DNA of 64,000 bases. Source: Leucobacter triazinivorans. Lineage in GTDB: Bacteria > Actinomycetota > Actinomycetes > Actinomycetales > Microbacteriaceae. The notes under the pieces were generated by a model, which was given only the letters and a program-made list of their open reading frames with translations, was not told the origin of the DNA and searched no databases. Within the stretch, counting starts at the first letter, position 1; each line of letters opens with the position of its first letter. The stretch lies in assembly GCF_004208635.1 (NCBI RefSeq), contig NZ_CP035806.1, positions 2,356,001 to 2,420,000 on the forward strand. Reading direction: 5' to 3'. The translations under genes were made by a program, and so were the position numbers. Of this stretch, positions 1 through 64,000 are shown piece by piece.

Positions 1-1
1 C

Positions 2-502
2 ATCGAGGCGCTGGTCCCGGCGGGCATCTCCGTGGTGCGCGCCATGCCCAACACGCCCTCGCATCTCGGGCTGGGAGCCACGGGGGTCGCTCCCGGAGCC
101 TCGGCGGATGCCGCAGCGGTCGACACCGTGCGCCGGCTGTTCGAGACCGTGGGCATCGTGCTGGTGGTGCACGAGGACCAGATCAACGACGTCGCCGCCG
201 TGTCCGGATCGGGTCCCGCCTACCTCTTCCTCTACGCGGAGGAGATGACGGCGGCTGCGGCGCGCCTGGGCTTCGACGAGGATCAGGCGCGCCGGCTCGT
301 GCTGCAGACCATCGTGGGCGCCGCCGAGCTCATGCGCTCCACGGGCGAGGATCCCGCCCGGCTCCGCCGCAACGTCACGAGCCCGAAGGGCACCACCGAG
401 CGCGCGATCGCCGTGCTGCAGGATGCGGGGTGGGGCGCACTGTTCGACCGCGCGCTCGCCGCGAACGTGCAGCGTTCGGAGGAGCTGGAACGCGGGGAGT
501 AG
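2..502 (+). CDS. proC: Pyrroline-5-carboxylate reductase, C-terminal part (5' truncated by window)
   Basis: Catalyses the last step of proline synthesis, NAD(P)H-dependent reduction of pyrroline-5-carboxylate. The reading frame is open from the first bases, so the gene enters from outside the window and about 167 residues are visible. The family hallmark RAMPNTP is at the start, followed by the conserved VSGSGPAY segment of the helical dimerisation domain and the TSPKGTT motif near the C-terminus. The Rossmann NAD(P)-binding half lies outside the window. It converges on the minus-strand TetR gene, with only 14 bp between the stops. Identification is firm; nothing unusual is visible. Confidence 0.96.
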   Translation: MEALVPAGISVVRAMPNTPSHLGLGATGVAPGASADAAAVDTVRRLFETVGIVLVVHEDQINDVAAVSGSGPAYLFLYAEEMTAAAARLGFDEDQARRLVLQTIVGAAELMRSTGEDPARLRRNVTSPKGTTERAIAVLQDAGWGALFDRALAANVQRSEELERGE

Positions 503-516
503 CCGAGCGCGGCCGG

Positions 517-1179
517 TCAACCGGCCGCCATGCCCCGCCAGATCGTCTCGATCGCGGCCCGCACGCGGCGCACCGCAGCCGGATCGTGCATCGAGTCGCC
601 GCGCACGGCCGCCTGATAGTAGGCGACGCCGGCGATCGCGTCCCAGCAGGCCTCGACGTCGAGGTCGGCGCGCAGCAGACCTCGGGCCACGGCCGAGCGC
701 AGCAGATCCTCGGTGGGAGCCCGGCGCTCCGCGACATACGCCCAGTAGTCCCGCTGCAGATCCCGGTCCGTCATTACCAGGCGCATCCGCTGCCGGAACC
801 TGGCCTCCGGGTACCGCTCGGCCGTCGGCGTCGCGCCGCCAGATCCGACGCCGGCGGCGTCGAGGATCAGTTCGAGCAGCTCCCCCTGATCGGGGCGCTC
901 GGGATACGCGGGCGGCAGCGTCCTTCCGACGTCGAGCGCTCGCGCGACCAGGGCGTGCATCGAGGGCCAGCGCCGATACAGCGCTGCGCGGCTCACGCCG
1001 CTGCGCGACACCACCCGTGCCACGGTGATCTCCTCACCGGCGTCGATCAGGGCGAGCGTCGCCTCGATGATGCGCACGTCGAGCGCTGCCGTCCGCGGCC
1101 GGCCGGGGCCGCGGACGGCAGCCGAACCGGTCGTCGCCGGTCCGGTCGCCGGCCAGGCCGCCTGCGCGAGGGCCGTCAT
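517..1179 (-). CDS. TetR/AcrR family transcriptional regulator
   Basis: A 220-residue repressor-type regulator. After an Ala/Pro-rich N-terminal stretch of about 30 residues comes a TetR DNA-binding domain with the helix-turn-helix around VARVVSRSGVSRAALYRRW, followed by an all-helical ligand-binding domain. The ATG was chosen because it overlaps the stop of the upstream phosphatase gene by four bases (ATGA), which makes it the last gene of a coupled operon phnD-phnC-phnE-phosphatase-tetR. Inference: it controls this operon, probably through the palindrome at 4851-4873. The inducer is unknown. Confidence 0.9.
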   Translation of the reverse strand: MTALAQAAWPATGPATTGSAAVRGPGRPRTAALDVRIIEATLALIDAGEEITVARVVSRSGVSRAALYRRWPSMHALVARALDVGRTLPPAYPERPDQGELLELILDAAGVGSGGATPTAERYPEARFRQRMRLVMTDRDLQRDYWAYVAERRAPTEDLLRSAVARGLLRADLDVEACWDAIAGVAYYQAAVRGDSMHDPAAVRRVRAAIETIWRGMAAG

Positions 1180-2075
1180 CCCTGCAGCGCCCGCCGCCGC
1201 AGCCGGACGATCGTGTCCTCGCTCAGCCCCGATCGGCGCAGCGGTGCCAGGGCGTCGCCGTGCCGCTCGCGCAGGGTGTCGAGCAGGATCCGCATCGACA
1301 CCTCCATCGACCCCTCGAGCAGTGCCGAGGCGTCGTGGGCGTCCGGGTCGAAGCCGAGCGCGCGCCACATCGCGCCGAGCACGGGGCGGGTGCGTCGTAT
1401 GATCGCCCCCATGTTGGCCCCGGTGCGCGCGTAGTCGGCCACGATGTGCTCCTCGTCGGCGCCGAGTGTGAGCAGCAGCGCCGCGGCGAGCACTCCCGTG
1501 CGGTCGCGCCCGGCGGCGCAGTGGAACGCGGTGGCCCCCGGCGTGCAGGCGATCACGTTGAGCGCTGTGACGAGCTGCGGGGCGGCGTTCTCCATCATGC
1601 GCACGTACATCGCGCCCATGGCCGCGTGCCCGAGATCGGGGGCGCGCCTCGGCGCCGGGCCGTCTTCTCGCAGCGGCTCTGCGACGTCGGCGAGGAGGGG
1701 CAGGTGGTGGTACGCGACGGGGAACCGGCCGAGCGGCCCCCGGCCGGTCACCGCTGCCTCGAGCGGGGAGCGCAGGTCGATGATGGCGGTGAGCCCCTCG
1801 GCGACGAGCGCCGACGCGACGTCGTGCGTCACGTATGCGAGGTCGTCGGTGCGGATCGCGAGGCCCTCGCGCAGCAGACCGCCGGCGATCGGGATGCCGC
1901 CGAGGTCTCGGAGGTTGACCGGGGCGCTGAGCTCGATCTCGAACGCGGGGGTCGGGATCGGGCTCGGGCTCGGATCCGTGGTCCGGGGCGGGTTCGACTC
2001 CGGGCCCGAGGCCGGGCTCGGATCCGGGGTCGGGGCCGATGCGGTGCGCGGGGCGGTGGTCGTGGTGGCGGTCAT
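1176..2075 (-). CDS. Tyrosine-specific protein phosphatase family (PF13350-like)
   Basis: A 299-residue cysteine-dependent phosphatase. The P-loop HCAAGRDRTG is at residues 185-194, with the nucleophile Cys186 and the arginine Arg192 of the CX5R signature. The segment NLRDLGGIP near residue 55 is typical of the Y_phosphatase3 family, which includes mycobacterial PtpB-type enzymes acting on phosphotyrosine or phosphoinositides. The first 45 residues are a Pro/Ser/Thr-rich low-complexity tail with no signal peptide, so the enzyme should be cytosolic. Start and stop overlap their neighbours by four bases. Being inside a PhnCDE-type importer operon suggests that it dephosphorylates the imported compound or regulates the transporter (inference). 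Confidence 0.88.
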   Translation of the reverse strand: MTATTTTAPRTASAPTPDPSPASGPESNPPRTTDPSPSPIPTPAFEIELSAPVNLRDLGGIPIAGGLLREGLAIRTDDLAYVTHDVASALVAEGLTAIIDLRSPLEAAVTGRGPLGRFPVAYHHLPLLADVAEPLREDGPAPRRAPDLGHAAMGAMYVRMMENAAPQLVTALNVIACTPGATAFHCAAGRDRTGVLAAALLLTLGADEEHIVADYARTGANMGAIIRRTRPVLGAMWRALGFDPDAHDASALLEGSMEVSMRILLDTLRERHGDALAPLRRSGLSEDTIVRLRRRALQG

Positions 2076-2920
2076 GTGATCCTCTTCCGAATGAGTGCGC
2101 TGCCCTGGTCGATGACCGTGACGAGCACGATGATGCAGATGATGATGGCGCTGAGGTGTCCGTAGTCGTACATGCGCATCGCGGTGGTGAGCTCGAGCCC
2201 GATCCCGCCCGCTCCGACGAGCCCGAGGATCGTCGCGCCGCGCACATTGCCCTCGAAGAGCAGCAGCGTGTACGACACGAGCAGCGGCGCCGCCTGGGGC
2301 AGCACCCCGTACTGCACGATCTGGCGGCGGGAGGCGCCCACCGCCTCCATCGCCGTCAGCGGCCCGCGATCGACGGACTCCATCGCCTCGGCGAAGACCT
2401 TGCCGATCGAGCCGAGCGAGCCGAGGGTCATCGCGAGGATGCCGGCGAACGGTCCGAGGCCGACCGCTGAGACGAACATCAGCGCGAACACGAGGTCGGG
2501 CACCGACCGGATGATGTTCATGATCCAGCGGGCGGTGAAGTACATCCAGCGCGGCGCGATGTTGGAAGACGCCGCGAACGCCACGAAGAGCGAGAGCACC
2601 GCGCCGAGCACCGTGCCGACGACCGCCATCTGGAACGTCTCGAGCAGCAGGGAGAGGATCGTGCCGATCTTCGAGAAGTCGGGCGGGAAGAGGCGACCGA
2701 TGAACTCGACCATGTTGACGGACCCCTCGCCGAGCTTGGCGAAGTTGAACTGGGCCCCGTTGAACGACCAGACCAGCAGGAGCGCCGCGATCGGCAGGCC
2801 GAGCAGGAAGCGCCGCCGCGGCATCGCGAACGCCCGCTCGAGGCGGGCGCGCTCGGCCGCCGGAAGCTCGTGCCCGATCGCCGCCTCGTGCGATGCGCGT
2901 TCGGTGTGCGTCGTGCTCAC
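2072..2920 (-). CDS. phnE: PhnE-type ABC transporter permease
   Basis: A 282-residue inner-membrane permease of the phosphonate/phosphite importer family. Hydrophobic segments start near residue 40, and the EAA-like loop that contacts the ATPase is around EAVGASRRQIVQYGVLPQA. The GTG start overlaps the phnC stop (GTGA), and the stop overlaps the phosphatase start (ATGA), so translation is coupled. It works with PhnC (ATPase) and PhnD (binding lipoprotein). The natural substrate cannot be read from sequence: phosphonate, phosphite or a phosphate ester are all possible. No C-P lyase genes are present in the window. Confidence 0.9.
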   Translation of the reverse strand: MSTTHTERASHEAAIGHELPAAERARLERAFAMPRRRFLLGLPIAALLLVWSFNGAQFNFAKLGEGSVNMVEFIGRLFPPDFSKIGTILSLLLETFQMAVVGTVLGAVLSLFVAFAASSNIAPRWMYFTARWIMNIIRSVPDLVFALMFVSAVGLGPFAGILAMTLGSLGSIGKVFAEAMESVDRGPLTAMEAVGASRRQIVQYGVLPQAAPLLVSYTLLLFEGNVRGATILGLVGAGGIGLELTTAMRMYDYGHLSAIIICIIVLVTVIDQGSALIRKRIT

Positions 2921-3861
2921 GCGGCCGTCCTCCCCTCGGCGCCGTCGAGGAGCGCTCCCGGGCGGTCGTCGTAGAGCGGGGCGAGCCGGTCGGCGTCGAG
3001 GCGGTCGGTGCGGTCGGCGACCAGCACCCGGCCGTGCCGCAGCCCCACGATGCGGTCGCTGTGCTCGAGCGCGAGGGGGAGCACGTGCAGGCTCACGAGC
3101 ACCGGGATGCCGTCTTCGCGGGCGATCTCCTGCAGCAGGGAGAGCACCGCGTGCGACATCTTCGGGTCGAGCGAGGCCACCGGTTCGTCGGCGAGGATCA
3201 GCTTCGGGGACTGCATCAGCGCGCGTGCGATGGCGACGCGCTGCTGCTGCCCGCCGGAGAGCTCGCGCGCCTGCGTCGCGGCCTTGTGGGCGATCCCCAC
3301 GCGGTCGAGCAGCGCGAGCGCTCGCCGCCGGTGGGCCGACGAGAAGCCGCCGACGAGGTTGACCGGGCCCGCGCTGCGGAGCGCCCCGGTGAGCACGTTC
3401 GTGAGCACGCTCAGTCGGCCGACGAGGTTGAACTGCTGAAACACCTGGCCGACCGACGCCCGCACCTCGCGCAACTGGCCCCGGCCGACCCGGGACATAT
3501 CGGTGCCCACGACCTGCACCGATCCCGCACTGATGGGGGCGAAGCCGGTGAGGCTTCGCATGAGCGTCGACTTGCCCGACCCGGACGATCCCAGCAGCGC
3601 GACGATCTCACCCGCGTGCAGGTCGAGATCGACGCCGGCGAGGACGCGCGGTCCGCCGGCCGCGTAGCTCACCTCGAGGCCCTGCACCGACACGAGGGGC
3701 CGTGCCCCGGGAGCGGGGGAGGGAGACAGGGACGGGGTTCTGGCGGGTGACGCGGCTCCGGCGGGTGACGCGGCTCCGGCGGGCCGCGGGGCCGCTCCGG
3801 TGCCCCGCGGGGCGGCGGGGCCGGCGAGTCGGCGTGGACCGTGCTCGACGACCGCGCTCAT
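2917..3861 (-). CDS. phnC: PhnC-type ABC transporter ATP-binding protein
   Basis: A 314-residue ATPase energising the PhnE permease. Walker A GSSGSGKST is at residues 91-99, with a Q-loop (GQVFQQFN), signature LSGGQQQR and Walker B ILADEP downstream. The first 50 or so residues are an unusual Ala/Pro/Ser-rich disordered extension absent from typical PhnC proteins. The start is supported by the four-base ATGA overlap with phnD. Longer readings into upstream sequence would run through phnD, so they were rejected. Confidence 0.9.
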   Translation of the reverse strand: MSAVVEHGPRRLAGPAAPRGTGAAPRPAGAASPAGAASPARTPSLSPSPAPGARPLVSVQGLEVSYAAGGPRVLAGVDLDLHAGEIVALLGSSGSGKSTLMRSLTGFAPISAGSVQVVGTDMSRVGRGQLREVRASVGQVFQQFNLVGRLSVLTNVLTGALRSAGPVNLVGGFSSAHRRRALALLDRVGIAHKAATQARELSGGQQQRVAIARALMQSPKLILADEPVASLDPKMSHAVLSLLQEIAREDGIPVLVSLHVLPLALEHSDRIVGLRHGRVLVADRTDRLDADRLAPLYDDRPGALLDGAEGRTAA

Positions 3862-4760
3862 TCGAGGTCCTCGAGCTGCACGCCGGCGACCTCCGCGATC
3901 TCGGCGAAGGGGGCGAAGGTCGATGGGGCGGGCGCCGCGGTCTGCGCGAGGCCGGCGAAGGAGCCCATCGCGCCCAGCGCCTCGGCGTTCTCCTCGGAGA
4001 AGACTGCGGCGATGCCCTGCTCGATGATCGCGCGGGTCTCGTCGTCGAGCGAGGTGCGCCCGAGCACGGCGCCCTGCACGGCCATCGACGGGCTCTCGCC
4101 GATCGCGCGCCACTCGCCGTCTGCGAAGGGGAACATGGGCGCGCCCATCTCGGTGAGCATGATGGCCGTGCACGCGGCATCGACCTGGCCCTGCTGCAGA
4201 GCGGCGAAGCTGCCCTCATGGCCACCCGCGAAAACGGCCTCGTAGTCGACGTCGCGCTCGAGACCGGCCTCGTGGAGCATGTAGTTGGGCATGAAGAAGC
4301 CCGAACTCGAGGCCTGATCGGCGAAGGCGACCGTCGTGCCCGCGAGATCGCCGAGCTCCTCGACCGGGGAGTCGTTCAGCACGATGCACGTCGAGACCGG
4401 TTCGTCGATGCCCTCGAAGGCGACGAGCGGATCCACCTCGCCGGTGTTCACCGCCAGGGCGGAGGGGAAGCCGCTCATGATCCCGATATCGACGTGCTCG
4501 GCTCGGATGGCCTCCACCACGCTCAGATAGTCGGGCACGTCGGTGACCTCGACCTCGCGGCCGGTGGCCTCCTCGAAGAGCTCGGCGAAGACGTCGATCG
4601 GGTTGACCGCCGTCGGGTCGTCGCCGAGCGGCAGGGTCGCGATCGTGATGGGGGCGTTCGGGTCGCGCTCGGCGGCGTCGGCATCGGGGCTCGCGCACGC
4701 GGTGAGCGCGAGTGCGGCGATGCCGAGGAGGCTGATCGCGGACAGGGTGGAACGACGCAT
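3858..4760 (-). CDS. phnD: PhnD-type substrate-binding lipoprotein
   Basis: A 300-residue periplasmic-type binding protein anchored by lipid. The start at MRRST was chosen because AAAGG lies just upstream and the signal peptide then has normal length, ending in a lipobox LTAC followed by Ala-Ser. The body fits the phosphate/phosphite/phosphonate-binding family (PF12974), with DVPDYLSVVEAIRAEHVDIG and a central SSSGFFMP segment like the substrate-contacting loop of PhnD. It is the first gene of the operon and is preceded by a palindromic operator candidate. Confidence 0.9.
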   Translation of the reverse strand: MRRSTLSAISLLGIAALALTACASPDADAAERDPNAPITIATLPLGDDPTAVNPIDVFAELFEEATGREVEVTDVPDYLSVVEAIRAEHVDIGIMSGFPSALAVNTGEVDPLVAFEGIDEPVSTCIVLNDSPVEELGDLAGTTVAFADQASSSGFFMPNYMLHEAGLERDVDYEAVFAGGHEGSFAALQQGQVDAACTAIMLTEMGAPMFPFADGEWRAIGESPSMAVQGAVLGRTSLDDETRAIIEQGIAAVFSEENAEALGAMGSFAGLAQTAAPAPSTFAPFAEIAEVAGVQLEDLE

Positions 4761-4850
4761 GGTGACCTTTCTGAGGGACTCTCGGGGCCTCCCGATCGGG
4801 GGACGCACACCATTCCACGGCAGAGAGGTGACCGGCAATTACGAGACCGG

Positions 4851-4873
4851 TGGACTGAATATGGAACAGTCCA
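4851..4873. promoter_or_regulatory. Palindromic operator candidate upstream of phnD operon
   Basis: TGGACTG (4851-4857) and CAGTCCA (4867-4873) form a perfect 7-bp inverted repeat around a 9-bp centre, about 90 bp upstream of the phnD start. The length and spacing fit a TetR-family operator. The tetR gene at the end of the operon is the obvious candidate to bind it, but this is inference. Confidence 0.5.
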
Positions 4874-4913
4874 TGAACGTGCAGTGAACCGACCCTGAGC
4901 GGTTCCGGCGAGT

Positions 4914-4996
4914 CAGGCGCGGGCGCGGGTGCGGGTGACGGCGCGGGTACGGGCGCGGGCGCGGGTGACGGCGCAGGTACAGGCGCGGGCGCGGGG
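4914..4996. repeat. Degenerate hexamer repeat between phnD operon and araC
   Basis: GC-rich array with period 6 (units such as GCGGGT, GACGGC, GCGGGC), just downstream of the araC stop. No coding potential is supported. It may act as a slippage-prone spacer. Confidence 0.6.
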
Positions 4997-5009
4997 CCCG
5001 AGCCTCCAG

Positions 5010-5948
5010 TCAGGCGTGCGCGAGGCGGTGCTCGCGGGGGCTGCGGCCGTAGGTCGATTTGAAGAGCTTGCTGAAGTGACTGAGATCAACGAAGCCGCCG
5101 GCCTGCGCGATCTGCAGCACCGTGCGCTCCTGCAGCGCAGAGTCTTCCAGGTCCATCCGGCAGCGTTCGAGACGCTGCGAGCGGATGTAGCCGGAGACGG
5201 TGAGCCCCTCCTCCTGGAAGAGGTACTGCAGCTGGCGGGTGGAGACGAAGTGGGCTCTCGCGATCGCATCGGTGTTGAGATCGGGGTCGGAGAGATGCGA
5301 GTCGATGTACATCCGCACCGACTCGAAGGCCACGCCGTGCTCGTCGTTCGGCGCCGAGGCGTGGATCTCGGCGGAGAGCAGCGCCGTGATGAGCTCGAAC
5401 GCGCTGTGCATGATGCGCGATCCGCCTGCGCCCTCGAGCAGGTCGAGGTTCTCGGCCATGTGCTGCATGAAGGGGCAGATGACTCGCCCGATCCCGGAAT
5501 CGCCCGCGAGGCGGGTCGCGGTGACGGTGTGCACCAGGCTCGATGAGAGGCCGAGCATCGCGTGCGGGAAGAGCATGACGAGCGATCGCATGGGGCCGCC
5601 GTACTCGAGCGTGTACGGGCGGGAGGTGTCGTAGATCGCGGCATCGCCGGGGTTCAGCTGCGCGCTGCGCCCATCCTGCATCACCAGTCCGGCCCCCTCG
5701 AGCTGCAGACTCAGCTTGAGATGGTCGTTCCTGTCCCGGCGGATCGCCTGGGAGAGCCGGTGCACGCTGTGCGACGAGGCCGCGATGTCGGTGACGCAGA
5801 TGCCCCCGATGGTACGGCTGCGGATCGTGCCGATGAACGTCTCGGGGGATCCCGTGGTCAACGCGAGCGGCACGAATCGATTGCCGACGAGGCGCACCCA
5901 CTCGTCGAATCCGACCGACACGTGCGACTCCATCGAGTATGGCGACAT
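5010..5948 (-). CDS. AraC family transcriptional regulator
   Basis: A 312-residue regulator with an N-terminal cupin-like AraC-binding domain and a C-terminal AraC/XylS double helix-turn-helix of about 100 residues, ending in FVDLSHFSKLFKSTYGRSP. The start at MSPYS was chosen because GGAGG lies 8 bases upstream. In-frame starts further upstream lack a ribosome binding site. It is divergent from the carboxymuconolactone decarboxylase gene across a 217-bp spacer, so it probably activates the catabolic run that starts at 6166 (inference). Confidence 0.88.
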   Translation of the reverse strand: MSPYSMESHVSVGFDEWVRLVGNRFVPLALTTGSPETFIGTIRSRTIGGICVTDIAASSHSVHRLSQAIRRDRNDHLKLSLQLEGAGLVMQDGRSAQLNPGDAAIYDTSRPYTLEYGGPMRSLVMLFPHAMLGLSSSLVHTVTATRLAGDSGIGRVICPFMQHMAENLDLLEGAGGSRIMHSAFELITALLSAEIHASAPNDEHGVAFESVRMYIDSHLSDPDLNTDAIARAHFVSTRQLQYLFQEEGLTVSGYIRSQRLERCRMDLEDSALQERTVLQIAQAGGFVDLSHFSKLFKSTYGRSPREHRLAHA

Positions 5949-6165
5949 CGGATGGCCTCCTTGCCCGTCGAACATCGTCGTCCGTTCTTCACAATACGGT
6001 GATCCGTGCGACTCATCCACCTGATATCGGCCGTACCGACACACGCGTGCGCGATCTGCCAGGGCGCATGCGGCTTCGGACAAGTGCTCCGGTCCGGCGC
6101 TCGGGCACACTGAAGAGCGTTCGCGGCGAAGCTGCCGCGACGGGGAATCTGCAAAGGAGTCGATC

Positions 6166-6603
6166 GTGATCCAAGACGAGCTGTACGACGTGGGCCTCGG
6201 CCAGCGTCGCACGATGTTCGGGCCGCAGGGAGCGGAGGGGCAGGTGGAGCACACCTCGGACCTCAACGACAAACTGCAGGACTTCGTGACCCGATACTGC
6301 TTCGGCGACATCTGGCAGCGCGACGGACTCTCGTACGCCGAGCGCAGCCGGATCACCTTCGCGATGCTGATCGCACAGGGGAAGGCGCACGAGCTCCGGG
6401 TTCATGCCCGCGGGGCGCTCGAGAACGGCGTCACTCCGCTGGAACTGCGCGAGGTGGTCGTCCACTCGATCCTCTACTGCGGCATTCCCGCGGCGGTCGA
6501 GGGATTGCGAGCGGTTGAGGAGATCCTCGCCGAGCAGGGCATTCCCCAGCAGCTGGACGGCGAGTCCGACCGCGCGCAGCGCGTCGCGCCGGGAACGGAG
6601 TGA
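6166..6603 (+). CDS. Carboxymuconolactone decarboxylase family protein
   Basis: A 145-residue protein of the CMD family, whose founding member PcaC decarboxylates 4-carboxymuconolactone in the protocatechuate branch. Family features are VTRYCFGDIW near residue 43, ERSRITFAMLIA, and the C-terminal ELREVVVHSILYCGIPAAVEG. The GTG start is preceded by AAGGAG at good spacing. It is the first gene after the divergent AraC regulator and 4 bp from the next gene. No other protocatechuate genes are in the window, so the true substrate may differ. Confidence 0.85.
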   Translation: MIQDELYDVGLGQRRTMFGPQGAEGQVEHTSDLNDKLQDFVTRYCFGDIWQRDGLSYAERSRITFAMLIAQGKAHELRVHARGALENGVTPLELREVVVHSILYCGIPAAVEGLRAVEEILAEQGIPQQLDGESDRAQRVAPGTE

Positions 6604-6607
6604 TGGG

Positions 6608-7495
6608 ATGAACGAGCGTGTCACTCGGGTCGGCTTCATCGGCCTGGGCACCATGGGCGACCCCATGTCGAGCAACATCGCGGCCTCGGAGCACTTCGAT
6701 CTCGCGCTCTTCGACGTGGATCATGCGCGTGCGCGGACTCTCGCCGACCGCATCGGCGCCGTCGCCGTCGACGACATCGCGGAGCTCTCGGACCGCGAGG
6801 TGATCGTGACGATGCTGCCGACGAGCGCGATCGTGCACCGGGCCCTCATCGACGACTCCGGCCGACCGCGCATCCCCGCCCGGCCCGGGACCGTGTTCGT
6901 CGACATGAGCTCTTCGGACCCCACGGAGACGGTGGAGACGGGTGAAGCGCTGAGCCGGGCTGGGTACGCCATGGTCGATGCGCCGGTCTCCGGCGCCCGG
7001 GAGCGCGCGGTGCAGGGGACGCTGTCGATCATGCTCGGCGCCGACGACGAGGGGGCCGCGGAGCGGGCGATCCCGGTGATCGAGGCGATGAGCTCGCGCA
7101 TCTTCCGCACCGGCCGGCTCGGAACCGGTCATGCGATGAAAGCCTTGAACAACTTCGTCGCGGCGGCCGCGTTCACCGCGTCGGCCGAGGCCCTCGTCGC
7201 GGGCGGGCGCTTCGGTCTCGACCCGGCGGTCATGGTCGAGGTGCTCGACGCCTCGACGGGCCAGAGCTTCGTCACGACGCACGTCCTGCCGGACCATATC
7301 GTGGAGGGACGATACGCCAGCGGATTCGCCCTGCCGCTCTTCACGAAGGATGTGCGGATCGCGCAGCGGGTGCAGCGGGCCGCGGGCCACGACGCGCCCG
7401 TCTGCGATGCCGTGGCGGCGACGATGGGCGACGCCCTCGACGCGCTCGGCGACGTGGACCACACCCGCGCCCTCGACTTCTGGCGGGACCGGTAG
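6608..7495 (+). CDS. NAD(P)-dependent beta-hydroxyacid dehydrogenase (3-hydroxyisobutyrate dehydrogenase-like)
   Basis: A 295-residue oxidoreductase. The Rossmann motif GLGTMG is at residues 12-17, the substrate-binding DAPVSGA lies centrally, and the catalytic lysine is Lys178 in GHAMKALNNF, all diagnostic of the 3-hydroxyisobutyrate/tartronate semialdehyde family. It oxidises a beta-hydroxyacid to the semialdehyde or catalyses the reverse reaction. The start follows the CMD stop by 4 bp. The neighbouring aldehyde dehydrogenase could take a semialdehyde product further (inference). Confidence 0.92.
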   Translation: MNERVTRVGFIGLGTMGDPMSSNIAASEHFDLALFDVDHARARTLADRIGAVAVDDIAELSDREVIVTMLPTSAIVHRALIDDSGRPRIPARPGTVFVDMSSSDPTETVETGEALSRAGYAMVDAPVSGARERAVQGTLSIMLGADDEGAAERAIPVIEAMSSRIFRTGRLGTGHAMKALNNFVAAAAFTASAEALVAGGRFGLDPAVMVEVLDASTGQSFVTTHVLPDHIVEGRYASGFALPLFTKDVRIAQRVQRAAGHDAPVCDAVAATMGDALDALGDVDHTRALDFWRDR

Positions 7496-7503
7496 GAGCA
7501 GCC

Positions 7504-8049
7504 GTGGGAGTCTCGGCAGAATCAGGAGCATCGGTCTTCGACCGCCGGCTCACGCAGTGCGGCGCGGTACTCGGCGTCATCGCAGCGGGCGCGCTCGTGG
7601 TGCTCATGCTCGCGACGGTGATCGACGTGCTCGTGCGCTGGATCACCCGGGCGAGTCTCCCGGGCATGATGGAGATCGCGGAGACCGCGCTCGTCGCCTC
7701 GGTCTTCCTCGGTCTCGCGTGGACTTCGATCCAGGGCGGCCATGTCGCGGTCACCATCGTCACCGATCGGCTGAAGCCCGGCATCGCTCGGCTCGCATCG
7801 GTGCTCATCTGGGCGCTGAACACCGTGATCCTCGGCTGGATGTCCGCGGCGCTCATCCTGCGGGCCGCGCAGTCGACGAGCATGAACGAGACCCGATTCG
7901 GTCTCGTGCAGTGGCCGATCTGGCCGCTGCGCTGGATCATCGCGATCGGGGTGCTGTTCTGGGCGTTCGTGGCGATCGTCAACCTCGTCCGGGTGGTCCG
8001 GGGCCGAACGGCCTACGGAGAGTCCGTGGAGGGGGCGTCGGATGCGTAG
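7504..8049 (+). CDS. dctQ: TRAP transporter small permease (DctQ)
   Basis: A 181-residue membrane protein with four predicted transmembrane helices, the usual size and layout of the small subunit of a tripartite ATP-independent periplasmic transporter. The GTG start is preceded by AGGAG. It pairs with the large permease at 8089 and the binding protein at 9667. The residues VRWITRASLPGMMEIAE in the first third are typical of DctQ proteins. Confidence 0.9.
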   Translation: MGVSAESGASVFDRRLTQCGAVLGVIAAGALVVLMLATVIDVLVRWITRASLPGMMEIAETALVASVFLGLAWTSIQGGHVAVTIVTDRLKPGIARLASVLIWALNTVILGWMSAALILRAAQSTSMNETRFGLVQWPIWPLRWIIAIGVLFWAFVAIVNLVRVVRGRTAYGESVEGASDA

Positions 8050-8088
8050 CGCCCGCTTCCCGTCCGTCTCGCAGACCAGGAGGTCCTC

Positions 8089-9546
8089 ATGCTCGTCACG
8101 CTGATCGTGCTCACGATCGTCGTCCTGCTCATCGTGCTCCTCATGCTGCGCATGCCGGTCGCGCTCTCGCTCGCCCTCTCGGGCGCGCTGGGACTCGGGA
8201 TCCTGCAGGGCACCGGCTACACCACGAACGTGCTCGGATCGGTGCCGTTCAGCGCCACGGCGAGCTTCTCGCTGACGATCATCCCCATGTTCATCCTCAT
8301 GGGCATGTTCGCGATGCGGGCCCGGATCGCGGAGCACGTGTTCGCCGTCGCGAACCACATGGTGAGCCGGTTCCCCGGCGGCCTCGGCGTCGCCACGGTC
8401 ATGGCCTGCGCGGGCTTCTCGGCGGTCTCAGGCTCGAGCATCGGGACGGCCGCCACCATGTCGAAGCTGTCGGTCGGCCAGATGCGGGCGTACGGGTATC
8501 CGGCCGCGCTCGCCACCGGCATCGTGGCCATCGCAGGCACGCTCGGGGTCGTGATCCCTCCGAGCACCTTCCTCGTGCTCTACGCCATCATGACGGGCGA
8601 ATCGGTCGCCCAGATCCTCGCCGCAGGCATCATTCCGGGCCTGCTCTCGGCTCTCGGCTACATCGTGTACATCCTGGTCGTGGGTCATCGGCAGATCGTG
8701 CGTCCGGACGCCACGCTCGCCGATGCGGTCGCCGGGGCCCGAGCCGATGCCGCAGGGGCCGCCCGGAAGAGCTCCGGCGGCTCGGCAGGCGCCGGAGCGG
8801 GCGAGGCGCAGCTGCCTCCCGGCACGCCCGACACCGAGGCGGTGCAGCAGGTCTACGGGCGCACACTGCGCACCCTCCCGTGGCGCGGCCTCGTGCGCCT
8901 GTGCGTGATCTTCCTGATCATCCTCGGGGGAATGTTCTCCGGAGTGTTCACGTCGACCGAGTCGGCCGCGATCGCCGCGTTCGTCGCTCTAGTGATCCTG
9001 CTCTGGGAGTTCCGCCGCGATGGGTGGTCGACGATGTGGGGCAACGTGAAGGGCGCGTTGCTCGACACGGCGCAGACCACGTCCATGGTATTCATGATCC
9101 TCGTCGGGTCGAGCGTGTTCTCCACGTTCCTCATTGCCGCCCACGTGCCCGACACCGTCACCGCCTGGGTGGCGGGGCTCGACGTGCCTCCGCTCCTCAC
9201 GATCGGGCTGCTGCTCCTGCTGCTGCTGCCGCTCGGCGCCGCCCTCGATGAGATATCGGTCCTGATCATCACGATCCCGATCATCTATCCGATCGCGATG
9301 GAGCTCGGATTCCACGGGATCTGGCTCGGTCTGATGATCGTCAAGCTCACGGCGATCGGCATGGTGACGCCACCGGTCGGCATGACCTGCTTCGTGGTGT
9401 CGGGCGCGACCGGGATCCGCACGGAGACCGTCTTCAAGGGGGTGCTGCCGCTGATGCTCATGGACGTCGTGGTGTCGGCGATCCTCTTCTTCGTGCCCGC
9501 GATCACCCTGTTCCTCCCCGCGCTCGTCGCGCAGGGAGCCGGTTGA
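8089..9546 (+). CDS. dctM: TRAP transporter large permease (DctM)
   Basis: A 485-residue polytopic protein, the ion-driven channel subunit of the TRAP importer. Family marks include SGSSIGTAATMSKL, the GIVAIAGTLGVVIPPS segment, and GMVTPPVGMTCFV near the end. CAGGAGG precedes the ATG. A hydrophilic Ala/Gly-rich loop of about 50 residues between membrane segments (around residues 205-255) is longer than usual for the family. TRAP systems import carboxylates and related acids on a sodium gradient. Confidence 0.92.
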   Translation: MLVTLIVLTIVVLLIVLLMLRMPVALSLALSGALGLGILQGTGYTTNVLGSVPFSATASFSLTIIPMFILMGMFAMRARIAEHVFAVANHMVSRFPGGLGVATVMACAGFSAVSGSSIGTAATMSKLSVGQMRAYGYPAALATGIVAIAGTLGVVIPPSTFLVLYAIMTGESVAQILAAGIIPGLLSALGYIVYILVVGHRQIVRPDATLADAVAGARADAAGAARKSSGGSAGAGAGEAQLPPGTPDTEAVQQVYGRTLRTLPWRGLVRLCVIFLIILGGMFSGVFTSTESAAIAAFVALVILLWEFRRDGWSTMWGNVKGALLDTAQTTSMVFMILVGSSVFSTFLIAAHVPDTVTAWVAGLDVPPLLTIGLLLLLLLPLGAALDEISVLIITIPIIYPIAMELGFHGIWLGLMIVKLTAIGMVTPPVGMTCFVVSGATGIRTETVFKGVLPLMLMDVVVSAILFFVPAITLFLPALVAQGAG

Positions 9547-9666
9547 CGGTTCCTGCGCGAACGCCTCACCCGCCTGCGCCGCTCGCCAACGACACCGCTC
9601 GGGCGCCGCTGAACAATGAACACATACTCGCGCCGCACGGCAGCGGGAAACCGAGAAAGGACGACG

Positions 9667-10821
9667 ATGTTCTCCACACCACACCACCCCGGGCGGTTCA
9701 GCCGCATGACCGGCGCCGTTGCGCTCGCCGCGGTCGCGGGCCTTGCGCTGGCAGGATGCTCGGGCATCAACAGCTCTGCCGCGGGCGAGGGCGACGGCTC
9801 CGGTGAAACGGTCACCTGGACGCTCGTCACCGGAGCGCAGGCCGACACCCCGAACGCGGCCGTGCAGAACTGGTTCCTCGACCGGGTCGAAGAGGCGACC
9901 GACGGCCGGATCAGCTTCGAGCGCACGGCGACCGAGGCGCTCTGCAAGGCCCCGGAGGTCGCCGACTGCGTGCGCGACGGTCGCGCGCAGATCGGCGTGA
10001 CGGTGCCCGACTACACCCCGCAGTACTTCCCCTCCACCAGCATGGTGAGCATTCCGTTCCTGAGCCAGAATGCGCAGGCCGCGATGCAGTCGATCTACGA
10101 CCTGCACGAGGACTACGCGCCGGCGCAGGCGATCATGGAGCGCAACGGCCTGCACCACGTGGCGACCTGGCCGGTCGGCCGCTTCCTGCTCGGCGGTCAC
10201 GAGCCGATCGAGAGCGTCGCGCAGTTCCAGGGCGCCCAGGTGCGGGTCTCCGGGCCCATCATCCAGCAGGCGATCGGCGACCAGGGCGCGAACATCGTGG
10301 CGGTCACGGCTCCCGAAACGTACGAGGCGGTCGAGCGCGGAGTCGTGTCGACCATCGGCGGCGCCATCGACTTCCCGGTGAACTATGGGCTCATGGAACT
10401 GCTGCCCGACTGGACCGACCCCGGGATCGGCCAGTACTCGACGTTCGGCATGTGGGTGAATGCCGAGGCCTACGATGCGCTTCCCGATGACCTGCGCGAG
10501 CAGTTCGACCAGATCGCCGAAGAGCTGAACACCGGCGCGGGCATCGCCGCGTTCAACGAGGTCGCGGCAGGCCAGTGCCAGCAGATGCAGGACGCCCCGA
10601 CGGTCGAGTCGCTGAACGCGTGGGACGAGGCGGACACGCAGGCGTGGCAGGACGCGCTCGGTGATTCCGGCCAGGAGATGTGGATCGAGCTCGCCACGGA
10701 GCAGGGCCTCGAGGACGCGGAGGGCGTGCTCGAGCGGTACATCGCCGGGCTCGAGACGTACGACGACGCGGCCTACGACGACGCGACGGTCGCCTGCGTG
10801 GCGTCGTTCGAGAACCGCTGA
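9667..10821 (+). CDS. dctP: TRAP transporter substrate-binding lipoprotein (DctP)
   Basis: A 384-residue solute receptor. The chosen start MFSTPH has GAAAGGA upstream and gives a signal peptide with lipobox LAGC. An in-frame ATG at 9616 has no ribosome binding site and would spoil the signal peptide. The body shows the DctP fold, with the conserved arginine region RVSGPIIQQAIGDQGANIVAV. It delivers substrate to the DctQM channel. Downstream genes follow closely, so the TRAP and aldehyde dehydrogenase genes are probably one transcript. Confidence 0.9.
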   Translation: MFSTPHHPGRFSRMTGAVALAAVAGLALAGCSGINSSAAGEGDGSGETVTWTLVTGAQADTPNAAVQNWFLDRVEEATDGRISFERTATEALCKAPEVADCVRDGRAQIGVTVPDYTPQYFPSTSMVSIPFLSQNAQAAMQSIYDLHEDYAPAQAIMERNGLHHVATWPVGRFLLGGHEPIESVAQFQGAQVRVSGPIIQQAIGDQGANIVAVTAPETYEAVERGVVSTIGGAIDFPVNYGLMELLPDWTDPGIGQYSTFGMWVNAEAYDALPDDLREQFDQIAEELNTGAGIAAFNEVAAGQCQQMQDAPTVESLNAWDEADTQAWQDALGDSGQEMWIELATEQGLEDAEGVLERYIAGLETYDDAAYDDATVACVASFENR

Positions 10822-10850
10822 TCCGCGAACGAGTCGATAGGAGTGATGAG

Positions 10851-12254
10851 ATGACGGAGAACGCGCTGTTGGACGCGGTCACGGTGGATGCGGATTCGGG
10901 ACGTCCGATCCCGGATGCTGCGACGGGTGAGACGATCGGATTTGCGCCGGTGCAGTCGGTGGCGGACCTCGACGAGGCCGTGGATGCGGCCCGGGCGGCA
11001 CAGATCGAATGGGCGCGCCTGGGACACGAGGAGCGGTCTCGGGTCCTGCGCCTCGCGGCAGAAGAGATCGAGACGCATGCCGAGGAACTCGCTGGAGTGA
11101 TCGCGCGTGAGCAGGGCAAGCCGCTGAACGGCGCGGGTGCCCGGTTCGAGGCCGCCGGATGCGCGGTGTGGGTGCGGAACGCGGCGGATACGGTGATCGA
11201 GCCCGAGGTGCTGTTCGAGGCCGAGGGCACGCGCTCGGAGATGCACTACGTGCCGTTGGGTGTGGTTGCGGCCATAGGACCCTGGAACTGGCCGGCACTG
11301 ATTGGGATCTGGCAGATCGCTCCGGCATTGCGGATGGGCAACGCAGTGGTCGTAAAGCCGAGCAGCTATACGCCGTTGAGTGTGCTCGCGGTGGTCGAGC
11401 TCATGAACCGGCACCTGCCGGACGGGCTACTCGCGGTGGTGTCGGGCAGCCGTGAGGTGGGTGCCGCCATTGCGCGGCATCCGGGGATCGACAAGGTGAT
11501 GTTCACGGGGTCCACGGAGACCGGGCGGGAGATCGTGCGGAGTTCTGCGGAGAATCTGGCGCGACTGACACTGGAGCTCGGCGGCAATGATCCGGGAATC
11601 GTGCTGCCCGGTGCAGATGCGCGAGCGATCGCGGAGAGCCTCTTCTGGGGGATCTTCATCAACACGGGGCAGACATGCGCGGCGCTGAAGCGGTTGTACG
11701 TGCACGACTCGGTGCACGACGCTGTGGTTGCGGAACTCCAGGCGCTCGCCGAGTCGACCCCGATGGGTCCCGGCACCGGGGAGGAGAACCTGCTCGGCCC
11801 GCTGACGACGCCGCAGCAGTTCGAGATCGTCGCGCGCCTCGTGGACGACGCCCGGGCTCGTGGCGCGAAGATCGTCACGGGGGGCGAGCCGGCTCCGGAA
11901 CTCGGCGCGCACTTCTATCGCACCACGATCGTGACGGATATCGAGGACGGGGCGGCGCTGGTCGATGAGGAGCAGTTCGGGCCGGTCATCCCGGTGATCC
12001 GGTACTCGGACCTGGAGGATGCGATCGCTCGGGCGAACGCGTCGGAGCAGGGCCTCGGGGCGTCGGTTTGGGGGGACCCTGTTCAGGCGCGCGAGGTGGC
12101 CGAGCGCATCGAGGCGGGGACCGTGTGGATCAATCAGCACGGCACGCTCAACCCGATGGTGCCCTTCGGAGGAGTGAAGGCCTCCGGCTACGGGCTGGAG
12201 TTCGGTGCGCACGGATTGCAGGCGGTGGCCGCACCCAAGGTCATCACCGTGTGA
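10851..12254 (+). CDS. NAD(P)-dependent aldehyde dehydrogenase
   Basis: A 467-residue member of the aldehyde dehydrogenase superfamily, oxidising an aldehyde to its acid. The signature residues are present: IGPWNWP, the cofactor motif FTGSTETGREI, the general base Glu242 in LELGGNDPG, and the catalytic Cys276 in NTGQTC. GGAG precedes the ATG. The gene has somewhat more T- and A-ending codons than its neighbours (for instance around 11230-11450), hinting at separate acquisition. The substrate is unknown; neighbours suggest an aldehyde from P450 or hydroxyacid chemistry. Confidence 0.93.
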   Translation: MTENALLDAVTVDADSGRPIPDAATGETIGFAPVQSVADLDEAVDAARAAQIEWARLGHEERSRVLRLAAEEIETHAEELAGVIAREQGKPLNGAGARFEAAGCAVWVRNAADTVIEPEVLFEAEGTRSEMHYVPLGVVAAIGPWNWPALIGIWQIAPALRMGNAVVVKPSSYTPLSVLAVVELMNRHLPDGLLAVVSGSREVGAAIARHPGIDKVMFTGSTETGREIVRSSAENLARLTLELGGNDPGIVLPGADARAIAESLFWGIFINTGQTCAALKRLYVHDSVHDAVVAELQALAESTPMGPGTGEENLLGPLTTPQQFEIVARLVDDARARGAKIVTGGEPAPELGAHFYRTTIVTDIEDGAALVDEEQFGPVIPVIRYSDLEDAIARANASEQGLGASVWGDPVQAREVAERIEAGTVWINQHGTLNPMVPFGGVKASGYGLEFGAHGLQAVAAPKVITV

Positions 12255-12348
12255 GCTTCGACCGTGCGCGGCGGCGGGGCGCTGCCCTGCCGCCGCGCGC
12301 TCCTCTACTTATTCGGATCAGCCGCATTTGATCTGCAACTCAATCCGT

Positions 12349-12378
12349 TTGACTCGTGCATTGACACCCGCCGATGAT
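12349..12378 (+). promoter_or_regulatory. Possible sigma70-type promoter of the MHS transporter gene
   Basis: TTGACT (12349-12354) and GATGAT (12373-12378) are spaced by 18 bp, about 57 bp ahead of the transporter start, in a stretch that is locally less GC-rich. This is a motif match only. Confidence 0.35.
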
Positions 12379-12435
12379 GTGTGTGGTCCTCGCGCAGTCG
12401 TGCAGAGGGCGTCACAACGGACAAGGGAGTCTGCA

Positions 12436-13776
12436 ATGTCCACGACGGCACCGATCCGCCCTCGCCGCGAAGGCCGGCGCGTCGCGATCGCGACCATGGT
12501 CGGCACCACCATCGAGTGGTACGACTTCTTCATCTACGCGAACACGGCGGCGCTCGTGTTCGCTCAGCTCTTCTTCGAGCCGCTCGGGGCTCAGGCGGCG
12601 CTGCTGGTCTCGTTCGCGACGGTCGGCATCAGCTTCCTGTTCCGCCCGCTCGGAGCCATCGTCGCCGGGCACCTCGGCGACCGCGTCGGTCGCCGGGCCA
12701 TGCTGGTGATGACGCTCGTGCTCATGGGTGCTGCGACGACGCTGATCGGGCTGCTGCCGACGTACGCGGCCGCGGGCATCGTCGCCCCGATCCTGCTCGT
12801 GCTCCTGCGCATCGTGCAGGGCTTCTCCGCAGGTGGAGAGTGGGGCGGCGCCGCGCTGATGGCCGTCGAACACGCCCCCGACGGAAAGCGCGGGCTGTTC
12901 GGCTCGGCGCCCCAACTCGGTGTGCCCTTCGGCATGCTGCTCGCCTCGGGCGTGCTGGCGATCACCACCGCGGTATTCGGCCCGGATGGGTTCCTCGAGT
13001 TCGGCTGGCGGATCCCATTCCTCGTCGGCGTCGTGCTGCTGGTCGTCGGCTTCATCATCCGCCGCTCGGTCGAGGAGAGCCCGGTCTTCCTGGAACTGCG
13101 CGAGAGCAAGGCCCGCTCCAAGATGCCGCTCGTGGAACTGCTGAGGAAGCACTGGTGGCTCGTCATCCTCGTGGCCCTCACCTTCGCCGGCAACAACGCG
13201 GCGGGCTACATGTCGACCGGCGGCTATGTGCTCTCCTACGCCACGACCGTGCACGGCATGGATCGCACCCAGATCCTGTGGTGCGTGACGCTGGCCTCTG
13301 CGGTATGGGCCTGCACCACGCTCTTCGGCGGCTGGCTGTCCGACCGCTGGCGCAGCCGCCGCAAGGTGTACCTGGTCGGCTACGCGCTGCAGATCCTGTG
13401 GGCGTTCCCGCTCTTCTTGCTGGTCGATACGCAGATCGTCGTGATGATCGCGATCTCGCTCTCCGCATGGATGGTCTCCACCGGACTCACCTACGGCCCG
13501 CAGGCCGCGTACTTCGCCGAGATCTTCCCATCGCGTGTACGCTATTCCGGCGTCTCGCTCTCGTACGCGCTCGGCGCGATCCTCGGCGGTGCGTTCGCGC
13601 CCACGATCGCCACCTGGCTGCAGCAGAGCACCGGCTGGATCGGTTCGGTCTCGATCTATCTCGCGCTCATGGCCGCGGTATCGATCGCCGCTGTGCTCGT
13701 GATCAAGGACCGCTGGGGGGCACCGCTCATCGAGCGCGAGGACTCCGCGCCCCGGGAGCCCGTCGCTGCGCACTGA
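12436..13776 (+). CDS. MFS transporter, metabolite:H+ symporter (MHS) family
   Basis: A 446-residue, 12-helix symporter. The N-terminal MVGTTIEWYDFFIYA is the hallmark of the MHS branch (KgtP, ShiA, ProP and aromatic acid carriers), followed by the loop GHLGDRVGRRAML between helices 2 and 3 and GEWGGAALMAVE. GGGAG precedes the ATG. It sits between the aldehyde dehydrogenase and a convergent LysR gene and probably imports an organic acid. Such transporters are frequent beside catabolic genes. Confidence 0.92.
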   Translation: MSTTAPIRPRREGRRVAIATMVGTTIEWYDFFIYANTAALVFAQLFFEPLGAQAALLVSFATVGISFLFRPLGAIVAGHLGDRVGRRAMLVMTLVLMGAATTLIGLLPTYAAAGIVAPILLVLLRIVQGFSAGGEWGGAALMAVEHAPDGKRGLFGSAPQLGVPFGMLLASGVLAITTAVFGPDGFLEFGWRIPFLVGVVLLVVGFIIRRSVEESPVFLELRESKARSKMPLVELLRKHWWLVILVALTFAGNNAAGYMSTGGYVLSYATTVHGMDRTQILWCVTLASAVWACTTLFGGWLSDRWRSRRKVYLVGYALQILWAFPLFLLVDTQIVVMIAISLSAWMVSTGLTYGPQAAYFAEIFPSRVRYSGVSLSYALGAILGGAFAPTIATWLQQSTGWIGSVSIYLALMAAVSIAAVLVIKDRWGAPLIEREDSAPREPVAAH

Positions 13777-13786
13777 GCGGCGCGCG

Positions 13787-14710
13787 TCACACAGGCCAGG
13801 CGACGCCCCGCGCGAATTCGATGAGGGCGCGGGTCCGCGCGGGGACCGGCCGGTCGGGCGCCCAGATCATATCGATCGCGACGGGTCGTACCGCCGGCAC
13901 GATCGTCTTCGCGACGAGGGGCAGCCCCTCGTAGCTGTTCGGATTCGCGACGCGGGAGACCAGGATTCCGTAGCCGAGCCCACGCGCGACGAGCGTGCGT
14001 ACCACCTCGTAGCCTGCGGTGCGGTGCCGGATGCGCGGACGGAGGCCGTGCTCGGCGAACACCGAGAGCGTGTGCTCGCTGGAGGGCGGGGCGTCGAGCA
14101 GGATCAGGTCGTCGTCCACCAGTTCTTCGAGCCGAACCGTCGTGCGGCCGGCCAGCGGATGGTCGGCCGCGAGCAGTGCGTGCGCCTGCAGCTCGTACAG
14201 CCGGACGCGTTCGGTGTCGCCGGGCACGAGCATGTCGTACACGAAGGCGACGTCGATGCGGCCGGAGGCGAGATCCTCGGCCAGCCGGTCCTGCGTCGCC
14301 TCTCGGATCGAGAGCTCGACCTCCGGGTGCAGTGCCGCGAAGTCCTGCAGCAGCGGTGGCAGGATCGCGGGTGCGAGCGTGGGGTAGCAGCCGATCACCA
14401 CCGGACCCGACAGCCGCCCGCCGCCGCCGACCGATCGATGCAGTTCCTCTGCCTCCGCGAGCATGCGCCGTGCGGTGAGGACGAGCTGCTCGCCCGCCGG
14501 CGTGAGCGTGAGCCCGTGGGCGCGGCGTCGCACGCAGAGGCGTTCGCGCAGCGCCGACTCGAGCTCGGTGATGGCGTCGGACATCGCGGAGGGGGAGATG
14601 CGCAGCGCCGCGGAGGCCCCCGTGATCGTGCCCTCGTCGGCTGCGGCGACGAAGTATGCGAGCTGCCGCAGCGTGAACGCCGGAAGCGGCGTGCTGAGCG
14701 GATCGGTCAT
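13787..14710 (-). CDS. LysR family transcriptional regulator
   Basis: A 307-residue regulator: the winged helix-turn-helix occupies residues 10-70 (LRQLAYFVAAADEGTITGAS and the recognition region ISPSAMSDAI), then a periplasmic-binding-like effector domain. It is divergent from the P450 fusion gene, the standard LysR arrangement, with a perfect palindrome between the two. The ATG at 14710 aligns with the family's normal N-terminus; an upstream extension would overlap the operator region. It probably controls the P450 fusion gene in response to a pathway compound (inference). Confidence 0.92.
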   Translation of the reverse strand: MTDPLSTPLPAFTLRQLAYFVAAADEGTITGASAALRISPSAMSDAITELESALRERLCVRRRAHGLTLTPAGEQLVLTARRMLAEAEELHRSVGGGGRLSGPVVIGCYPTLAPAILPPLLQDFAALHPEVELSIREATQDRLAEDLASGRIDVAFVYDMLVPGDTERVRLYELQAHALLAADHPLAGRTTVRLEELVDDDLILLDAPPSSEHTLSVFAEHGLRPRIRHRTAGYEVVRTLVARGLGYGILVSRVANPNSYEGLPLVAKTIVPAVRPVAIDMIWAPDRPVPARTRALIEFARGVAWPV

Positions 14711-14804
14711 GCCGACCCTGCGTCGCACTGCTGCGGCGGCCTCGCCGATCGGGTGCGCCGAAAGACGCGGTCTAGCTTCATGCGCTCCATTATCCCATCT
14801 AATC

Positions 14805-14826
14805 GAATTATCAATGCAGATAATTC
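14805..14826. promoter_or_regulatory. LysR-type operator candidate (GAATTATC-N6-GATAATTC)
   Basis: A perfect 8-bp inverted repeat with a 6-bp centre in the 185-bp divergent spacer between lysR and the P450 fusion. It stands out as AT-rich in a GC-rich region. Its size and T-N11-A-like spacing fit a LysR recognition-binding site. Binding itself is not shown. Confidence 0.6.
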
Positions 14827-14895
14827 CGCTTTTCCTTCCGTTATGCGGCACGCATACTCGGAGGCGTCCGGCTGTTCAGAACGACGAGGTGTGCA

Positions 14896-17853
14896 ATGAC
14901 GAGCAACGAGGCTCCGGTCGCGGACTGGGTGACCATCCCCGACCTCTACCGCGACCCCTTTCCCATCTACGAGCGGCTGCGCGCGGAGGGCGGCGTGCAC
15001 TGGGTTCCGCAGGTGGGCCGCTACCTGATCACCTCGTACGAGGCGGTGCACGAGACCGAGCTCGATCAAGAGGTCTTCTCCGCCGATGAGCAGGGGTCGC
15101 TGCAGATCCGAGCCATGGGGCACTCGATGCTGCGCCGCGACGATCCCGAGCACTACGTCGAGCGAAAGGCCTGGCAGCCCGCGCTCAGGCCGGGAGCGGT
15201 GCAGCGCATCTGGAAGTCGAAGTTCGAGCGTAACGCCGAGCGCTACCTGGAGGAGCTCGTCGCGAGGGGGCCGGGCGCCGACCTGATCTGGGACTTCGCC
15301 GCCCCGTTCGCCGCGGAGAGCCTGCGCGAGCTCATCGGCCTGCACAACGCCACGCAGCAGGACCTGCAGCGGTGGTCGCAGACCATGATCGACGCCACCG
15401 GCAACTATGCCGACGATCCCGAGGTGTGGGCACTCGGCAAGCAGTCCTTCGACGAGGTCGACGCCGCGCTCGACGAGATGCTCGTGTGGCACGCCGCGAA
15501 CCCGAATGAGTCGCTGCTGTCGCAGCTGCTGCAGATCCCCGACTACCGGATGCCCCTCGACCGCATCCGGGCCAACGTCAAGATGACGATCGGCGGCGGG
15601 CTCAACGAGCCGCGCGACGCACTCGGCGTGGCGGCCTGGGGCCTCCTGACCCACCCGGAGCAGCGGGCCGCCGTCGATCGGGATCCGTCGCTCTGGCACG
15701 CGGTCTTCGACGAGACGATTCGCTGGGTGGCGCCCATCGGGCTCTACTCGCGCCAGGCGACGCGGGATACCGAGCTCGCCGGGGTGCGGCTGCCCGCCGG
15801 AGCCCGGCTGGGCATCTGCATTCTCTCGGCCAATCGCGACGAGCGCGTCTGGGCGCGGCCCGCGGACTTCGACATTCGCCGCGAGGCGAAACCGCATCTC
15901 GCGTTCGGGAAGGGCGTGCACGTCTGCCTCGGGGCATGGGCCGCCCGCGCCGAGGTCGCCGAGGTCGCACTTCCGCTGCTCTTCTCGTCGCTCGAGGGGC
16001 TCTCGCTCGTCGACGAGGATCCCGCGGAGATCGGCGGGTGGGTGTTCCGGGGCATGCTGAAGCTGCCCGTGACGTGGAACGGCCGCAGAACCGTCGCACC
16101 CGAGGCTCGCGATCGCGACGCCGCCGCGCCCCGCGTCGCCGTCGTGGGTTCCGGCCCCGCCGGGAGTTTCACAGCGCAAGCGCTGCGCCGCACGTTCCCC
16201 GCCGCGCCGATCGACGTGTTCGACGAGCTTCCCACCCCCTACGGGCTCGTGCGCTACGGTGTCGCGGCCGACCATCAGGGCACGAAGGCCGTGGCGCGCC
16301 AGTTCGACCGGCTCTTCAGCGAGGAGGGAGTGCGGTTCCGCGGCAACTGCCGGCTCGGCGTCGACGTCGCGCTCGAAGAACTCGAGCGGGCGTACGACGT
16401 GGTGGTGCTCGCCACGGGCATGCACTGCGATGCCCGCCTGCCCGTACCCGGGGCGACGCTCGCTCGTGTGCGCGGGGCCGGCGCCGTCACCCGATTCCTC
16501 AACGGTCACCCCGATGAGGCTGCGCCCGACCCCCTGGGCGAGCAGGTCGTCGTGGTGGGGCACGGCAATGTGGCGATGGATCTCGCGCGACTCGTCGCGC
16601 GGGACGCCGCCGGGCTCGAGGGCTCGGACATCGACGACGCCGCGCACGGGCGCTTCACCGACGGCGTGCGCACCGTGCACCTCGTCGGGCGGAGCGCCCC
16701 GGCAGATGCGAAGTTCGACCCGGTGATGGTGCGTGAGCTCGCCGGCCTGCAGGGTGTGCGCCACGTGGTGCACGGCGCGGGCGAGCTCTCCGATGACGGC
16801 CGCGACGCCCGCATCGACGCCGTTCGGGCGCTCATCGCGGGGGGAGACGCCACCGACGAGCCTCGCGTCAGCGTCGAGTGGTGGTTCGGACTGGCGCCGG
16901 AGCGCCTCGAGGGTGACGAGCGGGTGGAAGCCGCGGTGTTCCGCGGTCCGGACGGCGAGGTGCGGATCCCCGCGTCGGACGTCGTGACGGCGATCGGCTT
17001 CACAGCCGACGAGGGCAGCCCGGTCGAGCCGGGCTCGCACCCTGACGGTCGCGTTTCGCCCGGGCTCTACACTGCCGGGTGGCTGCGCCGTGGGCCTCGC
17101 GGGACGATCCCCGACCAGCGCGCCGATGCGCGCGAGCTCGCCCGCATCGTCGCGGCGGATCTGCAGTCCGGCGCCGTCACGGTGGGGGCTCCGGGGCTGC
17201 CCGGGGTGGAGGGCGAGACCGACTTCGACGGCTGGCGCCGCATCGACATGCGAGAGCGGCTCACGGCGGCTCCGGGCCGCGAGCGTGCGAAGCTGCCGAG
17301 CCGAGAAGCGCAACTCGCGGCGGCGCGAGACGAGCACCTCGAGCTGCCGCCGCTACGGACGGCGGCATCCGCGGAGATCGGGGCGGGGGTGCCGACGACC
17401 ATCCTCTTCGGCACCGAGTCGGGCGGCGCCGAGCTGGTCGCCGACGAGCTCGCGCGGATGCTGGGAGCAGACGCCGATGTCGAGGTGCGCGATCTCGCCG
17501 AGACGACTGCGGCCGGGCTCGATCCCGCCCGCCTGCACCTGCTCGTCTGCGCGACCTACGGCGACGGCGAAGTGCCGGGCGCGGCGCAGCCCTTCCACCG
17601 GGAACTGTGCGTGGAGCGGCCCGACCTGAGCGGCGTGCGCTATGCCGTGTTCGGGATGGGCGACCGCAGCTACGACCGCACGTACTCGCGCGGCAGCGAG
17701 CTGGTCGACGAGGCGCTGCAGGCCTGCGGCGCCTCACGGCTGGGGGAGTACGGGCGGCACGACGCGGGCGGGTCCATTTCCGCCGCTGACGCGGCGCGGG
17801 ACTGGGCTGCGGGGGTCTTCGCAGAGGTGTCGGCCGCGACGGTCGGGCGGTAG
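14896..17853 (+). CDS. Cytochrome P450 - FprA-type ferredoxin reductase - flavodoxin fusion
   Basis: A 985-residue, three-domain monooxygenase that appears self-sufficient. Residues 1-400 are a P450: ETIR (273-276) of the K helix and the heme loop FGKGVHVCLG with Cys344 as iron ligand. The I helix reads GGGLNEPRD (233-241) and lacks the usual acid-threonine pair, resembling the Glu-Pro motif I recall from GcoA-type (CYP255) aryl-O-demethylases. Residues 413-815 match adrenodoxin/FprA-type NADPH reductases: FAD motif GSGPAG (418-423), PTPYGLVRYGVA, NADP motif GHGNVA (555-560), and GWLRRGPRGTIPDQ from 728. Residues 834-985 are a flavodoxin, with FMN phosphate loop GTESGG (839-844), ATYGDGEVPG and FGMGDRSY. 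ATG follows GACGAGG. It is divergent from lysR. The electron route NADPH-FAD-FMN-heme is inferred. Substrate unknown. Confidence 0.93.
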   Translation: MTSNEAPVADWVTIPDLYRDPFPIYERLRAEGGVHWVPQVGRYLITSYEAVHETELDQEVFSADEQGSLQIRAMGHSMLRRDDPEHYVERKAWQPALRPGAVQRIWKSKFERNAERYLEELVARGPGADLIWDFAAPFAAESLRELIGLHNATQQDLQRWSQTMIDATGNYADDPEVWALGKQSFDEVDAALDEMLVWHAANPNESLLSQLLQIPDYRMPLDRIRANVKMTIGGGLNEPRDALGVAAWGLLTHPEQRAAVDRDPSLWHAVFDETIRWVAPIGLYSRQATRDTELAGVRLPAGARLGICILSANRDERVWARPADFDIRREAKPHLAFGKGVHVCLGAWAARAEVAEVALPLLFSSLEGLSLVDEDPAEIGGWVFRGMLKLPVTWNGRRTVAPEARDRDAAAPRVAVVGSGPAGSFTAQALRRTFPAAPIDVFDELPTPYGLVRYGVAADHQGTKAVARQFDRLFSEEGVRFRGNCRLGVDVALEELERAYDVVVLATGMHCDARLPVPGATLARVRGAGAVTRFLNGHPDEAAPDPLGEQVVVVGHGNVAMDLARLVARDAAGLEGSDIDDAAHGRFTDGVRTVHLVGRSAPADAKFDPVMVRELAGLQGVRHVVHGAGELSDDGRDARIDAVRALIAGGDATDEPRVSVEWWFGLAPERLEGDERVEAAVFRGPDGEVRIPASDVVTAIGFTADEGSPVEPGSHPDGRVSPGLYTAGWLRRGPRGTIPDQRADARELARIVAADLQSGAVTVGAPGLPGVEGETDFDGWRRIDMRERLTAAPGRERAKLPSREAQLAAARDEHLELPPLRTAASAEIGAGVPTTILFGTESGGAELVADELARMLGADADVEVRDLAETTAAGLDPARLHLLVCATYGDGEVPGAAQPFHRELCVERPDLSGVRYAVFGMGDRSYDRTYSRGSELVDEALQACGASRLGEYGRHDAGGSISAADAARDWAAGVFAEVSAATVGR

Positions 17854-17890
17854 CCGTCGCTGCGGGGGCTGCGGGGCCCGCGGCGCGCAG

Positions 17891-17948
17891 GCGATCCATG
17901 CTCAGGAGGACGAGATCCTCGGCCCTTGTCCTCCTGGAGGCGGATCGC
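17891..17948. terminator. Long hairpin between convergent P450 fusion and trkA
   Basis: CAGGAGGAC (17903-17911) pairs with GTCCTCCTG (17928-17936), and outer arms GCGATCC (17891-17897) and GGATCGC (17942-17948) also match. The position between two gene ends facing each other suggests a bidirectional terminator. No U-run follows, so this is not a classical intrinsic terminator. Confidence 0.55.
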
Positions 17949-17996
17949 CCGTCTGAGCGGCGGCGAGGGAGCGGTCGAGCGGACCGAAGCCCGCGT

Positions 17997-18662
17997 CTAC
18001 CCGATCGCGGCGAACCGCTCGACGTCGGTGGCGGTGCCGCTCACGATGATGAGATCGTGCGGTGAGATCACCGTCTCCTCGGTGGCGTGCGTGAACGGCT
18101 GGCCCGGCGTCTTCACCCCGACCACGGTCACCCGGTAGCGGGTGCGTACGCCGCTCTCGCGGAGCGACCGGCCGCGGATGGAGCGCGGCGGGTACATCTT
18201 CGCGATCACGTAGTTGTTGTCGAACTGGATGAAGTCGAGCATGCTGCCGCTCAGCAGGTGGGCGACGCGCTCGCCGGCCTCCCGCTCCGGGTAGATCACG
18301 TGGTTGACCCCGATGCGCTCGAGGATCTTGCCGTGCGAGCTCGAGATCGCCTTCGCCCAGATCTGGGGGATTCCGAGATCGACGAGGTTCGCGGCGATGA
18401 GCACACTCGCCTCGATCGACGCGCCCGTCGCCACCACCGCGATCTGGAACTCCTCCGCGCCGATCTGCTTGAGCGCGTTCATGGAGCGCGCGTCGGCCTG
18501 CACCGCGTGGGTCACGCGGTCGGCCCACTTCTGCACGAGCTGCGCATCGGTGTCCACCACCAGCACCTCACGATCCTGGCGGTCCAATTGCCCCGCGGTC
18601 GCGGCGCCGAAGCGTCCGAGTCCGATGACGAGAACCGGGGCGTCACTGCGAATATCGACCAA
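17997..18662 (-). CDS. trkA: TrkA family potassium uptake regulatory protein
   Basis: A 221-residue cytosolic RCK protein. The NAD-binding motif GLGRFG is at residues 14-19, followed by the acidic strand end VVDTD, then a C-terminal TrkA_C domain from about residue 140. This single RCK_N plus RCK_C layout matches KtrA/CeoB-type regulators that gate a TrkH/KtrB channel. No channel gene lies next to it, so its membrane partner must be elsewhere in the genome or just lost here. It converges on the P450 fusion gene. Confidence 0.9.
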   Translation of the reverse strand: MVDIRSDAPVLVIGLGRFGAATAGQLDRQDREVLVVDTDAQLVQKWADRVTHAVQADARSMNALKQIGAEEFQIAVVATGASIEASVLIAANLVDLGIPQIWAKAISSSHGKILERIGVNHVIYPEREAGERVAHLLSGSMLDFIQFDNNYVIAKMYPPRSIRGRSLRESGVRTRYRVTVVGVKTPGQPFTHATEETVISPHDLIIVSGTATDVERFAAIG

Positions 18663-19029
18663 TGATCGGCCTTTCCTCTGAGTATCCGAATCGACTGGGG
18701 CGGTTGGCGGCGGCGATGCGCGTGCCCGGGTCCGACTGCTCCGCAGAGAACTTCGTCGAGAGTCCGCAGATGTCGAACGCCGAGATGACCTCGAAGAGTA
18801 TCACGTCCGGCGAGGCGCCGGCGAGCCGCGGCAGTGCGATTGACGCGCGGCGGGCGCGGCGGGCGCGGCGGGCGCGGTGCGTGCGATGGTCGCGTTCCGG
18901 ATGGTGCATCGGCACGGAGGCCGGTTCGGCGACCCTCGGCCCGATCCTCGGCCCGATCCTCGGCCCGGTTCTCGGCCCGCCCCGCGGCGCTGTTGCCGTC
19001 GGCGGTGGGAAAAGAGCGGCCGCTGCGGC
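18663..19029. other. Noncoding divergent region with short GC-rich tandem repeats
   Basis: No supported gene lies between trkA (minus) and the arsR-like gene (plus). The stretch holds repeats of GCGCGGCGG type near 18845-18885 and four degenerate 12-bp units (CCTCGGCCCGAT) at about 18937-18984. Apparent reading frames across it are low-complexity Arg/Ala or Gly/Pro strings produced by these repeats. Confidence 0.6.
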
Positions 19030-19035
19030 TAACCT
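19030..19035 (+). promoter_or_regulatory. -10 hexamer TAACCT of a leaderless arsR-type transcript
   Basis: TAACCT is followed by 7 bases and then the ATG at 19043, with no ribosome binding site, the arrangement of actinobacterial leaderless genes. Confidence 0.55.
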
Positions 19036-19042
19036 TGAGATC

Positions 19043-19513
19043 ATGCCAGATATTTTCGGAGTCATCGCCGACGCCACCCGGCGCGACATCTTGCGAGTGC
19101 TGCTCGAGCGCTTTCAACAGGACGCCGAGATCAGCGTGTCCGAGATCGTCGGGCAGTTGGAGATCAGCCAGCCCACCGTCTCCAAGCATCTCAAGGTGCT
19201 GCGCGAAGCCGAACTGGTGAGCGTGCGCGAGGAGGGTCAGCACCGCTATTACACCCTCGATCCCGAGCCGCTCGAGATGGTGGAGGACTTCGTGATCCCG
19301 TTCCTCTCGGCCGGTTTCGACACCGAGGTGACCGTGGAGTATCTCTCCGAGGAGGGCGAGCGCGTGCCCGGCCCCGACGGCGATGACTCGTTCGACGACG
19401 AGGAGGTGCTCTCGGAGGAGGCGGCGGCGGCGGCCGAGCGCATCGGCCGCGCTGCGGCCCGCGCCGAGCACCGGGTCAAGGAGCTGGTCGCCCGGTTTCG
19501 GCTGAAAGGCTGA
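19043..19513 (+). CDS. ArsR family winged-helix transcriptional regulator
   Basis: A 156-residue regulator. The winged helix spans about residues 1-85, with recognition region QLEISQPTVSKHLKVLREAELV and wing VREEGQHRYYTLD. The usual ArsR metal-ligand cysteines are missing, so it is not an obvious metal sensor. The C-terminal half is acidic (DGDDSFDDEE), then a basic helix. Translation probably starts without a leader. It lies 103 bp ahead of the bS22-like peptide gene. Confidence 0.87.
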   Translation: MPDIFGVIADATRRDILRVLLERFQQDAEISVSEIVGQLEISQPTVSKHLKVLREAELVSVREEGQHRYYTLDPEPLEMVEDFVIPFLSAGFDTEVTVEYLSEEGERVPGPDGDDSFDDEEVLSEEAAAAAERIGRAAARAEHRVKELVARFRLKG

Positions 19514-19616
19514 GCGGCGCGCGAAGACGCGATTTCCTGCAGCGCTCGATACGGTGTAAAATCAGTGTTTTGTGGGCCACGATCCCGTTCGGCCCGAGAG
19601 ACGTTGTGAGGTGACC

Positions 19617-19715
19617 GTGGGTTCAGTTATTAAGAAGCGCCGCAAGCGCATGTCGAAGAAGAAGCACCGTAAGCTGCTTCGGAAGACGCGTCACCAGCGT
19701 CGCAACAAGAAGTAG
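19617..19715 (+). CDS. AURKAIP1/COX24-domain small basic ribosomal peptide (bS22-like)
   Basis: A 32-residue peptide, more than half Lys and Arg (begins [19 protein letters not shown]), equal in length and sequence to the conserved actinobacterial peptide annotated as an AURKAIP1/COX24-domain protein, Rv0500B in Mycobacterium tuberculosis, found bound to the small ribosomal subunit. The GTG start follows GAGGTG weakly; the preceding GTG at 19611 is in frame but less conserved. Codons are strongly biased to AAG and CGC/CGT, as expected for a highly expressed gene. Confidence 0.93.
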
Positions 19716-19749
19716 TCGACGCGGGTCACCGCGATCGAGTCGGGCGTCG

Positions 19750-19770
19750 GGCGTGAGCCTGGCGCCTTTT
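19750..19770 (+). terminator. Possible intrinsic terminator after the bS22-like gene
   Basis: Short stem GGCGT (19750-19754) with GCGCC (19762-19766), one G-T pair, loop of 7, then TTTT. It lies 35 bp after the stop. The stem is short, so the call is tentative. Confidence 0.4.
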
Positions 19771-19945
19771 CTTGTGCCTGCGACAGCTTCGGGGCGCCCG
19801 CTCCGCTCCCGTCCCGCCCCGTTTCTCGCAACGCTGAGTTCGCGCGCCAGTAGGTGCGGCCTCGTGCGACTTTTGGCAGCAACTTGTGACGCGCGACGGA
19901 TTCGGAGTTTGGAGGGCGCGAGGGATCCGGGGCGGCGCAGCGCGC

Positions 19946-19951
19946 TACACT
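19946..19951 (+). promoter_or_regulatory. -10 hexamer TACACT of a leaderless glutaredoxin-like transcript
   Basis: TACACT lies 8 bases before the GTG at 19960, with no Shine-Dalgarno sequence between, suggesting leaderless translation. Confidence 0.55.
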
Positions 19952-19959
19952 GATCGATC

Positions 19960-20259
19960 GTGACGGTCGTGCAACTCACCCTCATCGGCAAGCCGGGATG
20001 CCATCTCTGCGATGACGCGCGCGAGACCATCGCCCGCGTGCGTGCCGAACTCGCCGAGCGGGGAGTCGCGACCGAGCTGCGCGAGCTCGACATCCTCGCC
20101 GATGCGCAGCTCGCACGTCGCCACGCGGAGGACATCCCCGTGGTGCAGATCGATGGGCGCAGGCACGCCATCTGGCGCGTCGATCCCGAGCGCCTGTCCG
20201 CGGCGATCGAGAAGGCCGCCGCCCCACCTCGAATCATCCCCTGGAGGACGCGCTCATGA
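19960..20259 (+). CDS. Glutaredoxin-like thiol-disulfide family protein
   Basis: A 99-residue thioredoxin-fold protein with redox motif CHLC at residues 13-16 (GKPGCHLCDDA), as in the DUF836/glutaredoxin-like family. The cis-proline segment EDIPVVQIDGRRHAIWRV follows. It is likely cytosolic, with unknown targets. GTG start with a leaderless promoter. Its stop overlaps the next start by four bases. Confidence 0.88.
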   Translation: MTVVQLTLIGKPGCHLCDDARETIARVRAELAERGVATELRELDILADAQLARRHAEDIPVVQIDGRRHAIWRVDPERLSAAIEKAAAPPRIIPWRTRS

Positions 20260-20558
20260 CCCTGCGCCACATCGTCAGCTGGAAGTTCGTCGGCGAGACG
20301 CCGCAGGAGCGCGACGCGCACGCGGCCGAGGCCGTCGCCGCGATCGCCCCGCTGCGCGACTCGGTGCCCTCCGTGCGCGCGCTCTCGCTGCACCGCAACG
20401 AGCTCTTCGACGGCGAGAACTTCGACCTCACGCTCATCGCCGATTTCGACGACGCCGAGGGGCTCGCCGCGTACGCCGCTCATCCGCTGCACCTGCCGGT
20501 GACCGCGCTCATGAAGCGCATCACCGCGGGACGCACGGCCACCGACTTCACGGTCTGA
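20256..20558 (+). CDS. Dabb (stress-responsive alpha/beta barrel) family protein
   Basis: A 100-residue dimeric ferredoxin-like barrel protein. The family pattern is clear: an N-terminal MTLRHIVSWKF strand, the central FDLTLIADFDDAEGLAAYAAHP, then HLPVTALMK. Function in bacteria is not defined; relatives include small aromatic-binding or degrading enzymes and stress proteins. It is coupled to the glutaredoxin-like gene by an ATGA overlap. Confidence 0.9.
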   Translation: MTLRHIVSWKFVGETPQERDAHAAEAVAAIAPLRDSVPSVRALSLHRNELFDGENFDLTLIADFDDAEGLAAYAAHPLHLPVTALMKRITAGRTATDFTV

Positions 20559-20708
20559 CGCGCCCCGCGGTCGGCGCTCGGATCGCTCCGTAGCGCTTCT
20601 GCTCCGCCTCGTCAAGGCGATCGTCCTCTCCGCGCATCCGGCCTATCGTGGCTGGCACCCGATGGTGGAACGCGCCAGGTGACACGAGCCAGGAGGAGGA
20701 ACGAACGC

Positions 20709-20909
20709 ATGACTGGATCCGAGCGAGGCAACACGACGCACGGGCCCCGGCTCGACGAGGAGATGGAGCAGGAGAGCCGCGGCATGGTGCAGGGGCACGG
20801 CGCCCCGCACGCCGAACCCTTCCGGGAGACGGAGCCGTTGCCCGATGACACCGACCCCGAGGAGGTCGAACGCGCCTTCCGCGGCGATCGAGGGGAGGAG
20901 CAGGCATGA
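20709..20909 (+). CDS. Small acidic hypothetical protein
   Basis: A 66-residue soluble protein rich in Glu, Gly and Arg with no membrane segment or known motif. A strong AGGAGGA precedes the ATG. It shares a four-base overlap (ATGA) with the baeRF gene, so the two are probably co-translated, and a linked role is possible. I do not recognise a family. Confidence 0.72.
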   Translation: MTGSERGNTTHGPRLDEEMEQESRGMVQGHGAPHAEPFRETEPLPDDTDPEEVERAFRGDRGEEQA

Positions 20910-22063
20910 GCGGCGACCGAGGACTCGCCGAGCTGCTCGCCCAGCCGGGCCCGTGGACCGTCGCCTATGTCGACGGAACGGGCGGAGAGCCCCAGACGGT
21001 GGAGGAGGCGAGGCAGGAGCGCGCCGTGCGGCGTCTCGACGACGCCGGCGCTCCCGAGAACGATCGTCGGGCCGTCGAGCGCGCGCTGCGCGACGCGGCC
21101 GGAGTGCCGAGCCCGTCGGCGCGCTACCTGCTGGTGCGCGACGGCACGGTGGTGATCGACGAGTGGATCGCGGCGCCGCGACGGGGGCCGGAGGTGTTCG
21201 CCCACGGCTCGGTGCCCGTGATCAGCCCCCTGCTGCGCCACCGGGGGCGGGCTCCTCGCTTTCTCGTGGTGGAGACCACGCGCGACGGAGCCGACCTTCG
21301 CCTCGAGCGAGCCGGGCGAGCGGACGCCGAGCAGGAGGAGAGCATCGCGGGGAGCACCGACGCCCTGCCCAAGGTGCAGGCCGGCGGGTGGTCGCACGCG
21401 AGGTGGCAGCGGCACTCCGAGGAGGTGTGGAAGCATAATCAGAGCGAGATCGCGACGGCGGTCGACGCGCTCGTGCGCGAGCATCGTCCCACCTTCATCG
21501 CGATGGCCGGAGACCTGCGCGCCCGCCAGCTGCTCCGCGAACGCCTGGCGCCCGAGAGCGCCGGTTTGCTCGTGGAGGTCGAGGCGAACACCCGCGCGGA
21601 CGGCGCGGATGGCGCGCAGCTCGATCGCGCCATCGCCGACGCGCTCGACGCGCTGAGCAGGCGCCAGATCGAGGAAGCCCTCGACCAGGCCGACGCCGAG
21701 GGCGGTGCGCGCCGCGCCGAGGGGATCGCAGAGGTCGTCGATGCGCTGCAGCAGGCGCGCGTCGAGACCCTGCTACTCGACGCGCGCTGGCTCGACGACG
21801 ATTCCGCGGGGGCGAGCCCGGCGGCCCGCGGCGAGACCCTCGAGGTGCTCGGCGGCGAGCCCTGGGTGGCCCGGGCCGGCGGCGCGCCGGGCGCGGCGGC
21901 GTCGCTCGGGCGCGCGCCGTTCGTCGAGGCGCTCGCCCGCGCCGCGGTGCTGACGGGCGCTGAGGTGCGCATCGTCGAGGAGCCGGATCCGGCACCCGGC
22001 GTGGAGCGCCCGGAACGGGACGCGCGGGCGCCGATCGCGGTGCTGCGGTGGGCTGACGGGTAG
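20906..22063 (+). CDS. baeRF family protein (Rv2629-like, archaeo-eukaryotic release factor-like)
   Basis: A 385-residue protein of the bacterial eRF1-like group (baeRF2, Vms1/Ankzf1-related). The conserved GGWSHARWQRH around residue 155 corresponds to the catalytic loop region that replaces the GGQ of release factors; an eRF1 domain 3-like segment (KVETLLLDARW-like) follows near residue 285. Family members are proposed to act on peptidyl-tRNA of stalled ribosomes or to help during hypoxic stress. The activity is not proven for this branch. A four-base overlap couples it to the gene upstream. Confidence 0.85.
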   Translation: MSGDRGLAELLAQPGPWTVAYVDGTGGEPQTVEEARQERAVRRLDDAGAPENDRRAVERALRDAAGVPSPSARYLLVRDGTVVIDEWIAAPRRGPEVFAHGSVPVISPLLRHRGRAPRFLVVETTRDGADLRLERAGRADAEQEESIAGSTDALPKVQAGGWSHARWQRHSEEVWKHNQSEIATAVDALVREHRPTFIAMAGDLRARQLLRERLAPESAGLLVEVEANTRADGADGAQLDRAIADALDALSRRQIEEALDQADAEGGARRAEGIAEVVDALQQARVETLLLDARWLDDDSAGASPAARGETLEVLGGEPWVARAGGAPGAAASLGRAPFVEALARAAVLTGAEVRIVEEPDPAPGVERPERDARAPIAVLRWADG

Positions 22064-22080
22064 ACCCGGCGGCTGCGAGA

Positions 22081-22126
22081 GGCCGTGCGGGCGCCGGGAG
22101 GGAGGCCGTGCGGGCGCCGGGAGGGA
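22081..22126. repeat. Two exact 23-bp tandem copies ahead of the DUF6328 gene
   Basis: The 23-bp unit beginning GGCCGTGCGGGCG at 22081-22103 is repeated exactly at 22104-22126, directly before the ribosome binding site of the next gene. It looks like a recent duplication. Confidence 0.85.
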
Positions 22127-22137
22127 GGAGGATCGAG

Positions 22138-22665
22138 ATGCGGGCGGACGAGACGGGCCGCGCGAGCGGCGAAGAAGAGGTCGACGAGCCCGACGGGGTC
22201 GACGATGGGCGCCGGGAGAGTCCCAATGAGCGCGCCGATCGCAATTGGAACGAGATCCTGCAGGAACTGCGCGTCGCGCAGACGGGCGCGCAGATCCTCG
22301 GCGCGTTTCTCCTCGCGGTGGCCTTCCAGCCGCGCTTCACCGAGCTCGACCGGTATCAGCTGACGCTCTACCTGATCCTCGTGGCGCTCGCGGGTGTCGC
22401 CGCGGCACTCGGGCTCGCCCCCGTCAGCCTGCATCGCGCCCACTTCGGCAGGCGCCGCAAGGCGAACGTCGTGCGACTCGGCAGTCGCCTGCTCGCCGCC
22501 GATCTGGTGGTGCTGGCGATGCTCGCGGTGGGAGTGACGAGCCTCATCTTCGACTTCACGGTCGGACGAGCTGCGGGCTTTGCAGCGCTGGGGGGCACGG
22601 CCGTCGTGGTCGTGCTGCTCTGGGCGATCGTGCCGCGGCTCGGCATCAGGTCGGGATCGGGGTAG
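22138..22665 (+). CDS. DUF6328 family membrane protein
   Basis: A 175-residue protein with a charged N-terminus of about 45 residues and four transmembrane helices. The segment NEILQELRVAQTGAQILGAF is the family signature. GGAGGAG lies at ideal spacing before the chosen ATG; an in-frame ATG at 22108 falls inside the 23-bp repeat and lacks a ribosome binding site. Function unknown; some annotations call relatives sodium:proton antiporters without direct proof. Confidence 0.85.
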   Translation: MRADETGRASGEEEVDEPDGVDDGRRESPNERADRNWNEILQELRVAQTGAQILGAFLLAVAFQPRFTELDRYQLTLYLILVALAGVAAALGLAPVSLHRAHFGRRRKANVVRLGSRLLAADLVVLAMLAVGVTSLIFDFTVGRAAGFAALGGTAVVVVLLWAIVPRLGIRSGSG

Positions 22666-22768
22666 GCGGGATCGGAGCGCGGGCGACGCGGGCGTTTGGC
22701 GACGCGGGCGTCAGGCGGCGAGCGCGGGCGACGCGGGCGTGCAGCGCCGCCGAGTGGAGCTCCGAGGA

Positions 22769-23098
22769 TCAGTCCGGGGGATCGATCGACACGTGATCCT
22801 CGTCGTCGGGATCCGGGTCGCTCGTGCGGCCGGCCGCGCGAGCGTCGGCCTGCGTCTCGAAGGCGTCGGCGCCCTCCTCGGGTGCGAGATCGGGATCGCC
22901 CGGATCCTCCGCCGCGTGCTTGCCGGCCGCGCGAGGCGGATCCGCGGCGTCCGGGCCCTCCTGGCCGGCGTCGCCGGCGGTCGGCACGGACTCGTCGACG
23001 GAGTCCGGGGCGGTCGCGGTCGGCGTGCTCGCGTCCCGGTTCGGTTCACTTCCGCCGCCAAGGCGGTCGGGATCCTCCTGCGTGCGGTGCGAATTCAT
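22769..23098 (-). CDS. Acidic low-complexity hypothetical protein
   Basis: A 109-residue protein dominated by Asp, Glu, Pro, Ala and Gly, predicted disordered and without a known domain. The ATG at 23098 has GAGGAGG upstream at 7-base spacing; an in-frame GTG at 23107 would be too close to it. The good ribosome binding site is the main support. Convergent with the DUF6328 gene across about 100 bp of GCGGGCGAC-type repeats. Confidence 0.6.
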   Translation of the reverse strand: MNSHRTQEDPDRLGGGSEPNRDASTPTATAPDSVDESVPTAGDAGQEGPDAADPPRAAGKHAAEDPGDPDLAPEEGADAFETQADARAAGRTSDPDPDDEDHVSIDPPD

Positions 23099-23126
23099 GG
23101 TGGGCACCTCCTCATCGCTCCCGAAG

Positions 23127-24251
23127 CTACCCGAGCGCGTCGCCTCGCGCGCCGGGGTTGTCGGTCGGGACTGAGTTTGCTAGCGCATCGTCCGGGGCAG
23201 ACCGGACTGTGCTCGCATCGTGTATCTGCATCCGGCGATGTCCCTGGATTCCCTCGGCGACGAAGACGATGTGCGAGCGAGCGCGCAAGCTCGTGGATAT
23301 GGTGACCGCGGCCGGCGCCTCTGTCGCTTCGAGCGCATCGGCGATCCGTTCAGCTGCGTCGTTCCCGATCACCGCCTGGTCCGCGAGATCTGAGAGCATG
23401 GTCACCGTCACCCCTCGTGATCGGGCTCGCTCGACGGCGCTGATCAGCCGCGGATGCTGCAGGCGGTGCGCGCGAATGCGGTCGCGCACGGCGGATTCGA
23501 CGAGCATCGCTTCGGTGAGTGATGCCTCGTCCAACGCGGCGCTGTCGCGCAGCCGAAGAAGGGAAGGGCGGACCTGCCTCCCGATCGCATCGAGTTCGTT
23601 CTGGTATCGGATTGCGGCGGCGTTGACGGCGGCGATGCGGCGCTCGGATTCCGCGGTCGCCGAACGATGCCGGCGTTCGCGCGCTACGATCCCGCGGAGC
23701 GCCCACCGCCAGATGAAGCTGAGTATCAGTGCAGTTGTGGGAATGGTGAGCATCGGGATCACCGCGTCGTGCGGTTGCGACGTGGACACGGCCCAGACGA
23801 TGACGCAGAGGGCCTGCACGATGCTGGCGCAGAGGCCGACGATCGTGTTCCCCCGAGCCACCTGCAGCGCGGTCAGATAGCTCGCAAAGTTGACGAGCCA
23901 GGTGCTCTCGCTTCCGTCGGACGACACGAGGATCAACGCAGTGGCAGAGATCGCGAGGATCGGCACCGCCAGTGCGCGGGCGCCGGTAAGGGGAGTATCG
24001 CGCGGGTCGGTCAGAGCGAAGACGCCACCGAGTGCGAACAGATGGGCGAGAACCGCCAACGGCGGTGGCGCGGTGAATGACGAATCGATCAGCCAGGATG
24101 CGGTGACGCAGACCCATGCGAGAACGATCGTCCACCGCGCCGCCGGTGTGGCAAGGCCGGACGCGCCGGTACCGCGTGCCGTTTCCACGGCTGCGCCTGA
24201 GCCTTGGACTGGGGCTCCGGTCTTCTCGGCCCGTGCGGGGGGCCGATTCAT
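23127..24251 (-). CDS. Membrane protein with degenerate histidine-kinase-like C-terminus
   Basis: A 374-residue protein. An N-terminal linker of about 40 residues is followed by a six-helix membrane domain (to about residue 195), a helical coiled segment (RHRSATAESERRIAAVNAAA), and a soluble domain that resembles the dimerisation and ATPase modules of a kinase but lacks the phospho-accepting H, N and G boxes. ATGA overlap with the kinase gene upstream and shared orientation make it the third gene of a response regulator-kinase-membrane protein operon. It may be a sensor subunit or modulator (inference). Confidence 0.7.
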   Translation of the reverse strand: MNRPPARAEKTGAPVQGSGAAVETARGTGASGLATPAARWTIVLAWVCVTASWLIDSSFTAPPPLAVLAHLFALGGVFALTDPRDTPLTGARALAVPILAISATALILVSSDGSESTWLVNFASYLTALQVARGNTIVGLCASIVQALCVIVWAVSTSQPHDAVIPMLTIPTTALILSFIWRWALRGIVARERRHRSATAESERRIAAVNAAAIRYQNELDAIGRQVRPSLLRLRDSAALDEASLTEAMLVESAVRDRIRAHRLQHPRLISAVERARSRGVTVTMLSDLADQAVIGNDAAERIADALEATEAPAAVTISTSLRARSHIVFVAEGIQGHRRMQIHDASTVRSAPDDALANSVPTDNPGARGDALG

Positions 24252-25399
24252 GGTCTCCACGTCAGTTGTACCTCCGTGCCGGTTCCCGGACTGGACTGCA
24301 CCTCGGCTCGGCCCCCGATCTCGCTCATGCGCCCGACGATGCTGTGAGCGACTCCCATGCGCCCGCGCACAGCTGCGTTTTCGATGACAGCGGGGCTGAG
24401 CCCGATGCCATCGTCCCGCACGACCGCTTCGATCCCGCCATCGCTGATGCTCACTTCGATCGCGATGCGCTCGGCGCCCGAGTGGTGCTTCGCGTTCCTG
24501 AGCGCTTCGACGATGGCCGAGGAGACCTGGACGAACACCGAGGCCGGCATGGGGGAACCATCTCCTCGAGCTGCGAAGGCGGCCTCCGGAGCCACACGGG
24601 CGAGGTGCTGCTGCAGCTGCGCGAGCGCCGGCTCGGTTTCGAGAAGACCGCCTTCCGGTTCGGTTCGGGCTGCATCGAGGACCACCAGGGCGCGCTTCGC
24701 CTCGTCGCGCAGCACGTCTGGGATGGACCCGCGGAGCATCGTCGCGGCGGTGAGCACGGAGAGCACCTCGTCGTGGACGACCCGTCCGAGTCTCGTGCGG
24801 CGCATGTTCTCGGCATCGACCTGAGCGCTTCTCGCCGCGGCCTCACGAGTCCGGGCCTCGCTCTCATGGAGGGCGGCGAGTCGGCCTCGGATGCCGAGGA
24901 ATATGGCCACGAAGGCCACATTGCTCACGTGAGGAGGTGTGGCTTCGGCGACGGCCGTCGGAACGGAGCCTGTGAACACCCAGGCGGACAGGGCCACGCT
25001 GAGACCCGAGAGCACGGTGATGGCGAAGACGAAGGGGGTGCGGAGAACGAGTACCAGGAGGCTCACCGCTGCGGCTTCGAGAGACCAGACCCAGGGGAGT
25101 GCGGATCCTCCCGGAACTCGGTACGCGCCGTAGGAGAGGAATTGCAGAGTCAGCACGAGTGCGGGGACCGCCAGCCAGAGAAACGTCAGGAATCGCATCG
25201 GTATGCGACGGCCGAATACGGCCAGTCCGATGAAGGCGCACGCCGCCGTGCCCGCCGCGACCGTCCACCACGGCGCGAAGTCGTCCGCCTGCGCGACCGC
25301 CAGGCCGGCTCGCGCACTGAGGAATACGAGTGCGCACAGGGCGATCAGCCAGCCGGTCTGTCGATCTGCCCGTTCGGTAGCATGACGGTCCGGGCGCAT
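24248..25399 (-). CDS. Sensor histidine kinase (NarL/DesK-like group)
   Basis: A 383-residue kinase with about five transmembrane helices in residues 15-170, then the dimerisation helix with His209 in RVVHDEVLSVL, and an HATPase_c domain with Asn302 (ALRNAKHHSG) and the G box DDGIG (329-333). This is the layout of HisKA_3-type kinases paired with NarL-type regulators. Its ATG overlaps the response regulator stop by one base (TGATG). The sensed signal is probably membrane or envelope related, because there is no large extracellular domain. Confidence 0.88.
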   Translation of the reverse strand: MRPDRHATERADRQTGWLIALCALVFLSARAGLAVAQADDFAPWWTVAAGTAACAFIGLAVFGRRIPMRFLTFLWLAVPALVLTLQFLSYGAYRVPGGSALPWVWSLEAAAVSLLVLVLRTPFVFAITVLSGLSVALSAWVFTGSVPTAVAEATPPHVSNVAFVAIFLGIRGRLAALHESEARTREAAARSAQVDAENMRRTRLGRVVHDEVLSVLTAATMLRGSIPDVLRDEAKRALVVLDAARTEPEGGLLETEPALAQLQQHLARVAPEAAFAARGDGSPMPASVFVQVSSAIVEALRNAKHHSGAERIAIEVSISDGGIEAVVRDDGIGLSPAVIENAAVRGRMGVAHSIVGRMSEIGGRAEVQSSPGTGTEVQLTWRP

Positions 25400-26034
25400 C
25401 AGTCGTGCTGCTCCACGAGCCCGTCTTCGACGGCGCGGCGGAACAGGTCGACCTTGGTCGGGGCGGGACGGTCGACCGAGGCATATTTTCCACGGATGCG
25501 GCGGATGTGATCGAGAACGGTCTCACGCGAGATGTGCAGGGCCGAGCCCACGCGATCCGCGGTCTCACCGGATGCGTAGAGGCCGAGCACCTCTGCCTCC
25601 CGGTCGGTCAGCTGTGCGCTCACGAAATCCCGATCTTCGTTGAGCGCGGCGGCCCAGTCCGGTGTGGCAATGGGCTTGCCCTGCAGCACCGAGAGCACTG
25701 TCGACACGATGACCGTGGGCGTCTCCGACTTTCTGATCATTCCGGACACCCCGGCCCGGGCTGCCGCACGGACCAGTTCGGGTCGGTCGCCCCCTGTGTA
25801 CGCGATGATGGGCACGCCGAGTCTGCGCAGCACTTTGACATTGTCCGCAGGCGTCGAGTCATCGGCGAGCTGCAGATCGAGCAGTACGAGATCGAAGCGG
25901 ACTTCGGCCTCGACCAGGTCTCGGGCTGTCCGGGCCGATCTCACGAGCCTGAGTCCCGGGTGCGAATTGATGATGGCGGTCGTGCCGAATACCACGGCAG
26001 GATGGTCGTCGACCATACCGATTCGTGCGCTCAT
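25399..26034 (-). CDS. LuxR/NarL family response regulator
   Basis: A 211-residue two-domain regulator. Receiver domain with acidic pocket Asp9-Asp10 and phospho-acceptor Asp53 (LVLLDLQL), then a LuxR helix-turn-helix beginning LTDREAEVLGLYASGETADRVGSALHISRETV. First gene of a minus-strand operon with the kinase and the membrane protein. It is divergent from the pilus operon across a 763-bp spacer, so pilus control is an attractive but unproven role. Confidence 0.92.
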   Translation of the reverse strand: MSARIGMVDDHPAVVFGTTAIINSHPGLRLVRSARTARDLVEAEVRFDLVLLDLQLADDSTPADNVKVLRRLGVPIIAYTGGDRPELVRAAARAGVSGMIRKSETPTVIVSTVLSVLQGKPIATPDWAAALNEDRDFVSAQLTDREAEVLGLYASGETADRVGSALHISRETVLDHIRRIRGKYASVDRPAPTKVDLFRRAVEDGLVEQHD

Positions 26035-26797
26035 ACGTGTCCCCTTCGACAGCGGTGGGCCCCTTACCCACGGAGTGTCTTCTTCGAGCAGCAGCGCGTC
26101 CCCCCGGCGCGTCGGGCGGCCCGAGCCCGAGACTCGAGCCAGGGAGAGCTGCCCTCATCATAGTGAGCCGTTCGTAGCCTTGGGAAGGCTCCCCGTCGGC
26201 AGCGCCGGGATGCTCTGCGTGCGGCACAGCATCCCGGCGCTGTCTGGACCGCCGGGCGGATGTTACGAGGGAGAGGGCCCGGCGGACGACCTGCGGCGCC
26301 TTCGGGGTGAGGGGATAGAAGGCATCGCCGGTGCGAGCCGGAGTTCCCCGAAGGTGCGGCTCCAGACGCGCATTCACGATTGAATCAGTCGACTGGACCC
26401 CGCGCCAGGCGCTCCCCCAGAACCAGGGGTGCCCACGCCCCATCTCGCGTGCGAAGAACTGCGGACCTGAGAGATGCCGGAAGATCCAGCGTCTCCTGAA
26501 CCGACGAGGCGGGTGGCCTCCGCAGCGACCGGCTCATCCTGTCCTCGCGATGGCTTCGCAAGAGCGGGAACCCAAGTGCGTTGCACGTAACTTCTGCTCT
26601 CACGCAGCACCCCCCTATAAGTGGGGGAATGTCTGGAGAACGCTCGATGTCGAGCGCCGGCTCGCGCAGACTTGCTGAGGTTGTCGGCCCATCGGGGCCG
26701 CGGATCACTCTGGGTGAAGGCTTTGCAATGCACGACGCCGCATGACGCAGAGGGATCACGAAGAAAACACATTCGAGACTGGAAGGTCATTTCCACG
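26035..26797. other. Long divergent intergenic region between response regulator and pilus operon
   Basis: No gene is supported on either strand; frames across it are short and unlike known proteins. It contains the long hairpin at 26200-26242 and a second hairpin, CCCCC (26611-26615) TATAAGT GGGGG (26623-26627), 170 bp ahead of the adhesin start. Base composition is lower in GC than the rest of the window from about 26570 on. The pilus promoter must lie here, but no convincing -35/-10 pair can be named. Confidence 0.6.
26200..26242. repeat. Perfect 15-bp inverted repeat hairpin in the pilus upstream region
   Basis: CAGCGCCGGGATGCT (26200-26214) and its exact reverse complement (26228-26242) flank a 13-nt loop. 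No T-run follows on either strand, so it is not a standard terminator; it may be a regulatory or recombination site. Confidence 0.75.
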
Positions 26798-29700
26798 ATG
26801 ACACGTGCGGTACATCGCCTATCCCATACCGGGGGCTATCGGCATGTCTCCAAGAATCGGATCTGGGTGGCGATTGTCGCCGTTGTGATGCTGGCGATCG
26901 GGCTCCTCTCTCCCGCGCAGGCGCATGCAGATGCGAGTTCGCAACCGACGCTGAGCATTGCCGCGCTCACGCCCGCCACGCAAGCCTCCGGTGTCGCGTT
27001 CAATTACAGCATCTCCTACGGCTGCAGCAATGTGAACGCCGATCCGTGCGCCACCGATCCAGTCATTACGATTCCGCTCGGCGATGCCGCCGATCTGCCG
27101 ATCCAGGTCGGCGCGAACCCGATGATCGTGGACTGGGAAGTCGACAGCGCCGGAAATCTGATCATTCGACTCGATGACCTCGTGCAGGGCACGTCCGGCG
27201 TGATCGGGTTCACCATCACCCCGCCGAACCAGACCACGCCCGATGGTACGAGCTGGACGCTTGCGCCGACCATGACCTTCAGCGACGACACGCCGACGGT
27301 GAACGCACCGGGTGTGACCTCCACCGCCACCGCCGCCGCCTCGCTGGATCTGACGAAGACCGCGAACGTCGGGTACTTCCACCCCGGAGACGTGGTCGTC
27401 TACTCTCTCGCGTGGGACTGCCCGACTGCCGGTTGGGGGTACGGTGCTGAAGACCTCACGCAGTTGGTTCTCTCAGATACGCTTCCCGCCGGGCTCACCT
27501 ACGTGTCGAGCTCGCCGAGCGGTGCGGTCGTATCCGGACAGACGGTGACCTTCACGTTCTCCGCGGCGCAACTCGGCGACCGTTGCTCGAAGGGATCCGG
27601 AACCGCTGCGCCGGTCACGATCAGCGCCCAAGTCGACGCGAGCATTCCCGACGCGACGGTGATCGAGAATACGGCGACGGCTACGGGGACGTCTCTGAGC
27701 GGTGCCACCGTCACCGATTCGAGCAGCGACGACATCACCGTGGTTGACACGATTCCTGGTGCGACGACATCGAAACTCGGCATCGGGCCCCTGCTGAACT
27801 CGGTGGGGGATTACCAGAAGGACTACAACCTGAACGGGTATCGATCCGCGACCTACCCCGGCCCGTGGCTCGGGCTCGGTGCGGCAGCTCAGCCGTCGAG
27901 CAGCTTCCATCTGACGCCACTTCCGAACGGAACCAATGATGCGCTCATGTTTCGAATCGAAGCGATGTATCAGCTCGATATCCAGCAGGGCCAGCCGGGC
28001 GTCGAGTTGACCCTGACCGACCCCATGCCCTGCACCACGAACGTGTCGGGTGCTGCGTATTCGAGCTACCCCGCCGGCGGAGCTCTCTGCACGGATCCCG
28101 CCTTCCACCCGACGCTCGTCACCGTGAGGACCCCGGCCGATGTCGGTCGAGTAGGCATTCCTGAGAGTCTCGTGGTCAATGCTCGCCTCACCGACGGCAC
28201 GGTCGTCGCACTGACGCTGCAAGCCTCCTCGGGGTCGGCGCCGAACGGTGCAACTGTTCGCACCTATCGTGTGCCCGACAGCGTGGTGGGTCAGGTCGCG
28301 GAGATCTCCATCCCGCGTACCGCGGGGATGACCAACACCAGGACACAGGTCTTGATCGGCGGCTACGTCGACGAAGACCGGAATGCCGGTGATCTGATCC
28401 GCAATCAGGGAACGGTCGAGTCCTTCGTCCCGGAGGAGTCCTCGCCATACGCGGCATCACTGACCTCCATCGGCACCATCTACGTCAAGGAAGGCCCCCA
28501 GATCGGTGCCAAGAAGGCGTACTCGACGACGAGCAAATCGTTCACGCTCACCTCGGAGGTCTTCCTCTCCGGTGAGACGACCGGCGACTTGACGTTCACC
28601 GATACCCTCCCGGCGGGATGGGCCGTCGATGGGCCGATCAGCGTGGACGTGGCGCAGTACACTCCGCTCGGATACGTCAATGACATCGACACGACGACCT
28701 CGGTCGCCGCGGACCCCAGCACAGGGCGTACGACGCTGACCGTCGTCGTGACCGCGGAGACGATCAATTCGCTCTTGGATTCGGGTCTCGGCGAACGGTT
28801 CCGATTCGAGGTGAATGTGCCCTCGAAGGCCCCGTCGCCCGGAAGCTACAGCAACACGGTTTCGGTGAACCTGTCGGACCCCGGGACCCAGAGCATGTGT
28901 CTCCAGGGGACCGCAGTGTCCGGGCTGAGCGGTGCTGACTTCACCTGCCGTGCCACGACGTCGTTCGTCGTGAATCCAGACCCGACCTCGGAGGCCGTGC
29001 AGGTCGTCAAGTCTGTGCGGGGCAGCAATGACACCTCGTTCAAGACGTTCCCGGCGATCGGGTACGTCGAGGGCACCGGCGGTACCGCGACATTCCGTCT
29101 GGACTGGACGAACAAGAGCATCGCATCGATGACCGACGTGGTCGTCTACGACCTGCTGCCGACACCCGGAGACACGGGCACGATACCGACGACGGTCGAC
29201 CAGCAGCGCGGCAGCACGTTCGAACCGACATTGGCGAGCATCGCTCCGCTCCCGGCAGGGATCTCCGCCTACTATTCCGTCTCGGACAATCCGTGTCGCC
29301 CGGAGGTGCTGCCCAATGCCGATAATCCTGGCTGCGTCGACGACTGGACAGCGATGCCGGCGAGCCCGTCTGCGGCGCTCTTGCAGCAGATCACGGCGCT
29401 GAAATTCGTTTCGAGTCAGACCTATGCGTTCAACACCGGGTTCCGCATCGAGATCAATATGACCACGCCCAGTGGCATCACCGATTCCGACATCGCCTGG
29501 AATACGTTCGCAGCATCGCAGACGAACGCGGACAGCGGTCAGGTACTCCCTGCGGTGGAGGCCGCTCGAGTGGGCGTGGCGCATAAGGACTACTCCCATA
29601 TCACCATCGATAAGGTCGTCGACCAGGCGCAGGCGCACGTCGGCGAGGAGCTCACGTACACGGTGACCGCTGTCAACGATGGCGGTCGAGACCTCTCGAA

Positions 29701-30436
29701 CATCACGCTCCGAGACACGCTGCCCGACGGAGTCGATTTCGTGGGTGCGAGCGATGGAGGCACGCATGCCGCCGGGGTCGTCACCTGGCAGCTCGCCGCG
29801 ATGCCGCTCGGTCAGGTGTTCGCCTTCACCGTCACTGTCACGATCGCTGAAGGCAACACCGTGCCCGAAGGCGAAGACGGTGTGGTTCTCGTGAACCGCT
29901 GGGGTGTTGACGGCCCGACTCCGGTCACCCCGTTGAATCCATGCCCCGAGCCGAACGACGCGAACGAGTCGTGCGCGACAACGGAGATTCTCGGCGCTCT
30001 GCAATGGTCGAAGGTCACCACTACCGGTGCGCTCCTCGCCGGTTCCGAGTGGACCCTGCAGCAGATCGACGGCGCGGGAGAACCTACCGGAGACCTGATC
30101 GCAATCACCGACTGCGAAGAAGCCACCTGTGCAGGCCCCGACCAGGATCCCGAGCCCGGGACGTTCCTGATCGTCGGTCTCGACCCGGGCACGTACCAGC
30201 TGATCGAGACTCGTGCGCCCTTCGGCTATGTGCTCGATAGCTCCCCGCACTCCGTCGACGTGCTGTCCAGCACAGCAATCACCGTGATGGACGGAATCGT
30301 CAACGAGCAGCAGCCGGGGTTGAACATCCCGTTGACCGGCGGGGTCGGCACTGTCCCGATCGTGTTGGGTGGCGTGGTTGCTGGTGCTGTTGCGTTGCTG
30401 CTCGTGCTGGTTCGGCGGAGGAGGGTTGCGGTGTAG
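26798..30436 (+). CDS. Pilus tip adhesin / DUF11-repeat LPXTG surface protein
   Basis: A 1212-residue secreted protein. Signal peptide with hydrophobic core VAIVAVVMLAIGLL and cleavage after AQAHA. The body has several isopeptide/DUF11-type beta-sandwich repeats (for example near residues 930-1050, QAHVGEELTYTVTAVNDGG), then a SpaA-like domain with E-box YQLIETRAPFGY, and a sorting signal IPLTG followed by a hydrophobic helix and an RRRR-type tail. The mature chain has 14 cysteines in seven close pairs. First gene of a pilin-sortase operon, where the largest protein is usually the tip. GGAAGG precedes the ATG. Confidence 0.85.
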   Translation: MTRAVHRLSHTGGYRHVSKNRIWVAIVAVVMLAIGLLSPAQAHADASSQPTLSIAALTPATQASGVAFNYSISYGCSNVNADPCATDPVITIPLGDAADLPIQVGANPMIVDWEVDSAGNLIIRLDDLVQGTSGVIGFTITPPNQTTPDGTSWTLAPTMTFSDDTPTVNAPGVTSTATAAASLDLTKTANVGYFHPGDVVVYSLAWDCPTAGWGYGAEDLTQLVLSDTLPAGLTYVSSSPSGAVVSGQTVTFTFSAAQLGDRCSKGSGTAAPVTISAQVDASIPDATVIENTATATGTSLSGATVTDSSSDDITVVDTIPGATTSKLGIGPLLNSVGDYQKDYNLNGYRSATYPGPWLGLGAAAQPSSSFHLTPLPNGTNDALMFRIEAMYQLDIQQGQPGVELTLTDPMPCTTNVSGAAYSSYPAGGALCTDPAFHPTLVTVRTPADVGRVGIPESLVVNARLTDGTVVALTLQASSGSAPNGATVRTYRVPDSVVGQVAEISIPRTAGMTNTRTQVLIGGYVDEDRNAGDLIRNQGTVESFVPEESSPYAASLTSIGTIYVKEGPQIGAKKAYSTTSKSFTLTSEVFLSGETTGDLTFTDTLPAGWAVDGPISVDVAQYTPLGYVNDIDTTTSVAADPSTGRTTLTVVVTAETINSLLDSGLGERFRFEVNVPSKAPSPGSYSNTVSVNLSDPGTQSMCLQGTAVSGLSGADFTCRATTSFVVNPDPTSEAVQVVKSVRGSNDTSFKTFPAIGYVEGTGGTATFRLDWTNKSIASMTDVVVYDLLPTPGDTGTIPTTVDQQRGSTFEPTLASIAPLPAGISAYYSVSDNPCRPEVLPNADNPGCVDDWTAMPASPSAALLQQITALKFVSSQTYAFNTGFRIEINMTTPSGITDSDIAWNTFAASQTNADSGQVLPAVEAARVGVAHKDYSHITIDKVVDQAQAHVGEELTYTVTAVNDGGRDLSNITLRDTLPDGVDFVGASDGGTHAAGVVTWQLAAMPLGQVFAFTVTVTIAEGNTVPEGEDGVVLVNRWGVDGPTPVTPLNPCPEPNDANESCATTEILGALQWSKVTTTGALLAGSEWTLQQIDGAGEPTGDLIAITDCEEATCAGPDQDPEPGTFLIVGLDPGTYQLIETRAPFGYVLDSSPHSVDVLSSTAITVMDGIVNEQQPGLNIPLTGGVGTVPIVLGGVVAGAVALLLVLVRRRRVAV

Positions 30437-30506
30437 CGCGGTTCATCCGGGTGTTTGGTTCTTGATCACTGGTTTTGTAGTTCATAAGAGAAAGGGGCTT
30501 GACCTC

Positions 30507-32021
30507 ATGCAGGCAAGCACGACTAGGCGTCGTATCGCCACTATGGTGAGCGCGGCGGCGCTCGGCCTTACTGTACTCGTCGGTTCCTCGGCTGCTGCGA
30601 TCGCGGCGCCGCAGGATTTCGGGAATATCGATCCGGACCGTACGGGGTCTGTGACGGTGCATAAGTTCCTCAATCAGTCGGGGACGGCGTCGGGGGACAT
30701 CAGCGAGGCGCCTGCTGCGGGCGACTTCGCTGATCCGGTGGCGGACGTCGAGTTCACCGTCTATCCGCTGCTCGAGTCGGGTTCGCCGCTCGATCTGACT
30801 GTGCCGGAGAACTGGGACGGGCTCGATGCTCTGGTCCCGGGTGCCGGTTGCACCGCTCCGAGCGGGTTCACGTTGGGTGCGCCGGTCGAGATGCCGTTGA
30901 CGGTTGCCGATGGTTCGTCGACTGTTGCTCTGCCGGTTGGTCTGTACCAGGTGTGTGAGACGGCGGCTCCGGCGAATATCATCGAGCGGGCGCTTCCGTT
31001 CATTCTGACGATCCCGATGCCGCATGAGGGCGGTTGGGTGTATGACGCCCACGCGTACCCGAAGAACGGTGCGGGTTCGATCGATAAGACCATCACTCCG
31101 CAGGAGGATTTCGGTCTTGGCTCGGTGGTTGAGTTTCCCGTGACGGTTCCGGTGTCGCGGATGGCGCAGGAGTGGATCGGGTTCGCGATCAGGGACACCC
31201 TGGATGATCGGCTTGTTCCGGTGGCGGCCGGTGACATCGTCGTGACTGCTGATGGTGCCGCGCTCGATCCGGCTTTCTACGAGATCGAGATCGTCGGTCA
31301 GCAGATCACGATGGAATTCACCGCGGCGGGTCTTGCCTGGCTCAACGAGGGTCCGAATGCGCATGTCGGCACGGAGATCCAGGTGGTCTTCGCCGGCACC
31401 GTGATCGAGGTCGGTGATGGGGTCATTCCGAACACCGCACAGTTCTGGCCGAACAATCCGGGGTTTGATGCGAACACGCAGCCGCCGCTGCCGTCGCCCG
31501 AGGTGCGCACCAACTGGGGTGATCTGGAGATCGTGAAGCGTGCAGCCGGGACCACTGGTGCTGAGGGCACGCTGGAGGGCGCTGTGTTCGAGATCTATGC
31601 GGCGGAGGATCCGTATGCTGCTGACTGCTCGACCGCGGTTGCGACGGGTGACCCGGTCGTGGTCGATGGCGCGACCAGCTTCACCTCGGATGCGTCCGGT
31701 GTGATCTCGCTTTCGGGGCTCTTCGTCAGCGACAGCGTCAACCCGGTGATCGACAATCCTCAGCGCTGCTACGTGCTGAAGGAGACCGCGGCCCCGGCCG
31801 GGTACGTGCTCCCTGCTGATGTGTTCACCCCGGTCGCCGTGCTGATCGGCGACACCGTCTCGGACGATGTCGAGATCGAGAACACCCAGCAGGAGGTGCC
31901 CGAGCTGCCGCTGACGGGTGCGGCCGGACAGGTGCTTCTCATCGCCGGTGGCGCTGCGGCCCTGGCCGTCGCGGCCGGGCTCATGCTGATGCGCCGGCGC
32001 CAGGCGCAGACGACTCGATAG
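30507..32021 (+). CDS. SpaH/EbpB-type major pilin (LPXTG backbone pilin)
   Basis: A 504-residue backbone pilin. Signal peptide of about 34 residues, then an N-terminal domain ending in the pilin motif HAYPKN with Lys186 as the probable polymerisation lysine, a middle isopeptide domain (IDKTITPQEDFGLG), and a C-terminal CNA-B-like domain with E-box YVLKETAAPAGY. Sorting signal LPLTG, hydrophobic helix, and a positive tail. Two cysteine pairs are present (Cys115/Cys150 in the first domain and one in the last). Located between adhesin and class C sortase, the standard order. Confidence 0.93.
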   Translation: MQASTTRRRIATMVSAAALGLTVLVGSSAAAIAAPQDFGNIDPDRTGSVTVHKFLNQSGTASGDISEAPAAGDFADPVADVEFTVYPLLESGSPLDLTVPENWDGLDALVPGAGCTAPSGFTLGAPVEMPLTVADGSSTVALPVGLYQVCETAAPANIIERALPFILTIPMPHEGGWVYDAHAYPKNGAGSIDKTITPQEDFGLGSVVEFPVTVPVSRMAQEWIGFAIRDTLDDRLVPVAAGDIVVTADGAALDPAFYEIEIVGQQITMEFTAAGLAWLNEGPNAHVGTEIQVVFAGTVIEVGDGVIPNTAQFWPNNPGFDANTQPPLPSPEVRTNWGDLEIVKRAAGTTGAEGTLEGAVFEIYAAEDPYAADCSTAVATGDPVVVDGATSFTSDASGVISLSGLFVSDSVNPVIDNPQRCYVLKETAAPAGYVLPADVFTPVAVLIGDTVSDDVEIENTQQEVPELPLTGAAGQVLLIAGGAAALAVAAGLMLMRRRQAQTTR

Positions 32022-32034
32022 TCTCCAGGCCCTC

Positions 32035-32075
32035 GGGGCGGTGGTTCCGGCGCATTGCCGGAGCATCACCGCCCC
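32035..32075 (+). promoter_or_regulatory. Strong intergenic hairpin between pilin and sortase genes
   Basis: GGGGCGGTG (32035-32043) pairs with CACCGCCCC (32067-32075), and an inner stem TCCGGC (32046-32051)/GCCGGA (32057-32062) closes the loop. There is no T-run. A hairpin here could stabilise the pilin mRNA end or reduce read-through to sortase, matching the need for far more pilin than enzyme. Confidence 0.6.
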
Positions 32076-32120
32076 GTCGGCCTGTCCGGCATCCATCATG
32101 GCGAGAGCAGAGGTTGGATC

Positions 32121-33026
32121 ATGCGCAGTGTGCGTGAGACCCCGGTGAGGCGTCGCTGGCGTCCGGGCGTGCTGACCTCCGCGATTGCGGTCCTGGCGCT
32201 CGCGGGATTGGTCGCCGGCTTGTACCCGATGACGGCGGCGTGGATCTCGTCGTACAACCAGTCCCGTGTCATCGAGAGATCCCACGGGCAGCTCGAGCGC
32301 TTGCAGCCCAGCGCGACGGAACAACTCGATCTCGCCCGCGAGTACAACAGTGCGCTCACCGCGGGTGTGGAGCTGCAGGCTGGAGCGAATGTGCCGATCG
32401 GGGCTGGAAACGTGACCGACACCGAACTCGTCTACGCCGATATGCTCAGGGCCGATGGCAATGGTCTGATGGGGCGGGTGAAGATCCCGGCCATCGATGT
32501 GGATCTACCGATCTATCACGGCACCGACGAGGCGACGCTGCTGCGCGGCGCCGGTCATCTCGAAGGATCGCATCTGCCGGTCGGCGGGGTCGGCACAAGA
32601 ACCGTGGTCACCGCCCATCGCGGGCTCGCGAACTCGACGATGTTCACGCACCTCGATCGGGTGGAGCCCGGAGACACGTTCTCGATCGAGGTGCTCGGCG
32701 AGACGCTGGTGTACCGCGTCTTCGACGTGCAGGTCATCGATCCCGACGACAGCGGCACCCTGCGTGCGGTCCCCGGAGCAGACCTCGCGACGCTGATCAC
32801 CTGCACGCCGCTGGGAATCAACTCGCACCGCATCGTCGTAACGGGCGAGCGCGTCACACCCACTCCGGCGGCGGCCCTCGAAGACGCCGGTAAGTCCCCG
32901 AGAGTGCCGGGGTTTCCCTGGTGGGCGGTACTCGGGTCAGGTGGTGTCGTGCTCGTGGGCGCGTACGTCGCGCGGCGCGGGTTCCTCGACGTGCAGACCC
33001 ATCGGGTGCCGACCCCGAACGAATAG
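32121..33026 (+). CDS. srtC: Class C (pilin-polymerising) sortase
   Basis: A 301-residue membrane transpeptidase joining pilin subunits. N-terminal anchor helix (residues 18-36), extracellular catalytic domain with His166 (TAHRG), Cys228 in TLITCTP, and Arg237 (GINSHRIVV), and a second C-terminal transmembrane helix near residue 275, which is typical of class C enzymes. It cleaves the LPLTG/IPLTG signals upstream in the operon and links them to the pilin lysine. AGAGG lies upstream of the ATG. Confidence 0.93.
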   Translation: MRSVRETPVRRRWRPGVLTSAIAVLALAGLVAGLYPMTAAWISSYNQSRVIERSHGQLERLQPSATEQLDLAREYNSALTAGVELQAGANVPIGAGNVTDTELVYADMLRADGNGLMGRVKIPAIDVDLPIYHGTDEATLLRGAGHLEGSHLPVGGVGTRTVVTAHRGLANSTMFTHLDRVEPGDTFSIEVLGETLVYRVFDVQVIDPDDSGTLRAVPGADLATLITCTPLGINSHRIVVTGERVTPTPAAALEDAGKSPRVPGFPWWAVLGSGGVVLVGAYVARRGFLDVQTHRVPTPNE

Positions 33027-33079
33027 CACACGAACCGGGCCCCCGCGGTCGCCCCCGTGAGCGCCCGACCCGTGCCGGC

Positions 33080-33229
33080 TCAGCCCAGCGCGACCGTCGC
33101 GGGGTGCGCGCACGCGACGCACACCGCGGCGACGGCGCTCAGCCCGATGGCGAAGACGCCTGCGCCGAGCAGCAGGAACGCCACCTCCGCGGTGCGGGGC
33201 GTCGTCGGGATCCGTGTGCGCGTCGTCAT
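33080..33229 (-). CDS. Small single-helix membrane protein at the end of the BlaI-M56 operon
   Basis: A 49-residue protein: basic N-terminus, one hydrophobic helix (AFLLLGAGVFAIGLSAVAAV), two cysteines (VCVACAH). AAGGAAG sits at good distance before the ATG, and the gene follows the M56 protease by 34 bp in the same direction. No family is recognised. It could be a small partner of the protease. Confidence 0.65.
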   Translation of the reverse strand: MTTRTRIPTTPRTAEVAFLLLGAGVFAIGLSAVAAVCVACAHPATVALG

Positions 33230-33263
33230 GGTGCTTCCTTTTCTGGGGAGGGGTGAACCGGCG

Positions 33264-34256
33264 TCAGCAGCCGGAGAGCACTGCGTTCAGATAAGGCCAG
33301 TGCACGGCGGCGATCGCCGCGGCGAGCATGATCGCGTAGGCGCCCGCAGCCGCGGCCAGCGCCATGCTCGCGGGAGGGCGCGGCGCGCCGATGAGGAGTC
33401 GGATGCGCTCGGATCCCGCGGCGTGCGGCGCGGCGTGCAGCGCGGCGTGGGCGATGGCGGCCGTCGTTCCGGCCCCGGTCGCGGGCGCGCCGAGCTTGAG
33501 GAGTGCTCCTGCCAGCGCGGTGGTTCCCGTGTGCTGTCTCGCGGACTGATCGGCGGCGATTTCCAGGACCTGCGGCACGGTGCTGCGCATGACGCGGATG
33601 AGCGGCACCCACCGGAAGTACCGGGTCGCGCCGTTCAGGAGCGCGAGTCCGAGGTGGTGGCGCTGCGCCAGATGCGCGCGTTCGTGCTCGAGGACGGCCG
33701 CGAGTTCGGGGGTCGAGAGCGCGGCGATCGCACCCCTGGACAGCACGATCCCTCCGTGGCGGCGGGGCAGGCTGAAGGCGCGCGCGTCAGCGTGCCGCGT
33801 CACCCGTACCGGGTGCCCAAGCAGCGTCATCGGTGTGCCCTCTCGCCGCACGCTCTGGCCGATCCCGCGCTGCGCCCGCCGCACTCGCGCGAACTCCTGG
33901 AGCAGGCCGACGAGGATCGCGACGGCCCCGACCGCGGGCAGCGCGAGCGGCAGGATCGCCGGGAGGCCGAGCGATCTGGCGCTGTCCCCGAACGGACTCG
34001 CCGCGCTCAGGCAGCGCGCGCAGACCTCGGCGGCGCTCGCGGGCAGCCACGCCGGCCCGCCGCTCATCCAGGCGACGATCGGCCCGATGGCGAGCAGCGC
34101 GGCGATCCAGAGCATCGCGGCCGCCGAGAGCGCGGCCGCCGCGAGTCGAGGCGCGGAGGCGAGCGCGGGCGCCGCGTGCCGCAGCAGCCAGGGCCCGCCG
34201 AACGCGGCGAGCAGCAGCACACCGCTCAGCAGCAGGGTCGAGAACGCGGCGGTCAT
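33264..34256 (-). CDS. M56 family membrane metallopeptidase (BlaR1-like protease domain)
   Basis: A 330-residue membrane protein with transmembrane helices at both ends and a cytosolic zinc protease loop: HERAH in AVLEHERAHLAQRHH, with the third ligand Glu in EIAADQSAR. It lacks a C-terminal sensor domain such as the penicillin-binding domain of BlaR1, as in most actinobacterial M56 proteins. Such proteases cleave the cognate BlaI repressor when a signal is sensed. Overlaps blaI by four bases. Confidence 0.92.
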   Translation of the reverse strand: MTAAFSTLLLSGVLLLAAFGGPWLLRHAAPALASAPRLAAAALSAAAMLWIAALLAIGPIVAWMSGGPAWLPASAAEVCARCLSAASPFGDSARSLGLPAILPLALPAVGAVAILVGLLQEFARVRRAQRGIGQSVRREGTPMTLLGHPVRVTRHADARAFSLPRRHGGIVLSRGAIAALSTPELAAVLEHERAHLAQRHHLGLALLNGATRYFRWVPLIRVMRSTVPQVLEIAADQSARQHTGTTALAGALLKLGAPATGAGTTAAIAHAALHAAPHAAGSERIRLLIGAPRPPASMALAAAAGAYAIMLAAAIAAVHWPYLNAVLSGC

Positions 34257-34642
34257 CGTTCGTCGTGTGATCCGAGCAGGTGCTGGCGCAGCAGGCGCAG
34301 GTCGTCCTCGGCCATGCCGTCGACGAATCGGAGGATCGACGCGGCCCGATCCCCGCTGTCGTCCAGTGCGCGTTCCATGATGCGTGCGGTGTGCTCCTCG
34401 CGGCTGACGCAGGCGCCGTAGAGGGTGCGGTGCCCCTCCTTGCCGGCGCAGACGAGTCCCTTCCTGCGCAGATGGGAGAGCACGGTGGCGATGGTCGTGT
34501 AGGCCGGCTCGGAGGGGAGCCGCTCGATGATCCGGCGCACGGTCAGGGGATCGCCCCGCCAGAGCAGATCCATGACCTGCGCTTCGAGGGCGCCGAGACG
34601 CACGGGCTCGGCGCCGCCATCTCGGGGTGCTTCCCGGTTCAT
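34253..34642 (-). CDS. blaI: BlaI/MecI/CopY family transcriptional repressor
   Basis: A 129-residue winged-helix repressor. The family core is evident: ALEAQVMDLLWRGDPLTVRRIIERL, then YTTIATVLSHLRRKGLV, and a C-terminal dimerisation helix. Repressors of this family bind TACTA/TAGTA dyads, and two such dyads lie in this cluster (35245-35263 and 37048-37078). Coupled by four-base overlaps to genes on both sides. It is probably inactivated by the M56 protease encoded next. Confidence 0.93.
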   Translation of the reverse strand: MNREAPRDGGAEPVRLGALEAQVMDLLWRGDPLTVRRIIERLPSEPAYTTIATVLSHLRRKGLVCAGKEGHRTLYGACVSREEHTARIMERALDDSGDRAASILRFVDGMAEDDLRLLRQHLLGSHDER

Positions 34643-35205
34643 CGGAGCGCCTCCGTCTGCCGGGGGGCGGGGTGCGGGCCTGCGGCGGGCAGCACGGGGC
34701 AGGAGACCTGGCCGCGCAGGCGCCACAGCAGCGCGATCCCGGTGAGCAGCATCGAGGTGATCGCCAGGACGGGCTGCAGCGGCGCGAACCAGGTGATCGC
34801 CCCCGAATAGCCGAGGGCGAGCACCGCGATCTTGTTGCAGACCGGGCAGCCGACCGCGAACCATGCGAGCAGGCCCCCGGCGATCCCCATGCGCGTCGTG
34901 CGTCGCTCGCCCGGCGAGTTCTCGATGTCGCTCGGGTCGACGCCCTGCGGTCTGAGATAGGTGGCGGTCAGCATCCCGGCTCCGAGGGAGGTGAGCAGCC
35001 ACACCGGGTAGTTCCACCACACGGTGTCGATCTCCCTCGTGAACACGGGGTTCGGGATCAGAACGGTGACCGTGCCGACGATCACCGCGAAACCGGCGCT
35101 CGCCACCAGGGCGACCTGCCACTGCCGCGCCGTCCACATGCGGAGGGCGCGTCCCGCTGAGCCCAGCAGTACGCGGGATCGGGCCCGGGTGGATCGCTGG
35201 GTCAT
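34639..35205 (-). CDS. Integral membrane protein with a CPVCNK motif
   Basis: A 188-residue protein with about four transmembrane helices. Cytosolic or membrane-edge CPVC motif in GCPVCNKIAVLALGYSGAI, reminiscent of thioredoxin-type or metal-binding cysteines. Similar proteins are seen in actinobacterial gene sets for heavy metal or thiol handling, but no function is established. Strong GGAAGG before the ATG; a BlaI-type operator lies 40 bp upstream. First gene of the unit with blaI, M56 protease and the small protein. Confidence 0.75.
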   Translation of the reverse strand: MTQRSTRARSRVLLGSAGRALRMWTARQWQVALVASAGFAVIVGTVTVLIPNPVFTREIDTVWWNYPVWLLTSLGAGMLTATYLRPQGVDPSDIENSPGERRTTRMGIAGGLLAWFAVGCPVCNKIAVLALGYSGAITWFAPLQPVLAITSMLLTGIALLWRLRGQVSCPVLPAAGPHPAPRQTEALR

Positions 35206-35244
35206 ACGGTCGCCTTCCCGTGTCGAGCACTGTCTGCAGGAGTC

Positions 35245-35263
35245 TTACTACGGATCATAGTAA
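35245..35263. promoter_or_regulatory. BlaI-type operator TTACTACG-N3-CATAGTAA
   Basis: A near-perfect 19-bp dyad upstream of the CPVC protein-blaI-M56 unit. Half-sites equal those of the operator at 37048-37078 except for one base. This is the consensus type bound by BlaI/MecI/CopY proteins, so autoregulation is expected. Confidence 0.8.
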
Positions 35264-35272
35264 CAAGGTGCG

Positions 35273-35348
35273 CGCGGATCCCGCTCGTGCGATGCGCGGA
35301 TCCCGCCTGTGCGTGCGGATCCCGCCTGGGCCGCGGATCCCGCTCCCG
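35273..35348. repeat. Four degenerate GCGGATCCCGC repeats
   Basis: GCGGATCCCGC-like units recur about every 20 bp in the 190-bp spacer between the two minus-strand transcription units, just downstream of ccdA. No gene is seen here. Similar GATCC-centred repeats occur at 55190-55260. Confidence 0.65.
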
Positions 35349-35395
35349 ACGACGCGATCCTGCAGTCGCTGGTGCCATGCGCCGCTGAGCGGGCA

Positions 35396-36283
35396 TCAGT
35401 CGGCACCGCTCGCCGGAGTGCGCCCGCGGTTTCCGGCGGAGCGCGTCTCCTCCCGGCGTGCCGCCCGGCGGCGGGCGGAGGCCCACGCGCCGAGCGCGGC
35501 GATCGCGAGCACCATGATCACGGCGCCGTCGACGATCGCGCTCGAGAGTCTGCCGCTCTGCTCTTGAGCCCAGACCTGCACGGACGTCGGCACGACGGCC
35601 GGCATGGCCACCAGGCCGTTGGTGAGCCAGAAGACCACTCCCACGGCGATGATCACCAGGCCTGTGACGAGCGAGGTGGAGTGCAGGCGACGGCCGAAGA
35701 GCGAGAGCGTGCGGCCTCGGAGCAGACGCTGCCCGCGCGCGCCCAGTCGATCCCAGAGCGCCGCGATGAGCACCAGCGGTGCGACCATGCCGGCGCCGTA
35801 GACGGCGAGCAGCGCACCAGCCGACCATGCGCTCCCCTGCCCCAGCGCCAGGGTGAGCACCGCGCCGAGGATCGGGCCGGCGCAGAACCCTGCGACGCCA
35901 CTCGCCGCTCCGAGCAGGAAAGTGCGGATGAAGCCGGTCCGTGCGGCTGCCTCCTGGCGGATCCTCGTGGTCCCGGGCAGGGCTCTGGAGACGTCGAACC
36001 CGATTCCGAGCACCTGCGCGATGCCGAGCAGGACGAGGACGAGCGAGGTGCCGGCGACGACGAGCCCGCGCTGCTGGAGAAAGAACGTGCCCACGGCGCC
36101 CAGCCCCAGGCCGAGTGGCACGAGAGTGATGAGCAGGCCGAGGAAGAACACTGCGCCGTGCGCCAGGAGCGAGAGCCGGGTGCCGATGGTCGATGCGAAG
36201 AAGGCCGGGAGCAGGAGTGCGCTGCACGGGCTGAGGAGCGCGAGAGCGCCTCCGATGAACGCGGTGACGAAGCCGATCTCCAT
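35396..36283 (-). CDS. ccdA: Cytochrome c biogenesis CcdA family thiol electron carrier
   Basis: A 295-residue polytopic protein of the CcdA/DsbD-beta family that carries reducing equivalents across the membrane. First helix carries LSPCSALLLPAF and a mid-protein helix carries GVAGFCAGPILGAVL; these two cysteines are the expected redox pair. The C-terminal tail is basic and cytosolic. It follows dsbA by 2 bp, so the pair forms an electron relay for an extracytoplasmic thiol protein. The locus lacks other cytochrome c maturation genes. Confidence 0.9.
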   Translation of the reverse strand: MEIGFVTAFIGGALALLSPCSALLLPAFFASTIGTRLSLLAHGAVFFLGLLITLVPLGLGLGAVGTFFLQQRGLVVAGTSLVLVLLGIAQVLGIGFDVSRALPGTTRIRQEAAARTGFIRTFLLGAASGVAGFCAGPILGAVLTLALGQGSAWSAGALLAVYGAGMVAPLVLIAALWDRLGARGQRLLRGRTLSLFGRRLHSTSLVTGLVIIAVGVVFWLTNGLVAMPAVVPTSVQVWAQEQSGRLSSAIVDGAVIMVLAIAALGAWASARRRAARREETRSAGNRGRTPASGAD

Positions 36284-36285
36284 GA

Positions 36286-36999
36286 TCAGTCGCGCGCCTC
36301 GGCCAGTTTTCTCGTCAGCGTCTCGGTGAACACGCTCCGGGGCTGGGCGCCGACGATCGGCTCACCTCCCAGGACGAAGGTCGGGGTGCCGGACACGCCG
36401 AGTCGCCTGCCCTCGGCGGCGTACCGCTGCACCGCCGCCAGAGTTTCATCGGAGTTCATATCTGCGAGGAACCGCCCGGTGTCGAGCCCGAGGTCGCCGG
36501 CGATCGAGACGAGCGCCTCCTCGGTCAGCCGATCCGGCCCGAGATGAGCGCCGTTCGGGAACAGTGCGTCGTGAAACTCCCAGAAGCGGCCCTGGATCCC
36601 CGCGGCGTGCGCGGCGCGAGCCCCGCGTTCGGAGTCTGCTCCGTACTGATTCACATCGCGCCACTCGATGCGCAGATCGCCCAACTCGGCGTAGTCCATC
36701 ATGGCCGGCAGCGTCTCGTTCGACCATTTCGCGCAGTACGGGCATTGATAGTCGGAGTAGATCACGAGCGCCACCGGCGCGTCCGCGGGGCCGGCGGACT
36801 GCACATCGTCGGGATCGCGGGTCTCGACGAACGTGAGATCCGGTGGCGCTTGCTGCGTCGTCGCCGGGTCCGTCTCCGCGGCTCCCGTCGAACCGCGCTC
36901 GCCCTGCGTGACGAGGATCGCGATGAGCAGGCCGGCGATGACGATGATGCCGACGGGGACGGACCAGGAGCGAAGCCTCTGGACGGGGGTGCGGGGCAC
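36286..36999 (-). CDS. DsbA-like thioredoxin-domain oxidoreductase, membrane anchored
   Basis: A 237-residue protein with an N-terminal transmembrane anchor (PVGIIVIAGLLIAILV), a short linker, and a DsbA-type thioredoxin fold: active site CPYC in YSDYQCPYCAKW and cis-proline segment GVSGTPTFVLGG. It acts outside the membrane, forming or shuffling disulfides in exported proteins. First gene of a unit with ccdA, preceded by a BlaI-type operator at 37048-37078. The neighbouring cysteine-rich pilins are plausible substrates. Confidence 0.92.
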   Translation of the reverse strand: MPRTPVQRLRSWSVPVGIIVIAGLLIAILVTQGERGSTGAAETDPATTQQAPPDLTFVETRDPDDVQSAGPADAPVALVIYSDYQCPYCAKWSNETLPAMMDYAELGDLRIEWRDVNQYGADSERGARAAHAAGIQGRFWEFHDALFPNGAHLGPDRLTEEALVSIAGDLGLDTGRFLADMNSDETLAAVQRYAAEGRRLGVSGTPTFVLGGEPIVGAQPRSVFTETLTRKLAEARD

Positions 37000-37047
37000 G
37001 GTTCTCCTTCGCGAGCTCGGGATCGAGGACGAGGGGGTTCGCCCGCC

Positions 37048-37078
37048 GATGACTTACTATGTGTCATAGTAAGTCATC
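37048..37078. promoter_or_regulatory. BlaI-type operator, 14-bp arms, upstream of dsbA-ccdA
   Basis: Perfect inverted repeat with 14-bp arms around a 3-bp centre; the core is TTACTATG-TGT-CATAGTAA. It lies 49 bp before the dsbA start. The core matches the operator at 35245-35263, so one repressor should control both units. Confidence 0.85.
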
Positions 37079-37263
37079 TGCCGGAGAGGAAGCAGCGCAC
37101 CCGGTGCAGCGGGGCTCCAAACGGCCGCGGAGCGGGGGCGCCGAATTCGCAGTCTTGCGCGCCTGATTCTCAATTCGACTGACTTCAGCACTCCATGTGA
37201 AGCGACTTCATACTCATCGTCGTCACATCCTGCGCATCGCTTGGCAAGACGAAGGAGGCTGGA

Positions 37264-37329
37264 ATGCAGAACTCTTATGTCACGCCACTGTGGCTTCTCC
37301 TGTTCTGCTGGGTGGTGCTGAGCGTCTGA
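37264..37329 (+). CDS. Possible 21-residue hydrophobic micro-protein upstream of the LRR gene
   Basis: ATG preceded by AAGGAGG at 5-base spacing; encodes a peptide starting MQNSYVTPLWLLLF and continuing as one hydrophobic helix. It ends 65 bp before the LRR protein start. Support is the strong ribosome binding site only. It may be a leader ORF or a real membrane peptide. The rest of the 37079-37394 spacer shows no gene. Confidence 0.35.
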   Translation: MQNSYVTPLWLLLFCWVVLSV

Positions 37330-37394
37330 CGTCGTGCACGGGGCCGGCGCGGACGAGGCGGATGTCCTCATGCGCGAAGAGAAAGCGATGCGAT

Positions 37395-39149
37395 ATGTCT
37401 TGGTCACCACGTCTGGCTCGTGCGGGTGGCGGCAGTTCGTCGCGCGTGCGCGGGCTCGTTCAGCGCAGCGTCATCGGCGCGGTCGTCGCGATCGTTGCCG
37501 TGCTGGGTGCCGTCGTGCCGGCGCAGGCGGTGCCGGAGGACAGCGTGTTCTTCGCCGATCCGGCTATGGAGGCGTGTATTCGCGACACACTCGTGATCGC
37601 TGCACCGACGCCGGTCACCGAGGGTGATATGGCGGGCATGACGACGGTCAACTGCTCGCTCCGAGGGATTACCGACATCGATCCGCTTCGATTCGCCACC
37701 GGCGCGACGGTCGTGGAGCTTGCGTGGAATCACGTCGAAGATCTGTCGCCGCTCTCCGGCCTGCAGAACCTCTATCGGCTGTCGCTCGACGGCAATCGGA
37801 TCGAAGACCTGTCGCCGCTCTCCGATCTCCCGAACCTGCAGCGCGTCTTCCTTCCCGGCAACCAGATCGAGAGCCTCGAACCGCTGGGGAGCCTGACCGC
37901 CCTCGAGGCGCTGACCCTGGATGGCAACCAGATCACGGACATCGGGCCGCTGGCAAGCCTCTCCGAGATGAAGTTCCTGGAGCTCAGAGACAATCGGGTC
38001 ACGGATATCTCTGCAGTCGCTCACATGCCGATGCTGGAGATCTTGTACCTGGACGACAACCTGGTCGCCGATCTCGAGCCGCTCTCCGGCCTCACCGAGC
38101 TGAAGGCCCTTTCGGCTATGAACAATCGCATCACCGACCTGTCTCCGCTGAGAGACCCCGGTCCCTTTCCCGGCGGCGTCTTCGTCGGTGAGCAGCGGGT
38201 GATGCGCTCGGCGATGGTCGACGTCGCACAAGCGGTAGGCCTTACCGACATCGCCGGCGTCTCGGTTCCCGTGACGGTGGCGAGCGGCGTTGGTGCGGTC
38301 GTCGGCGACGAGGTGACCTGGACCGAGGACGGCGCCGGAAGCCTCACGTGGGAGACCCTGGATCTGGATCCCGGCAACACGGTGCTGTTCTCGGGCACCG
38401 TGGACTACGCGATCGAGCCGTTCGCCGAGCTGCCGACGATTTCTGGTGTCCCGGGTCACGGGGTCGTGGGTGCTGCCTATGGCTTCGCGTTCGAGGTGAC
38501 CGGAGACCCGGCGCCGACGGTGGAGGTGGCCGCGGGGGCGCTGCCGGAGGGGCTCTCCTTGAGCGGTGCTGGTGAGATCGCGGGGACGCCGATGGTGGCG
38601 GGTGTGTTCGCATTCTCGGTGGTCGCGACGAATCGCGCGGGTGAGGCGACGCTCGCTGATGTGCGCATCACGATCGACGAGCCCGATGATGGGACCGGCG
38701 GCGGCGATGGTGACGGCGGTGACGGTGGCGGTGGCGGCGGCGGTGACGGCGGCGACGGTGACGGCGGCGACGGTGGCAGTGGCGGCGGCGGTGACGGCGG
38801 CGACGGTGACGGCGGCGGTGACGGCGGCGGTGACGGCGGCGATGGTGGCGGTGACGGCGGCGACGGTGACGGTGACGGTGGCGATGGTGATGGTGACGGT
38901 GACGGCGGCGACGGTGACGGTGACGGTGACGGCGGTGACGGTGACGGTGGCGGTGACGGCGGTGACGGTGGCGGCGAGACCGACGCAGATCGCGGGGGCA
39001 GCGGGAGCGGGGCGTCCGGAGGGACGCACGTCCTGGCCAGGACCGGCGATGCGCAGGCACCCGGGGCCGTGGGCGGTGCGTTCGCGATGCTGCTCATCGG
39101 AGCGGTTCTGGTGCTCGGCCGTTTGTCGCGCGCACGTCGCGCAGAGTAG
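37395..39149 (+). CDS. Internalin-like leucine-rich repeat surface protein with LAxTG anchor
   Basis: A 584-residue secreted protein. Signal peptide core GAVVAIVAVLGAVV, cleavage near AQA. Six to seven internalin-type 22-residue LRRs (LPNLQRVFLPGNQIESL pattern) span residues 85-250, then a cadherin/He_PIG-like Ig fold (LPTISGVPGHGVVGAAYGF), a stalk of about 95 residues made almost only of Gly and Asp, and a sorting signal LARTG, hydrophobic helix and basic tail. LAxTG suggests anchoring by a class E housekeeping sortase encoded elsewhere. The start ATG has only a weak ribosome binding site; an upstream in-frame start cannot be excluded. Confidence 0.85.
   Translation: MSWSPRLARAGGGSSSRVRGLVQRSVIGAVVAIVAVLGAVVPAQAVPEDSVFFADPAMEACIRDTLVIAAPTPVTEGDMAGMTTVNCSLRGITDIDPLRFATGATVVELAWNHVEDLSPLSGLQNLYRLSLDGNRIEDLSPLSDLPNLQRVFLPGNQIESLEPLGSLTALEALTLDGNQITDIGPLASLSEMKFLELRDNRVTDISAVAHMPMLEILYLDDNLVADLEPLSGLTELKALSAMNNRITDLSPLRDPGPFPGGVFVGEQRVMRSAMVDVAQAVGLTDIAGVSVPVTVASGVGAVVGDEVTWTEDGAGSLTWETLDLDPGNTVLFSGTVDYAIEPFAELPTISGVPGHGVVGAAYGFAFEVTGDPAPTVEVAAGALPEGLSLSGAGEIAGTPMVAGVFAFSVVATNRAGEATLADVRITIDEPDDGTGGGDGDGGDGGGGGGGDGGDGDGGDGGSGGGGDGGDGDGGGDGGGDGGDGGGDGGDGDGDGGDGDGDGDGGDGDGDGDGGDGDGGGDGGDGGGETDADRGGSGSGASGGTHVLARTGDAQAPGAVGGAFAMLLIGAVLVLGRLSRARRAE
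38699..38975 (+). repeat. GGCGGTGAC-type minisatellite encoding the Gly/Asp stalk
   Basis: Imperfect repetition of 3-, 6- and 9-bp units (GGC, GGTGAC, GATGGT) inside the LRR gene. Such DNA is prone to slippage, so stalk length probably varies between strains. The opposite strand also stays open across it, an artefact of the repeat. Confidence 0.9.
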
Positions 39150-39290
39150 GCACGAGCCGGAAACGACGGGGCTGGACTCGGGGGTGGGGCGTCACTTCCG
39201 ATCCCGGCCCCGTCCTGTGTGCTCACTGGAGCGCGGCCCCCAGCGCTCCGCGGTATCGGATGCCGCTCGCGATCCGTCGCCGGAACACGA

Positions 39291-39324
39291 AATAACCCCC
39301 GCCGCTTCCGCGACGGGGGTTATT
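39291..39324. terminator. Terminator hairpin between LRR gene and tRNA-Arg
   Basis: AATAACCCCCG and CGGGGGTTATT form an 11-bp stem with a 12-nt loop. It lies just downstream of the minus-strand tRNA and could also stop plus-strand transcription from the LRR gene. Confidence 0.85.
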
Positions 39325-39330
39325 CGTGTA

Positions 39331-39407
39331 TGGCGCGCCCCGAGGGATTCGAACCCCCGACCTTCTGATCCGTAGTCAGATGCTCTATCCAGCTGAGCTA
39401 GGGGCGC
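39331..39407 (-). tRNA. tRNA-Arg (ACG anticodon), CCA encoded
   Basis: A 77-nt cloverleaf. Acceptor GCGCCCC pairs with GGGGCGC; D arm contains AGCTCAGCTGGAT; the anticodon loop CTACGGA gives ACG; T arm is GGGGGTTCGAATCCC; the 3' CCA is encoded. It reads CGN arginine codons, the main arginine box in this GC-rich genome. A terminator follows. Confidence 0.97.
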
Positions 39408-39582
39408 CCGTTGGTTTCCCAACCAGAAAGACATTACACGACTCCCTGTGAAAAGAAAAATCACTGCAGTCCGGGCGTGTGCGGCGCTGCACGGGTGCCG
39501 GCCCTGCGGAGGGCGCGGCCGCGCAGCGGGGGTCCCCACGAACCGTCCACGCGGGCGTCCGGCCGGCGTGCGTCCCGCGGGG

Positions 39583-39588
39583 TACCCT
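39583..39588 (+). promoter_or_regulatory. -10 hexamer TACCCT of a leaderless apt transcript
   Basis: TACCCT is followed by 7 bases and the GTG at 39596; no ribosome binding site is present. Confidence 0.6.
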
Positions 39589-39595
39589 TGAACCC

Positions 39596-40156
39596 GTGCC
39601 AGAGCAGAGCCCCCAGTCGATCGCCCCCACCGCGCCGAGAGCCGAGCTGACGCGCGCCGAGTCGCTGATCCGCGAGGTCCCCGACTATCCGTCCGCGGGG
39701 ATCCTGTTTCGCGACATCACCCCTCTGCTCGCCGACGGCCGCGCGTTCCGAGAGACGGTCGACGCGCTCATCGCTCCGTTCCGGGGCGCGTTCGACGTCG
39801 TCGCCGGGCTCGAAGCGCGCGGATTCCTGCTCGCGAGTGCGGCCGCATATGCGAGCGGGGCGGGGCTCATGCCGATCCGCAAGGCGGGTAAGCTGCCGCG
39901 CCCGGCCGCGCACGTCGAGTACGCGCTGGAGTACGGCGACGCCGAGGTCGAGGCCCATGCGGATTTCCCCCGGGGATCACGAGTCCTGCTGATCGACGAC
40001 GTGCTCGCGACCGGCGGAACGCTCGTCGCTGCCCATACGCTGCTGGGCGAGCTCGGCTACGCCGCGGCGGGCACCGCCGTGCTGTTCGAGATCGCGGGAC
40101 TCGGCGGCCGAGAAGCGGTGGGGGATCCGACGCTGCACACGGTGTTCCGCAGCTGA
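39596..40156 (+). CDS. apt: Adenine phosphoribosyltransferase
   Basis: A 186-residue purine salvage enzyme converting adenine and PRPP to AMP. PRPP motif VLLIDDVLATGGT is intact, and the upstream FRDITPLLAD and GLEARGFLLASA segments are diagnostic. The GTG start was chosen for its leaderless promoter and because it removes a low-complexity Arg-rich extension. It is slightly longer than the typical 170-180 residues because of an N-terminal Pro/Ser tail. Confidence 0.95.
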   Translation: MPEQSPQSIAPTAPRAELTRAESLIREVPDYPSAGILFRDITPLLADGRAFRETVDALIAPFRGAFDVVAGLEARGFLLASAAAYASGAGLMPIRKAGKLPRPAAHVEYALEYGDAEVEAHADFPRGSRVLLIDDVLATGGTLVAAHTLLGELGYAAAGTAVLFEIAGLGGREAVGDPTLHTVFRS

Positions 40157-40199
40157 TCGGGGCGAGGACGATGCGAACCCGGATGTCGGAGGACGCGGT

Positions 40200-40205
40200 T
40201 AGGGT
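40200..40205 (+). promoter_or_regulatory. -10 hexamer TAGGGT of a leaderless DUF2207 transcript
   Basis: TAGGGT is followed by 6 bases and the ATG at 40212, without a Shine-Dalgarno sequence. Confidence 0.55.
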
Positions 40206-40211
40206 CGACTC

Positions 40212-43200
40212 ATGAGCGAGAAGCGCAGCACGTCGGGGCATCGGGGCGACCCATCCGATCGCACCGATGTCTTCGACCTCGCCGGGACCGACCCCGAACT
40301 GCTCAACTCCGGCCGCATCCCCGACCCGCAGCCCGAGCACACGCCGTTCTTCCGCTGGCTGGCCCGGATCTTCACAACGATCGAGGCGCGGCTGCGAGCT
40401 CGAGGCGATACCTCGATGCGCAATGCCATCAGGTTCTTCTGGGCCTTCGTGGCGATCATCGGCGTATTCCTGCTCGTCGGCCCCGTCATCAACAAGCCGC
40501 TCGATTTCGACGATGTGCTCGACTCCGCGAAGCTGAGCGAGGTCGACTGGGTCGCCACCGACGCGCAGATCGACTACGCGCTCGAGCGCGGGGGCGACGG
40601 GGGTTTCCTCGCCGATGTGTCCGAGCAGTACACCGCCCGCTTCACGAACGGCCCCGAAGCTGCCGTCGAACGGGTCTTCGCCACCGAGTTCAACGGACAC
40701 GACACCCGGTTCGAGGTGCACGCGGCCACGATCGACGGCGAGCCGGCAGAGGTCGAGGTGCGCCGCGGAGCCACGGTCACCCGAGTGCTGATCTCCTCTC
40801 CGGACGGAACCCGCCTCGAGGGTGAGCGGGAGATCGCGCTCGCCTACGAGCTGCACGATCTGGTCACCGCCGAGACCGACGCTGCCACGGGGCAGCCGGT
40901 CGACAGCTGGTCCTGGCCGCTGCTCGGCCCCAGCTGGCCGCAGGCCACCCAGGGCGTCGAGGTGTCGCTGACGCTGCCGCACGACCTGGACGAGGCGCTC
41001 GTGCGCGCGCCTCGCGCCTACGTCGGGTGGCTGCTGCTCAACGGAACCGAGTGGCTGACGCCCGAGGCGCAGACCGCTCAGGGCGTGCGGTACGCCTTCA
41101 GCAACGACGACACCCTGCCGCCGCATGCCGATCTGAGCATCGTCGCCAGCTTCGAGGCCGGCACCTTCGATCAGCCACCCACCACGCCCCTCTTCTGGCT
41201 GCAGACCTGGGGGCCGCTGCTCCCGCTCGCTCTGCTCGTCATTCTCCTGCTGTTCGCCCTCGCCGCTCGACGCGTGGTGTGGGCGGACAGTGCGGGCGAA
41301 CCCTGGTACCTGACGCGATCCGATCCCCCCGACGACCTCACCCCGGCGAGGGCCGCCCAGCTGCTCGACCGCCCCTGGCACGCCGAACTGATCTCGGAGC
41401 TGACGCAGGAGACGGGAGCTGCGAAGCAGTCGAAGCAGTCGAAGCGGAAGCCCGTCGACACCGGCGGCCGCGGCCGTGAGCTGTGGCTGGCGGCGGTGGC
41501 GCGCGCCGGCATGCGCGCCGGCAGGTTCGGCAACTTCCCGAGCGTCGCGCGCCGGCGAGCGCGCTGGCGCGCGCACGACCGTCCGGTCGAGGATCGGCTG
41601 CGCTGGGCGCCCGACAGCTACGTGCGCGACACCTTCATCCTCGGATCGCTCGCGATCGTGCTCGTGCAGTGGGGCCTGCTGCGCCAGCTCTCGCACCAGG
41701 TGATCCTGAGCGTCGTCTGGTGGCCGGGGCTCTTCGTGCTCGCCTCGACCGTGCTCGCGCTCGTCATCGTCGGTGCGGTGCGCCGGCCGCGTCCTCTCAC
41801 ACGCGCTGGAGCGCTCGCCGTGCAGCAGCTCAAGGGCGTCGACGCCTACGCGCGGGCCACGCGTCTGCTCGATCGCGGTCCGGTCGACGACGAGCTGCTG
41901 CCCTACGCCGCGCTCTTCGAGGGGCCGCGGCGCGCGGGGCGCGCCGTCGCCGGGCACGCGGCGCGCGAGTCGGGCGACCGATGGCTCGGCCGCGGATGGC
42001 GCACCGAGCACTTCGTCTCGCTGCCGGCGGTGCTGGCGGTGCTCGCGGCCGCCGGCCTGCTCGCCGGATCGATCGTCACCGTCTCGACGCAGCCCGCACC
42101 CTACGCCGACCAGGACTTCGTCACCTGGCCGGGATCTGCGACCCCCGGGGCGATCTGGTCGCAGGTCGAGGGGTTCGAGATCGACGCCGAACTCGAGCGC
42201 GACGAGCAGGGCCGCGCCCAGCTCAGCGTCGTAGAGCGGAACACGGTGCGCTTCACCCCCGGCGGCGGGTCAGTGCCCCAGTTCGCCCGGGAGTGGCCGC
42301 GGGAGCGGCTCGGCCAGGATCTCGGCCTCGACGTCGAGAGCGTGCGCCTCGGCGGCGAGGAGGTGCCGTTCCAGGAGCTCCTCGGTCCGCAGAGCCTGGC
42401 GGTCGCCACTCGCATGTCGGACGTGCTCGACGGGGTGCACGACGTCGAGATCCGCTACAGGCTCTCGACCCCGATCGTCGATGCGCCGGACGGCCCGGAC
42501 TCCCAGCAGCAGCTGCGATGGACGGCAGTACTCGACTTCTGGGAGGACACCTACTACACCGATGCGGCGAATCCGTTCGACGGCACCGCGCCGGTGCGGC
42601 CGTTGCGCATCGGTCTCACCGTCTCGCCCGACATCGCGGAGGAGATACGCTCCGGCGGGTGGATCGACTCCGACCACGAGCGCGACCGGGTTCCCTACGA
42701 GAACGGCAACTGGTATCAGCCGTGGGAGTACGAGACCGGCATCTCGCTCGACGACGAACTCGGAGTCTCCACACACTACGATCTGCGGGTCGGCGACGAG
42801 CGAACTCTGGACGACGGCTCCCTCGTCGTCTCGCTGGACGCGGAGGCCGTCGAATCCCGCGAGGGCGAGGACCGCATCGAGGAGACGCCGGCCGGGCCCT
42901 GGCGGGTCTCGGAGGAACTGAATGCCGCGCTCGAGAAGTACGAGCTCGGTACGACCAACGACCTCGGTGTCGTGCTCAACTTCCCCGCCGGAGCCTTCGC
43001 GGGCGTCGACGACCAGGCGTATGAGCGCTATCGGGCGGCCAGAGACCTGCCCTACACCGCGGTGCTCGGTCTTGCCGTGCTCATCGGGGCGGCCTCGACG
43101 AGCATCCTCCTGTTCGCCCGGCGCACGCGTCGACGCGCGAGCGCCTCGCTCCGCACCGTGTCCTTCGCCGCGATCCCGCTCGCGGCGGCGGCTCAGAGCG

Positions 43201-43430
43201 TGCTCTTCTGGTGGGCGGTGATGTCGATGCCCGGCAGCGACAACCGCGGCTGGGGTGCGATCGTGCTCGGCACGCTCATGCTCGCCGCAGTGGTGGCGCA
43301 AGCGATCGTGGTGGGCGCCCGGGGCGGCGGGAACGCCCGGGGCGCCCGGGGCGGCGGGCGCCGCCGGGACGACCGGGGCGAGCGCAACGACCCTGCCGGC
43401 GGGCGCCGAGCACGGAAGCGGACGGCGTAG
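40212..43430 (+). CDS. Large DUF2207-type membrane protein
   Basis: A 1072-residue membrane protein with two tandem units. Each has an extracellular beta-rich domain of the DUF2207 type (first about residues 95-325, second about 640-950) between transmembrane helices (near 75, 335, 475, 500, 605, 950-1050). The DUF2207 fold is predicted to bind or present envelope components; no enzymatic motif is seen. Typical family members are 550-650 residues, so this one looks like a duplicated or fused form. The C-terminus is a Gly/Arg-rich tail encoded by low-complexity DNA. Confidence 0.75.
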   Translation: MSEKRSTSGHRGDPSDRTDVFDLAGTDPELLNSGRIPDPQPEHTPFFRWLARIFTTIEARLRARGDTSMRNAIRFFWAFVAIIGVFLLVGPVINKPLDFDDVLDSAKLSEVDWVATDAQIDYALERGGDGGFLADVSEQYTARFTNGPEAAVERVFATEFNGHDTRFEVHAATIDGEPAEVEVRRGATVTRVLISSPDGTRLEGEREIALAYELHDLVTAETDAATGQPVDSWSWPLLGPSWPQATQGVEVSLTLPHDLDEALVRAPRAYVGWLLLNGTEWLTPEAQTAQGVRYAFSNDDTLPPHADLSIVASFEAGTFDQPPTTPLFWLQTWGPLLPLALLVILLLFALAARRVVWADSAGEPWYLTRSDPPDDLTPARAAQLLDRPWHAELISELTQETGAAKQSKQSKRKPVDTGGRGRELWLAAVARAGMRAGRFGNFPSVARRRARWRAHDRPVEDRLRWAPDSYVRDTFILGSLAIVLVQWGLLRQLSHQVILSVVWWPGLFVLASTVLALVIVGAVRRPRPLTRAGALAVQQLKGVDAYARATRLLDRGPVDDELLPYAALFEGPRRAGRAVAGHAARESGDRWLGRGWRTEHFVSLPAVLAVLAAAGLLAGSIVTVSTQPAPYADQDFVTWPGSATPGAIWSQVEGFEIDAELERDEQGRAQLSVVERNTVRFTPGGGSVPQFAREWPRERLGQDLGLDVESVRLGGEEVPFQELLGPQSLAVATRMSDVLDGVHDVEIRYRLSTPIVDAPDGPDSQQQLRWTAVLDFWEDTYYTDAANPFDGTAPVRPLRIGLTVSPDIAEEIRSGGWIDSDHERDRVPYENGNWYQPWEYETGISLDDELGVSTHYDLRVGDERTLDDGSLVVSLDAEAVESREGEDRIEETPAGPWRVSEELNAALEKYELGTTNDLGVVLNFPAGAFAGVDDQAYERYRAARDLPYTAVLGLAVLIGAASTSILLFARRTRRRASASLRTVSFAAIPLAAAAQSVLFWWAVMSMPGSDNRGWGAIVLGTLMLAAVVAQAIVVGARGGGNARGARGGGRRRDDRGERNDPAGGRRARKRTA

Positions 43431-43494
43431 GGCGCCGGCTCCGCCCGCGCGGGCGGGTATCGACCGACTCGATCGCTACGACAGAATGGGACCC

Positions 43495-45261
43495 ATGACG
43501 CACACCGACCCGACCGCCGCTTTCTTCGCCGCTCGGGACCAGCTGCTCGCCGCCGCGGGAGATCCCGCTCGCGCGCGAGCCGAGTTCCGCTGGCCCGACG
43601 TGGGCTCAGAGTTCAACTGGGCGCACGACGTCTTCGACCGCATCGCCGAGGGCAACGACGACACGGCGCTCCGCATCGCCGAAGCAGACGGCAGCGAGCT
43701 GCAGCGCAGCTTCTCGCAGATGAAGCAGCGCTCCGACCAGGTGGCGAACTGGTTCCGCAGCGTTGGCGCGCGGCCGGGAGACGTCGCCATGCTCATGCTC
43801 GGCAACCGCGTCGAGCTCTGGGAGATCATGCTCGCCGCGATGAAGCTCGGCGTCGTGATCCTGCCCACCTCCGTGGTGCTCGGTGCGCATGAGCTCGAGG
43901 ATCGCGTGGAGCGCGGGCGGGTGCGGTGGGTGTTCGCGGCGGCCGAGGACGCGGTGAAGTTCGCCGACGTGCCGGGCGACTACCGCGGCATCGGGGTCGG
44001 GTTCGACGCAGCCTCGCGGGATCATCGGGCGCGCCTCTTCGACTGGCTGCGCTACGAGGAGTCGAGTGCCGCGTCGCTCGCCGCGGTGCGCAAGACGACG
44101 GCGAGCACCGATCCCGCGTTGCTCTACTTCACCTCGGGCACCACCAGCCTGCCGAAGATCGTGGTGCACTCGCACACCAGCTATCCCGTGGGGCACCTCA
44201 CGACGCTGTCCTGGCTGGGGGTGCGGCCGGGCGATGTCCACCTCGTCATCAGCGCACCCGGTTGGGCGAAGCACGCCTGGTCGAGCTTCTTCGGGCCGTG
44301 GCACGTGGGGGCGACGATCTTCGTGGCGAACTACGCCCGCTTCGACCCGGAGTTCCTCGTCGCCGAGCTCGACCGGGTCGGGGTCAGCACCTTCTGCGCG
44401 CCGCCGACGGTGTGGCGCATGCTGATCCAACAGCGACTGGAGCGCCGGCCGCGCGCCCTGCGCGAGGTCGTATCGGCGGGCGAACCCCTCAACCCCGAGG
44501 TCATCGCCCGCATCCGGGAGTGGTGGGGCCTCGACATCCGCGACGGGTACGGTCAGACCGAGACCACCGCGCTCATCGGCAACATGCCGGGCGACCCGAT
44601 CGTGCCGGGGGCCATGGGCACGCCCCTGCCGGGCGTCGATGCCGTGCTCATCGACCCGCTCACCGGACAGGAGGCCGCCGAGGGCGAGATCTGCCTGCGC
44701 ATCACCGCCGCCGACCCCGCCGTCGACGGCGAGCTCGTGCGCCGGGAGCCGGTCAACCTCATGCCCGGCTACTTCGGCGACCCGGAGGCCACGGCGCGAG
44801 CGACGAGCGGCGGGCTGTTCCACACCGGCGACGTCGCGCAGCGGGGCGAGGGCGGCGTGCTCACGTTCGTGGGCCGCACCGACGACATCTTCAAGTCGAG
44901 CGACTTCAAGGTCTCGCCGTTCGAGGTCGAGAGCGCGCTCCTCGAGCACGAGTGGGTGGCCGAGGCCGCAGTGGTCGGCGCGCCCGATGAGACGCGGCTC
45001 AACGTGACGAAGGCGTATGTCGCGCTCGCCGCCGGAGTCGAGGCGGGCGAGGAGGCCGCGCGCGCGATCCTCGCCCGCGCCCGCATCGCGCTGCCGCCCT
45101 ACATGCGCGTGCGCCGGGTCGAGTTCTTCGAGCTGCCCAAGACGACTTCCGGCAAGATCCGGCGTGTCGAACTGCGGCAGCGGGAGGAAGCCGCGTTCGC
45201 CGCGGGGGCGCGGCTCGCGCACGAGTGGCGCGAAGAGGATTTTCCGGGCCTGAAGGGCTGA
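43495..45261 (+). CDS. Acyl-CoA synthetase (AMP-forming, medium-chain type)
   Basis: A 588-residue adenylate-forming ligase activating a carboxylic acid to its CoA thioester. The P-loop-like YFTSGTTSLPK, motif DGYGQTETT, the hinge GRTDDIFKSSDFKVSP and the catalytic lysine in TTSGKIRR are intact. The start was placed at MTHTD, where a CAGAAT hexamer lies 7 bases upstream; more upstream frames overlap the DUF2207 gene. The substrate class (acetate to medium-chain or aromatic acids) cannot be fixed. Convergent with menC. Confidence 0.9.
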   Translation: MTHTDPTAAFFAARDQLLAAAGDPARARAEFRWPDVGSEFNWAHDVFDRIAEGNDDTALRIAEADGSELQRSFSQMKQRSDQVANWFRSVGARPGDVAMLMLGNRVELWEIMLAAMKLGVVILPTSVVLGAHELEDRVERGRVRWVFAAAEDAVKFADVPGDYRGIGVGFDAASRDHRARLFDWLRYEESSAASLAAVRKTTASTDPALLYFTSGTTSLPKIVVHSHTSYPVGHLTTLSWLGVRPGDVHLVISAPGWAKHAWSSFFGPWHVGATIFVANYARFDPEFLVAELDRVGVSTFCAPPTVWRMLIQQRLERRPRALREVVSAGEPLNPEVIARIREWWGLDIRDGYGQTETTALIGNMPGDPIVPGAMGTPLPGVDAVLIDPLTGQEAAEGEICLRITAADPAVDGELVRREPVNLMPGYFGDPEATARATSGGLFHTGDVAQRGEGGVLTFVGRTDDIFKSSDFKVSPFEVESALLEHEWVAEAAVVGAPDETRLNVTKAYVALAAGVEAGEEAARAILARARIALPPYMRVRRVEFFELPKTTSGKIRRVELRQREEAAFAAGARLAHEWREEDFPGLKG

Positions 45262-45316
45262 GCGGCGGAGTGAAGCGGCGGAGCTGAGCGGCGGTGCCGA
45301 GCGGCGGGGCTGAGCG

Positions 45317-46399
45317 CTACTGGAGGAGCCGCGTGTAGCAGCGCGTGATCCGCTCGCGCCACCAGGCTTCGCGCTCGGGCGGAGCGGCGTAGCGGTCCAG
45401 CAGCTCGGGATCGAGGCCGGGCCTGCGCACCGTGATCCCGCCGTCCAGCGGCACGAGCGGGTCGATCGTGACGTCGCCGCCGAGCAGCGCCGCGGTTCCG
45501 AGCCCGCACGCTCCCGCGAGCGCACCCTCCGGGAGCGCGGCCGCGAGGTGCAGGCCCATCGCGATGCCGGCCGATGTGTCGAGTGCGCTCGAGACCACGA
45601 CGGGAAGGCCGGCCTCGGCGACGATCCCGAGCGCCCGCCTGATGCCCCCCAGCGGCTGCGCCTTCACGACGAGCAGGTCGGCTGCGCCCGCTCGCGCCAC
45701 CGCCAGCGGGTCCGAGGCCTTGCGCACGCTCTCGTCGGCGGCGATGCGGACCGCGCCCGGGCGGGGCGTGGCGGCCCGCCGCGCGTGCGCGGTCCCTGCG
45801 GCGCTCCCGGGCCGGGCTCCGAGTCGCCGCCGCACCTCCACCAGCTCCGCCACGGTCGCGCATGGCTGCTCGGCGTAGTCGAGATCGAGGTCTGCGAGCT
45901 GCCGCAGCGCGGTCGCGGCTTCGTCGACGGACCAGCCCCCGTTCGCGTCGACCCGCACCAGCGCCCGGTCGCCCATCGCCGCGCGCACCGCGCGCACGCG
46001 CGCCACATCCTCGGCGATCGTCTGCCCGCGCTCGGCCACCTTCACCTTCGCGGTGCGGCAGCCGGGGAAGCGGGCGAGGATCCCCGGCACCTCCGCGGGG
46101 CGCACCGCCGGAACGGTGGCGTTGACCTCGATGCGATCGCGCAGGATCGGCGGCTGCTCCGCCCACCCGAAATCGAGCGCCGCCGCGAGCCAGGCTGCGG
46201 CCTCGGCGTCGTCGTACTCGGGGAACGGCGAGAACTCGCTCGGGCCGAGCGGGGCGTTGAGGATCGCGGCCTCGCGCACGGAGATCCCACGGAATCGGGT
46301 GCGCGTGGGGATCGCCACGACGCGCGTGGCCGCGAGCACCTCGGCGAGCGGGGGCGGGGCGGGCGCCTCCGCGACCGCGGGATCCCGAGTCTCGTGCAT
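45317..46399 (-). CDS. menC: o-Succinylbenzoate synthase
   Basis: A 360-residue enolase superfamily enzyme of menaquinone synthesis, dehydrating SHCHC to o-succinylbenzoate. Lys118 and Lys120 (AKVKVAE), metal ligands Asp151 (VDANGGW), Glu177 (YAEQP), Asp222 (AADES), and the second base Lys246 (VVKAQPLGG) are in the expected order. GGGAGG precedes the ATG. A Pro/Ala-rich insertion (about residues 195-216) is unusual. It is divergent from the VIT1-type gene. Confidence 0.93.
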   Translation of the reverse strand: MHETRDPAVAEAPAPPPLAEVLAATRVVAIPTRTRFRGISVREAAILNAPLGPSEFSPFPEYDDAEAAAWLAAALDFGWAEQPPILRDRIEVNATVPAVRPAEVPGILARFPGCRTAKVKVAERGQTIAEDVARVRAVRAAMGDRALVRVDANGGWSVDEAATALRQLADLDLDYAEQPCATVAELVEVRRRLGARPGSAAGTAHARRAATPRPGAVRIAADESVRKASDPLAVARAGAADLLVVKAQPLGGIRRALGIVAEAGLPVVVSSALDTSAGIAMGLHLAAALPEGALAGACGLGTAALLGGDVTIDPLVPLDGGITVRRPGLDPELLDRYAAPPEREAWWRERITRCYTRLLQ

Positions 46400-46453
46400 G
46401 CCTCGATCCTCCCACGATGCGCGGTGGCGCGCCGCGCATGGCAAGATCGGAGC

Positions 46454-47191
46454 ATGAGTATTGAACGGACCGGCGAGCAGCCCGCTCCGCACGCGGACGA
46501 GCCGCACGACCAGCGCGTCGGGCAGCGTCTGAACTGGCTGCGCGCGGGCGTGCTCGGTGCGAACGACGGCATCGTGTCGACGGCGGGTGTCGTGATCGGC
46601 GTCGCGGGGGCGACGCCGGGCAACGTGCTGGCCATCGCGACGGCGGGCCTCGCGGCGCTCGTGGCCGGGGCGTTCTCGATGGCGGGCGGCGAGTACGTGT
46701 CGGTCAGCACGCAGCGCGACACCGAACGAGCGCTCATCGAGAAGGAGCGGCGCGAGCTCCGCGAGATGCCGGAACAGGAGCTCGAGGAGCTCGCGGGCTT
46801 CTACCGGCAGCGCGGCATCTCCGACGAGCTCGCGCACCGCGTCGCCGAGGAGCTCACGGAGCACGACGCCCTCGCGGCGCACGCGGAGGTCGAGCTGGGC
46901 ATCGATCCCGAGGAGTTCACGAGCCCCTGGGCCGCGGCCTTCTCGTCGTTCGTCTCGTTCACCGTGGGGGCGCTCATCCCGCTCATCATGATCCTGCTGC
47001 CGTTCGGTCAGCACCGCATCTGGGTGGCCGCGGTCGCCGTGCTCATCGGTCTGCTGCTGACCGGGTGGATCAGCGCGGCGCTCGGGCAGGCGCCGCGTCT
47101 GCGCGCGATCGCGCGCAACGTGGTGATGGGATCGGCGACGATGGCGGCGACCTATCTCATCGGTCTGCTCTTCGGAGTCGCGGTCTCATAG
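46454..47191 (+). CDS. VIT1/CCC1 family iron/manganese transporter
   Basis: A 245-residue membrane protein with five predicted helices. Family hallmarks are NWLRAGVLGANDGIVSTAGVVIGVAG in the first helix, GGEYVSVSTQRD and the second-half helices. The cytosolic loop rich in Glu (about residues 95-150) matches the metal-binding domain of VIT1. It probably exports or stores Fe2+ or Mn2+. A CAAGAT hexamer 6 bases before the ATG hints at leaderless expression. Confidence 0.9.
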   Translation: MSIERTGEQPAPHADEPHDQRVGQRLNWLRAGVLGANDGIVSTAGVVIGVAGATPGNVLAIATAGLAALVAGAFSMAGGEYVSVSTQRDTERALIEKERRELREMPEQELEELAGFYRQRGISDELAHRVAEELTEHDALAAHAEVELGIDPEEFTSPWAAAFSSFVSFTVGALIPLIMILLPFGQHRIWVAAVAVLIGLLLTGWISAALGQAPRLRAIARNVVMGSATMAATYLIGLLFGVAVS

Positions 47192-47203
47192 GCGAGGGGC
47201 GAA

Positions 47204-47209
47204 TAGGCT
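47204..47209 (+). promoter_or_regulatory. -10 hexamer TAGGCT of a leaderless menB transcript
   Basis: TAGGCT is followed by 6 bases and the ATG at 47216, with no ribosome binding site. Confidence 0.6.
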
Positions 47210-47215
47210 GGACCC

Positions 47216-48166
47216 ATGACGCATCAGGATCCTCGGCCCGCATCTACCGAGCACTCGCAGCAGGTGTCCGAGCTCTTCGACCCCGCGGAGTGGGAGGCGG
47301 CTCCCGGCGCAGAGGGGTACACCGACATCACCGCGCACCTCAGTCGCGACGGGCGGATCGCCCGCGTCGCATTCGACCGCCCCGAGGTGCGCAACGCCTT
47401 CCGCCCGCGCACCGTCGACGAGCTCTCGGATGCGCTGGAGCGCGCGCGCGTCAACCCGCGGGTGGGCGTCGTGCTGCTCACCGGCAACGGGCCTTCCCCG
47501 CGCGACGGGGGCTGGGCGTTCTGCTCGGGCGGAGATCAGCGCATCCGCGGCCGCGACGGCTACAAGTACGCCGACTCGGAGACGGCGGTGGGGCCCGAGG
47601 AGCGCGCCCGGGCCGGGCGCCTCCACATCCTCGAGGTGCAGCGGCTGATCCGCTTCATGCCGAAGGTCGTCATCGCGCTCGTGCCCGGCTGGGCGGCGGG
47701 CGGCGGCCACTCGCTGAACGTGGTCTGCGACCTCACGATCGCGAGCCGCGAGCACGCGAGGTTCAAGCAGACCGACGCCGATGTCGGATCGTTCGACGCC
47801 GGCTACGGCAGCGCCTACTTCGCGCGGCAGGTCGGGCAGAAGAATGCGCGCGAGATCTTCTTCCTCGCCCGCGAGTACTCGGCGGATCGCGCGCGAGAGA
47901 TGGGCGCGGTCAACGAGGTCGTGCCGCACGCGGAGCTCGAGCGCACGGGCCTCGAGTGGGCGCGCACGATCCTCGGCAAGTCGCCCACGGCGATCCGCAT
48001 GCTGAAGTACGCGATGAACGCGGTCGACGACGGGATCGTGGGCCAGCAGCTCTTCGCGGGGGAGACCACGCGCCTCGCCTACGGCACCGACGAGGCCGTC
48101 GAGGGTCGCGACTCGTTCCTCGAGAAGCGCGAGCCCGACTGGAGCCCCTTCCCGTACCACTACTGA
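47216..48166 (+). CDS. menB: 1,4-Dihydroxy-2-naphthoyl-CoA synthase
   Basis: A 316-residue crotonase-fold enzyme closing the naphthoquinone ring of menaquinone. FDRPEVRNAFRPRTVDEL, the GGDQ-type loop (FCSGGDQRIRGRDGY), and VVCDLTIASREHA are characteristic, as is the C-terminal REPDWSPFPYHY tail. Next to menE and menA in the same direction. Leaderless start. Confidence 0.96.
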   Translation: MTHQDPRPASTEHSQQVSELFDPAEWEAAPGAEGYTDITAHLSRDGRIARVAFDRPEVRNAFRPRTVDELSDALERARVNPRVGVVLLTGNGPSPRDGGWAFCSGGDQRIRGRDGYKYADSETAVGPEERARAGRLHILEVQRLIRFMPKVVIALVPGWAAGGGHSLNVVCDLTIASREHARFKQTDADVGSFDAGYGSAYFARQVGQKNAREIFFLAREYSADRAREMGAVNEVVPHAELERTGLEWARTILGKSPTAIRMLKYAMNAVDDGIVGQQLFAGETTRLAYGTDEAVEGRDSFLEKREPDWSPFPYHY

Positions 48167-48296
48167 GCCGGGGCGGGCGGCCGGCGGCTGCCCGCTGCCC
48201 GCTTTCCCCGGGTGCGCCGCCCGCGGGTACCGCTCCGCGCTCGCCCCCCGCGCCTGCTGGGGCAACCGCTGGGCTCGGCTGCTGGGGCGTGAACTC

Positions 48297-48353
48297 TTGG
48301 TGTGCGCAGATCGTCTTTCTCCCGCTCGAATATGGACGATCTGCGCACACCAA
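48297..48353. repeat. Perfect 19-bp inverted repeat between menB and menE
   Basis: The arm at 48297-48315 (starts TTGGTGTGCGCAG) has its exact reverse complement at 48335-48353, separated by 19 nt. It sits in the 224-bp menB-menE spacer, 26 bp before the menE -10 hexamer. No other feature is seen in this spacer. It may terminate menB transcription or belong to a dispersed palindrome family. Confidence 0.85.
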
Positions 48354-48378
48354 ACGCAGGGTGGGATCGCAACGCGAG

Positions 48379-48384
48379 TACCCT
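48379..48384 (+). promoter_or_regulatory. -10 hexamer TACCCT of a leaderless menE transcript
   Basis: TACCCT is followed by 6 bases and the GTG at 48391, without a ribosome binding site. Confidence 0.6.
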
Positions 48385-48390
48385 GGAACG

Positions 48391-49746
48391 GTGACTGCGC
48401 CCAACGGACTCCGCGCCATCCCCACCGATGACCGCGCCTGGCTCATGGCCGCGCTCGCCGACGCGCTCGGCGGGGGCGCTCCGGTGCTCCCGGTGGTCGC
48501 CGGCACAGACCCCGAAGCGATCGTCGCGCTGCAGCACGAGCCCCTGCCCGAGGGCACCGCGCTCGTGGTGCGCACCTCGGGATCCAGCGGCGTGCCCAAG
48601 GCGGTGGCGCTCGGCGCCGACGCGCTGCGTGCGAGCGCCGAGGCCACGCACGAGGCGTTCGGCGGGCCGGGGCAATGGCTCGTCGCGCTGCCGGCGCACC
48701 TCATTTCGGGGCTGCAGATGCTGGTGCGCAGCGAGGTCTCCGGCATCGCGCCGGTGTTCTTCGATGGGGGGAGCGGCGGGGGGAACGGCGGATTCGATCC
48801 CGAGCAGTTGCTCACCGCGTCCGAGGCGCTCGAGCACGAGCGCCGCTACGTCTCGCTGGTGCCCGTGCAGTTCGCGCGCCTGCTCGATCTTGCCGAGCGG
48901 GATCGCGATGCCGCCGACGCGCTGCGGCGCTTCGACGCCGTGCTGGTGGGCGGCCAGGGCGTGCCCCTGGCGATGCGCCGCCGCGCCCACGATCTGGGCG
49001 CGGCGCTCACGCGCAGCTACGGCATGACCGAGACCGCCGGGGGCTGCGTGTACGACGGCGTGGAGATCGGCGACACGCGAGTACGCATCCGCGAGGGCGA
49101 GGTGCAGCTGGCCGGGTCGGCCCTCGCGCTCGGCTACGTGGGTGAACCCGCGCTCACCGCGGCGCGCTTCGTCGAGGATCGCGGCCGCGACGGCGTGCCG
49201 GTGCGCTGGTATCGCACGGGGGATGCCGGTGAGCTGCTGGGCGGCATGCTCACGGTCACCGGGCGTCTCGACCGGGTGCTCATCTCGGGCGGCGTCAACG
49301 TCTCGCTCGACGAGGTGGAGCGCGTGGCGCGCGACTTCGCGGGCTGGGGCAGCGCGGTGGCGCTCGCGGTACCCCATCCGGAATGGGGGGAGCGCGTCGG
49401 CCTGGTTGTGGAGTCGGCGGCGCAGGGCGACGCGCGCGCGGCGGGTTTCGACGAGGTGCGCGCGGCGATCCGGGATCGCCTCGGCGCGGCCGCGGCACCC
49501 GAGTGGGTCACCGAGACCGAGGAGATCCCGCGTCTCGCGGGAGGCAAGCCCGACCTCGCCGCTCTCGACGCGTGGCTGACGCGTCTGCGCGCGAGCTTCC
49601 GAGAGGTGCGTGGATCGGCATCCCCGTCATCCTGCGCGACGGAGGAGTCGCAGGATCTGTCCTACGCGGATTCTGCGATTCGCGGGCTCCCGCAGAATGA
49701 CGGGGACCAGCAGGATCGTGAGTGCAGCACGGAGGAGGGGCAGTGA
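48391..49746 (+). CDS. menE: o-Succinylbenzoate-CoA ligase
   Basis: A 451-residue adenylate-forming ligase of menaquinone synthesis. VVRTSGSSGVPKAVAL, SYGMTETAGGCVY, and GRLDRVLISGGVNV are the family motifs. The C-terminal lysine is in GGKPDLAAL. After the natural end near residue 410, about 40 residues are encoded by a palindromic repeat element (49621-49706) and are not conserved-looking. The stop overlaps menA (GTGA). Confidence 0.93.
   Translation: MTAPNGLRAIPTDDRAWLMAALADALGGGAPVLPVVAGTDPEAIVALQHEPLPEGTALVVRTSGSSGVPKAVALGADALRASAEATHEAFGGPGQWLVALPAHLISGLQMLVRSEVSGIAPVFFDGGSGGGNGGFDPEQLLTASEALEHERRYVSLVPVQFARLLDLAERDRDAADALRRFDAVLVGGQGVPLAMRRRAHDLGAALTRSYGMTETAGGCVYDGVEIGDTRVRIREGEVQLAGSALALGYVGEPALTAARFVEDRGRDGVPVRWYRTGDAGELLGGMLTVTGRLDRVLISGGVNVSLDEVERVARDFAGWGSAVALAVPHPEWGERVGLVVESAAQGDARAAGFDEVRAAIRDRLGAAAAPEWVTETEEIPRLAGGKPDLAALDAWLTRLRASFREVRGSASPSSCATEESQDLSYADSAIRGLPQNDGDQQDRECSTEEGQ
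49621..49706. repeat. Palindromic element inserted in the 3' end of menE
   Basis: TCCCCGTCATCCTGCG (49621-49636) and CGCAGAATGACGGGGA (49691-49706) form 16-bp arms with one mismatch, enclosing about 54 bp with further CGCAG/CTGCG pieces. The element is translated as part of menE. It resembles a short repeat/MITE-like sequence. Confidence 0.75.
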
Positions 49747-50696
49747 GCGGCAGGGATCGGCGCAGGTCGGGCAACCCGGCGGTGCGGGCCGCAGCCGAGC
49801 GGCAGGTCGCGGCCGGGGAGCAACCCCGGATCACGTGGCGCACCTGGGTCGGCGGGGCGCGGCTGCGCACGCTGCCGCTCGCGATCGCGCCCGTCGCGGC
49901 GGGTGCGGGCGTGGCCTACATGCTGCAGGGCTTCTCGCTGACGCTCACGCTGCTCGCCCTCGCCGTCGCGGTGCTGCTGCAGATCGGCGTGAACTACGCG
50001 AACGACTACTCCGACGGCGTGCGAGGCACCGACGCCTACCGGGTGGGGCCGGCGCGGCTCACCGGATCCGGCCTCGTCGACCCGCGAAAGGTGCTGGTCA
50101 CCGCCCTTGTGTTCTTCGGGCTCGCCGCGGCGGCCGGTGCGGCGGCGGTGATGCTGAGCGGGCGTTGGTGGTTCCTCGTGCTGGGGGTGCTCGCGATCCT
50201 CGCCGCATGGTTCTACACCGGCGGCAAGCGCCCCTACGGGTACGCGGGACTCGGAGAGGTGATGGTGTTCATCTTCTTCGGGCTGGTCGCGACCGTGGGC
50301 ACCGTGTACCTGCAGACCGAGGTGCAGACGCAGGAGGCCTGGATCGCGGGCGCCGGGGTGGGCTTCTTCGCCGTCGCCGTGCTCGTCGTCAACAATCTGC
50401 GCGATATCCCGACCGATCGGCTCGCCGGCAAGCGCACACTGTCCGTGCGTATCGGCGACCGCGCTTCGCGGGTGCTCTACATCCTCTGCGTGCTGCTCCC
50501 CTTCGCCGTGCCGGCCGTCTTCGGCCTCGTGTACCCGGGCATGGTGCTGGTGTGGTTCGTGCTGCTGATCGTTGCGCCCTGCGTGCTGATCGTGCTCACG
50601 GCGAAGACCCCGCGCGAGCTGATCCTCGTGCTGCAGCTCACCAGCCTCGCCGCGCTCGCCTACGGCGTGCTGCTCGGCGTGGCGTTCGCGTTCTGA
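49743..50696 (+). CDS. menA: 1,4-Dihydroxy-2-naphthoate polyprenyltransferase
   Basis: A 317-residue UbiA-family membrane prenyltransferase with eight to nine helices. First Asp-rich motif NYANDYSDGVRGTD and second NNLRDIPTD bind the magnesium diphosphate of the prenyl donor. GGAGGAGGGG precedes the GTG start, which overlaps the menE stop by four bases. It makes demethylmenaquinone, the membrane electron carrier of these bacteria. Confidence 0.95.
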   Translation: MSGRDRRRSGNPAVRAAAERQVAAGEQPRITWRTWVGGARLRTLPLAIAPVAAGAGVAYMLQGFSLTLTLLALAVAVLLQIGVNYANDYSDGVRGTDAYRVGPARLTGSGLVDPRKVLVTALVFFGLAAAAGAAAVMLSGRWWFLVLGVLAILAAWFYTGGKRPYGYAGLGEVMVFIFFGLVATVGTVYLQTEVQTQEAWIAGAGVGFFAVAVLVVNNLRDIPTDRLAGKRTLSVRIGDRASRVLYILCVLLPFAVPAVFGLVYPGMVLVWFVLLIVAPCVLIVLTAKTPRELILVLQLTSLAALAYGVLLGVAFAF

Positions 50697-50748
50697 GCCC
50701 CCGCCCCCGCCCCCGCCCGCCCGCCCCCGCCCCCGCGCCCGTCCGCGC

Positions 50749-50827
50749 CGAGACCGAGCCGATTGTTCGAACCCGAGCGGTTTCTCAGCGCTGCACGGCT
50801 CAGTCTCGAGCATTCGGCTCGGTCTCG
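50749..50827. repeat. 14-bp inverted repeat downstream of menA
   Basis: CGAGACCGAGCCGA (50749-50762) is repeated in reverse complement at 50814-50827 with a 51-nt spacer. The stretch 50697-50748 before it is a poly-CCCCGC tract. Probably a terminator-like or dispersed palindrome. The left arm begins GCGCCGAGA when extended, like the arm at 59878. Confidence 0.75.
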
Positions 50828-50848
50828 CGAGAGCCCCGGGGACAGCCC

Positions 50849-50885
50849 TTGCCCCCGCTCGCTCTGAGTCGGTAGGCTGACTCAG
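50849..50885 (+). promoter_or_regulatory. Promoter with overlapping palindrome ahead of the ABC exporter
   Basis: TTGCCC (50849-50854) and TAGGCT (50873-50878) are 18 bp apart. CTGAGTC (50864-50870) and GACTCAG (50879-50885) form a perfect dyad with the -10 hexamer in its centre, so a repressor could block the promoter. Transcription would start near 50885, giving a leader of about 180 nt before the exporter gene. Confidence 0.55.
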
Positions 50886-50919
50886 GAAACCCGATCGACC
50901 CGGAGGAGAGGAGCGGACC

Positions 50920-50982
50920 ATGCGGCCCAACACCACCGTCACCGCGTCTGCTCGTCCGGGCAGCCCGCTGACCGGACACTAG
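50920..50982 (+). CDS. Upstream ORF of 20 codons (possible attenuator leader peptide)
   Basis: Begins MRPNTTVTASARPG. A very strong GGAGGAGAGGAG lies upstream of the ATG, better than that of the exporter gene itself. Two hairpins separate it from the exporter start. In Bacillus subtilis the leader peptide BmrB controls the heterodimeric exporter BmrCD by ribosome-mediated attenuation; a similar role here is inference. Confidence 0.55.
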   Translation: MRPNTTVTASARPGSPLTGH

Positions 50983-50987
50983 TCCCC

Positions 50988-51049
50988 GGCCGCGATCGAG
51001 CGGCCCCTCCGATTCAGCCGTAGAGCTCCGGCCCGCCCGCCGTGAGCTC
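50988..51049 (+). promoter_or_regulatory. Two leader hairpins between the upstream ORF and the exporter gene
   Basis: Hairpin 1: GGCCGC (50988-50993) with GCGGCC (51000-51005). Hairpin 2: GAGCTC plus GGC (51023-51032) with GCC plus GAGCTC (51039-51049). They fill the short leader and may respond to ribosome position on the upstream ORF. No T-run follows, so a translational effect is as likely as termination. Confidence 0.5.
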
Positions 51050-51066
51050 CCTTCCGATCAGGGATC

Positions 51067-53040
51067 ATGACCACCCAGCACCCCGCTTCCACGCCCGCCG
51101 GCGCCGAGACGGCCGCCGCGCCGCCGCGCCCTCCCATGCTGCGCTCACTCGCGCGGCTCGTCCCCTACGCCCGTCCCGCGCTGCCCCGCCTCATCGGGGG
51201 TGCGCTGGTCGCGCTCGCCGCCACCGTGGTGAGCCTCATGGTGCCCCTGGTGATCCAGTGGGTGATCGACGGCCCCATCAGCGCGGGTTCGCGCGAGGCG
51301 GTGCTCTGGGGCGTGGGAGCCGTCTTCGCGCTCGGCCTGCTCGAGGCCCTGTTCATCTTCCTGCGGCGCGCGCTGGTGCTCGCTCCCGCGACCGAGGTGG
51401 ACCGCCTCGTGCGGCAGGCGTTCTTCGAGCGGCTGCTGCGGCTGCCCGTCGCCTTCCACGATCGGTGGCCGGGCGGTCAGCTGCTCAGTCGCATGATGCA
51501 GGACATCGGCCGGGTGCGGCGATTCCTCTCGTTCGGGCTGATCATGCTGCTCGTGAACCTGCTGACCATTGTCATCGGGATCGGTCTGCTGTTCCGCTGG
51601 CACTGGGTGCTCGGCACGCTCTTTCTGGTCTGCACGGTGCCCCTGTGGCTCGCGAGCGTGCGCTTCAACTCGCGCTTCGACACGCTCTCCCGCTTGAGCC
51701 AGGACCAGGCGGGAGACCTCGCCACCTCGGTCGAGGAGAGCGTGCACGGGATCCGGGTGCTCAAGGCGTTCGGGCGCGGCGGGCACGCGCTCGATGCCTT
51801 CGCGCGGCGCGCGGAGTCGCTGCGCGGCACCGAGCTGCGCAAGGCGCGCGCGCTCGGCGAGATCTGGTTCTGGCACGAGATCGTTCCAGTCGCGGCGCAG
51901 GCCGTCTGCCTGCTCGCCGGCGTCTGGCTCGTCGTGCGCGGCGAGCTCTCCGTGGGCGAGCTCTTCGCCTTCTTCACCTTGGCGGCGGCGCTGAGCTGGC
52001 CGATCGGCTCACTGGGGTTCCTCTTCTCGATGCTGATCGACACCCGCACGTCGGTCGACCGCATCTTCGAGGTGTTCGGCGCCCCGATCACGGTGCGGGA
52101 TCCCGAGCACGCCGTCGACCCCGGGCGCATCACCGGCCGGCTGCGCTTCGATCGCGTGACGTTCCGATATCCCGATATGCGCCCCGAGGAGCCGAACGTG
52201 ATCGACGGCCTCGAGCTGGAGCTCGAGCCGGGCGAGACCCTGGCGCTCGTCGGCGCGACCGGGTGCGGCAAGACCACGCTCACCACGCTGCCCTTGCGCC
52301 TGTTCGACGTGACCGGAGGAGCCGTGCGGCTCGACGGCCACGACGTACGCGAGATGTCGCTCGAGACGCTGCGCTCGCACATCGGCATCGCGTTCGAGGA
52401 TCCGGTGCTGTTCTCCGCCTCCGTGCGCGAGAACGTGCTGCTCGGGCGCGAGGATCTCGAGCCCGGTAGCGACAAGGCCGAGCGGGTGCTGCGCGAGGCC
52501 CTCGACGTGGCTCATGCCGGTTTCGCCTACGACCTGCCGCGCGGACTCGACACCGAAGTCGGCGAGGAGGGGCTCAGCCTCTCCGGCGGGCAGCGGCAGC
52601 GGCTCGCCCTCGCCCGAGTGGTGGCGGCGCAGCCCGCCGTGCTCGTGCTCGACGACCCCCTGTCGGCGCTCGATGTGGACACCGAGACGCGGGTGACCGC
52701 CGAACTGCGGCGCGTGCTCGCCGACACCACGGTGCTGGTGGTGGCCCACCGTCCCTCGACGGTCGCGCTCGCCGATCGTGTCGCGGTCATGTCGCGGGGC
52801 CGCATCGTCGCGGTGGGTCGGCACGCGGATCTGCTGCGCACGAGCGCGGAGTACCGCGCGCTGCTGTCCACCCTCGGAGATGAGGATCGGGGTGCCAGAA
52901 GCTCCCGGGGCCGGGATCCCGGTTCCGAGGGGGCGTCCGAGGATCGGCCGTCCGAGGGGGCGTCCGAGGATCGGCCGTCCGAGGGGGCGTCCGAGGATCG
53001 GCCGTCCGAGGGGCAGACGGGAGCGGGGGCCGTGGCATGA
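51067..53040 (+). CDS. ABC exporter half-transporter, degenerate-site subunit
   Basis: A 657-residue six-helix permease plus ATPase. Walker [10 protein letters not shown], signature [10 protein letters not shown], and Walker [12 protein letters not shown], where Asp replaces the catalytic Glu. This marks the degenerate-site half of a heterodimeric exporter (LmrC/BmrC/TM287 type). The C-terminus carries three exact copies of a 9-residue repeat EGASEDRPS. Its stop overlaps the second subunit by four bases. Likely exports drugs, lipids or peptides. Confidence 0.92.
52927..53007 (+). repeat. Three exact 27-bp tandem repeats in the exporter gene
   Basis: 27-bp units at 52927, 52954 and 52981 encode EGASEDRPS three times in the C-terminal tail. 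In-frame expansion would be tolerated. Confidence 0.9.
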
Positions 53041-54851
53041 GCATCACCACCGTGCACGGCACCAGCGGCGAGGATCGCGGCGACTACACCCGCGCCGAGA
53101 GCCGGTCGATCCGGCGGCGCTCGCTGCGGCTCCTCGCCGATATCCTCCGCCCCCGCAGGCGGCTGCTCGTGCTCACCGTCGTGGTCGTCGTCGTGTCGAC
53201 GATCCTGCGCGCCGTCGTGCCGAGCCTCATCGCCTACGGCATCGACGCCGCGCTGCCCGCGGCGCTCGACGGCGACTGGGCGCCGATCCTGTGGACCGCG
53301 TCCGCGATCCTCGTCGCCGGCGGCGTCGGCGGCCTGCTCGTCGGCTGGTACGTGGTGCTGATCGCTCGGCTCATGCAGGCGATCATGATCGAGCTGCGCA
53401 CCCGCATCTTCCGGCACACGCAGCGGCTCAGCCTCGAGTTCCACGAGGGCTACACGTCGGGACGCATCATCTCGCGGCAGACGAGCGACCTGGAGTCGAT
53501 CCAGGAACTGCTCGACGGCAGCCTGAACGAGCTCGTCGACGCCGTGCTGATCGGCGCGTTCACGCTGTGCGCCCTGCTGCTGCTCGACTGGCAGAGCGCG
53601 TTGATCCTGTGCGCCGCGATGATCCCGCTCGTGCTGCTCATGCGCTGGTTCGTGCGGGAGTCGCAGCGGGGTTTCCGCGCCACGAGCGTGGCCAGTGCGA
53701 AGCTCATCGTGCGCTTCGTCGAGACGATGACCGGCATCCGAGCGGTGCAGGCGTTCCGCAAGGAGCGGCGGCGCTCGCGGGAGTTCGCGGGTGCCGCGAA
53801 AGAGTACCTCGACGCCAATCTGCGCGTGGTGCGGCTGTACGGCGTGTTCGATCCGGCACTCATGCTGCTCGGCAGCACCACGATCGCGGTCGTGCTGCTC
53901 TGGGGCTCCCTGCGCGTCGTCGACGGGACGCTGGCCATCGGCGTGCTCCTGGCCGCGATCATGTACGTGCGCAACTTCTTCGGGCCGCTCGAGGAGGTCG
54001 CCACGTTCCTCAACTCGTATCAGTCTGCGGCCGCCGCGCTGGAGAAGGTCTCGGGTGTGCTCGAGGAGGAGCCGACGGTGGCGGATCCCGATCAGCCCGA
54101 GCGGCTGCCCGACCACGGGGGCACGATCCGCTTCGACGAGGTCGAGTTCGGCTACGGGGCGGGGCGGAGCGTGCTGCGGATCCCGGATCTCGCGATCCCG
54201 AGCGGCCAGACCGTCGCGCTCGTGGGGACGACGGGTGCGGGCAAGTCGACGCTGGCGAAGCTCGTGGCGCGGTTCTACGACCCGCGCCGCGGCGCGGTGC
54301 GGCTCGACGGCGTCGATCTGCGCTCCGTGACCTCTGCCGATCTGCGGCGGGCAGTCGTGATGGTGACGCAGGAGGCCTATCTGTTCAGCGGGTCGGTGGC
54401 CGACAACATCGCGCTCGGCAACCCCGATGCCTCGCTCGCCGAGATCCAGGCGGCCGCCCGCGCGGTCGGCGCCCACGAGTTCATCGAGGCGCTGCCCGAC
54501 GGCTACGACACCGACGTGAACAAGCGCGGAGGGCGGGTCTCGGCCGGCCAGCGCCAGCTGATCTCATTCGCGCGCGCGTTCCTCGCCGATCCGGCCGTGC
54601 TGATCCTCGACGAGGCGACGGCCTCGCTCGATCTGCCGAGCGAGCGCCAGGTGCAGGCGGCGCTGCAGCGTCTGCTCGCGGATCGCACTGCGATCATCAT
54701 CGCGCATCGCCTGTCGACGATCGAGATCGCCGATCGCGTGCTCGTCATGGAGCACGGCGGAGTGGTGGAGGACGGCAGCCCGGCGCAGCTGATCGCGCGC
54801 GACGGGCGCTACGCCCGGCTGCATCGGGAGTGGGCCGCCACTCAGGAGTGA
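53037..54851 (+). CDS. ABC exporter half-transporter, catalytic subunit
   Basis: A 604-residue permease-ATPase fusion and partner of the previous gene. Walker [10 protein letters not shown], catalytic Walker [12 protein letters not shown] with Glu, and a non-canonical signature RVSAGQRQ where SGG is replaced by SAG. The complementary changes in the two subunits are those of asymmetric heterodimers with one active ATP site. ATGA overlap with the preceding gene. Confidence 0.93.
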
Positions 54852-55284
54852 TGCGCCGGGCAGTGCGGCCGGTCTGCGCCGGTCGTGCGGTGCGGCCGGT
54901 CTGCGCCGATCGTGCGGTGCGTCGTGCGGCGTGCGTCCTGGCTCGTGCTTCCAGCGTCGTGCACTGCCTCGTGCGTCGCGCCTCGTACCTCGTGCGTCGT
55001 GCGTCGCGCCTCGTACCTCGTGCGTCGTGCGGCGTGCCTCCTGCCTCGTGCCTCGTGCGCTGTTCCGTCGGGGCCTTCCCCTCGCGCCGTTCCACACGTT
55101 ACCCTCGCGCACCGATTCACCCTCGCGCCCCGAGAAGCCCGGAAACGAGGTGCTCGCAGGGAAAACAGTGCTGTTGGGTCAGGGGCGCCGGGGGATCCGC
55201 GCCGGGGGATCCGCGCCGGGCGATCCGCGCCGGGGGATCCGCGCCGGGGGATCCGCGCCAGAATGCGCCCGCGGCGCCGCGCAG
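54852..55284. repeat. Noncoding stretch of degenerate heptamer and GATCC repeats
   Basis: 54852-54920 holds two copies of a GTGCGGCCGGTCTGCGCCG-type unit. 54965-55060 is an array of about 14 heptamers of CGTGCCT/CGTGCGT type. 55190-55262 has five GCGCCGGGGGATCC-like units. Frames on both strands are repeat artefacts. The MFS promoter hexamer TAGTGT (55285-55290) follows. Confidence 0.75.
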
Positions 55285-55299
55285 TAGTGTGGTGACGAC

Positions 55300-56568
55300 A
55301 TGTCGAACTCCACGCGGGCGCTGCTGCGGCGCATGGCCCCGAGCATCTACGGGCCCACGATCCTCTTCACCCTGGGCGAGTTCGCCATGATGCCGCTGAT
55401 CCCGGTGATCGCGGTCGACATGGGCGCCGGTCTCGGCCTGTCGGGCGTCATCGCGTCCGCCGTGGTCGTCGGGCAGCTCGTGGGCAACCTGCCGGCGAGC
55501 TGGGTGGTGGCCCGGGCGGGAGAGCGCGTGGCGATGCTCATCGCGTCCGCAGTCGCTCTGCTCGGCGTGATCGGGGTGGCGTTCGCTCCGAACGTCGCGG
55601 TGCTGGGCGCCGCGGTCTTCGTCGTCGGGTTCGCGGCGGCCACGTTCGGGCTCGCACGGCACTCCTTCATGACCACGCGCGTGCCGTTCGCGATCCGCGC
55701 CCGAGCGCTGTCGTTGATCGGGGGCTCTCATCGCCTCGGGCGTTTCGCCGGCCCGTTCCTGGCGGCCGGGCTCCTCACCGCGACCGGGAGCTCCGCCGCG
55801 CCCGTGTGGGCGTTCGCCGTCTGCCTGGTGCTCGCGGCGCTGCTGGTCGCGTTCGCCCCGGATCCGGAGCGCGTCATCGCGCCTCCGGCCGGTGGTGCCG
55901 ATGCCGGAGGCGCCCGAGGCGGGGATTCGGCGGGGCCCGCATCGGCGCGGGCCGGCGGAATCGCCGCGGCGATCCGGGAGGGGCGCGGTCCGCTGCTCAG
56001 GATCGGCGGCTCGGCGGCAGTGCTGTCGGGGCTGCGTTCCGTGAAGGACGTGCTGCTCCCGCTGTGGGGAGTCTCGATCGGCATGGACGCGGCGGCGATC
56101 GCGCTCGTGGTGGGGGTGTCGGGGACCATCGACTTCGCACTGTTCTACACCAGCGGTCAGGTGATGGACCGCTTCGGGCGGCTCTGGGCGGCGCTGCCGG
56201 CGACGAGTGCGATGGCACTGAGCTTCCTCGTGCTCGCGTGCACGCACGATCTCCCGGGTGCCGAGGCGTGGCTGCTGGGCTGCGCGGTGGTGATCGGCAT
56301 CGGCAACGGGCTCTCGAGCGGGATCCTGCTGACGCTCGGCGCCGACCTCGCCCCCGGGGACGACCCGGCCCCGTATCTCGCGGCATGGCGCACGCTCACC
56401 GATCTCGGCGGAGCCGTCGCACCGCTCGCCGTGTCGGCGATCGCGGCGGTCTCGCTGCCCCTCGCCGCCGCCGCCACCGGGGTGCTCGCGGTGCTCGGCA
56501 GCGCCGGATTCGCGCGCTGGATCCCGCGCTACATCCCGCGCGCGCGGGGCGGGCGGCGGGATCCCTGA
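55300..56568 (+). CDS. MFS transporter
   Basis: A 422-residue 12-helix facilitator. The loop between helices 2 and 3 is SWVVARAGERVAML, a variant of the MFS signature, and RHSFMTTRVPFAIRARALSL resembles drug efflux-type carriers. A hydrophilic Gly/Ala-rich central loop of about 45 residues separates the halves. TAGTGT lies 9 bases before the ATG. Substrate unknown. Confidence 0.85.
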   Translation: MSNSTRALLRRMAPSIYGPTILFTLGEFAMMPLIPVIAVDMGAGLGLSGVIASAVVVGQLVGNLPASWVVARAGERVAMLIASAVALLGVIGVAFAPNVAVLGAAVFVVGFAAATFGLARHSFMTTRVPFAIRARALSLIGGSHRLGRFAGPFLAAGLLTATGSSAAPVWAFAVCLVLAALLVAFAPDPERVIAPPAGGADAGGARGGDSAGPASARAGGIAAAIREGRGPLLRIGGSAAVLSGLRSVKDVLLPLWGVSIGMDAAAIALVVGVSGTIDFALFYTSGQVMDRFGRLWAALPATSAMALSFLVLACTHDLPGAEAWLLGCAVVIGIGNGLSSGILLTLGADLAPGDDPAPYLAAWRTLTDLGGAVAPLAVSAIAAVSLPLAAAATGVLAVLGSAGFARWIPRYIPRARGGRRDP

Positions 56569-56723
56569 CCTCGGCGGCGCACCAGCCGTCGATGCTTCGC
56601 TCACAGATCGCGCTCCCACGCCGGGTCCACGCAACTTATCCACATTCTTCTTTTGCGCTTCCGATCAGCCGTTTCTTCCTGGAAAACTGGCTCCGAATCA
56701 GCCAGAATAGGAGTGTGATCACG

Positions 56724-57068
56724 ATGAACGAACCGCAGATCTGGGCGGTCATCGGCGTGCTCGCCGCGACGCTCGTCGGGTTCGTCACGCTGGTCACCCA
56801 GTTGCTCACCCGCACGATCTCGGCTCAGTTCGACGGAGTCGCGGCCCGGTTCGAGAAGTTCGACGCCAAGTTCGAGGCCAAATTCGAAGCGGTCGACCGC
56901 CGGTTCGAAGCCGTAGACGCCCGCGTCGACGCCCTGCACGCCGAGATGGTGCTGCGCTTCGAGCACCAGGAGCGCGTGTTCGACGAGCGGTTCTCGCGCC
57001 TCGAGGCGAAGCTGGAGGGCCTCGACCGTGACGTGCAGGCCATCTCGAAGCGGGTGTTCCCGGAGTAG
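56724..57068 (+). CDS. Small membrane-anchored coiled-coil protein
   Basis: A 114-residue protein. N-terminal transmembrane helix (IWAVIGVLAATLVGFVTLV), then a long helix with repeated heptads of AKFEAVDRRFEAVDARVD type, predicted coiled coil. AGGAG precedes the ATG. Similar proteins occur widely in actinomycetes without known role. Surrounding intergenic sequence (56569-56723) shows no gene. Confidence 0.8.
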   Translation: MNEPQIWAVIGVLAATLVGFVTLVTQLLTRTISAQFDGVAARFEKFDAKFEAKFEAVDRRFEAVDARVDALHAEMVLRFEHQERVFDERFSRLEAKLEGLDRDVQAISKRVFPE

Positions 57069-57255
57069 GTCCCGCGTGCCGAGAGCGACGCCTGGGCGAG
57101 GGGCGACACTGCGCCGACCTCGGGGTGCGAGCTCTTGCCGGTCTCGCGATGCGGGCTCCACCGGGGTGTCGGTGGCGATGCGGTCGCACGGGGCGAGGGT
57201 GCTGCGACCTGCGGGCACCCCGAAGACCCTCCGCGGCTTCCGGGTCGTCGTTGCC

Positions 57256-57261
57256 TAAACT
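57256..57261 (+). promoter_or_regulatory. -10 hexamer TAAACT of the glycosyltransferase operon
   Basis: TAAACT is the only clear -10-like hexamer in the 247-bp spacer 57069-57315, which otherwise holds nothing recognisable. The leader would be about 48 nt. Confidence 0.45.
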
Positions 57262-57315
57262 AGACCCCGTCCGCCCACCGGCGCACATCTCCCGACCGAA
57301 GGACTCCCGCACACC

Positions 57316-58503
57316 GTGAGCACCACCGATCGCCAGAATCCTCTCCGCATCCTCATCGGCTGCGACACCTTCCTCCCCGATGTCAATGGGGCCGCCCGCT
57401 TCGCGGAGCGGCTGGCCGCGGGGCTCGTGCAGCGCGGTGAGGACGTGCACGTGGTCGCCCCGTCGGTGCGGCACAATCGCACCGGCAGCTTCGTGGAGAC
57501 CATCGAGGGCGAGCGCATGACGGTGCACCGCTGGGCGAGCTGGCGCTGGTACCCGCACGACTGGCTGCGCTTCGTGCTGCCGTGGCGGGCTCGCGGATAC
57601 GCCCGCAAGCTGCTCGACCGGGTGCGTCCCGATGTGATCCACATCCAGTCGCACATCGTGATCGGGCGCGCTCTCGCGATCGAGGGATCGAAGCGAGGGA
57701 TCCGCATCGTCGCCACGAACCACGTCATGCCCGAGAACGTGCTCGACTTCACCCTGCTGCCCGAGAGGGCCAAGCGGATCTTCGTGCGCTGGGGGTGGAA
57801 CGCGGCCGACCGCGTGCTGAAGCTGGCCGAGGCCATCACCACGCCCACTCGTCGAGCGGCCGACTTCCTCGAGCGCAGCACGCACCGCCGAGGGGTGCTC
57901 CCCGTGAGCTGCGGGCTCCGCGCATCCAACTACACGGCCGACCTCGAGCCGCGCTCCGAGAACACGCTGGTGTTCGTGGGCCGGGTGACGCTCGAGAAGG
58001 AGATCGACGTGATCCTCCGCGCGATCCCGCGCGTCGATCCCGCGCTCGACGTCAGCTTCACCGTCGTGGGCGACGGCGATCAGCGCAAGAATCTCGAGAA
58101 GCTCGCCGCGGAACTCGGCATCGCGGATCGCGTAGCCTTCACCGGGCGGGTCACCGACGAGCAGTTGCGCGCCCATCTCACCGGGGCGAGTGCGTTCGTG
58201 ATCGCATCGATCGCCGAGCTGCAGTCGATCGCCACGATGGAGGCCATGGCCTCCGGCCTCCCCATCGTCGCCGCAGATGCGATGGCGCTGCCCCACCTGG
58301 TGCACCACGGAGAGAACGGATACCTCTTCCAGCCGGGCAACGACCGGGAGCTCGCCGAGCAGATCGAGAAGGTGCTGAAGAGCAGCCCCGAGCAGTTCGC
58401 GCACATGCAGCGAGCCTCGCTCGAGGCGGTGCAAGTGCACGACATCGACCGCACCCTCGACACCTTCGAGGCGCTCTACCGCGGCGAAGCGGTCGCCGGC
58501 TGA
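57316..58503 (+). CDS. GT4-type glycosyltransferase
   Basis: A 395-residue GT-B fold enzyme. N-terminal acceptor domain with DTFLPDVNGAARFAERLA (glycine-rich loop) and HIQSHIVIGRAL; C-terminal donor domain with GRVTLEKEIDVILRAIPRV and the EX7E-like region ELQSIATMEAMASGLPIVA. Resembles alpha-mannosyltransferases of phosphatidylinositol mannoside or glycolipid synthesis. Its stop overlaps the next start by one base (TGATG), so the two form a coupled pair. Confidence 0.9.
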   Translation: MSTTDRQNPLRILIGCDTFLPDVNGAARFAERLAAGLVQRGEDVHVVAPSVRHNRTGSFVETIEGERMTVHRWASWRWYPHDWLRFVLPWRARGYARKLLDRVRPDVIHIQSHIVIGRALAIEGSKRGIRIVATNHVMPENVLDFTLLPERAKRIFVRWGWNAADRVLKLAEAITTPTRRAADFLERSTHRRGVLPVSCGLRASNYTADLEPRSENTLVFVGRVTLEKEIDVILRAIPRVDPALDVSFTVVGDGDQRKNLEKLAAELGIADRVAFTGRVTDEQLRAHLTGASAFVIASIAELQSIATMEAMASGLPIVAADAMALPHLVHHGENGYLFQPGNDRELAEQIEKVLKSSPEQFAHMQRASLEAVQVHDIDRTLDTFEALYRGEAVAG

Positions 58504-59804
58504 TGCACATCCTGGTGGTCGCAGACCAGCACCCCGAGTCGCTCGGCGGGGTGCAGGTGGCGATCCGCCTGCAGCGCCGCTATCTCGAGCGCGCGGGGCA
58601 CCGCGTGACGGTCGCGGCCCCCGCGCTGCACCGTCCCGGCTACGCCCCGGATCCCGCTTCCCGCGACGCCTACGTCGACCTGCCCTCGATGCCCATCACC
58701 CGGGATCGCGAGTACGGGCTGAGCTGGCCGGGGCGGCGCACCGATCGAGTGCTCGCCGCCGCGCTCGCCGAGCGCCCCCCGGTGGATCTCGTCCATGTGC
58801 AGGGCGACTTCTGGGGGGCGATGATCGGAGTGCGCGCGGCGCGAGGACTGCGCGTGCCGCTCGTGCTCACGATGCACAACCACGTCGACGAGGGCACGCG
58901 AGCCGTCACGCCGCTCGCCCCGCTCGCGTTCGGCGCGCTGCGGCTCTGGCGGGGACTGGCGCTGGGGCGGTGCCGGGGCGCGGTGTCTCCGAAGGCTCGC
59001 GGGGCCTGGAGGTACCTGGCCGAGCTGGCGGCGGAGGCGAGCGCGGTGACCGCGCCGTCTCAGCACTTCGCCGACGAGCTGCAACGGCACGGAGTCGCGG
59101 CCCGGGTACTCGTGACCCGCGGCGGGGTCGATGACGAGGCGGTCGAAGCGGTGCGGGCGCTGCCGCGCTCGCCGAGGCGCCGGCCGCGGCTCGTGTGGCT
59201 CGGCCGCATGAGTCACGAGAAGCGCGTGCTGGAGTTCGTGGATGCCGTGGGGGAGTCGGGAATCGATGCCGATGTCGTGCTGCACGGCGGCGGTCTGCTC
59301 CTGCCGCGGGTGCGCGACCGGATCGCGAAGCTGGGTCTCGGCGATCGGGTGACGCTGGCGGGTGCGGTGCCGTACCGCGACGCGCTCGCCGCGATGCGCG
59401 ATGCCGACGCGCTCGTGCAGACGTCGATGGGCTTCGAGACGCAGGGGCTCACGCCGTTCGAAGCGGCCGTGCTCGGCACGCCGACCATCTTCTGCGACCC
59501 GGAGATCGCCGACGACGTCGCGGTGTCGGCCGGGTGGCGGGTGCCCGACGGTAGCGTGGCCGCGCTGGCCCGCACGCTGGGCGAGGCGGTCGCGGAACTC
59601 GCGGTGGATCCCGCTAAGAGTTCCGCGGTGGATCCCGGCGCGGAACCCGCTGCGGAACTCCCGGTGGATCCCGCCGCGGAACTCGCGGTGGATCCCGGCA
59701 TCCACCGCGTGCCCGAGGCGGAGTCCAGGCGATTCCTGCAGTCGGCGCAGACCGAGGTGCTGCTCGGCGTCTACGGGGGCGTGCTCGCGGATCACCATCG
59801 CTGA
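58503..59804 (+). CDS. GT4-type glycosyltransferase, second of pair
   Basis: A 433-residue GT-B enzyme: DQHPESLGGVQVAIRLQRRYLE at the N-terminus, VWLGRMSHEKRVLEFVDAV and FETQGLTPFEAAVLGTPTI in the donor domain. A Pro/Ala/Asp-rich insertion with the repeat AAELAVDP/AVDPGAEP (about residues 365-400) lies near the C-terminus and is encoded by a GGTGGATCCCG repeat. Probably acts after the previous gene in glycan or glycolipid assembly. Confidence 0.88.
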   Translation: MHILVVADQHPESLGGVQVAIRLQRRYLERAGHRVTVAAPALHRPGYAPDPASRDAYVDLPSMPITRDREYGLSWPGRRTDRVLAAALAERPPVDLVHVQGDFWGAMIGVRAARGLRVPLVLTMHNHVDEGTRAVTPLAPLAFGALRLWRGLALGRCRGAVSPKARGAWRYLAELAAEASAVTAPSQHFADELQRHGVAARVLVTRGGVDDEAVEAVRALPRSPRRRPRLVWLGRMSHEKRVLEFVDAVGESGIDADVVLHGGGLLLPRVRDRIAKLGLGDRVTLAGAVPYRDALAAMRDADALVQTSMGFETQGLTPFEAAVLGTPTIFCDPEIADDVAVSAGWRVPDGSVAALARTLGEAVAELAVDPAKSSAVDPGAEPAAELPVDPAAELAVDPGIHRVPEAESRRFLQSAQTEVLLGVYGGVLADHHR

Positions 59805-59832
59805 TTCGGTCGGACTTCCCGTCGACCCCGCC

Positions 59833-59874
59833 GGCCTGCGGCCTGCGGCCTGTGGCCTGTGGCTTGCGGCTTGC
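59833..59874. repeat. Six heptamer repeats GGCCTGC/GGCTTGC
   Basis: Six consecutive 7-bp units with one or two changes, immediately before the inverted repeat at 59878. Confidence 0.8.
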
Positions 59875-59877
59875 GGC

Positions 59878-59942
59878 GCGCCGAGATCCCGATTTCTGTC
59901 GCTCCGTCACGGGAGAGACGGCAGAAATCGGGATCTCGGCGC
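59878..59942. repeat. Perfect 21-bp inverted repeat between convergent genes
   Basis: The arm at 59878-59898 (begins GCGCCGAGATCCCGAT) is matched exactly by its reverse complement at 59922-59942; spacer 23 nt. It lies between the glycosyltransferase and the convergent ABC ATPase gene. A bidirectional terminator or a dispersed palindrome are both possible. Confidence 0.9.
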
Positions 59943-60051
59943 ATAGGTCGGGCTGGGGGCGCGCTCGGCGCACAGGTCGGGCTGGGGCACTCCCGGTGCA
60001 CAGTCGAGGCCCGGGCCCAGAGCCCAGGACCCGGGCCAAGACCCCGCGCCC

Positions 60052-60086
60052 AGAGCCCAGAGCCCAGAGCCCAGAGCCCAGAGCCC
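60052..60086. repeat. Heptamer tandem repeat AGAGCCC
   Basis: Five exact 7-bp units just downstream of the ABC ATPase stop, in a GC-rich spacer. The gap 59805-60110 holds this array, the previous heptamers, and the 21-bp inverted repeat, and no gene. Confidence 0.85.
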
Positions 60087-60110
60087 AAGCCCGGGCCCAG
60101 AGCTTCCGGC

Positions 60111-60914
60111 TCAGAGCACTTTCGACAGGAACTGCCGCGTGCGCTCGTTCTCGGGGCTGGTGAACACGAGCTCGGGATCCCCCTGCTCGATGATGGCTCC
60201 GGCATCCATCACGATCACTCGGTCGGCCACCTCCCGGGTGAAGCCCATCTCGTGGCTCACGACAATCATCGTCATGCCCGCTGCGGCGAGGTCCTTCATC
60301 ACCTGCAGCACCTCGCCGACCATCTCGGGATCGAGGGCCGAGGTCGGCTCGTCAAACAGCATGAGAGCAGGCCGCATGGCCAGAGCCCGCGCGATCGCGA
60401 CCCGCTGCTGCTGCCCGCCCGAGAGCGATCGCGGCCGCGCATCCGCCTTGTCGGAGAGGCCGACCCGCGCGAGGAGCTCCTCGGCGTAGGCGATCGCGTC
60501 AGACTTCCGTTCCCCCTTGACACGCACCGGGGAGTGCCAGATGTTCTCGAGCACCGTCATGTGAGGGAAGAGATTGAAGTGCTGGAAGACAAAGCCGATG
60601 TCCGCCCGTTGCTTCGCGAGAGCCTTCGCGGAGATCTCGACCGACCTGCCATTCATCAGCGATCGCTCACCGATTCGTTGCCCGTTGACATGGATCTCTC
60701 CGCTGTCGATCGGTTCGAGGCGGTTCAGCGTCCGCAGGAAGGTCGTCTTGCCCGCGCCCGAAGGGCCGACGAGCACCACGACCTCACCTCGCTCGATCTC
60801 GAGCGAGACATCGGTGAGGATATGCCGGTCGCCGAACCACTTGTTGATGTCGATCGTGCGCACGATCGGTCCCTCCGACGTCGAGACCGGTGCTGTGTAC
60901 TCCGTAGCACTCAT
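60111..60914 (-). CDS. Polar amino acid ABC importer ATP-binding protein
   Basis: A 267-residue ATPase of the GlnQ/HisP group. Walker [11 protein letters not shown]-loop [14 protein letters not shown], signature [11 protein letters not shown], and Walker [13 protein letters not shown] are complete. The start is supported by an ATGA overlap with the permease. Energises uptake through the permease gene upstream. Confidence 0.93.
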
Positions 60915-61720
60915 GCTGCGGCTCCTTCCATTGCCGCGAGCGGGGTCTTGGGGGCGACCCGGTCGCGCTTGCTGCGCATACCGAAGAGCCGCTTCCAGAC
61001 CGATTCGGCCTTGGGGAGGCCGGCCTTTGCATTCAGCCAGTTCTCGATCTGCGTCTGGATGACCGTCCAGATCGTGGTGAGTGCGAGGTAGTAGAGCGCA
61101 ATCACGATGAAGATCTCGAACGCCTTGAACGTCGACGCAGCCATCGTGCTGCCGACCTGGTACATCTCGGATACCCCGATGATCGAGAGGATCGAGGTGC
61201 TCTTCATGAGCCCATTGAAGGAGTTGCCGAGCGGGGGGACCATGACGCGGATCGCCTGGGGGACGACGATCCAGCGCATTGATCCGAGTGGCGTCATGCC
61301 GAGCGAGAGCGCTGCTTCTGTCTGCCCCTTCTCGATCGACTCGAGCCCCCCGCGAACGATTTCCGAGATGTAGGCGCTCTCGTTCAGCATGAGGCCGATG
61401 ATCGCCGCTTGGACCGCGCCCTTGATGAGGATCCCCAGCGTGACGTCTTCGAACCGGAAGATGTTGGCAGCTGCGAATCCGGTGTAGAGGATCACGAGCT
61501 GCACCAGCAGAGGCGTGCCTCGGATGATCCAGATGTACAGACTCGCGACGATGCGGAGCGGGAGGAAGCGGCTGCGCCCCATCAGTGCGATGAGGAGGCC
61601 GAGAATCAGGGCCAGGAACATCGCGACCACCGAGATGCCGATGGTCACCCAGAGCCCGTCGAGGAATTTCTGATTCGGTTGGAGGAGTGAACTCCAGAAG
61701 TAGGTCCAGTCGAAGGTCAT
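60911..61720 (-). CDS. Polar amino acid ABC importer permease
   Basis: A 269-residue membrane protein of the HisM/GlnP family. The EAA loop reads [30 protein letters not shown], and [28 protein letters not shown] sequence precedes it. A C-terminal cytosolic basic tail of 35 residues is longer than usual. It likely forms a homodimer with the ATPase. Confidence 0.93.
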
Positions 61721-61777
61721 CGTGCGGGGTCCTTCCGGGGTCGGGGCGGGGCGGATCCTTCACCGCTGCCCATCGAG

Positions 61778-62656
61778 CTAGTCGGCCTGGGTGATGTCGT
61801 TGCCTGCCACATCCCACTCCTCGAGGATCGCGTGGTAGGTGCCGTCGTCCACCATCGTTTCGAAGGCCGTTGCGAGCGCCTCGTTCAGCTCGGTGTTCTC
61901 CTTGAGCGTCGCGGCCCCGATCCGGACCTTGTCGGAGACATCGCCGACGAGCACGATCGCTCCGTCGCTCTGCTGTCCGTAGAAGCCCATGATCTCCGAG
62001 GTGTCGATGAAGGCGTCCTGCTGGCCGGTGAGCACCTGTTGGACCGCGGTCGCGCCCTCATCGATCAGCGTGATGTTGAGCGGATCCTTGCCGGCCTCTT
62101 CGCAGGCTTCCGAGCGGGCCTCGGCTGCCGACGCCCCGGTGGCGCCGGTGATCGCGACGATCTTGAGCCCGCAGAGGCTGTCGTCATTGCCGGTGATGTT
62201 CCTGGGGTTCTCCTTCGCGACGCCGACACCGGTTCCCGAGTAGAGATACGGCACGAAGTTCGCGATCTCTTCGCGTTCGGGTTTGATGTAGAGCGAGCCC
62301 ATGATCACGTCGCACTGCTTCGCCTGAAGCGCAGGGATGAGGCCTGAGAAGGCGTACTCGGCGAGCGTCGTGTCCAGGCCGAGGTTGTCGGCGAGCGCGT
62401 TCGCCAAGTCGATCTCGACTCCGATGAGTTCGTTGTTCTCGTCGTAATAGATGTTCGGCGGCGAATCTCCGGTGCAGACCGTCAGTGCGCCCTCCTTGAT
62501 GATGGTCGGCGGCGCGATCGATGCGGAGCCGTTGCTGTCGTTGGCCGCCGGCTCGGGAGCCGCCTGGCTGCAGCCGGCGAGTGTCAGCGCTGCGCTCGCG
62601 ACGAGCGTGGTGAACGCTCCGGTGAGAAGTCTGGATGTGTTGCGAGAGGAAGCCAC
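61778..62656 (-). CDS. Polar amino acid ABC importer substrate-binding lipoprotein
   Basis: A 292-residue solute-binding protein (SBP_bac_3). Lipobox LAGC at the end of the signal peptide, then the family hallmark [15 protein letters not shown]. Three further cysteines are present in the mature protein (Cys after GALTV, in AKQCDVIM, and in SLCGLK). First gene of the operon, divergent from the GntR regulator. Ligand not predictable beyond an amino acid or small peptide-like compound. Confidence 0.92.
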
Positions 62657-62730
62657 GGCGGTCTCTCCATTCGATAGTGGTTTCGGGTTGCCCTTCTTCG
62701 GTGAAGGAGTATGCTGTCGTCTGTGGCTGA

Positions 62731-62741
62731 TGGTCTGACCA
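62731..62741. promoter_or_regulatory. FadR-type operator TGGTCTGACCA
   Basis: TGGT-N3-ACCA, the core recognised by FadR-subfamily GntR repressors, lies in the divergent spacer 75 bp from the transporter start and about 165 bp from the gntR start. Confidence 0.65.
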
Positions 62742-62760
62742 ACCGACTAAGCTGTGATGG

Positions 62761-62786
62761 ACGATACCCGGCCTCGCCGGTATCGT
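62761..62786. promoter_or_regulatory. Palindrome ACGATACC...GGTATCGT in the gntR leader
   Basis: ACGATACC (62761-62768) pairs with GGTATCGT (62779-62786), with an inner GGC/GCC pair. It could be a second operator or a leader hairpin. Confidence 0.5.
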
Positions 62787-62906
62787 CAACTGCGTAACTG
62801 AACTGAAACACAGGGGATCGAGCCGCGAAATGGCGGGGCTGCTGCTGTTCCGATCGGGACAGGCAGAATGGGATTGCGGTGTGCGAGCCGGTCGAAAGGA
62901 GCCGAT

Positions 62907-63683
62907 ATGGACTGGGAAGCAGTGGGGCGTGCGACGACTCTCTCGGTGCCCGACCGCCTGTCCGTCGATCTCGAGCGATTGATCCTTGAGGGGAAGCTCG
63001 CTCCAGGCGAAAAGGTGCCGCCCGAGCGCGAGCTTGCGGAGTACTTCGGGGTGTCGCGACCGTCCATCCGGGACGCGTTGCGCGAACTCGAGAACCGCGG
63101 CCTGGTCGATCGGAAGCCGGGGCGAGGGACGATCGTGCTCGCCCCGGGCGAGCGCGCGAAGGTGCCGGAGAACACCCTGGGGATCGTTGACGCGCTGCGC
63201 CCCGAGCTGCACGACATCATGGAGCTGCGCGCGATCATCGAGCCTCCGATCGCGAGGATCACGGCGTCCCGGGCGACCTCGCGCGATCTCGCTCAGCTGC
63301 GCGAGCTGGTGGAGGCGATGGAGAAGGACGTCACGAAGGATCGGTACGCCGAACTCGATCGCGCCTTCCACCAGGCCATCGCGCAGTATGCGCACAACCC
63401 GCTGCTCGCGCTCATCAACGAGCAGATCGCGCAGCAGATCGCGCCGAGTCGTGCCAGCAGATACCAGACGAAAGCACGTCGCAACGCCTCGAGCGCCGCC
63501 CACCGGCGCATCTTCGAGGCGATCGCGGCCGGCGACGGAGAACTGGCCGAGCAGGAGGCTCGCGCGCACGTGCTCGACATCGGCAAGCAGATCGCCCTCG
63601 CAGCCACCGGCGCCGTGCCGCAGGACCCCGGCGCGGCGCCTCACGAATCCGGCGCCGCGCGTCACGACGAAGGAGCGAAGTGA
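62907..63683 (+). CDS. GntR family (FadR-type) transcriptional regulator
   Basis: A 258-residue regulator. Winged helix about residues 10-80 with PPERELAEYFGVSRPSIRDALRELENRGLVDRKPGRG, then an all-helical FCD domain with metal-site histidines (for example DRAFHQAIA). A Pro/Ala/His-rich C-terminal tail is poorly ordered. AAGGAG precedes the ATG. The stop overlaps the gamma-glutamyltransferase start by four bases. It probably represses the divergent transporter through 62731-62741. Confidence 0.93.
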   Translation: MDWEAVGRATTLSVPDRLSVDLERLILEGKLAPGEKVPPERELAEYFGVSRPSIRDALRELENRGLVDRKPGRGTIVLAPGERAKVPENTLGIVDALRPELHDIMELRAIIEPPIARITASRATSRDLAQLRELVEAMEKDVTKDRYAELDRAFHQAIAQYAHNPLLALINEQIAQQIAPSRASRYQTKARRNASSAAHRRIFEAIAAGDGELAEQEARAHVLDIGKQIALAATGAVPQDPGAAPHESGAARHDEGAK

Positions 63684-64000
63684 CCTCCACCTCCACCTCC
63701 ACCCATCGCGGTGCGATCTCGACGTCGCACCACCTCGCCACCGAGGCCGGCGCGGCCGCGCTCGAGGCGGGCGGCACCGCCGTCGACGCCGCGCTCGCCG
63801 CCGCGGCCGCGCTGTGCGTCGTCTACCCGAACAACGTGGCGCTCGGCGGCGATCTCGTCGCGCTCGTGCGCAGCCCGCACGGCGAGGTGCGCTTCCTCAA
63901 CGCCACGGGCCCAGCTCCGGCGGCGCAGACACTCGAGGCCCTGCGCGAGAAGCACGGCGAGCAGCTGCCCCTGCGCGGCATCGACACCGTAACCGTGCCG
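63680..64000 (+). CDS. ggt: Gamma-glutamyltransferase, N-terminal part (3' truncated by window)
   Basis: The first 107 residues are visible. ATEAGAAALEAGGTAVDAALAAAAALCVVYPNN followed by a GGD loop matches the start of gamma-glutamyltranspeptidase-like Ntn-hydrolases. There is no signal peptide, unlike secreted Ggt, suggesting a cytosolic YwrD-type enzyme. The catalytic threonine lies beyond the window. GTG start with AGGAG and a GTGA overlap with gntR. It may hydrolyse gamma-glutamyl compounds brought in by the divergent importer. Confidence 0.85.
   Translation, partial: MTSTSTSTHRGAISTSHHLATEAGAAALEAGGTAVDAALAAAAALCVVYPNNVALGGDLVALVRSPHGEVRFLNATGPAPAAQTLEALREKHGEQLPLRGIDTVTVP

Follow-up and report, generated by a model that had tools for sequence, protein, structure and literature searches.

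What is encoded by a single reading frame in which a cytochrome P450, a flavin reductase and a flavodoxin follow one another, and how did it arise? The frame in question runs for 985 codons from an ATG in Leucobacter triazinivorans, within a window of 64,000 nucleotides (the whole stretch of DNA analysed; contig NZ_CP035806.1, positions 2,356,001 to 2,420,000). The reading favored here, at a probability of roughly 0.72, is a self-sufficient P450: an XplB-type FAD reductase and a flavodoxin would be fused behind a CYP1232A-type P450 that O-demethylates methoxyaryl acetates. Architecture, motifs, relatedness, synteny and the single origin of the fusion are read from sequence; the electron path, the substrate and the cofactor preference we infer. 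The parts are these:

14896 to 17853, + strand: P450-reductase-flavodoxin gene, 985 codons, one open frame
14896 to 16080, + strand: P450 domain, residues 1-395, 62% identical (243/391) to CYP1232A24 (PDB 6g71)
15592 to 15618, + strand: I-helix GGGLNEPRD, residues 233-241, with Glu-Pro where an acid-Thr pair is usual; common to 6g71 and most unfused relatives shown
15904 to 15933, + strand: heme-ligand loop FGKGVHVCLG, residues 337-346, with Cys344
16081 to 16128, + strand: linker 1, residues 396-411 (13-57 aa in 32 aligned members)
16129 to 17292, + strand: reductase domain, residues 412-799, flavodoxin-linked (XplB-type), adrenodoxin-reductase superfamily
16147 to 16164, + strand: FAD motif GSGPAG, residues 418-423
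16558 to 16575, + strand: NAD(P)H motif GHGNVA, residues 555-560
16690 to 16695, + strand: R599-S600 (R-S is common to flavodoxin-linked reductases; FprA and adrenodoxin reductase have R-R)
17293 to 17394, + strand: linker 2, residues 800-833 (33-39 aa in 32 aligned members)
17395 to 17850, + strand: flavodoxin domain, residues 834-980, and tail
17410 to 17433, + strand: FMN phosphate loop GTESGGAE, residues 839-846

An earlier note on this DNA had proposed the three-part frame from the sequence, and the open frame, Pfam and the PDB sequence matches all bear it out. Each Pfam match exceeds its cut-off (p450 at 268-354, Pyr_redox_2 at 413-569, Flavodoxin_1 at 836-959); the PDB matches cover the P450 (5-395, 6g71), adrenodoxin reductase/FprA from 411-414 onward, and flavodoxin at 834-978. 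The motifs that the note had picked out (heme Cys344, GSGPAG 418-423, GHGNVA 555-560, GTESGG 839-844) are in place. Among the 32 aligned members the residues of the FAD, NAD(P)H and FMN motifs vary little; E273, R276, F337, G340, H342, C344 and G346, which make up the ExxR and FxxGxHxCxG heme signature, are invariant. The fold model has a pTM of 0.57; in the fold search all listed rows are taken up by matches to the P450 and the reductase, and flavodoxin rows for the C-terminal domain are absent among them.

Such a frame could be an artefact of assembly, or a frameshift joining neighboring genes, which the note itself had named as a way to be wrong; split versions of such genes do adjoin each other elsewhere. 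This explanation has next to no chance and was rejected: the layout recurs in 120 listed homologues among 276 matches (8000 candidates scored), fused forms are monophyletic, and the window belongs to a one-contig genome. The three Pfam domains cover 97-100% of the query in 119 of the 120 listed, a set that includes P0002, identical at 978/985 residues and possibly standing for the window's own species. The remaining one, P0094, is likewise made up of the three parts but has a lengthened linker and an inserted stretch (its linker 1 is about 90 aa; it lies outside the 32 aligned members). Trees, which the note had called for, place the fused forms in a single clade, for the P450 (99/95) as for the reductase (98/93); within the set of sequences compared, the fusion has one origin.

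The kind of reductase matters for what the fusion means. The note took it for an adrenodoxin/FprA-type enzyme and supposed that a flavodoxin had replaced FprA's usual ferredoxin. The superfamily stands, by domain and PDB matches; FprA proper does not. The domain is 42% identical to XplB (the flavodoxin is 40% identical to that of XplA), and in the reductase tree it groups with XplB and with split reductase/flavodoxin gene pairs, apart from the FprA-like reductases of its own genome (L003, L004). R-S occupies 599-600 in 27/27 fused rows, in the two rows of XplB and in 12 of the 13 split rows, the exception being L104 with R-G; these 42 rows stand apart from L003 and L004 in the tree, and FprA and adrenodoxin reductase proper have R-R, as in 1lqt and 1cjc. 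The supposed replacement of ferredoxin thus lacks support: in a reductase of the flavodoxin-linked branch, flavodoxin is the usual partner and the fusion is the new element. Two Arg bind the 2'-phosphate of NADPH; as R-S removes one of them, NADH may serve as the electron donor. ‘Class III’ is the class name for P450/flavodoxin/reductase systems of the P450cin/XplB type, in which an FAD reductase and an FMN flavodoxin supply the P450. Judged by domains, motifs and relatedness, the fused enzyme is a one-chain version of these split systems.

Two candidates were discarded. ‘Two-domain FprA-flavodoxin proteins’, considered as a step to the fusion, come from matches that cross stop codons; where the DNA was fetched, each proves to be a tandem pair of genes, in most cases next to a different P450 (24-27% identity). 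An Enterobacter plasmid trio (L030) was wrongly taken as CinB-like; its P450 is XplA-like (344 bits).

In the proposed cycle, NAD(P)H would give hydride to the FAD of the reductase domain; single electrons would then pass from FAD to the FMN of the C-terminal flavodoxin; the flavodoxin would move to the proximal face of the P450, on a chain whose first linker is variable and whose second is of near-constant length; and it would reduce the heme twice per turnover. Alternatively the chain is not self-sufficient and the fusion is a mere scaffold: other partners would reduce the P450 in trans, or other enzymes would draw on the reductase-flavodoxin part. The window's genome has a separate reductase and flavodoxin gene pair, and the gene lies in two frames in some relatives: one open frame is found at 23 of the 28 named fusion loci, the gene lies in two frames at L079, L081 and L082 (and, outside the named loci, at G387), L074 (one species) carries an in-frame stop in its flavodoxin portion, and at L078 the contig ends within the gene. 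We nevertheless consider this improbable, given the near-invariance of the cofactor motifs, the low dN/dS in all three domains, and the absence of a [2Fe-2S] ferredoxin and of a BphA4-type reductase from the flanks (up to 1.5 kb) of 15 fusion genes in Micrococcaceae. Pairwise against four Leucobacter loci, dN/dS is 0.06-0.10 in the P450, 0.10-0.19 in the reductase and 0.11-0.23 in the flavodoxin; linker 1 is looser (0.29-1.05 in three pairs; the fourth is not computable).

The origin of the arrangement can be approached through unfused relatives. These P450 cousins have a [2Fe-2S] ferredoxin at 32/32 loci examined and a BphA4-type reductase at 31/32; an FprA/flavodoxin pair is absent at all 32 except L106, where the pair is the neighboring fusion itself. 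This points to a swap of redox partners followed by fusion: an ancestor with ferredoxin and BphA4-type reductase would have changed to a flavodoxin system, and a single fusion of the three genes would have followed, within the Micrococcales or close to them. The P450 side would bear marks of the swap. Lys339 is found in 45/45 fused sequences and in 6g71, where 25/25 unfused relatives have Gly, Ala or Ser; K339, V343 and L345 of the heme loop, with W93 and Q94 of the C-helix, occur in 44-45 of 45 fused sequences and in CYP1232A24, as against 0-2 of 25 ferredoxin-using cousins; at K339, V343, L345, W93 and Q94 the ferredoxin-type relatives most often have G, F, A, Y and G. An intermediate might resemble CYP1232A24, whose gene cluster holds a flavodoxin and a flavodoxin reductase according to one sentence of a review (PMC9687028). 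A search of 396 genomes of the order for split CYP1232A24-type genes gave 14 matches (10 frames of at least 1009 aa and 4 unfused); 216 Micrococcaceae gave 54, namely 15 fused (reductase in frame, flavodoxin part inside the fetched flank in 4) and 39 of lower identity, of which the 17 examined are all unfused with ferredoxin neighbors. No split flavodoxin-type locus was found in these sets, so that it is that one review sentence which points to the putative intermediate.

What the P450 acts on is suggested by relatives and neighbors. At 62% identity to CYP1232A24 (a name that comes from the PDB title of 6g71), the domain exceeds the level of about 55% to a named member above which a P450 is assigned to a subfamily; it bears no official CYP name. 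CYP1232A24 we take to be a methoxyphenylacetate O-demethylase. The fused enzyme would accordingly O-demethylate a methoxy-substituted aryl acetate of the homovanillate or 3,4-dimethoxyphenylacetate class, releasing formaldehyde and leaving homoprotocatechuate, or a precursor of it, for degradation by the HpaD/E/G/H/I pathway. The immediate surroundings of the gene are as follows:

12205 to 13776, + strand: metabolite:H+ symporter (MFS); relative at 18 of 39 loci compared
13787 to 14851, − strand: divergent LysR-type regulator, open frame; translation probably starts further inside it, which would place the inverted repeat between the genes; relative at 27 of 39 loci compared
14805 to 14826, no strand: inverted repeat GAATTATC-N6-GATAATTC, a putative operator; its arms match perfectly in the window, whereas at the other aligned loci one of them is imperfect
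14886 to 14891, + strand: Shine-Dalgarno-like GAGGTG 5' of the ATG; unchanged at 5 of the 7 aligned loci

The neighborhood in the window (TRAP transporter, aldehyde dehydrogenase) names no substrate. Elsewhere (Agrococcus, Microbacterium and others) the fusion gene lies near homoprotocatechuate genes: hpa genes are within 10 kb at 10/28 named loci, HpaD itself at 8/28. Against this reading, no hpa gene is near any of the 5 unfused named loci. Across 398 Microbacteriaceae, HpaD is present in 20/20 fusion genomes and in 123/378 others (Fisher p 5e-10, in a test that ignores kinship, with all 20 fusion genomes in four genera). Co-occurrence within Leucobacter was discarded as uninformative, since HpaD is present in 36/37 sampled genomes at E≤1e-60 (35 over the family cut-off), with or without the fusion. 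In Leucobacter loci, the window included, the fusion gene has no hpa genes next to it; HpaD/E/G/H relatives are encoded at 2.99 Mb in the genome of the window. Together, relatives and neighbors suggest an enzyme that demethylates aromatic acids of plant origin.

The hpa association might instead be incidental, and the natural substrate of the self-sufficient enzyme another compound: a methoxybenzoate, a guaiacol-type phenol, an alkaloid, a substrate for hydroxylation. The missing hpa neighbors in the window fit this; so do the next-best structural relatives of the P450 domain, GcoA and SyoA, solved with guaiacol and syringol, and an unfused relative (L033) adjoining protocatechuate 3,4-dioxygenase. 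Of 155 residues invariant in fused P450s, CYP1232A24 keeps 131, but ferredoxin-type cousins keep 97-129, so that this count does not point clearly to a common substrate. GcoA, however, keeps only 59, and hpa genes do occur at 10 of the 28 loci; a different substrate thus seems rather unlikely, though a serious contender, and aryl-acetate demethylation is preferred.

The note had held that this architecture is not among described classes. The open literature (subscription articles, such as the 2019 CYP1232A24 study, lie outside it) gave no described enzyme with the order P450-reductase-flavodoxin; the note's proviso about many characterised homologues is half borne out, as homologues are many and none was found characterised. 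That a description already exists, in the 2019 paper or another subscription article, is unlikely but a chance worth keeping in mind: this very P450 family, with its gene clusters, was the subject of Klenk et al. (2019), according to PMC9687028, and two sources label homologues ‘cytochrome P450/flavodoxin’; yet a 2025 paper still sorts self-sufficient P450s mainly into two classes, VII and VIII (PMC11889516). On slightly better than even odds, the fused enzymes would form a further natural self-sufficient class: a complete class III chain within a single polypeptide, which would have arisen once, when an aromatic O-demethylase that used ferredoxin swapped to, then captured, a flavodoxin system, with the choice of partner marked on the proximal face of the P450 (K339, V343, L345, W93, Q94). 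Close ferredoxin-using cousins would make redox-partner specificity directly testable at these few residues, and a gene mostly called only ‘cytochrome P450’ in databases would gain a probable role in demethylating methoxyaryl acetates. Biocatalysis values self-sufficient P450s highly, and if nature widely uses a flavodoxin system in one chain, a new redox module becomes available for borrowing.

Comparison with known systems places the enzyme between several of them. GcoA, of what is presumably family CYP255A, is 26-28% identical over aligned structures and has its own separate reductase; the fused enzyme has other partners and falls outside that family. XplA/XplB, which we take to be encoded by the Gordonia KTR9 pGKT2 and Rhodococcus DN22 genes compared (annotated as cytochrome P450 and FAD-dependent oxidoreductase), share the reductase branch (42%) and flavodoxin type (40%), XplA being itself a partial flavodoxin-P450 fusion; unlike the fused enzyme, XplA has its flavodoxin at the N-terminus and its reductase in a separate gene, and with P450s only 26% identical the enzyme is not a CYP177A. 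CYP1232A24 of Arthrobacter sp. is sister to the fused clade (98/96), with identical I-helix and heme loop, but was solved as a 405-residue P450, and its partners are separate proteins by the review's account (PMC9687028).

The same source gives P450cin the electron order NADPH-FAD-FMN-heme proposed here (PMC9687028); among PDB entries the flavodoxin domain matches cindoxin (4oxx) best, whereas the P450cin system consists of three separate proteins (cindoxin reductase was outside the sequence comparison). CYP102/P450BM3 (class VIII) likewise has P450, FAD and FMN in one chain, and its FMN domain (1bvy) is among the PDB matches of the flavodoxin domain; its diflavin reductase is of the CPR kind (PMC9687028), with the FMN domain before an FNR-type FAD domain, whereas here an adrenodoxin-reductase-like FAD domain precedes the FMN domain, which excludes class VIII. 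CYP116B (class VII) is also a three-part chain with an N-terminal P450, but couples an FMN reductase to a [2Fe-2S] ferredoxin (PMC9687028, PMC11889516), the reductase being of the PFOR type; here an FAD reductase serves a flavodoxin, the C-terminal domain is Flavodoxin_1, no iron-sulfur or ferredoxin domain is among the Pfam matches of the chain, and class VII is excluded. Another natural self-sufficient design, the cyclohexanecarboxylate P450 of Paraburkholderia terrae KU-64, is given the order ferredoxin - FAD domain - FCD-like - P450 (PMC9687028). The contrast that the note had drawn with CYP102 (CPR), CYP116B (phthalate-dioxygenase-type reductase) and XplA (N-terminal flavodoxin) is upheld. 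A man-made chain, the P450(11beta)-adrenodoxin reductase-adrenodoxin fusion that Cao et al. reportedly engineered in 2000, also runs, if the title of that work gives the order, from P450 through an adrenodoxin-reductase-type enzyme to a carrier, there adrenodoxin; if the present reading is true, nature converged on the layout that engineers built.

The fused P450-reductase-flavodoxin protein is a real family. The earlier note had read one continuous chain, and that reading holds: the best 120 of 276 protein matches all have the full layout, at 65-99% identity. These listed homologues come from Leucobacter, Agrococcus, Microbacterium, Serinicoccus, Arthrobacter, Isoptericola, Labedella, Agromyces and metagenomes; one, P0002, may represent the window's own species. 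Of 37 genomes sampled from the genus, 17 have the fused gene, in one frame in 16 and in two frames in G029. The Microbacteriaceae sample gave 20 of 398, counted from 25 matching genomes after leaving out G157, G327 and G443 (P450 alone) and G245 and G330 (reductase and flavodoxin alone); among the 20, G431 has an internal stop and G387 has the last part in another frame. P450 and reductase lie in a single frame, 1007 codons long or more, in 15 of 216 Micrococcaceae genomes, the flavodoxin part falling inside the fetched flank in four of the 15. In a phylum-wide sample the window's own genome was the sole match (1 of 396 at E ≤ 1e-110).

Against four loci, dN/dS is low in all domains and higher in the linkers. 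Across 32 aligned members the linker after the P450 has 13-57 residues and that before the flavodoxin 33-39; in the homologue P0094 the first is about 90 residues long, mostly Gly/Ala, and the reductase domain bears an insertion. Interrupted copies occur as well. The Gulosibacter chungangensis gene (L074) has an in-frame stop within the flavodoxin domain, and L045 is a match with an equal stop count; the gene is split over two frames in Leucobacter massiliensis (L079), Brevibacterium renqingii (L082), a MAG (L081) and genome G387 (L046), possibly through fission, decay or sequencing error.

A P450 tree of 46 rows places the 31 fused domains in a single clade (99/95) with CYP1232A24 of Arthrobacter sp. 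as its sister (98/96); the latter (PDB 6g71) has a long terminal branch and its placement was flagged by the tree program as less sure. Unfused relatives, at 44-63% identity, fall outside. For the CYP1232A24 cluster, a review names the partners as flavodoxin and flavodoxin reductase (PMC9687028). Of 32 loci of unfused relatives, all have a [2Fe-2S] ferredoxin nearby and 31 have a BphA4-type reductase; at least three of these entries (L084, L129, L150) are one gene, L033 and L084 supplied the two queries, and at 15 loci the flanks covered 1.5 kb. The sole FprA/flavodoxin match among the 32, at L106 (G017:C1:1738000-1757000), is an adjoining fusion itself: there a ferredoxin-type CYP1232-like P450 (44%; 7416-8687), accompanied by a LysR, transporter, ferredoxin and reductase of its own, adjoins the fused gene (11495-14470), two redox designs at one locus. 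Several unfused loci retain LysR and transporter neighbours like those of the fused gene. Together, the tree, the review's statement and the ferredoxin/BphA4-type neighbours would be read most simply as a redox-partner switch, then a single fusion event.

At twenty P450 positions the fused sequences (45 distinct) are separated from the unfused ones (25 distinct), and CYP1232A24 matches the fused state at 12. Five of these (W93, Q94, K339, V343, L345) belong to the C-helix and the heme-ligand loop, elements that generally make up the partner-docking face of P450s. The association of residue with partner is a lead, not a test, because the fused and unfused sequences are two related groups.

The reductase domain is 42% identical to the reductase that, in Gordonia KTR9 and Rhodococcus DN22, adjoins an XplA-like gene (genes we take to be XplB and XplA), and 36-45% identical to reductases from three further reductase/flavodoxin gene sets. 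In a 44-row tree, 27 fused domains form a single clade (98/93); the window's genome also encodes two FprA-like proteins, from which fused domains, XplB and split reductases are separated. Residues 599-600 are R-S in all 27 fused rows, in both rows for XplB and in 12 of the 13 split rows, the exception being L104 with R-G; FprA, adrenodoxin reductase and those two FprA-like proteins have R-R, the pair that binds the NADPH 2'-phosphate. Judged by tree and residue pair, the domain is XplB-type, not FprA proper as had been proposed. Nor is an NADPH preference to be assumed, because R-S stands for R-R and because, according to two reviews, XplB has been assayed with NADH (PMC8081977) and cindoxin reductase uses NADPH (PMC9687028).

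Separate genes for the same three parts are also found. The window's genome has a P450, reductase and flavodoxin trio at G000:C1:772118-775330 (L105 6119-9349), whose P450 shares 24% identity with that of the fusion and 29% with part of XplA. On Enterobacter hormaechei plasmid p48880_VIM_4 (L030 5968-8937) an XplA-like P450, a flavodoxin and an XplB-like reductase are three adjacent genes; Klebsiella plasmids H6-H9 have the same arrangement, XplA-likeness of the P450 having been tested for L030 only.

Methoxyaryl-acetate O-demethylation is the likeliest predicted reaction, on the combined grounds of proximity to and co-occurrence with homoprotocatechuate (hpa) genes, CYP1232 residue conservation, and the activity of CYP1232A24, which reportedly demethylates homovanillate and 3,4-dimethoxyphenylacetate during papaverine breakdown. 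The fused gene has hpa genes close by in Agrococcus, Microbacterium, Labedella, Serinicoccus and a Micrococcales isolate; of 28 named loci, 10 have one or more of HpaD, E, G, H and I no further than 10 kb away, and 8 have HpaD within that distance. Among the sampled Microbacteriaceae, HpaD occurs in all 20 fusion genomes versus 123 of the 378 remaining genomes (Fisher p 5e-10, with kinship ignored and the 20 drawn from four genera), within 10 kb of the fusion in six of the 20. The association carries no weight in Leucobacter, because HpaD is near-universal there and no Leucobacter locus has hpa genes beside the fused gene; the window's genome carries the pathway at a different place. Five unfused named loci all lack hpa genes nearby; two further unfused loci (L109, L110) have HpaD on the same stretch. 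The 31 fused P450s compared share 155 invariant residues, of which CYP1232A24 keeps 131, 13 unfused relatives 97-129 and the guaiacol P450 GcoA 59; these counts favour a pocket of the CYP1232 type in general and do not point to the particular substrate of CYP1232A24. Counted against the function are the species in which the fused gene carries a stop or is spread over two frames.

The other genes noted in the window are:

1176-2075, tyrosine phosphatase family gene, with the phosphonate-type ABC transporter
2072-4838 (-), phosphonate-type ABC transporter: PhnE permease and PhnD-like binding protein
5010-12254, gene set: FeaR-like AraC regulator, 3-hydroxyisobutyrate-dehydrogenase-like enzyme, TRAP transporter and aldehyde dehydrogenase
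26621-32021, pilus-type surface protein genes: DUF11/SpaA prealbumin-fold protein and pilin with GramPos_pilinD1
35396-36999 (-), DsbA-like thioredoxin adjoining a DsbD-type membrane protein

The FeaR-like set is kept near the fusion at four compared loci (L057, L058, L059, L077). Lying upstream of the fused gene, its regulator, TRAP transporter and aldehyde dehydrogenase would be compatible with an aromatic precursor being taken up and oxidised, without demonstrating this.

The claim that this layout is absent from the described classes stands so far as the open literature seen goes: no description of such a chain was found, including in passages of PMC9687028, PMC8081977, PMC11889516 and PMC4503991. 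Databases already list it, for instance as 'cytochrome P450/flavodoxin'. Its separate parts, and combinations of them as split genes, are already known, and it is the one-chain form that appears to be undescribed; XplA, whose flavodoxin is 40% identical to that of the fusion, carries it at the N-terminus.
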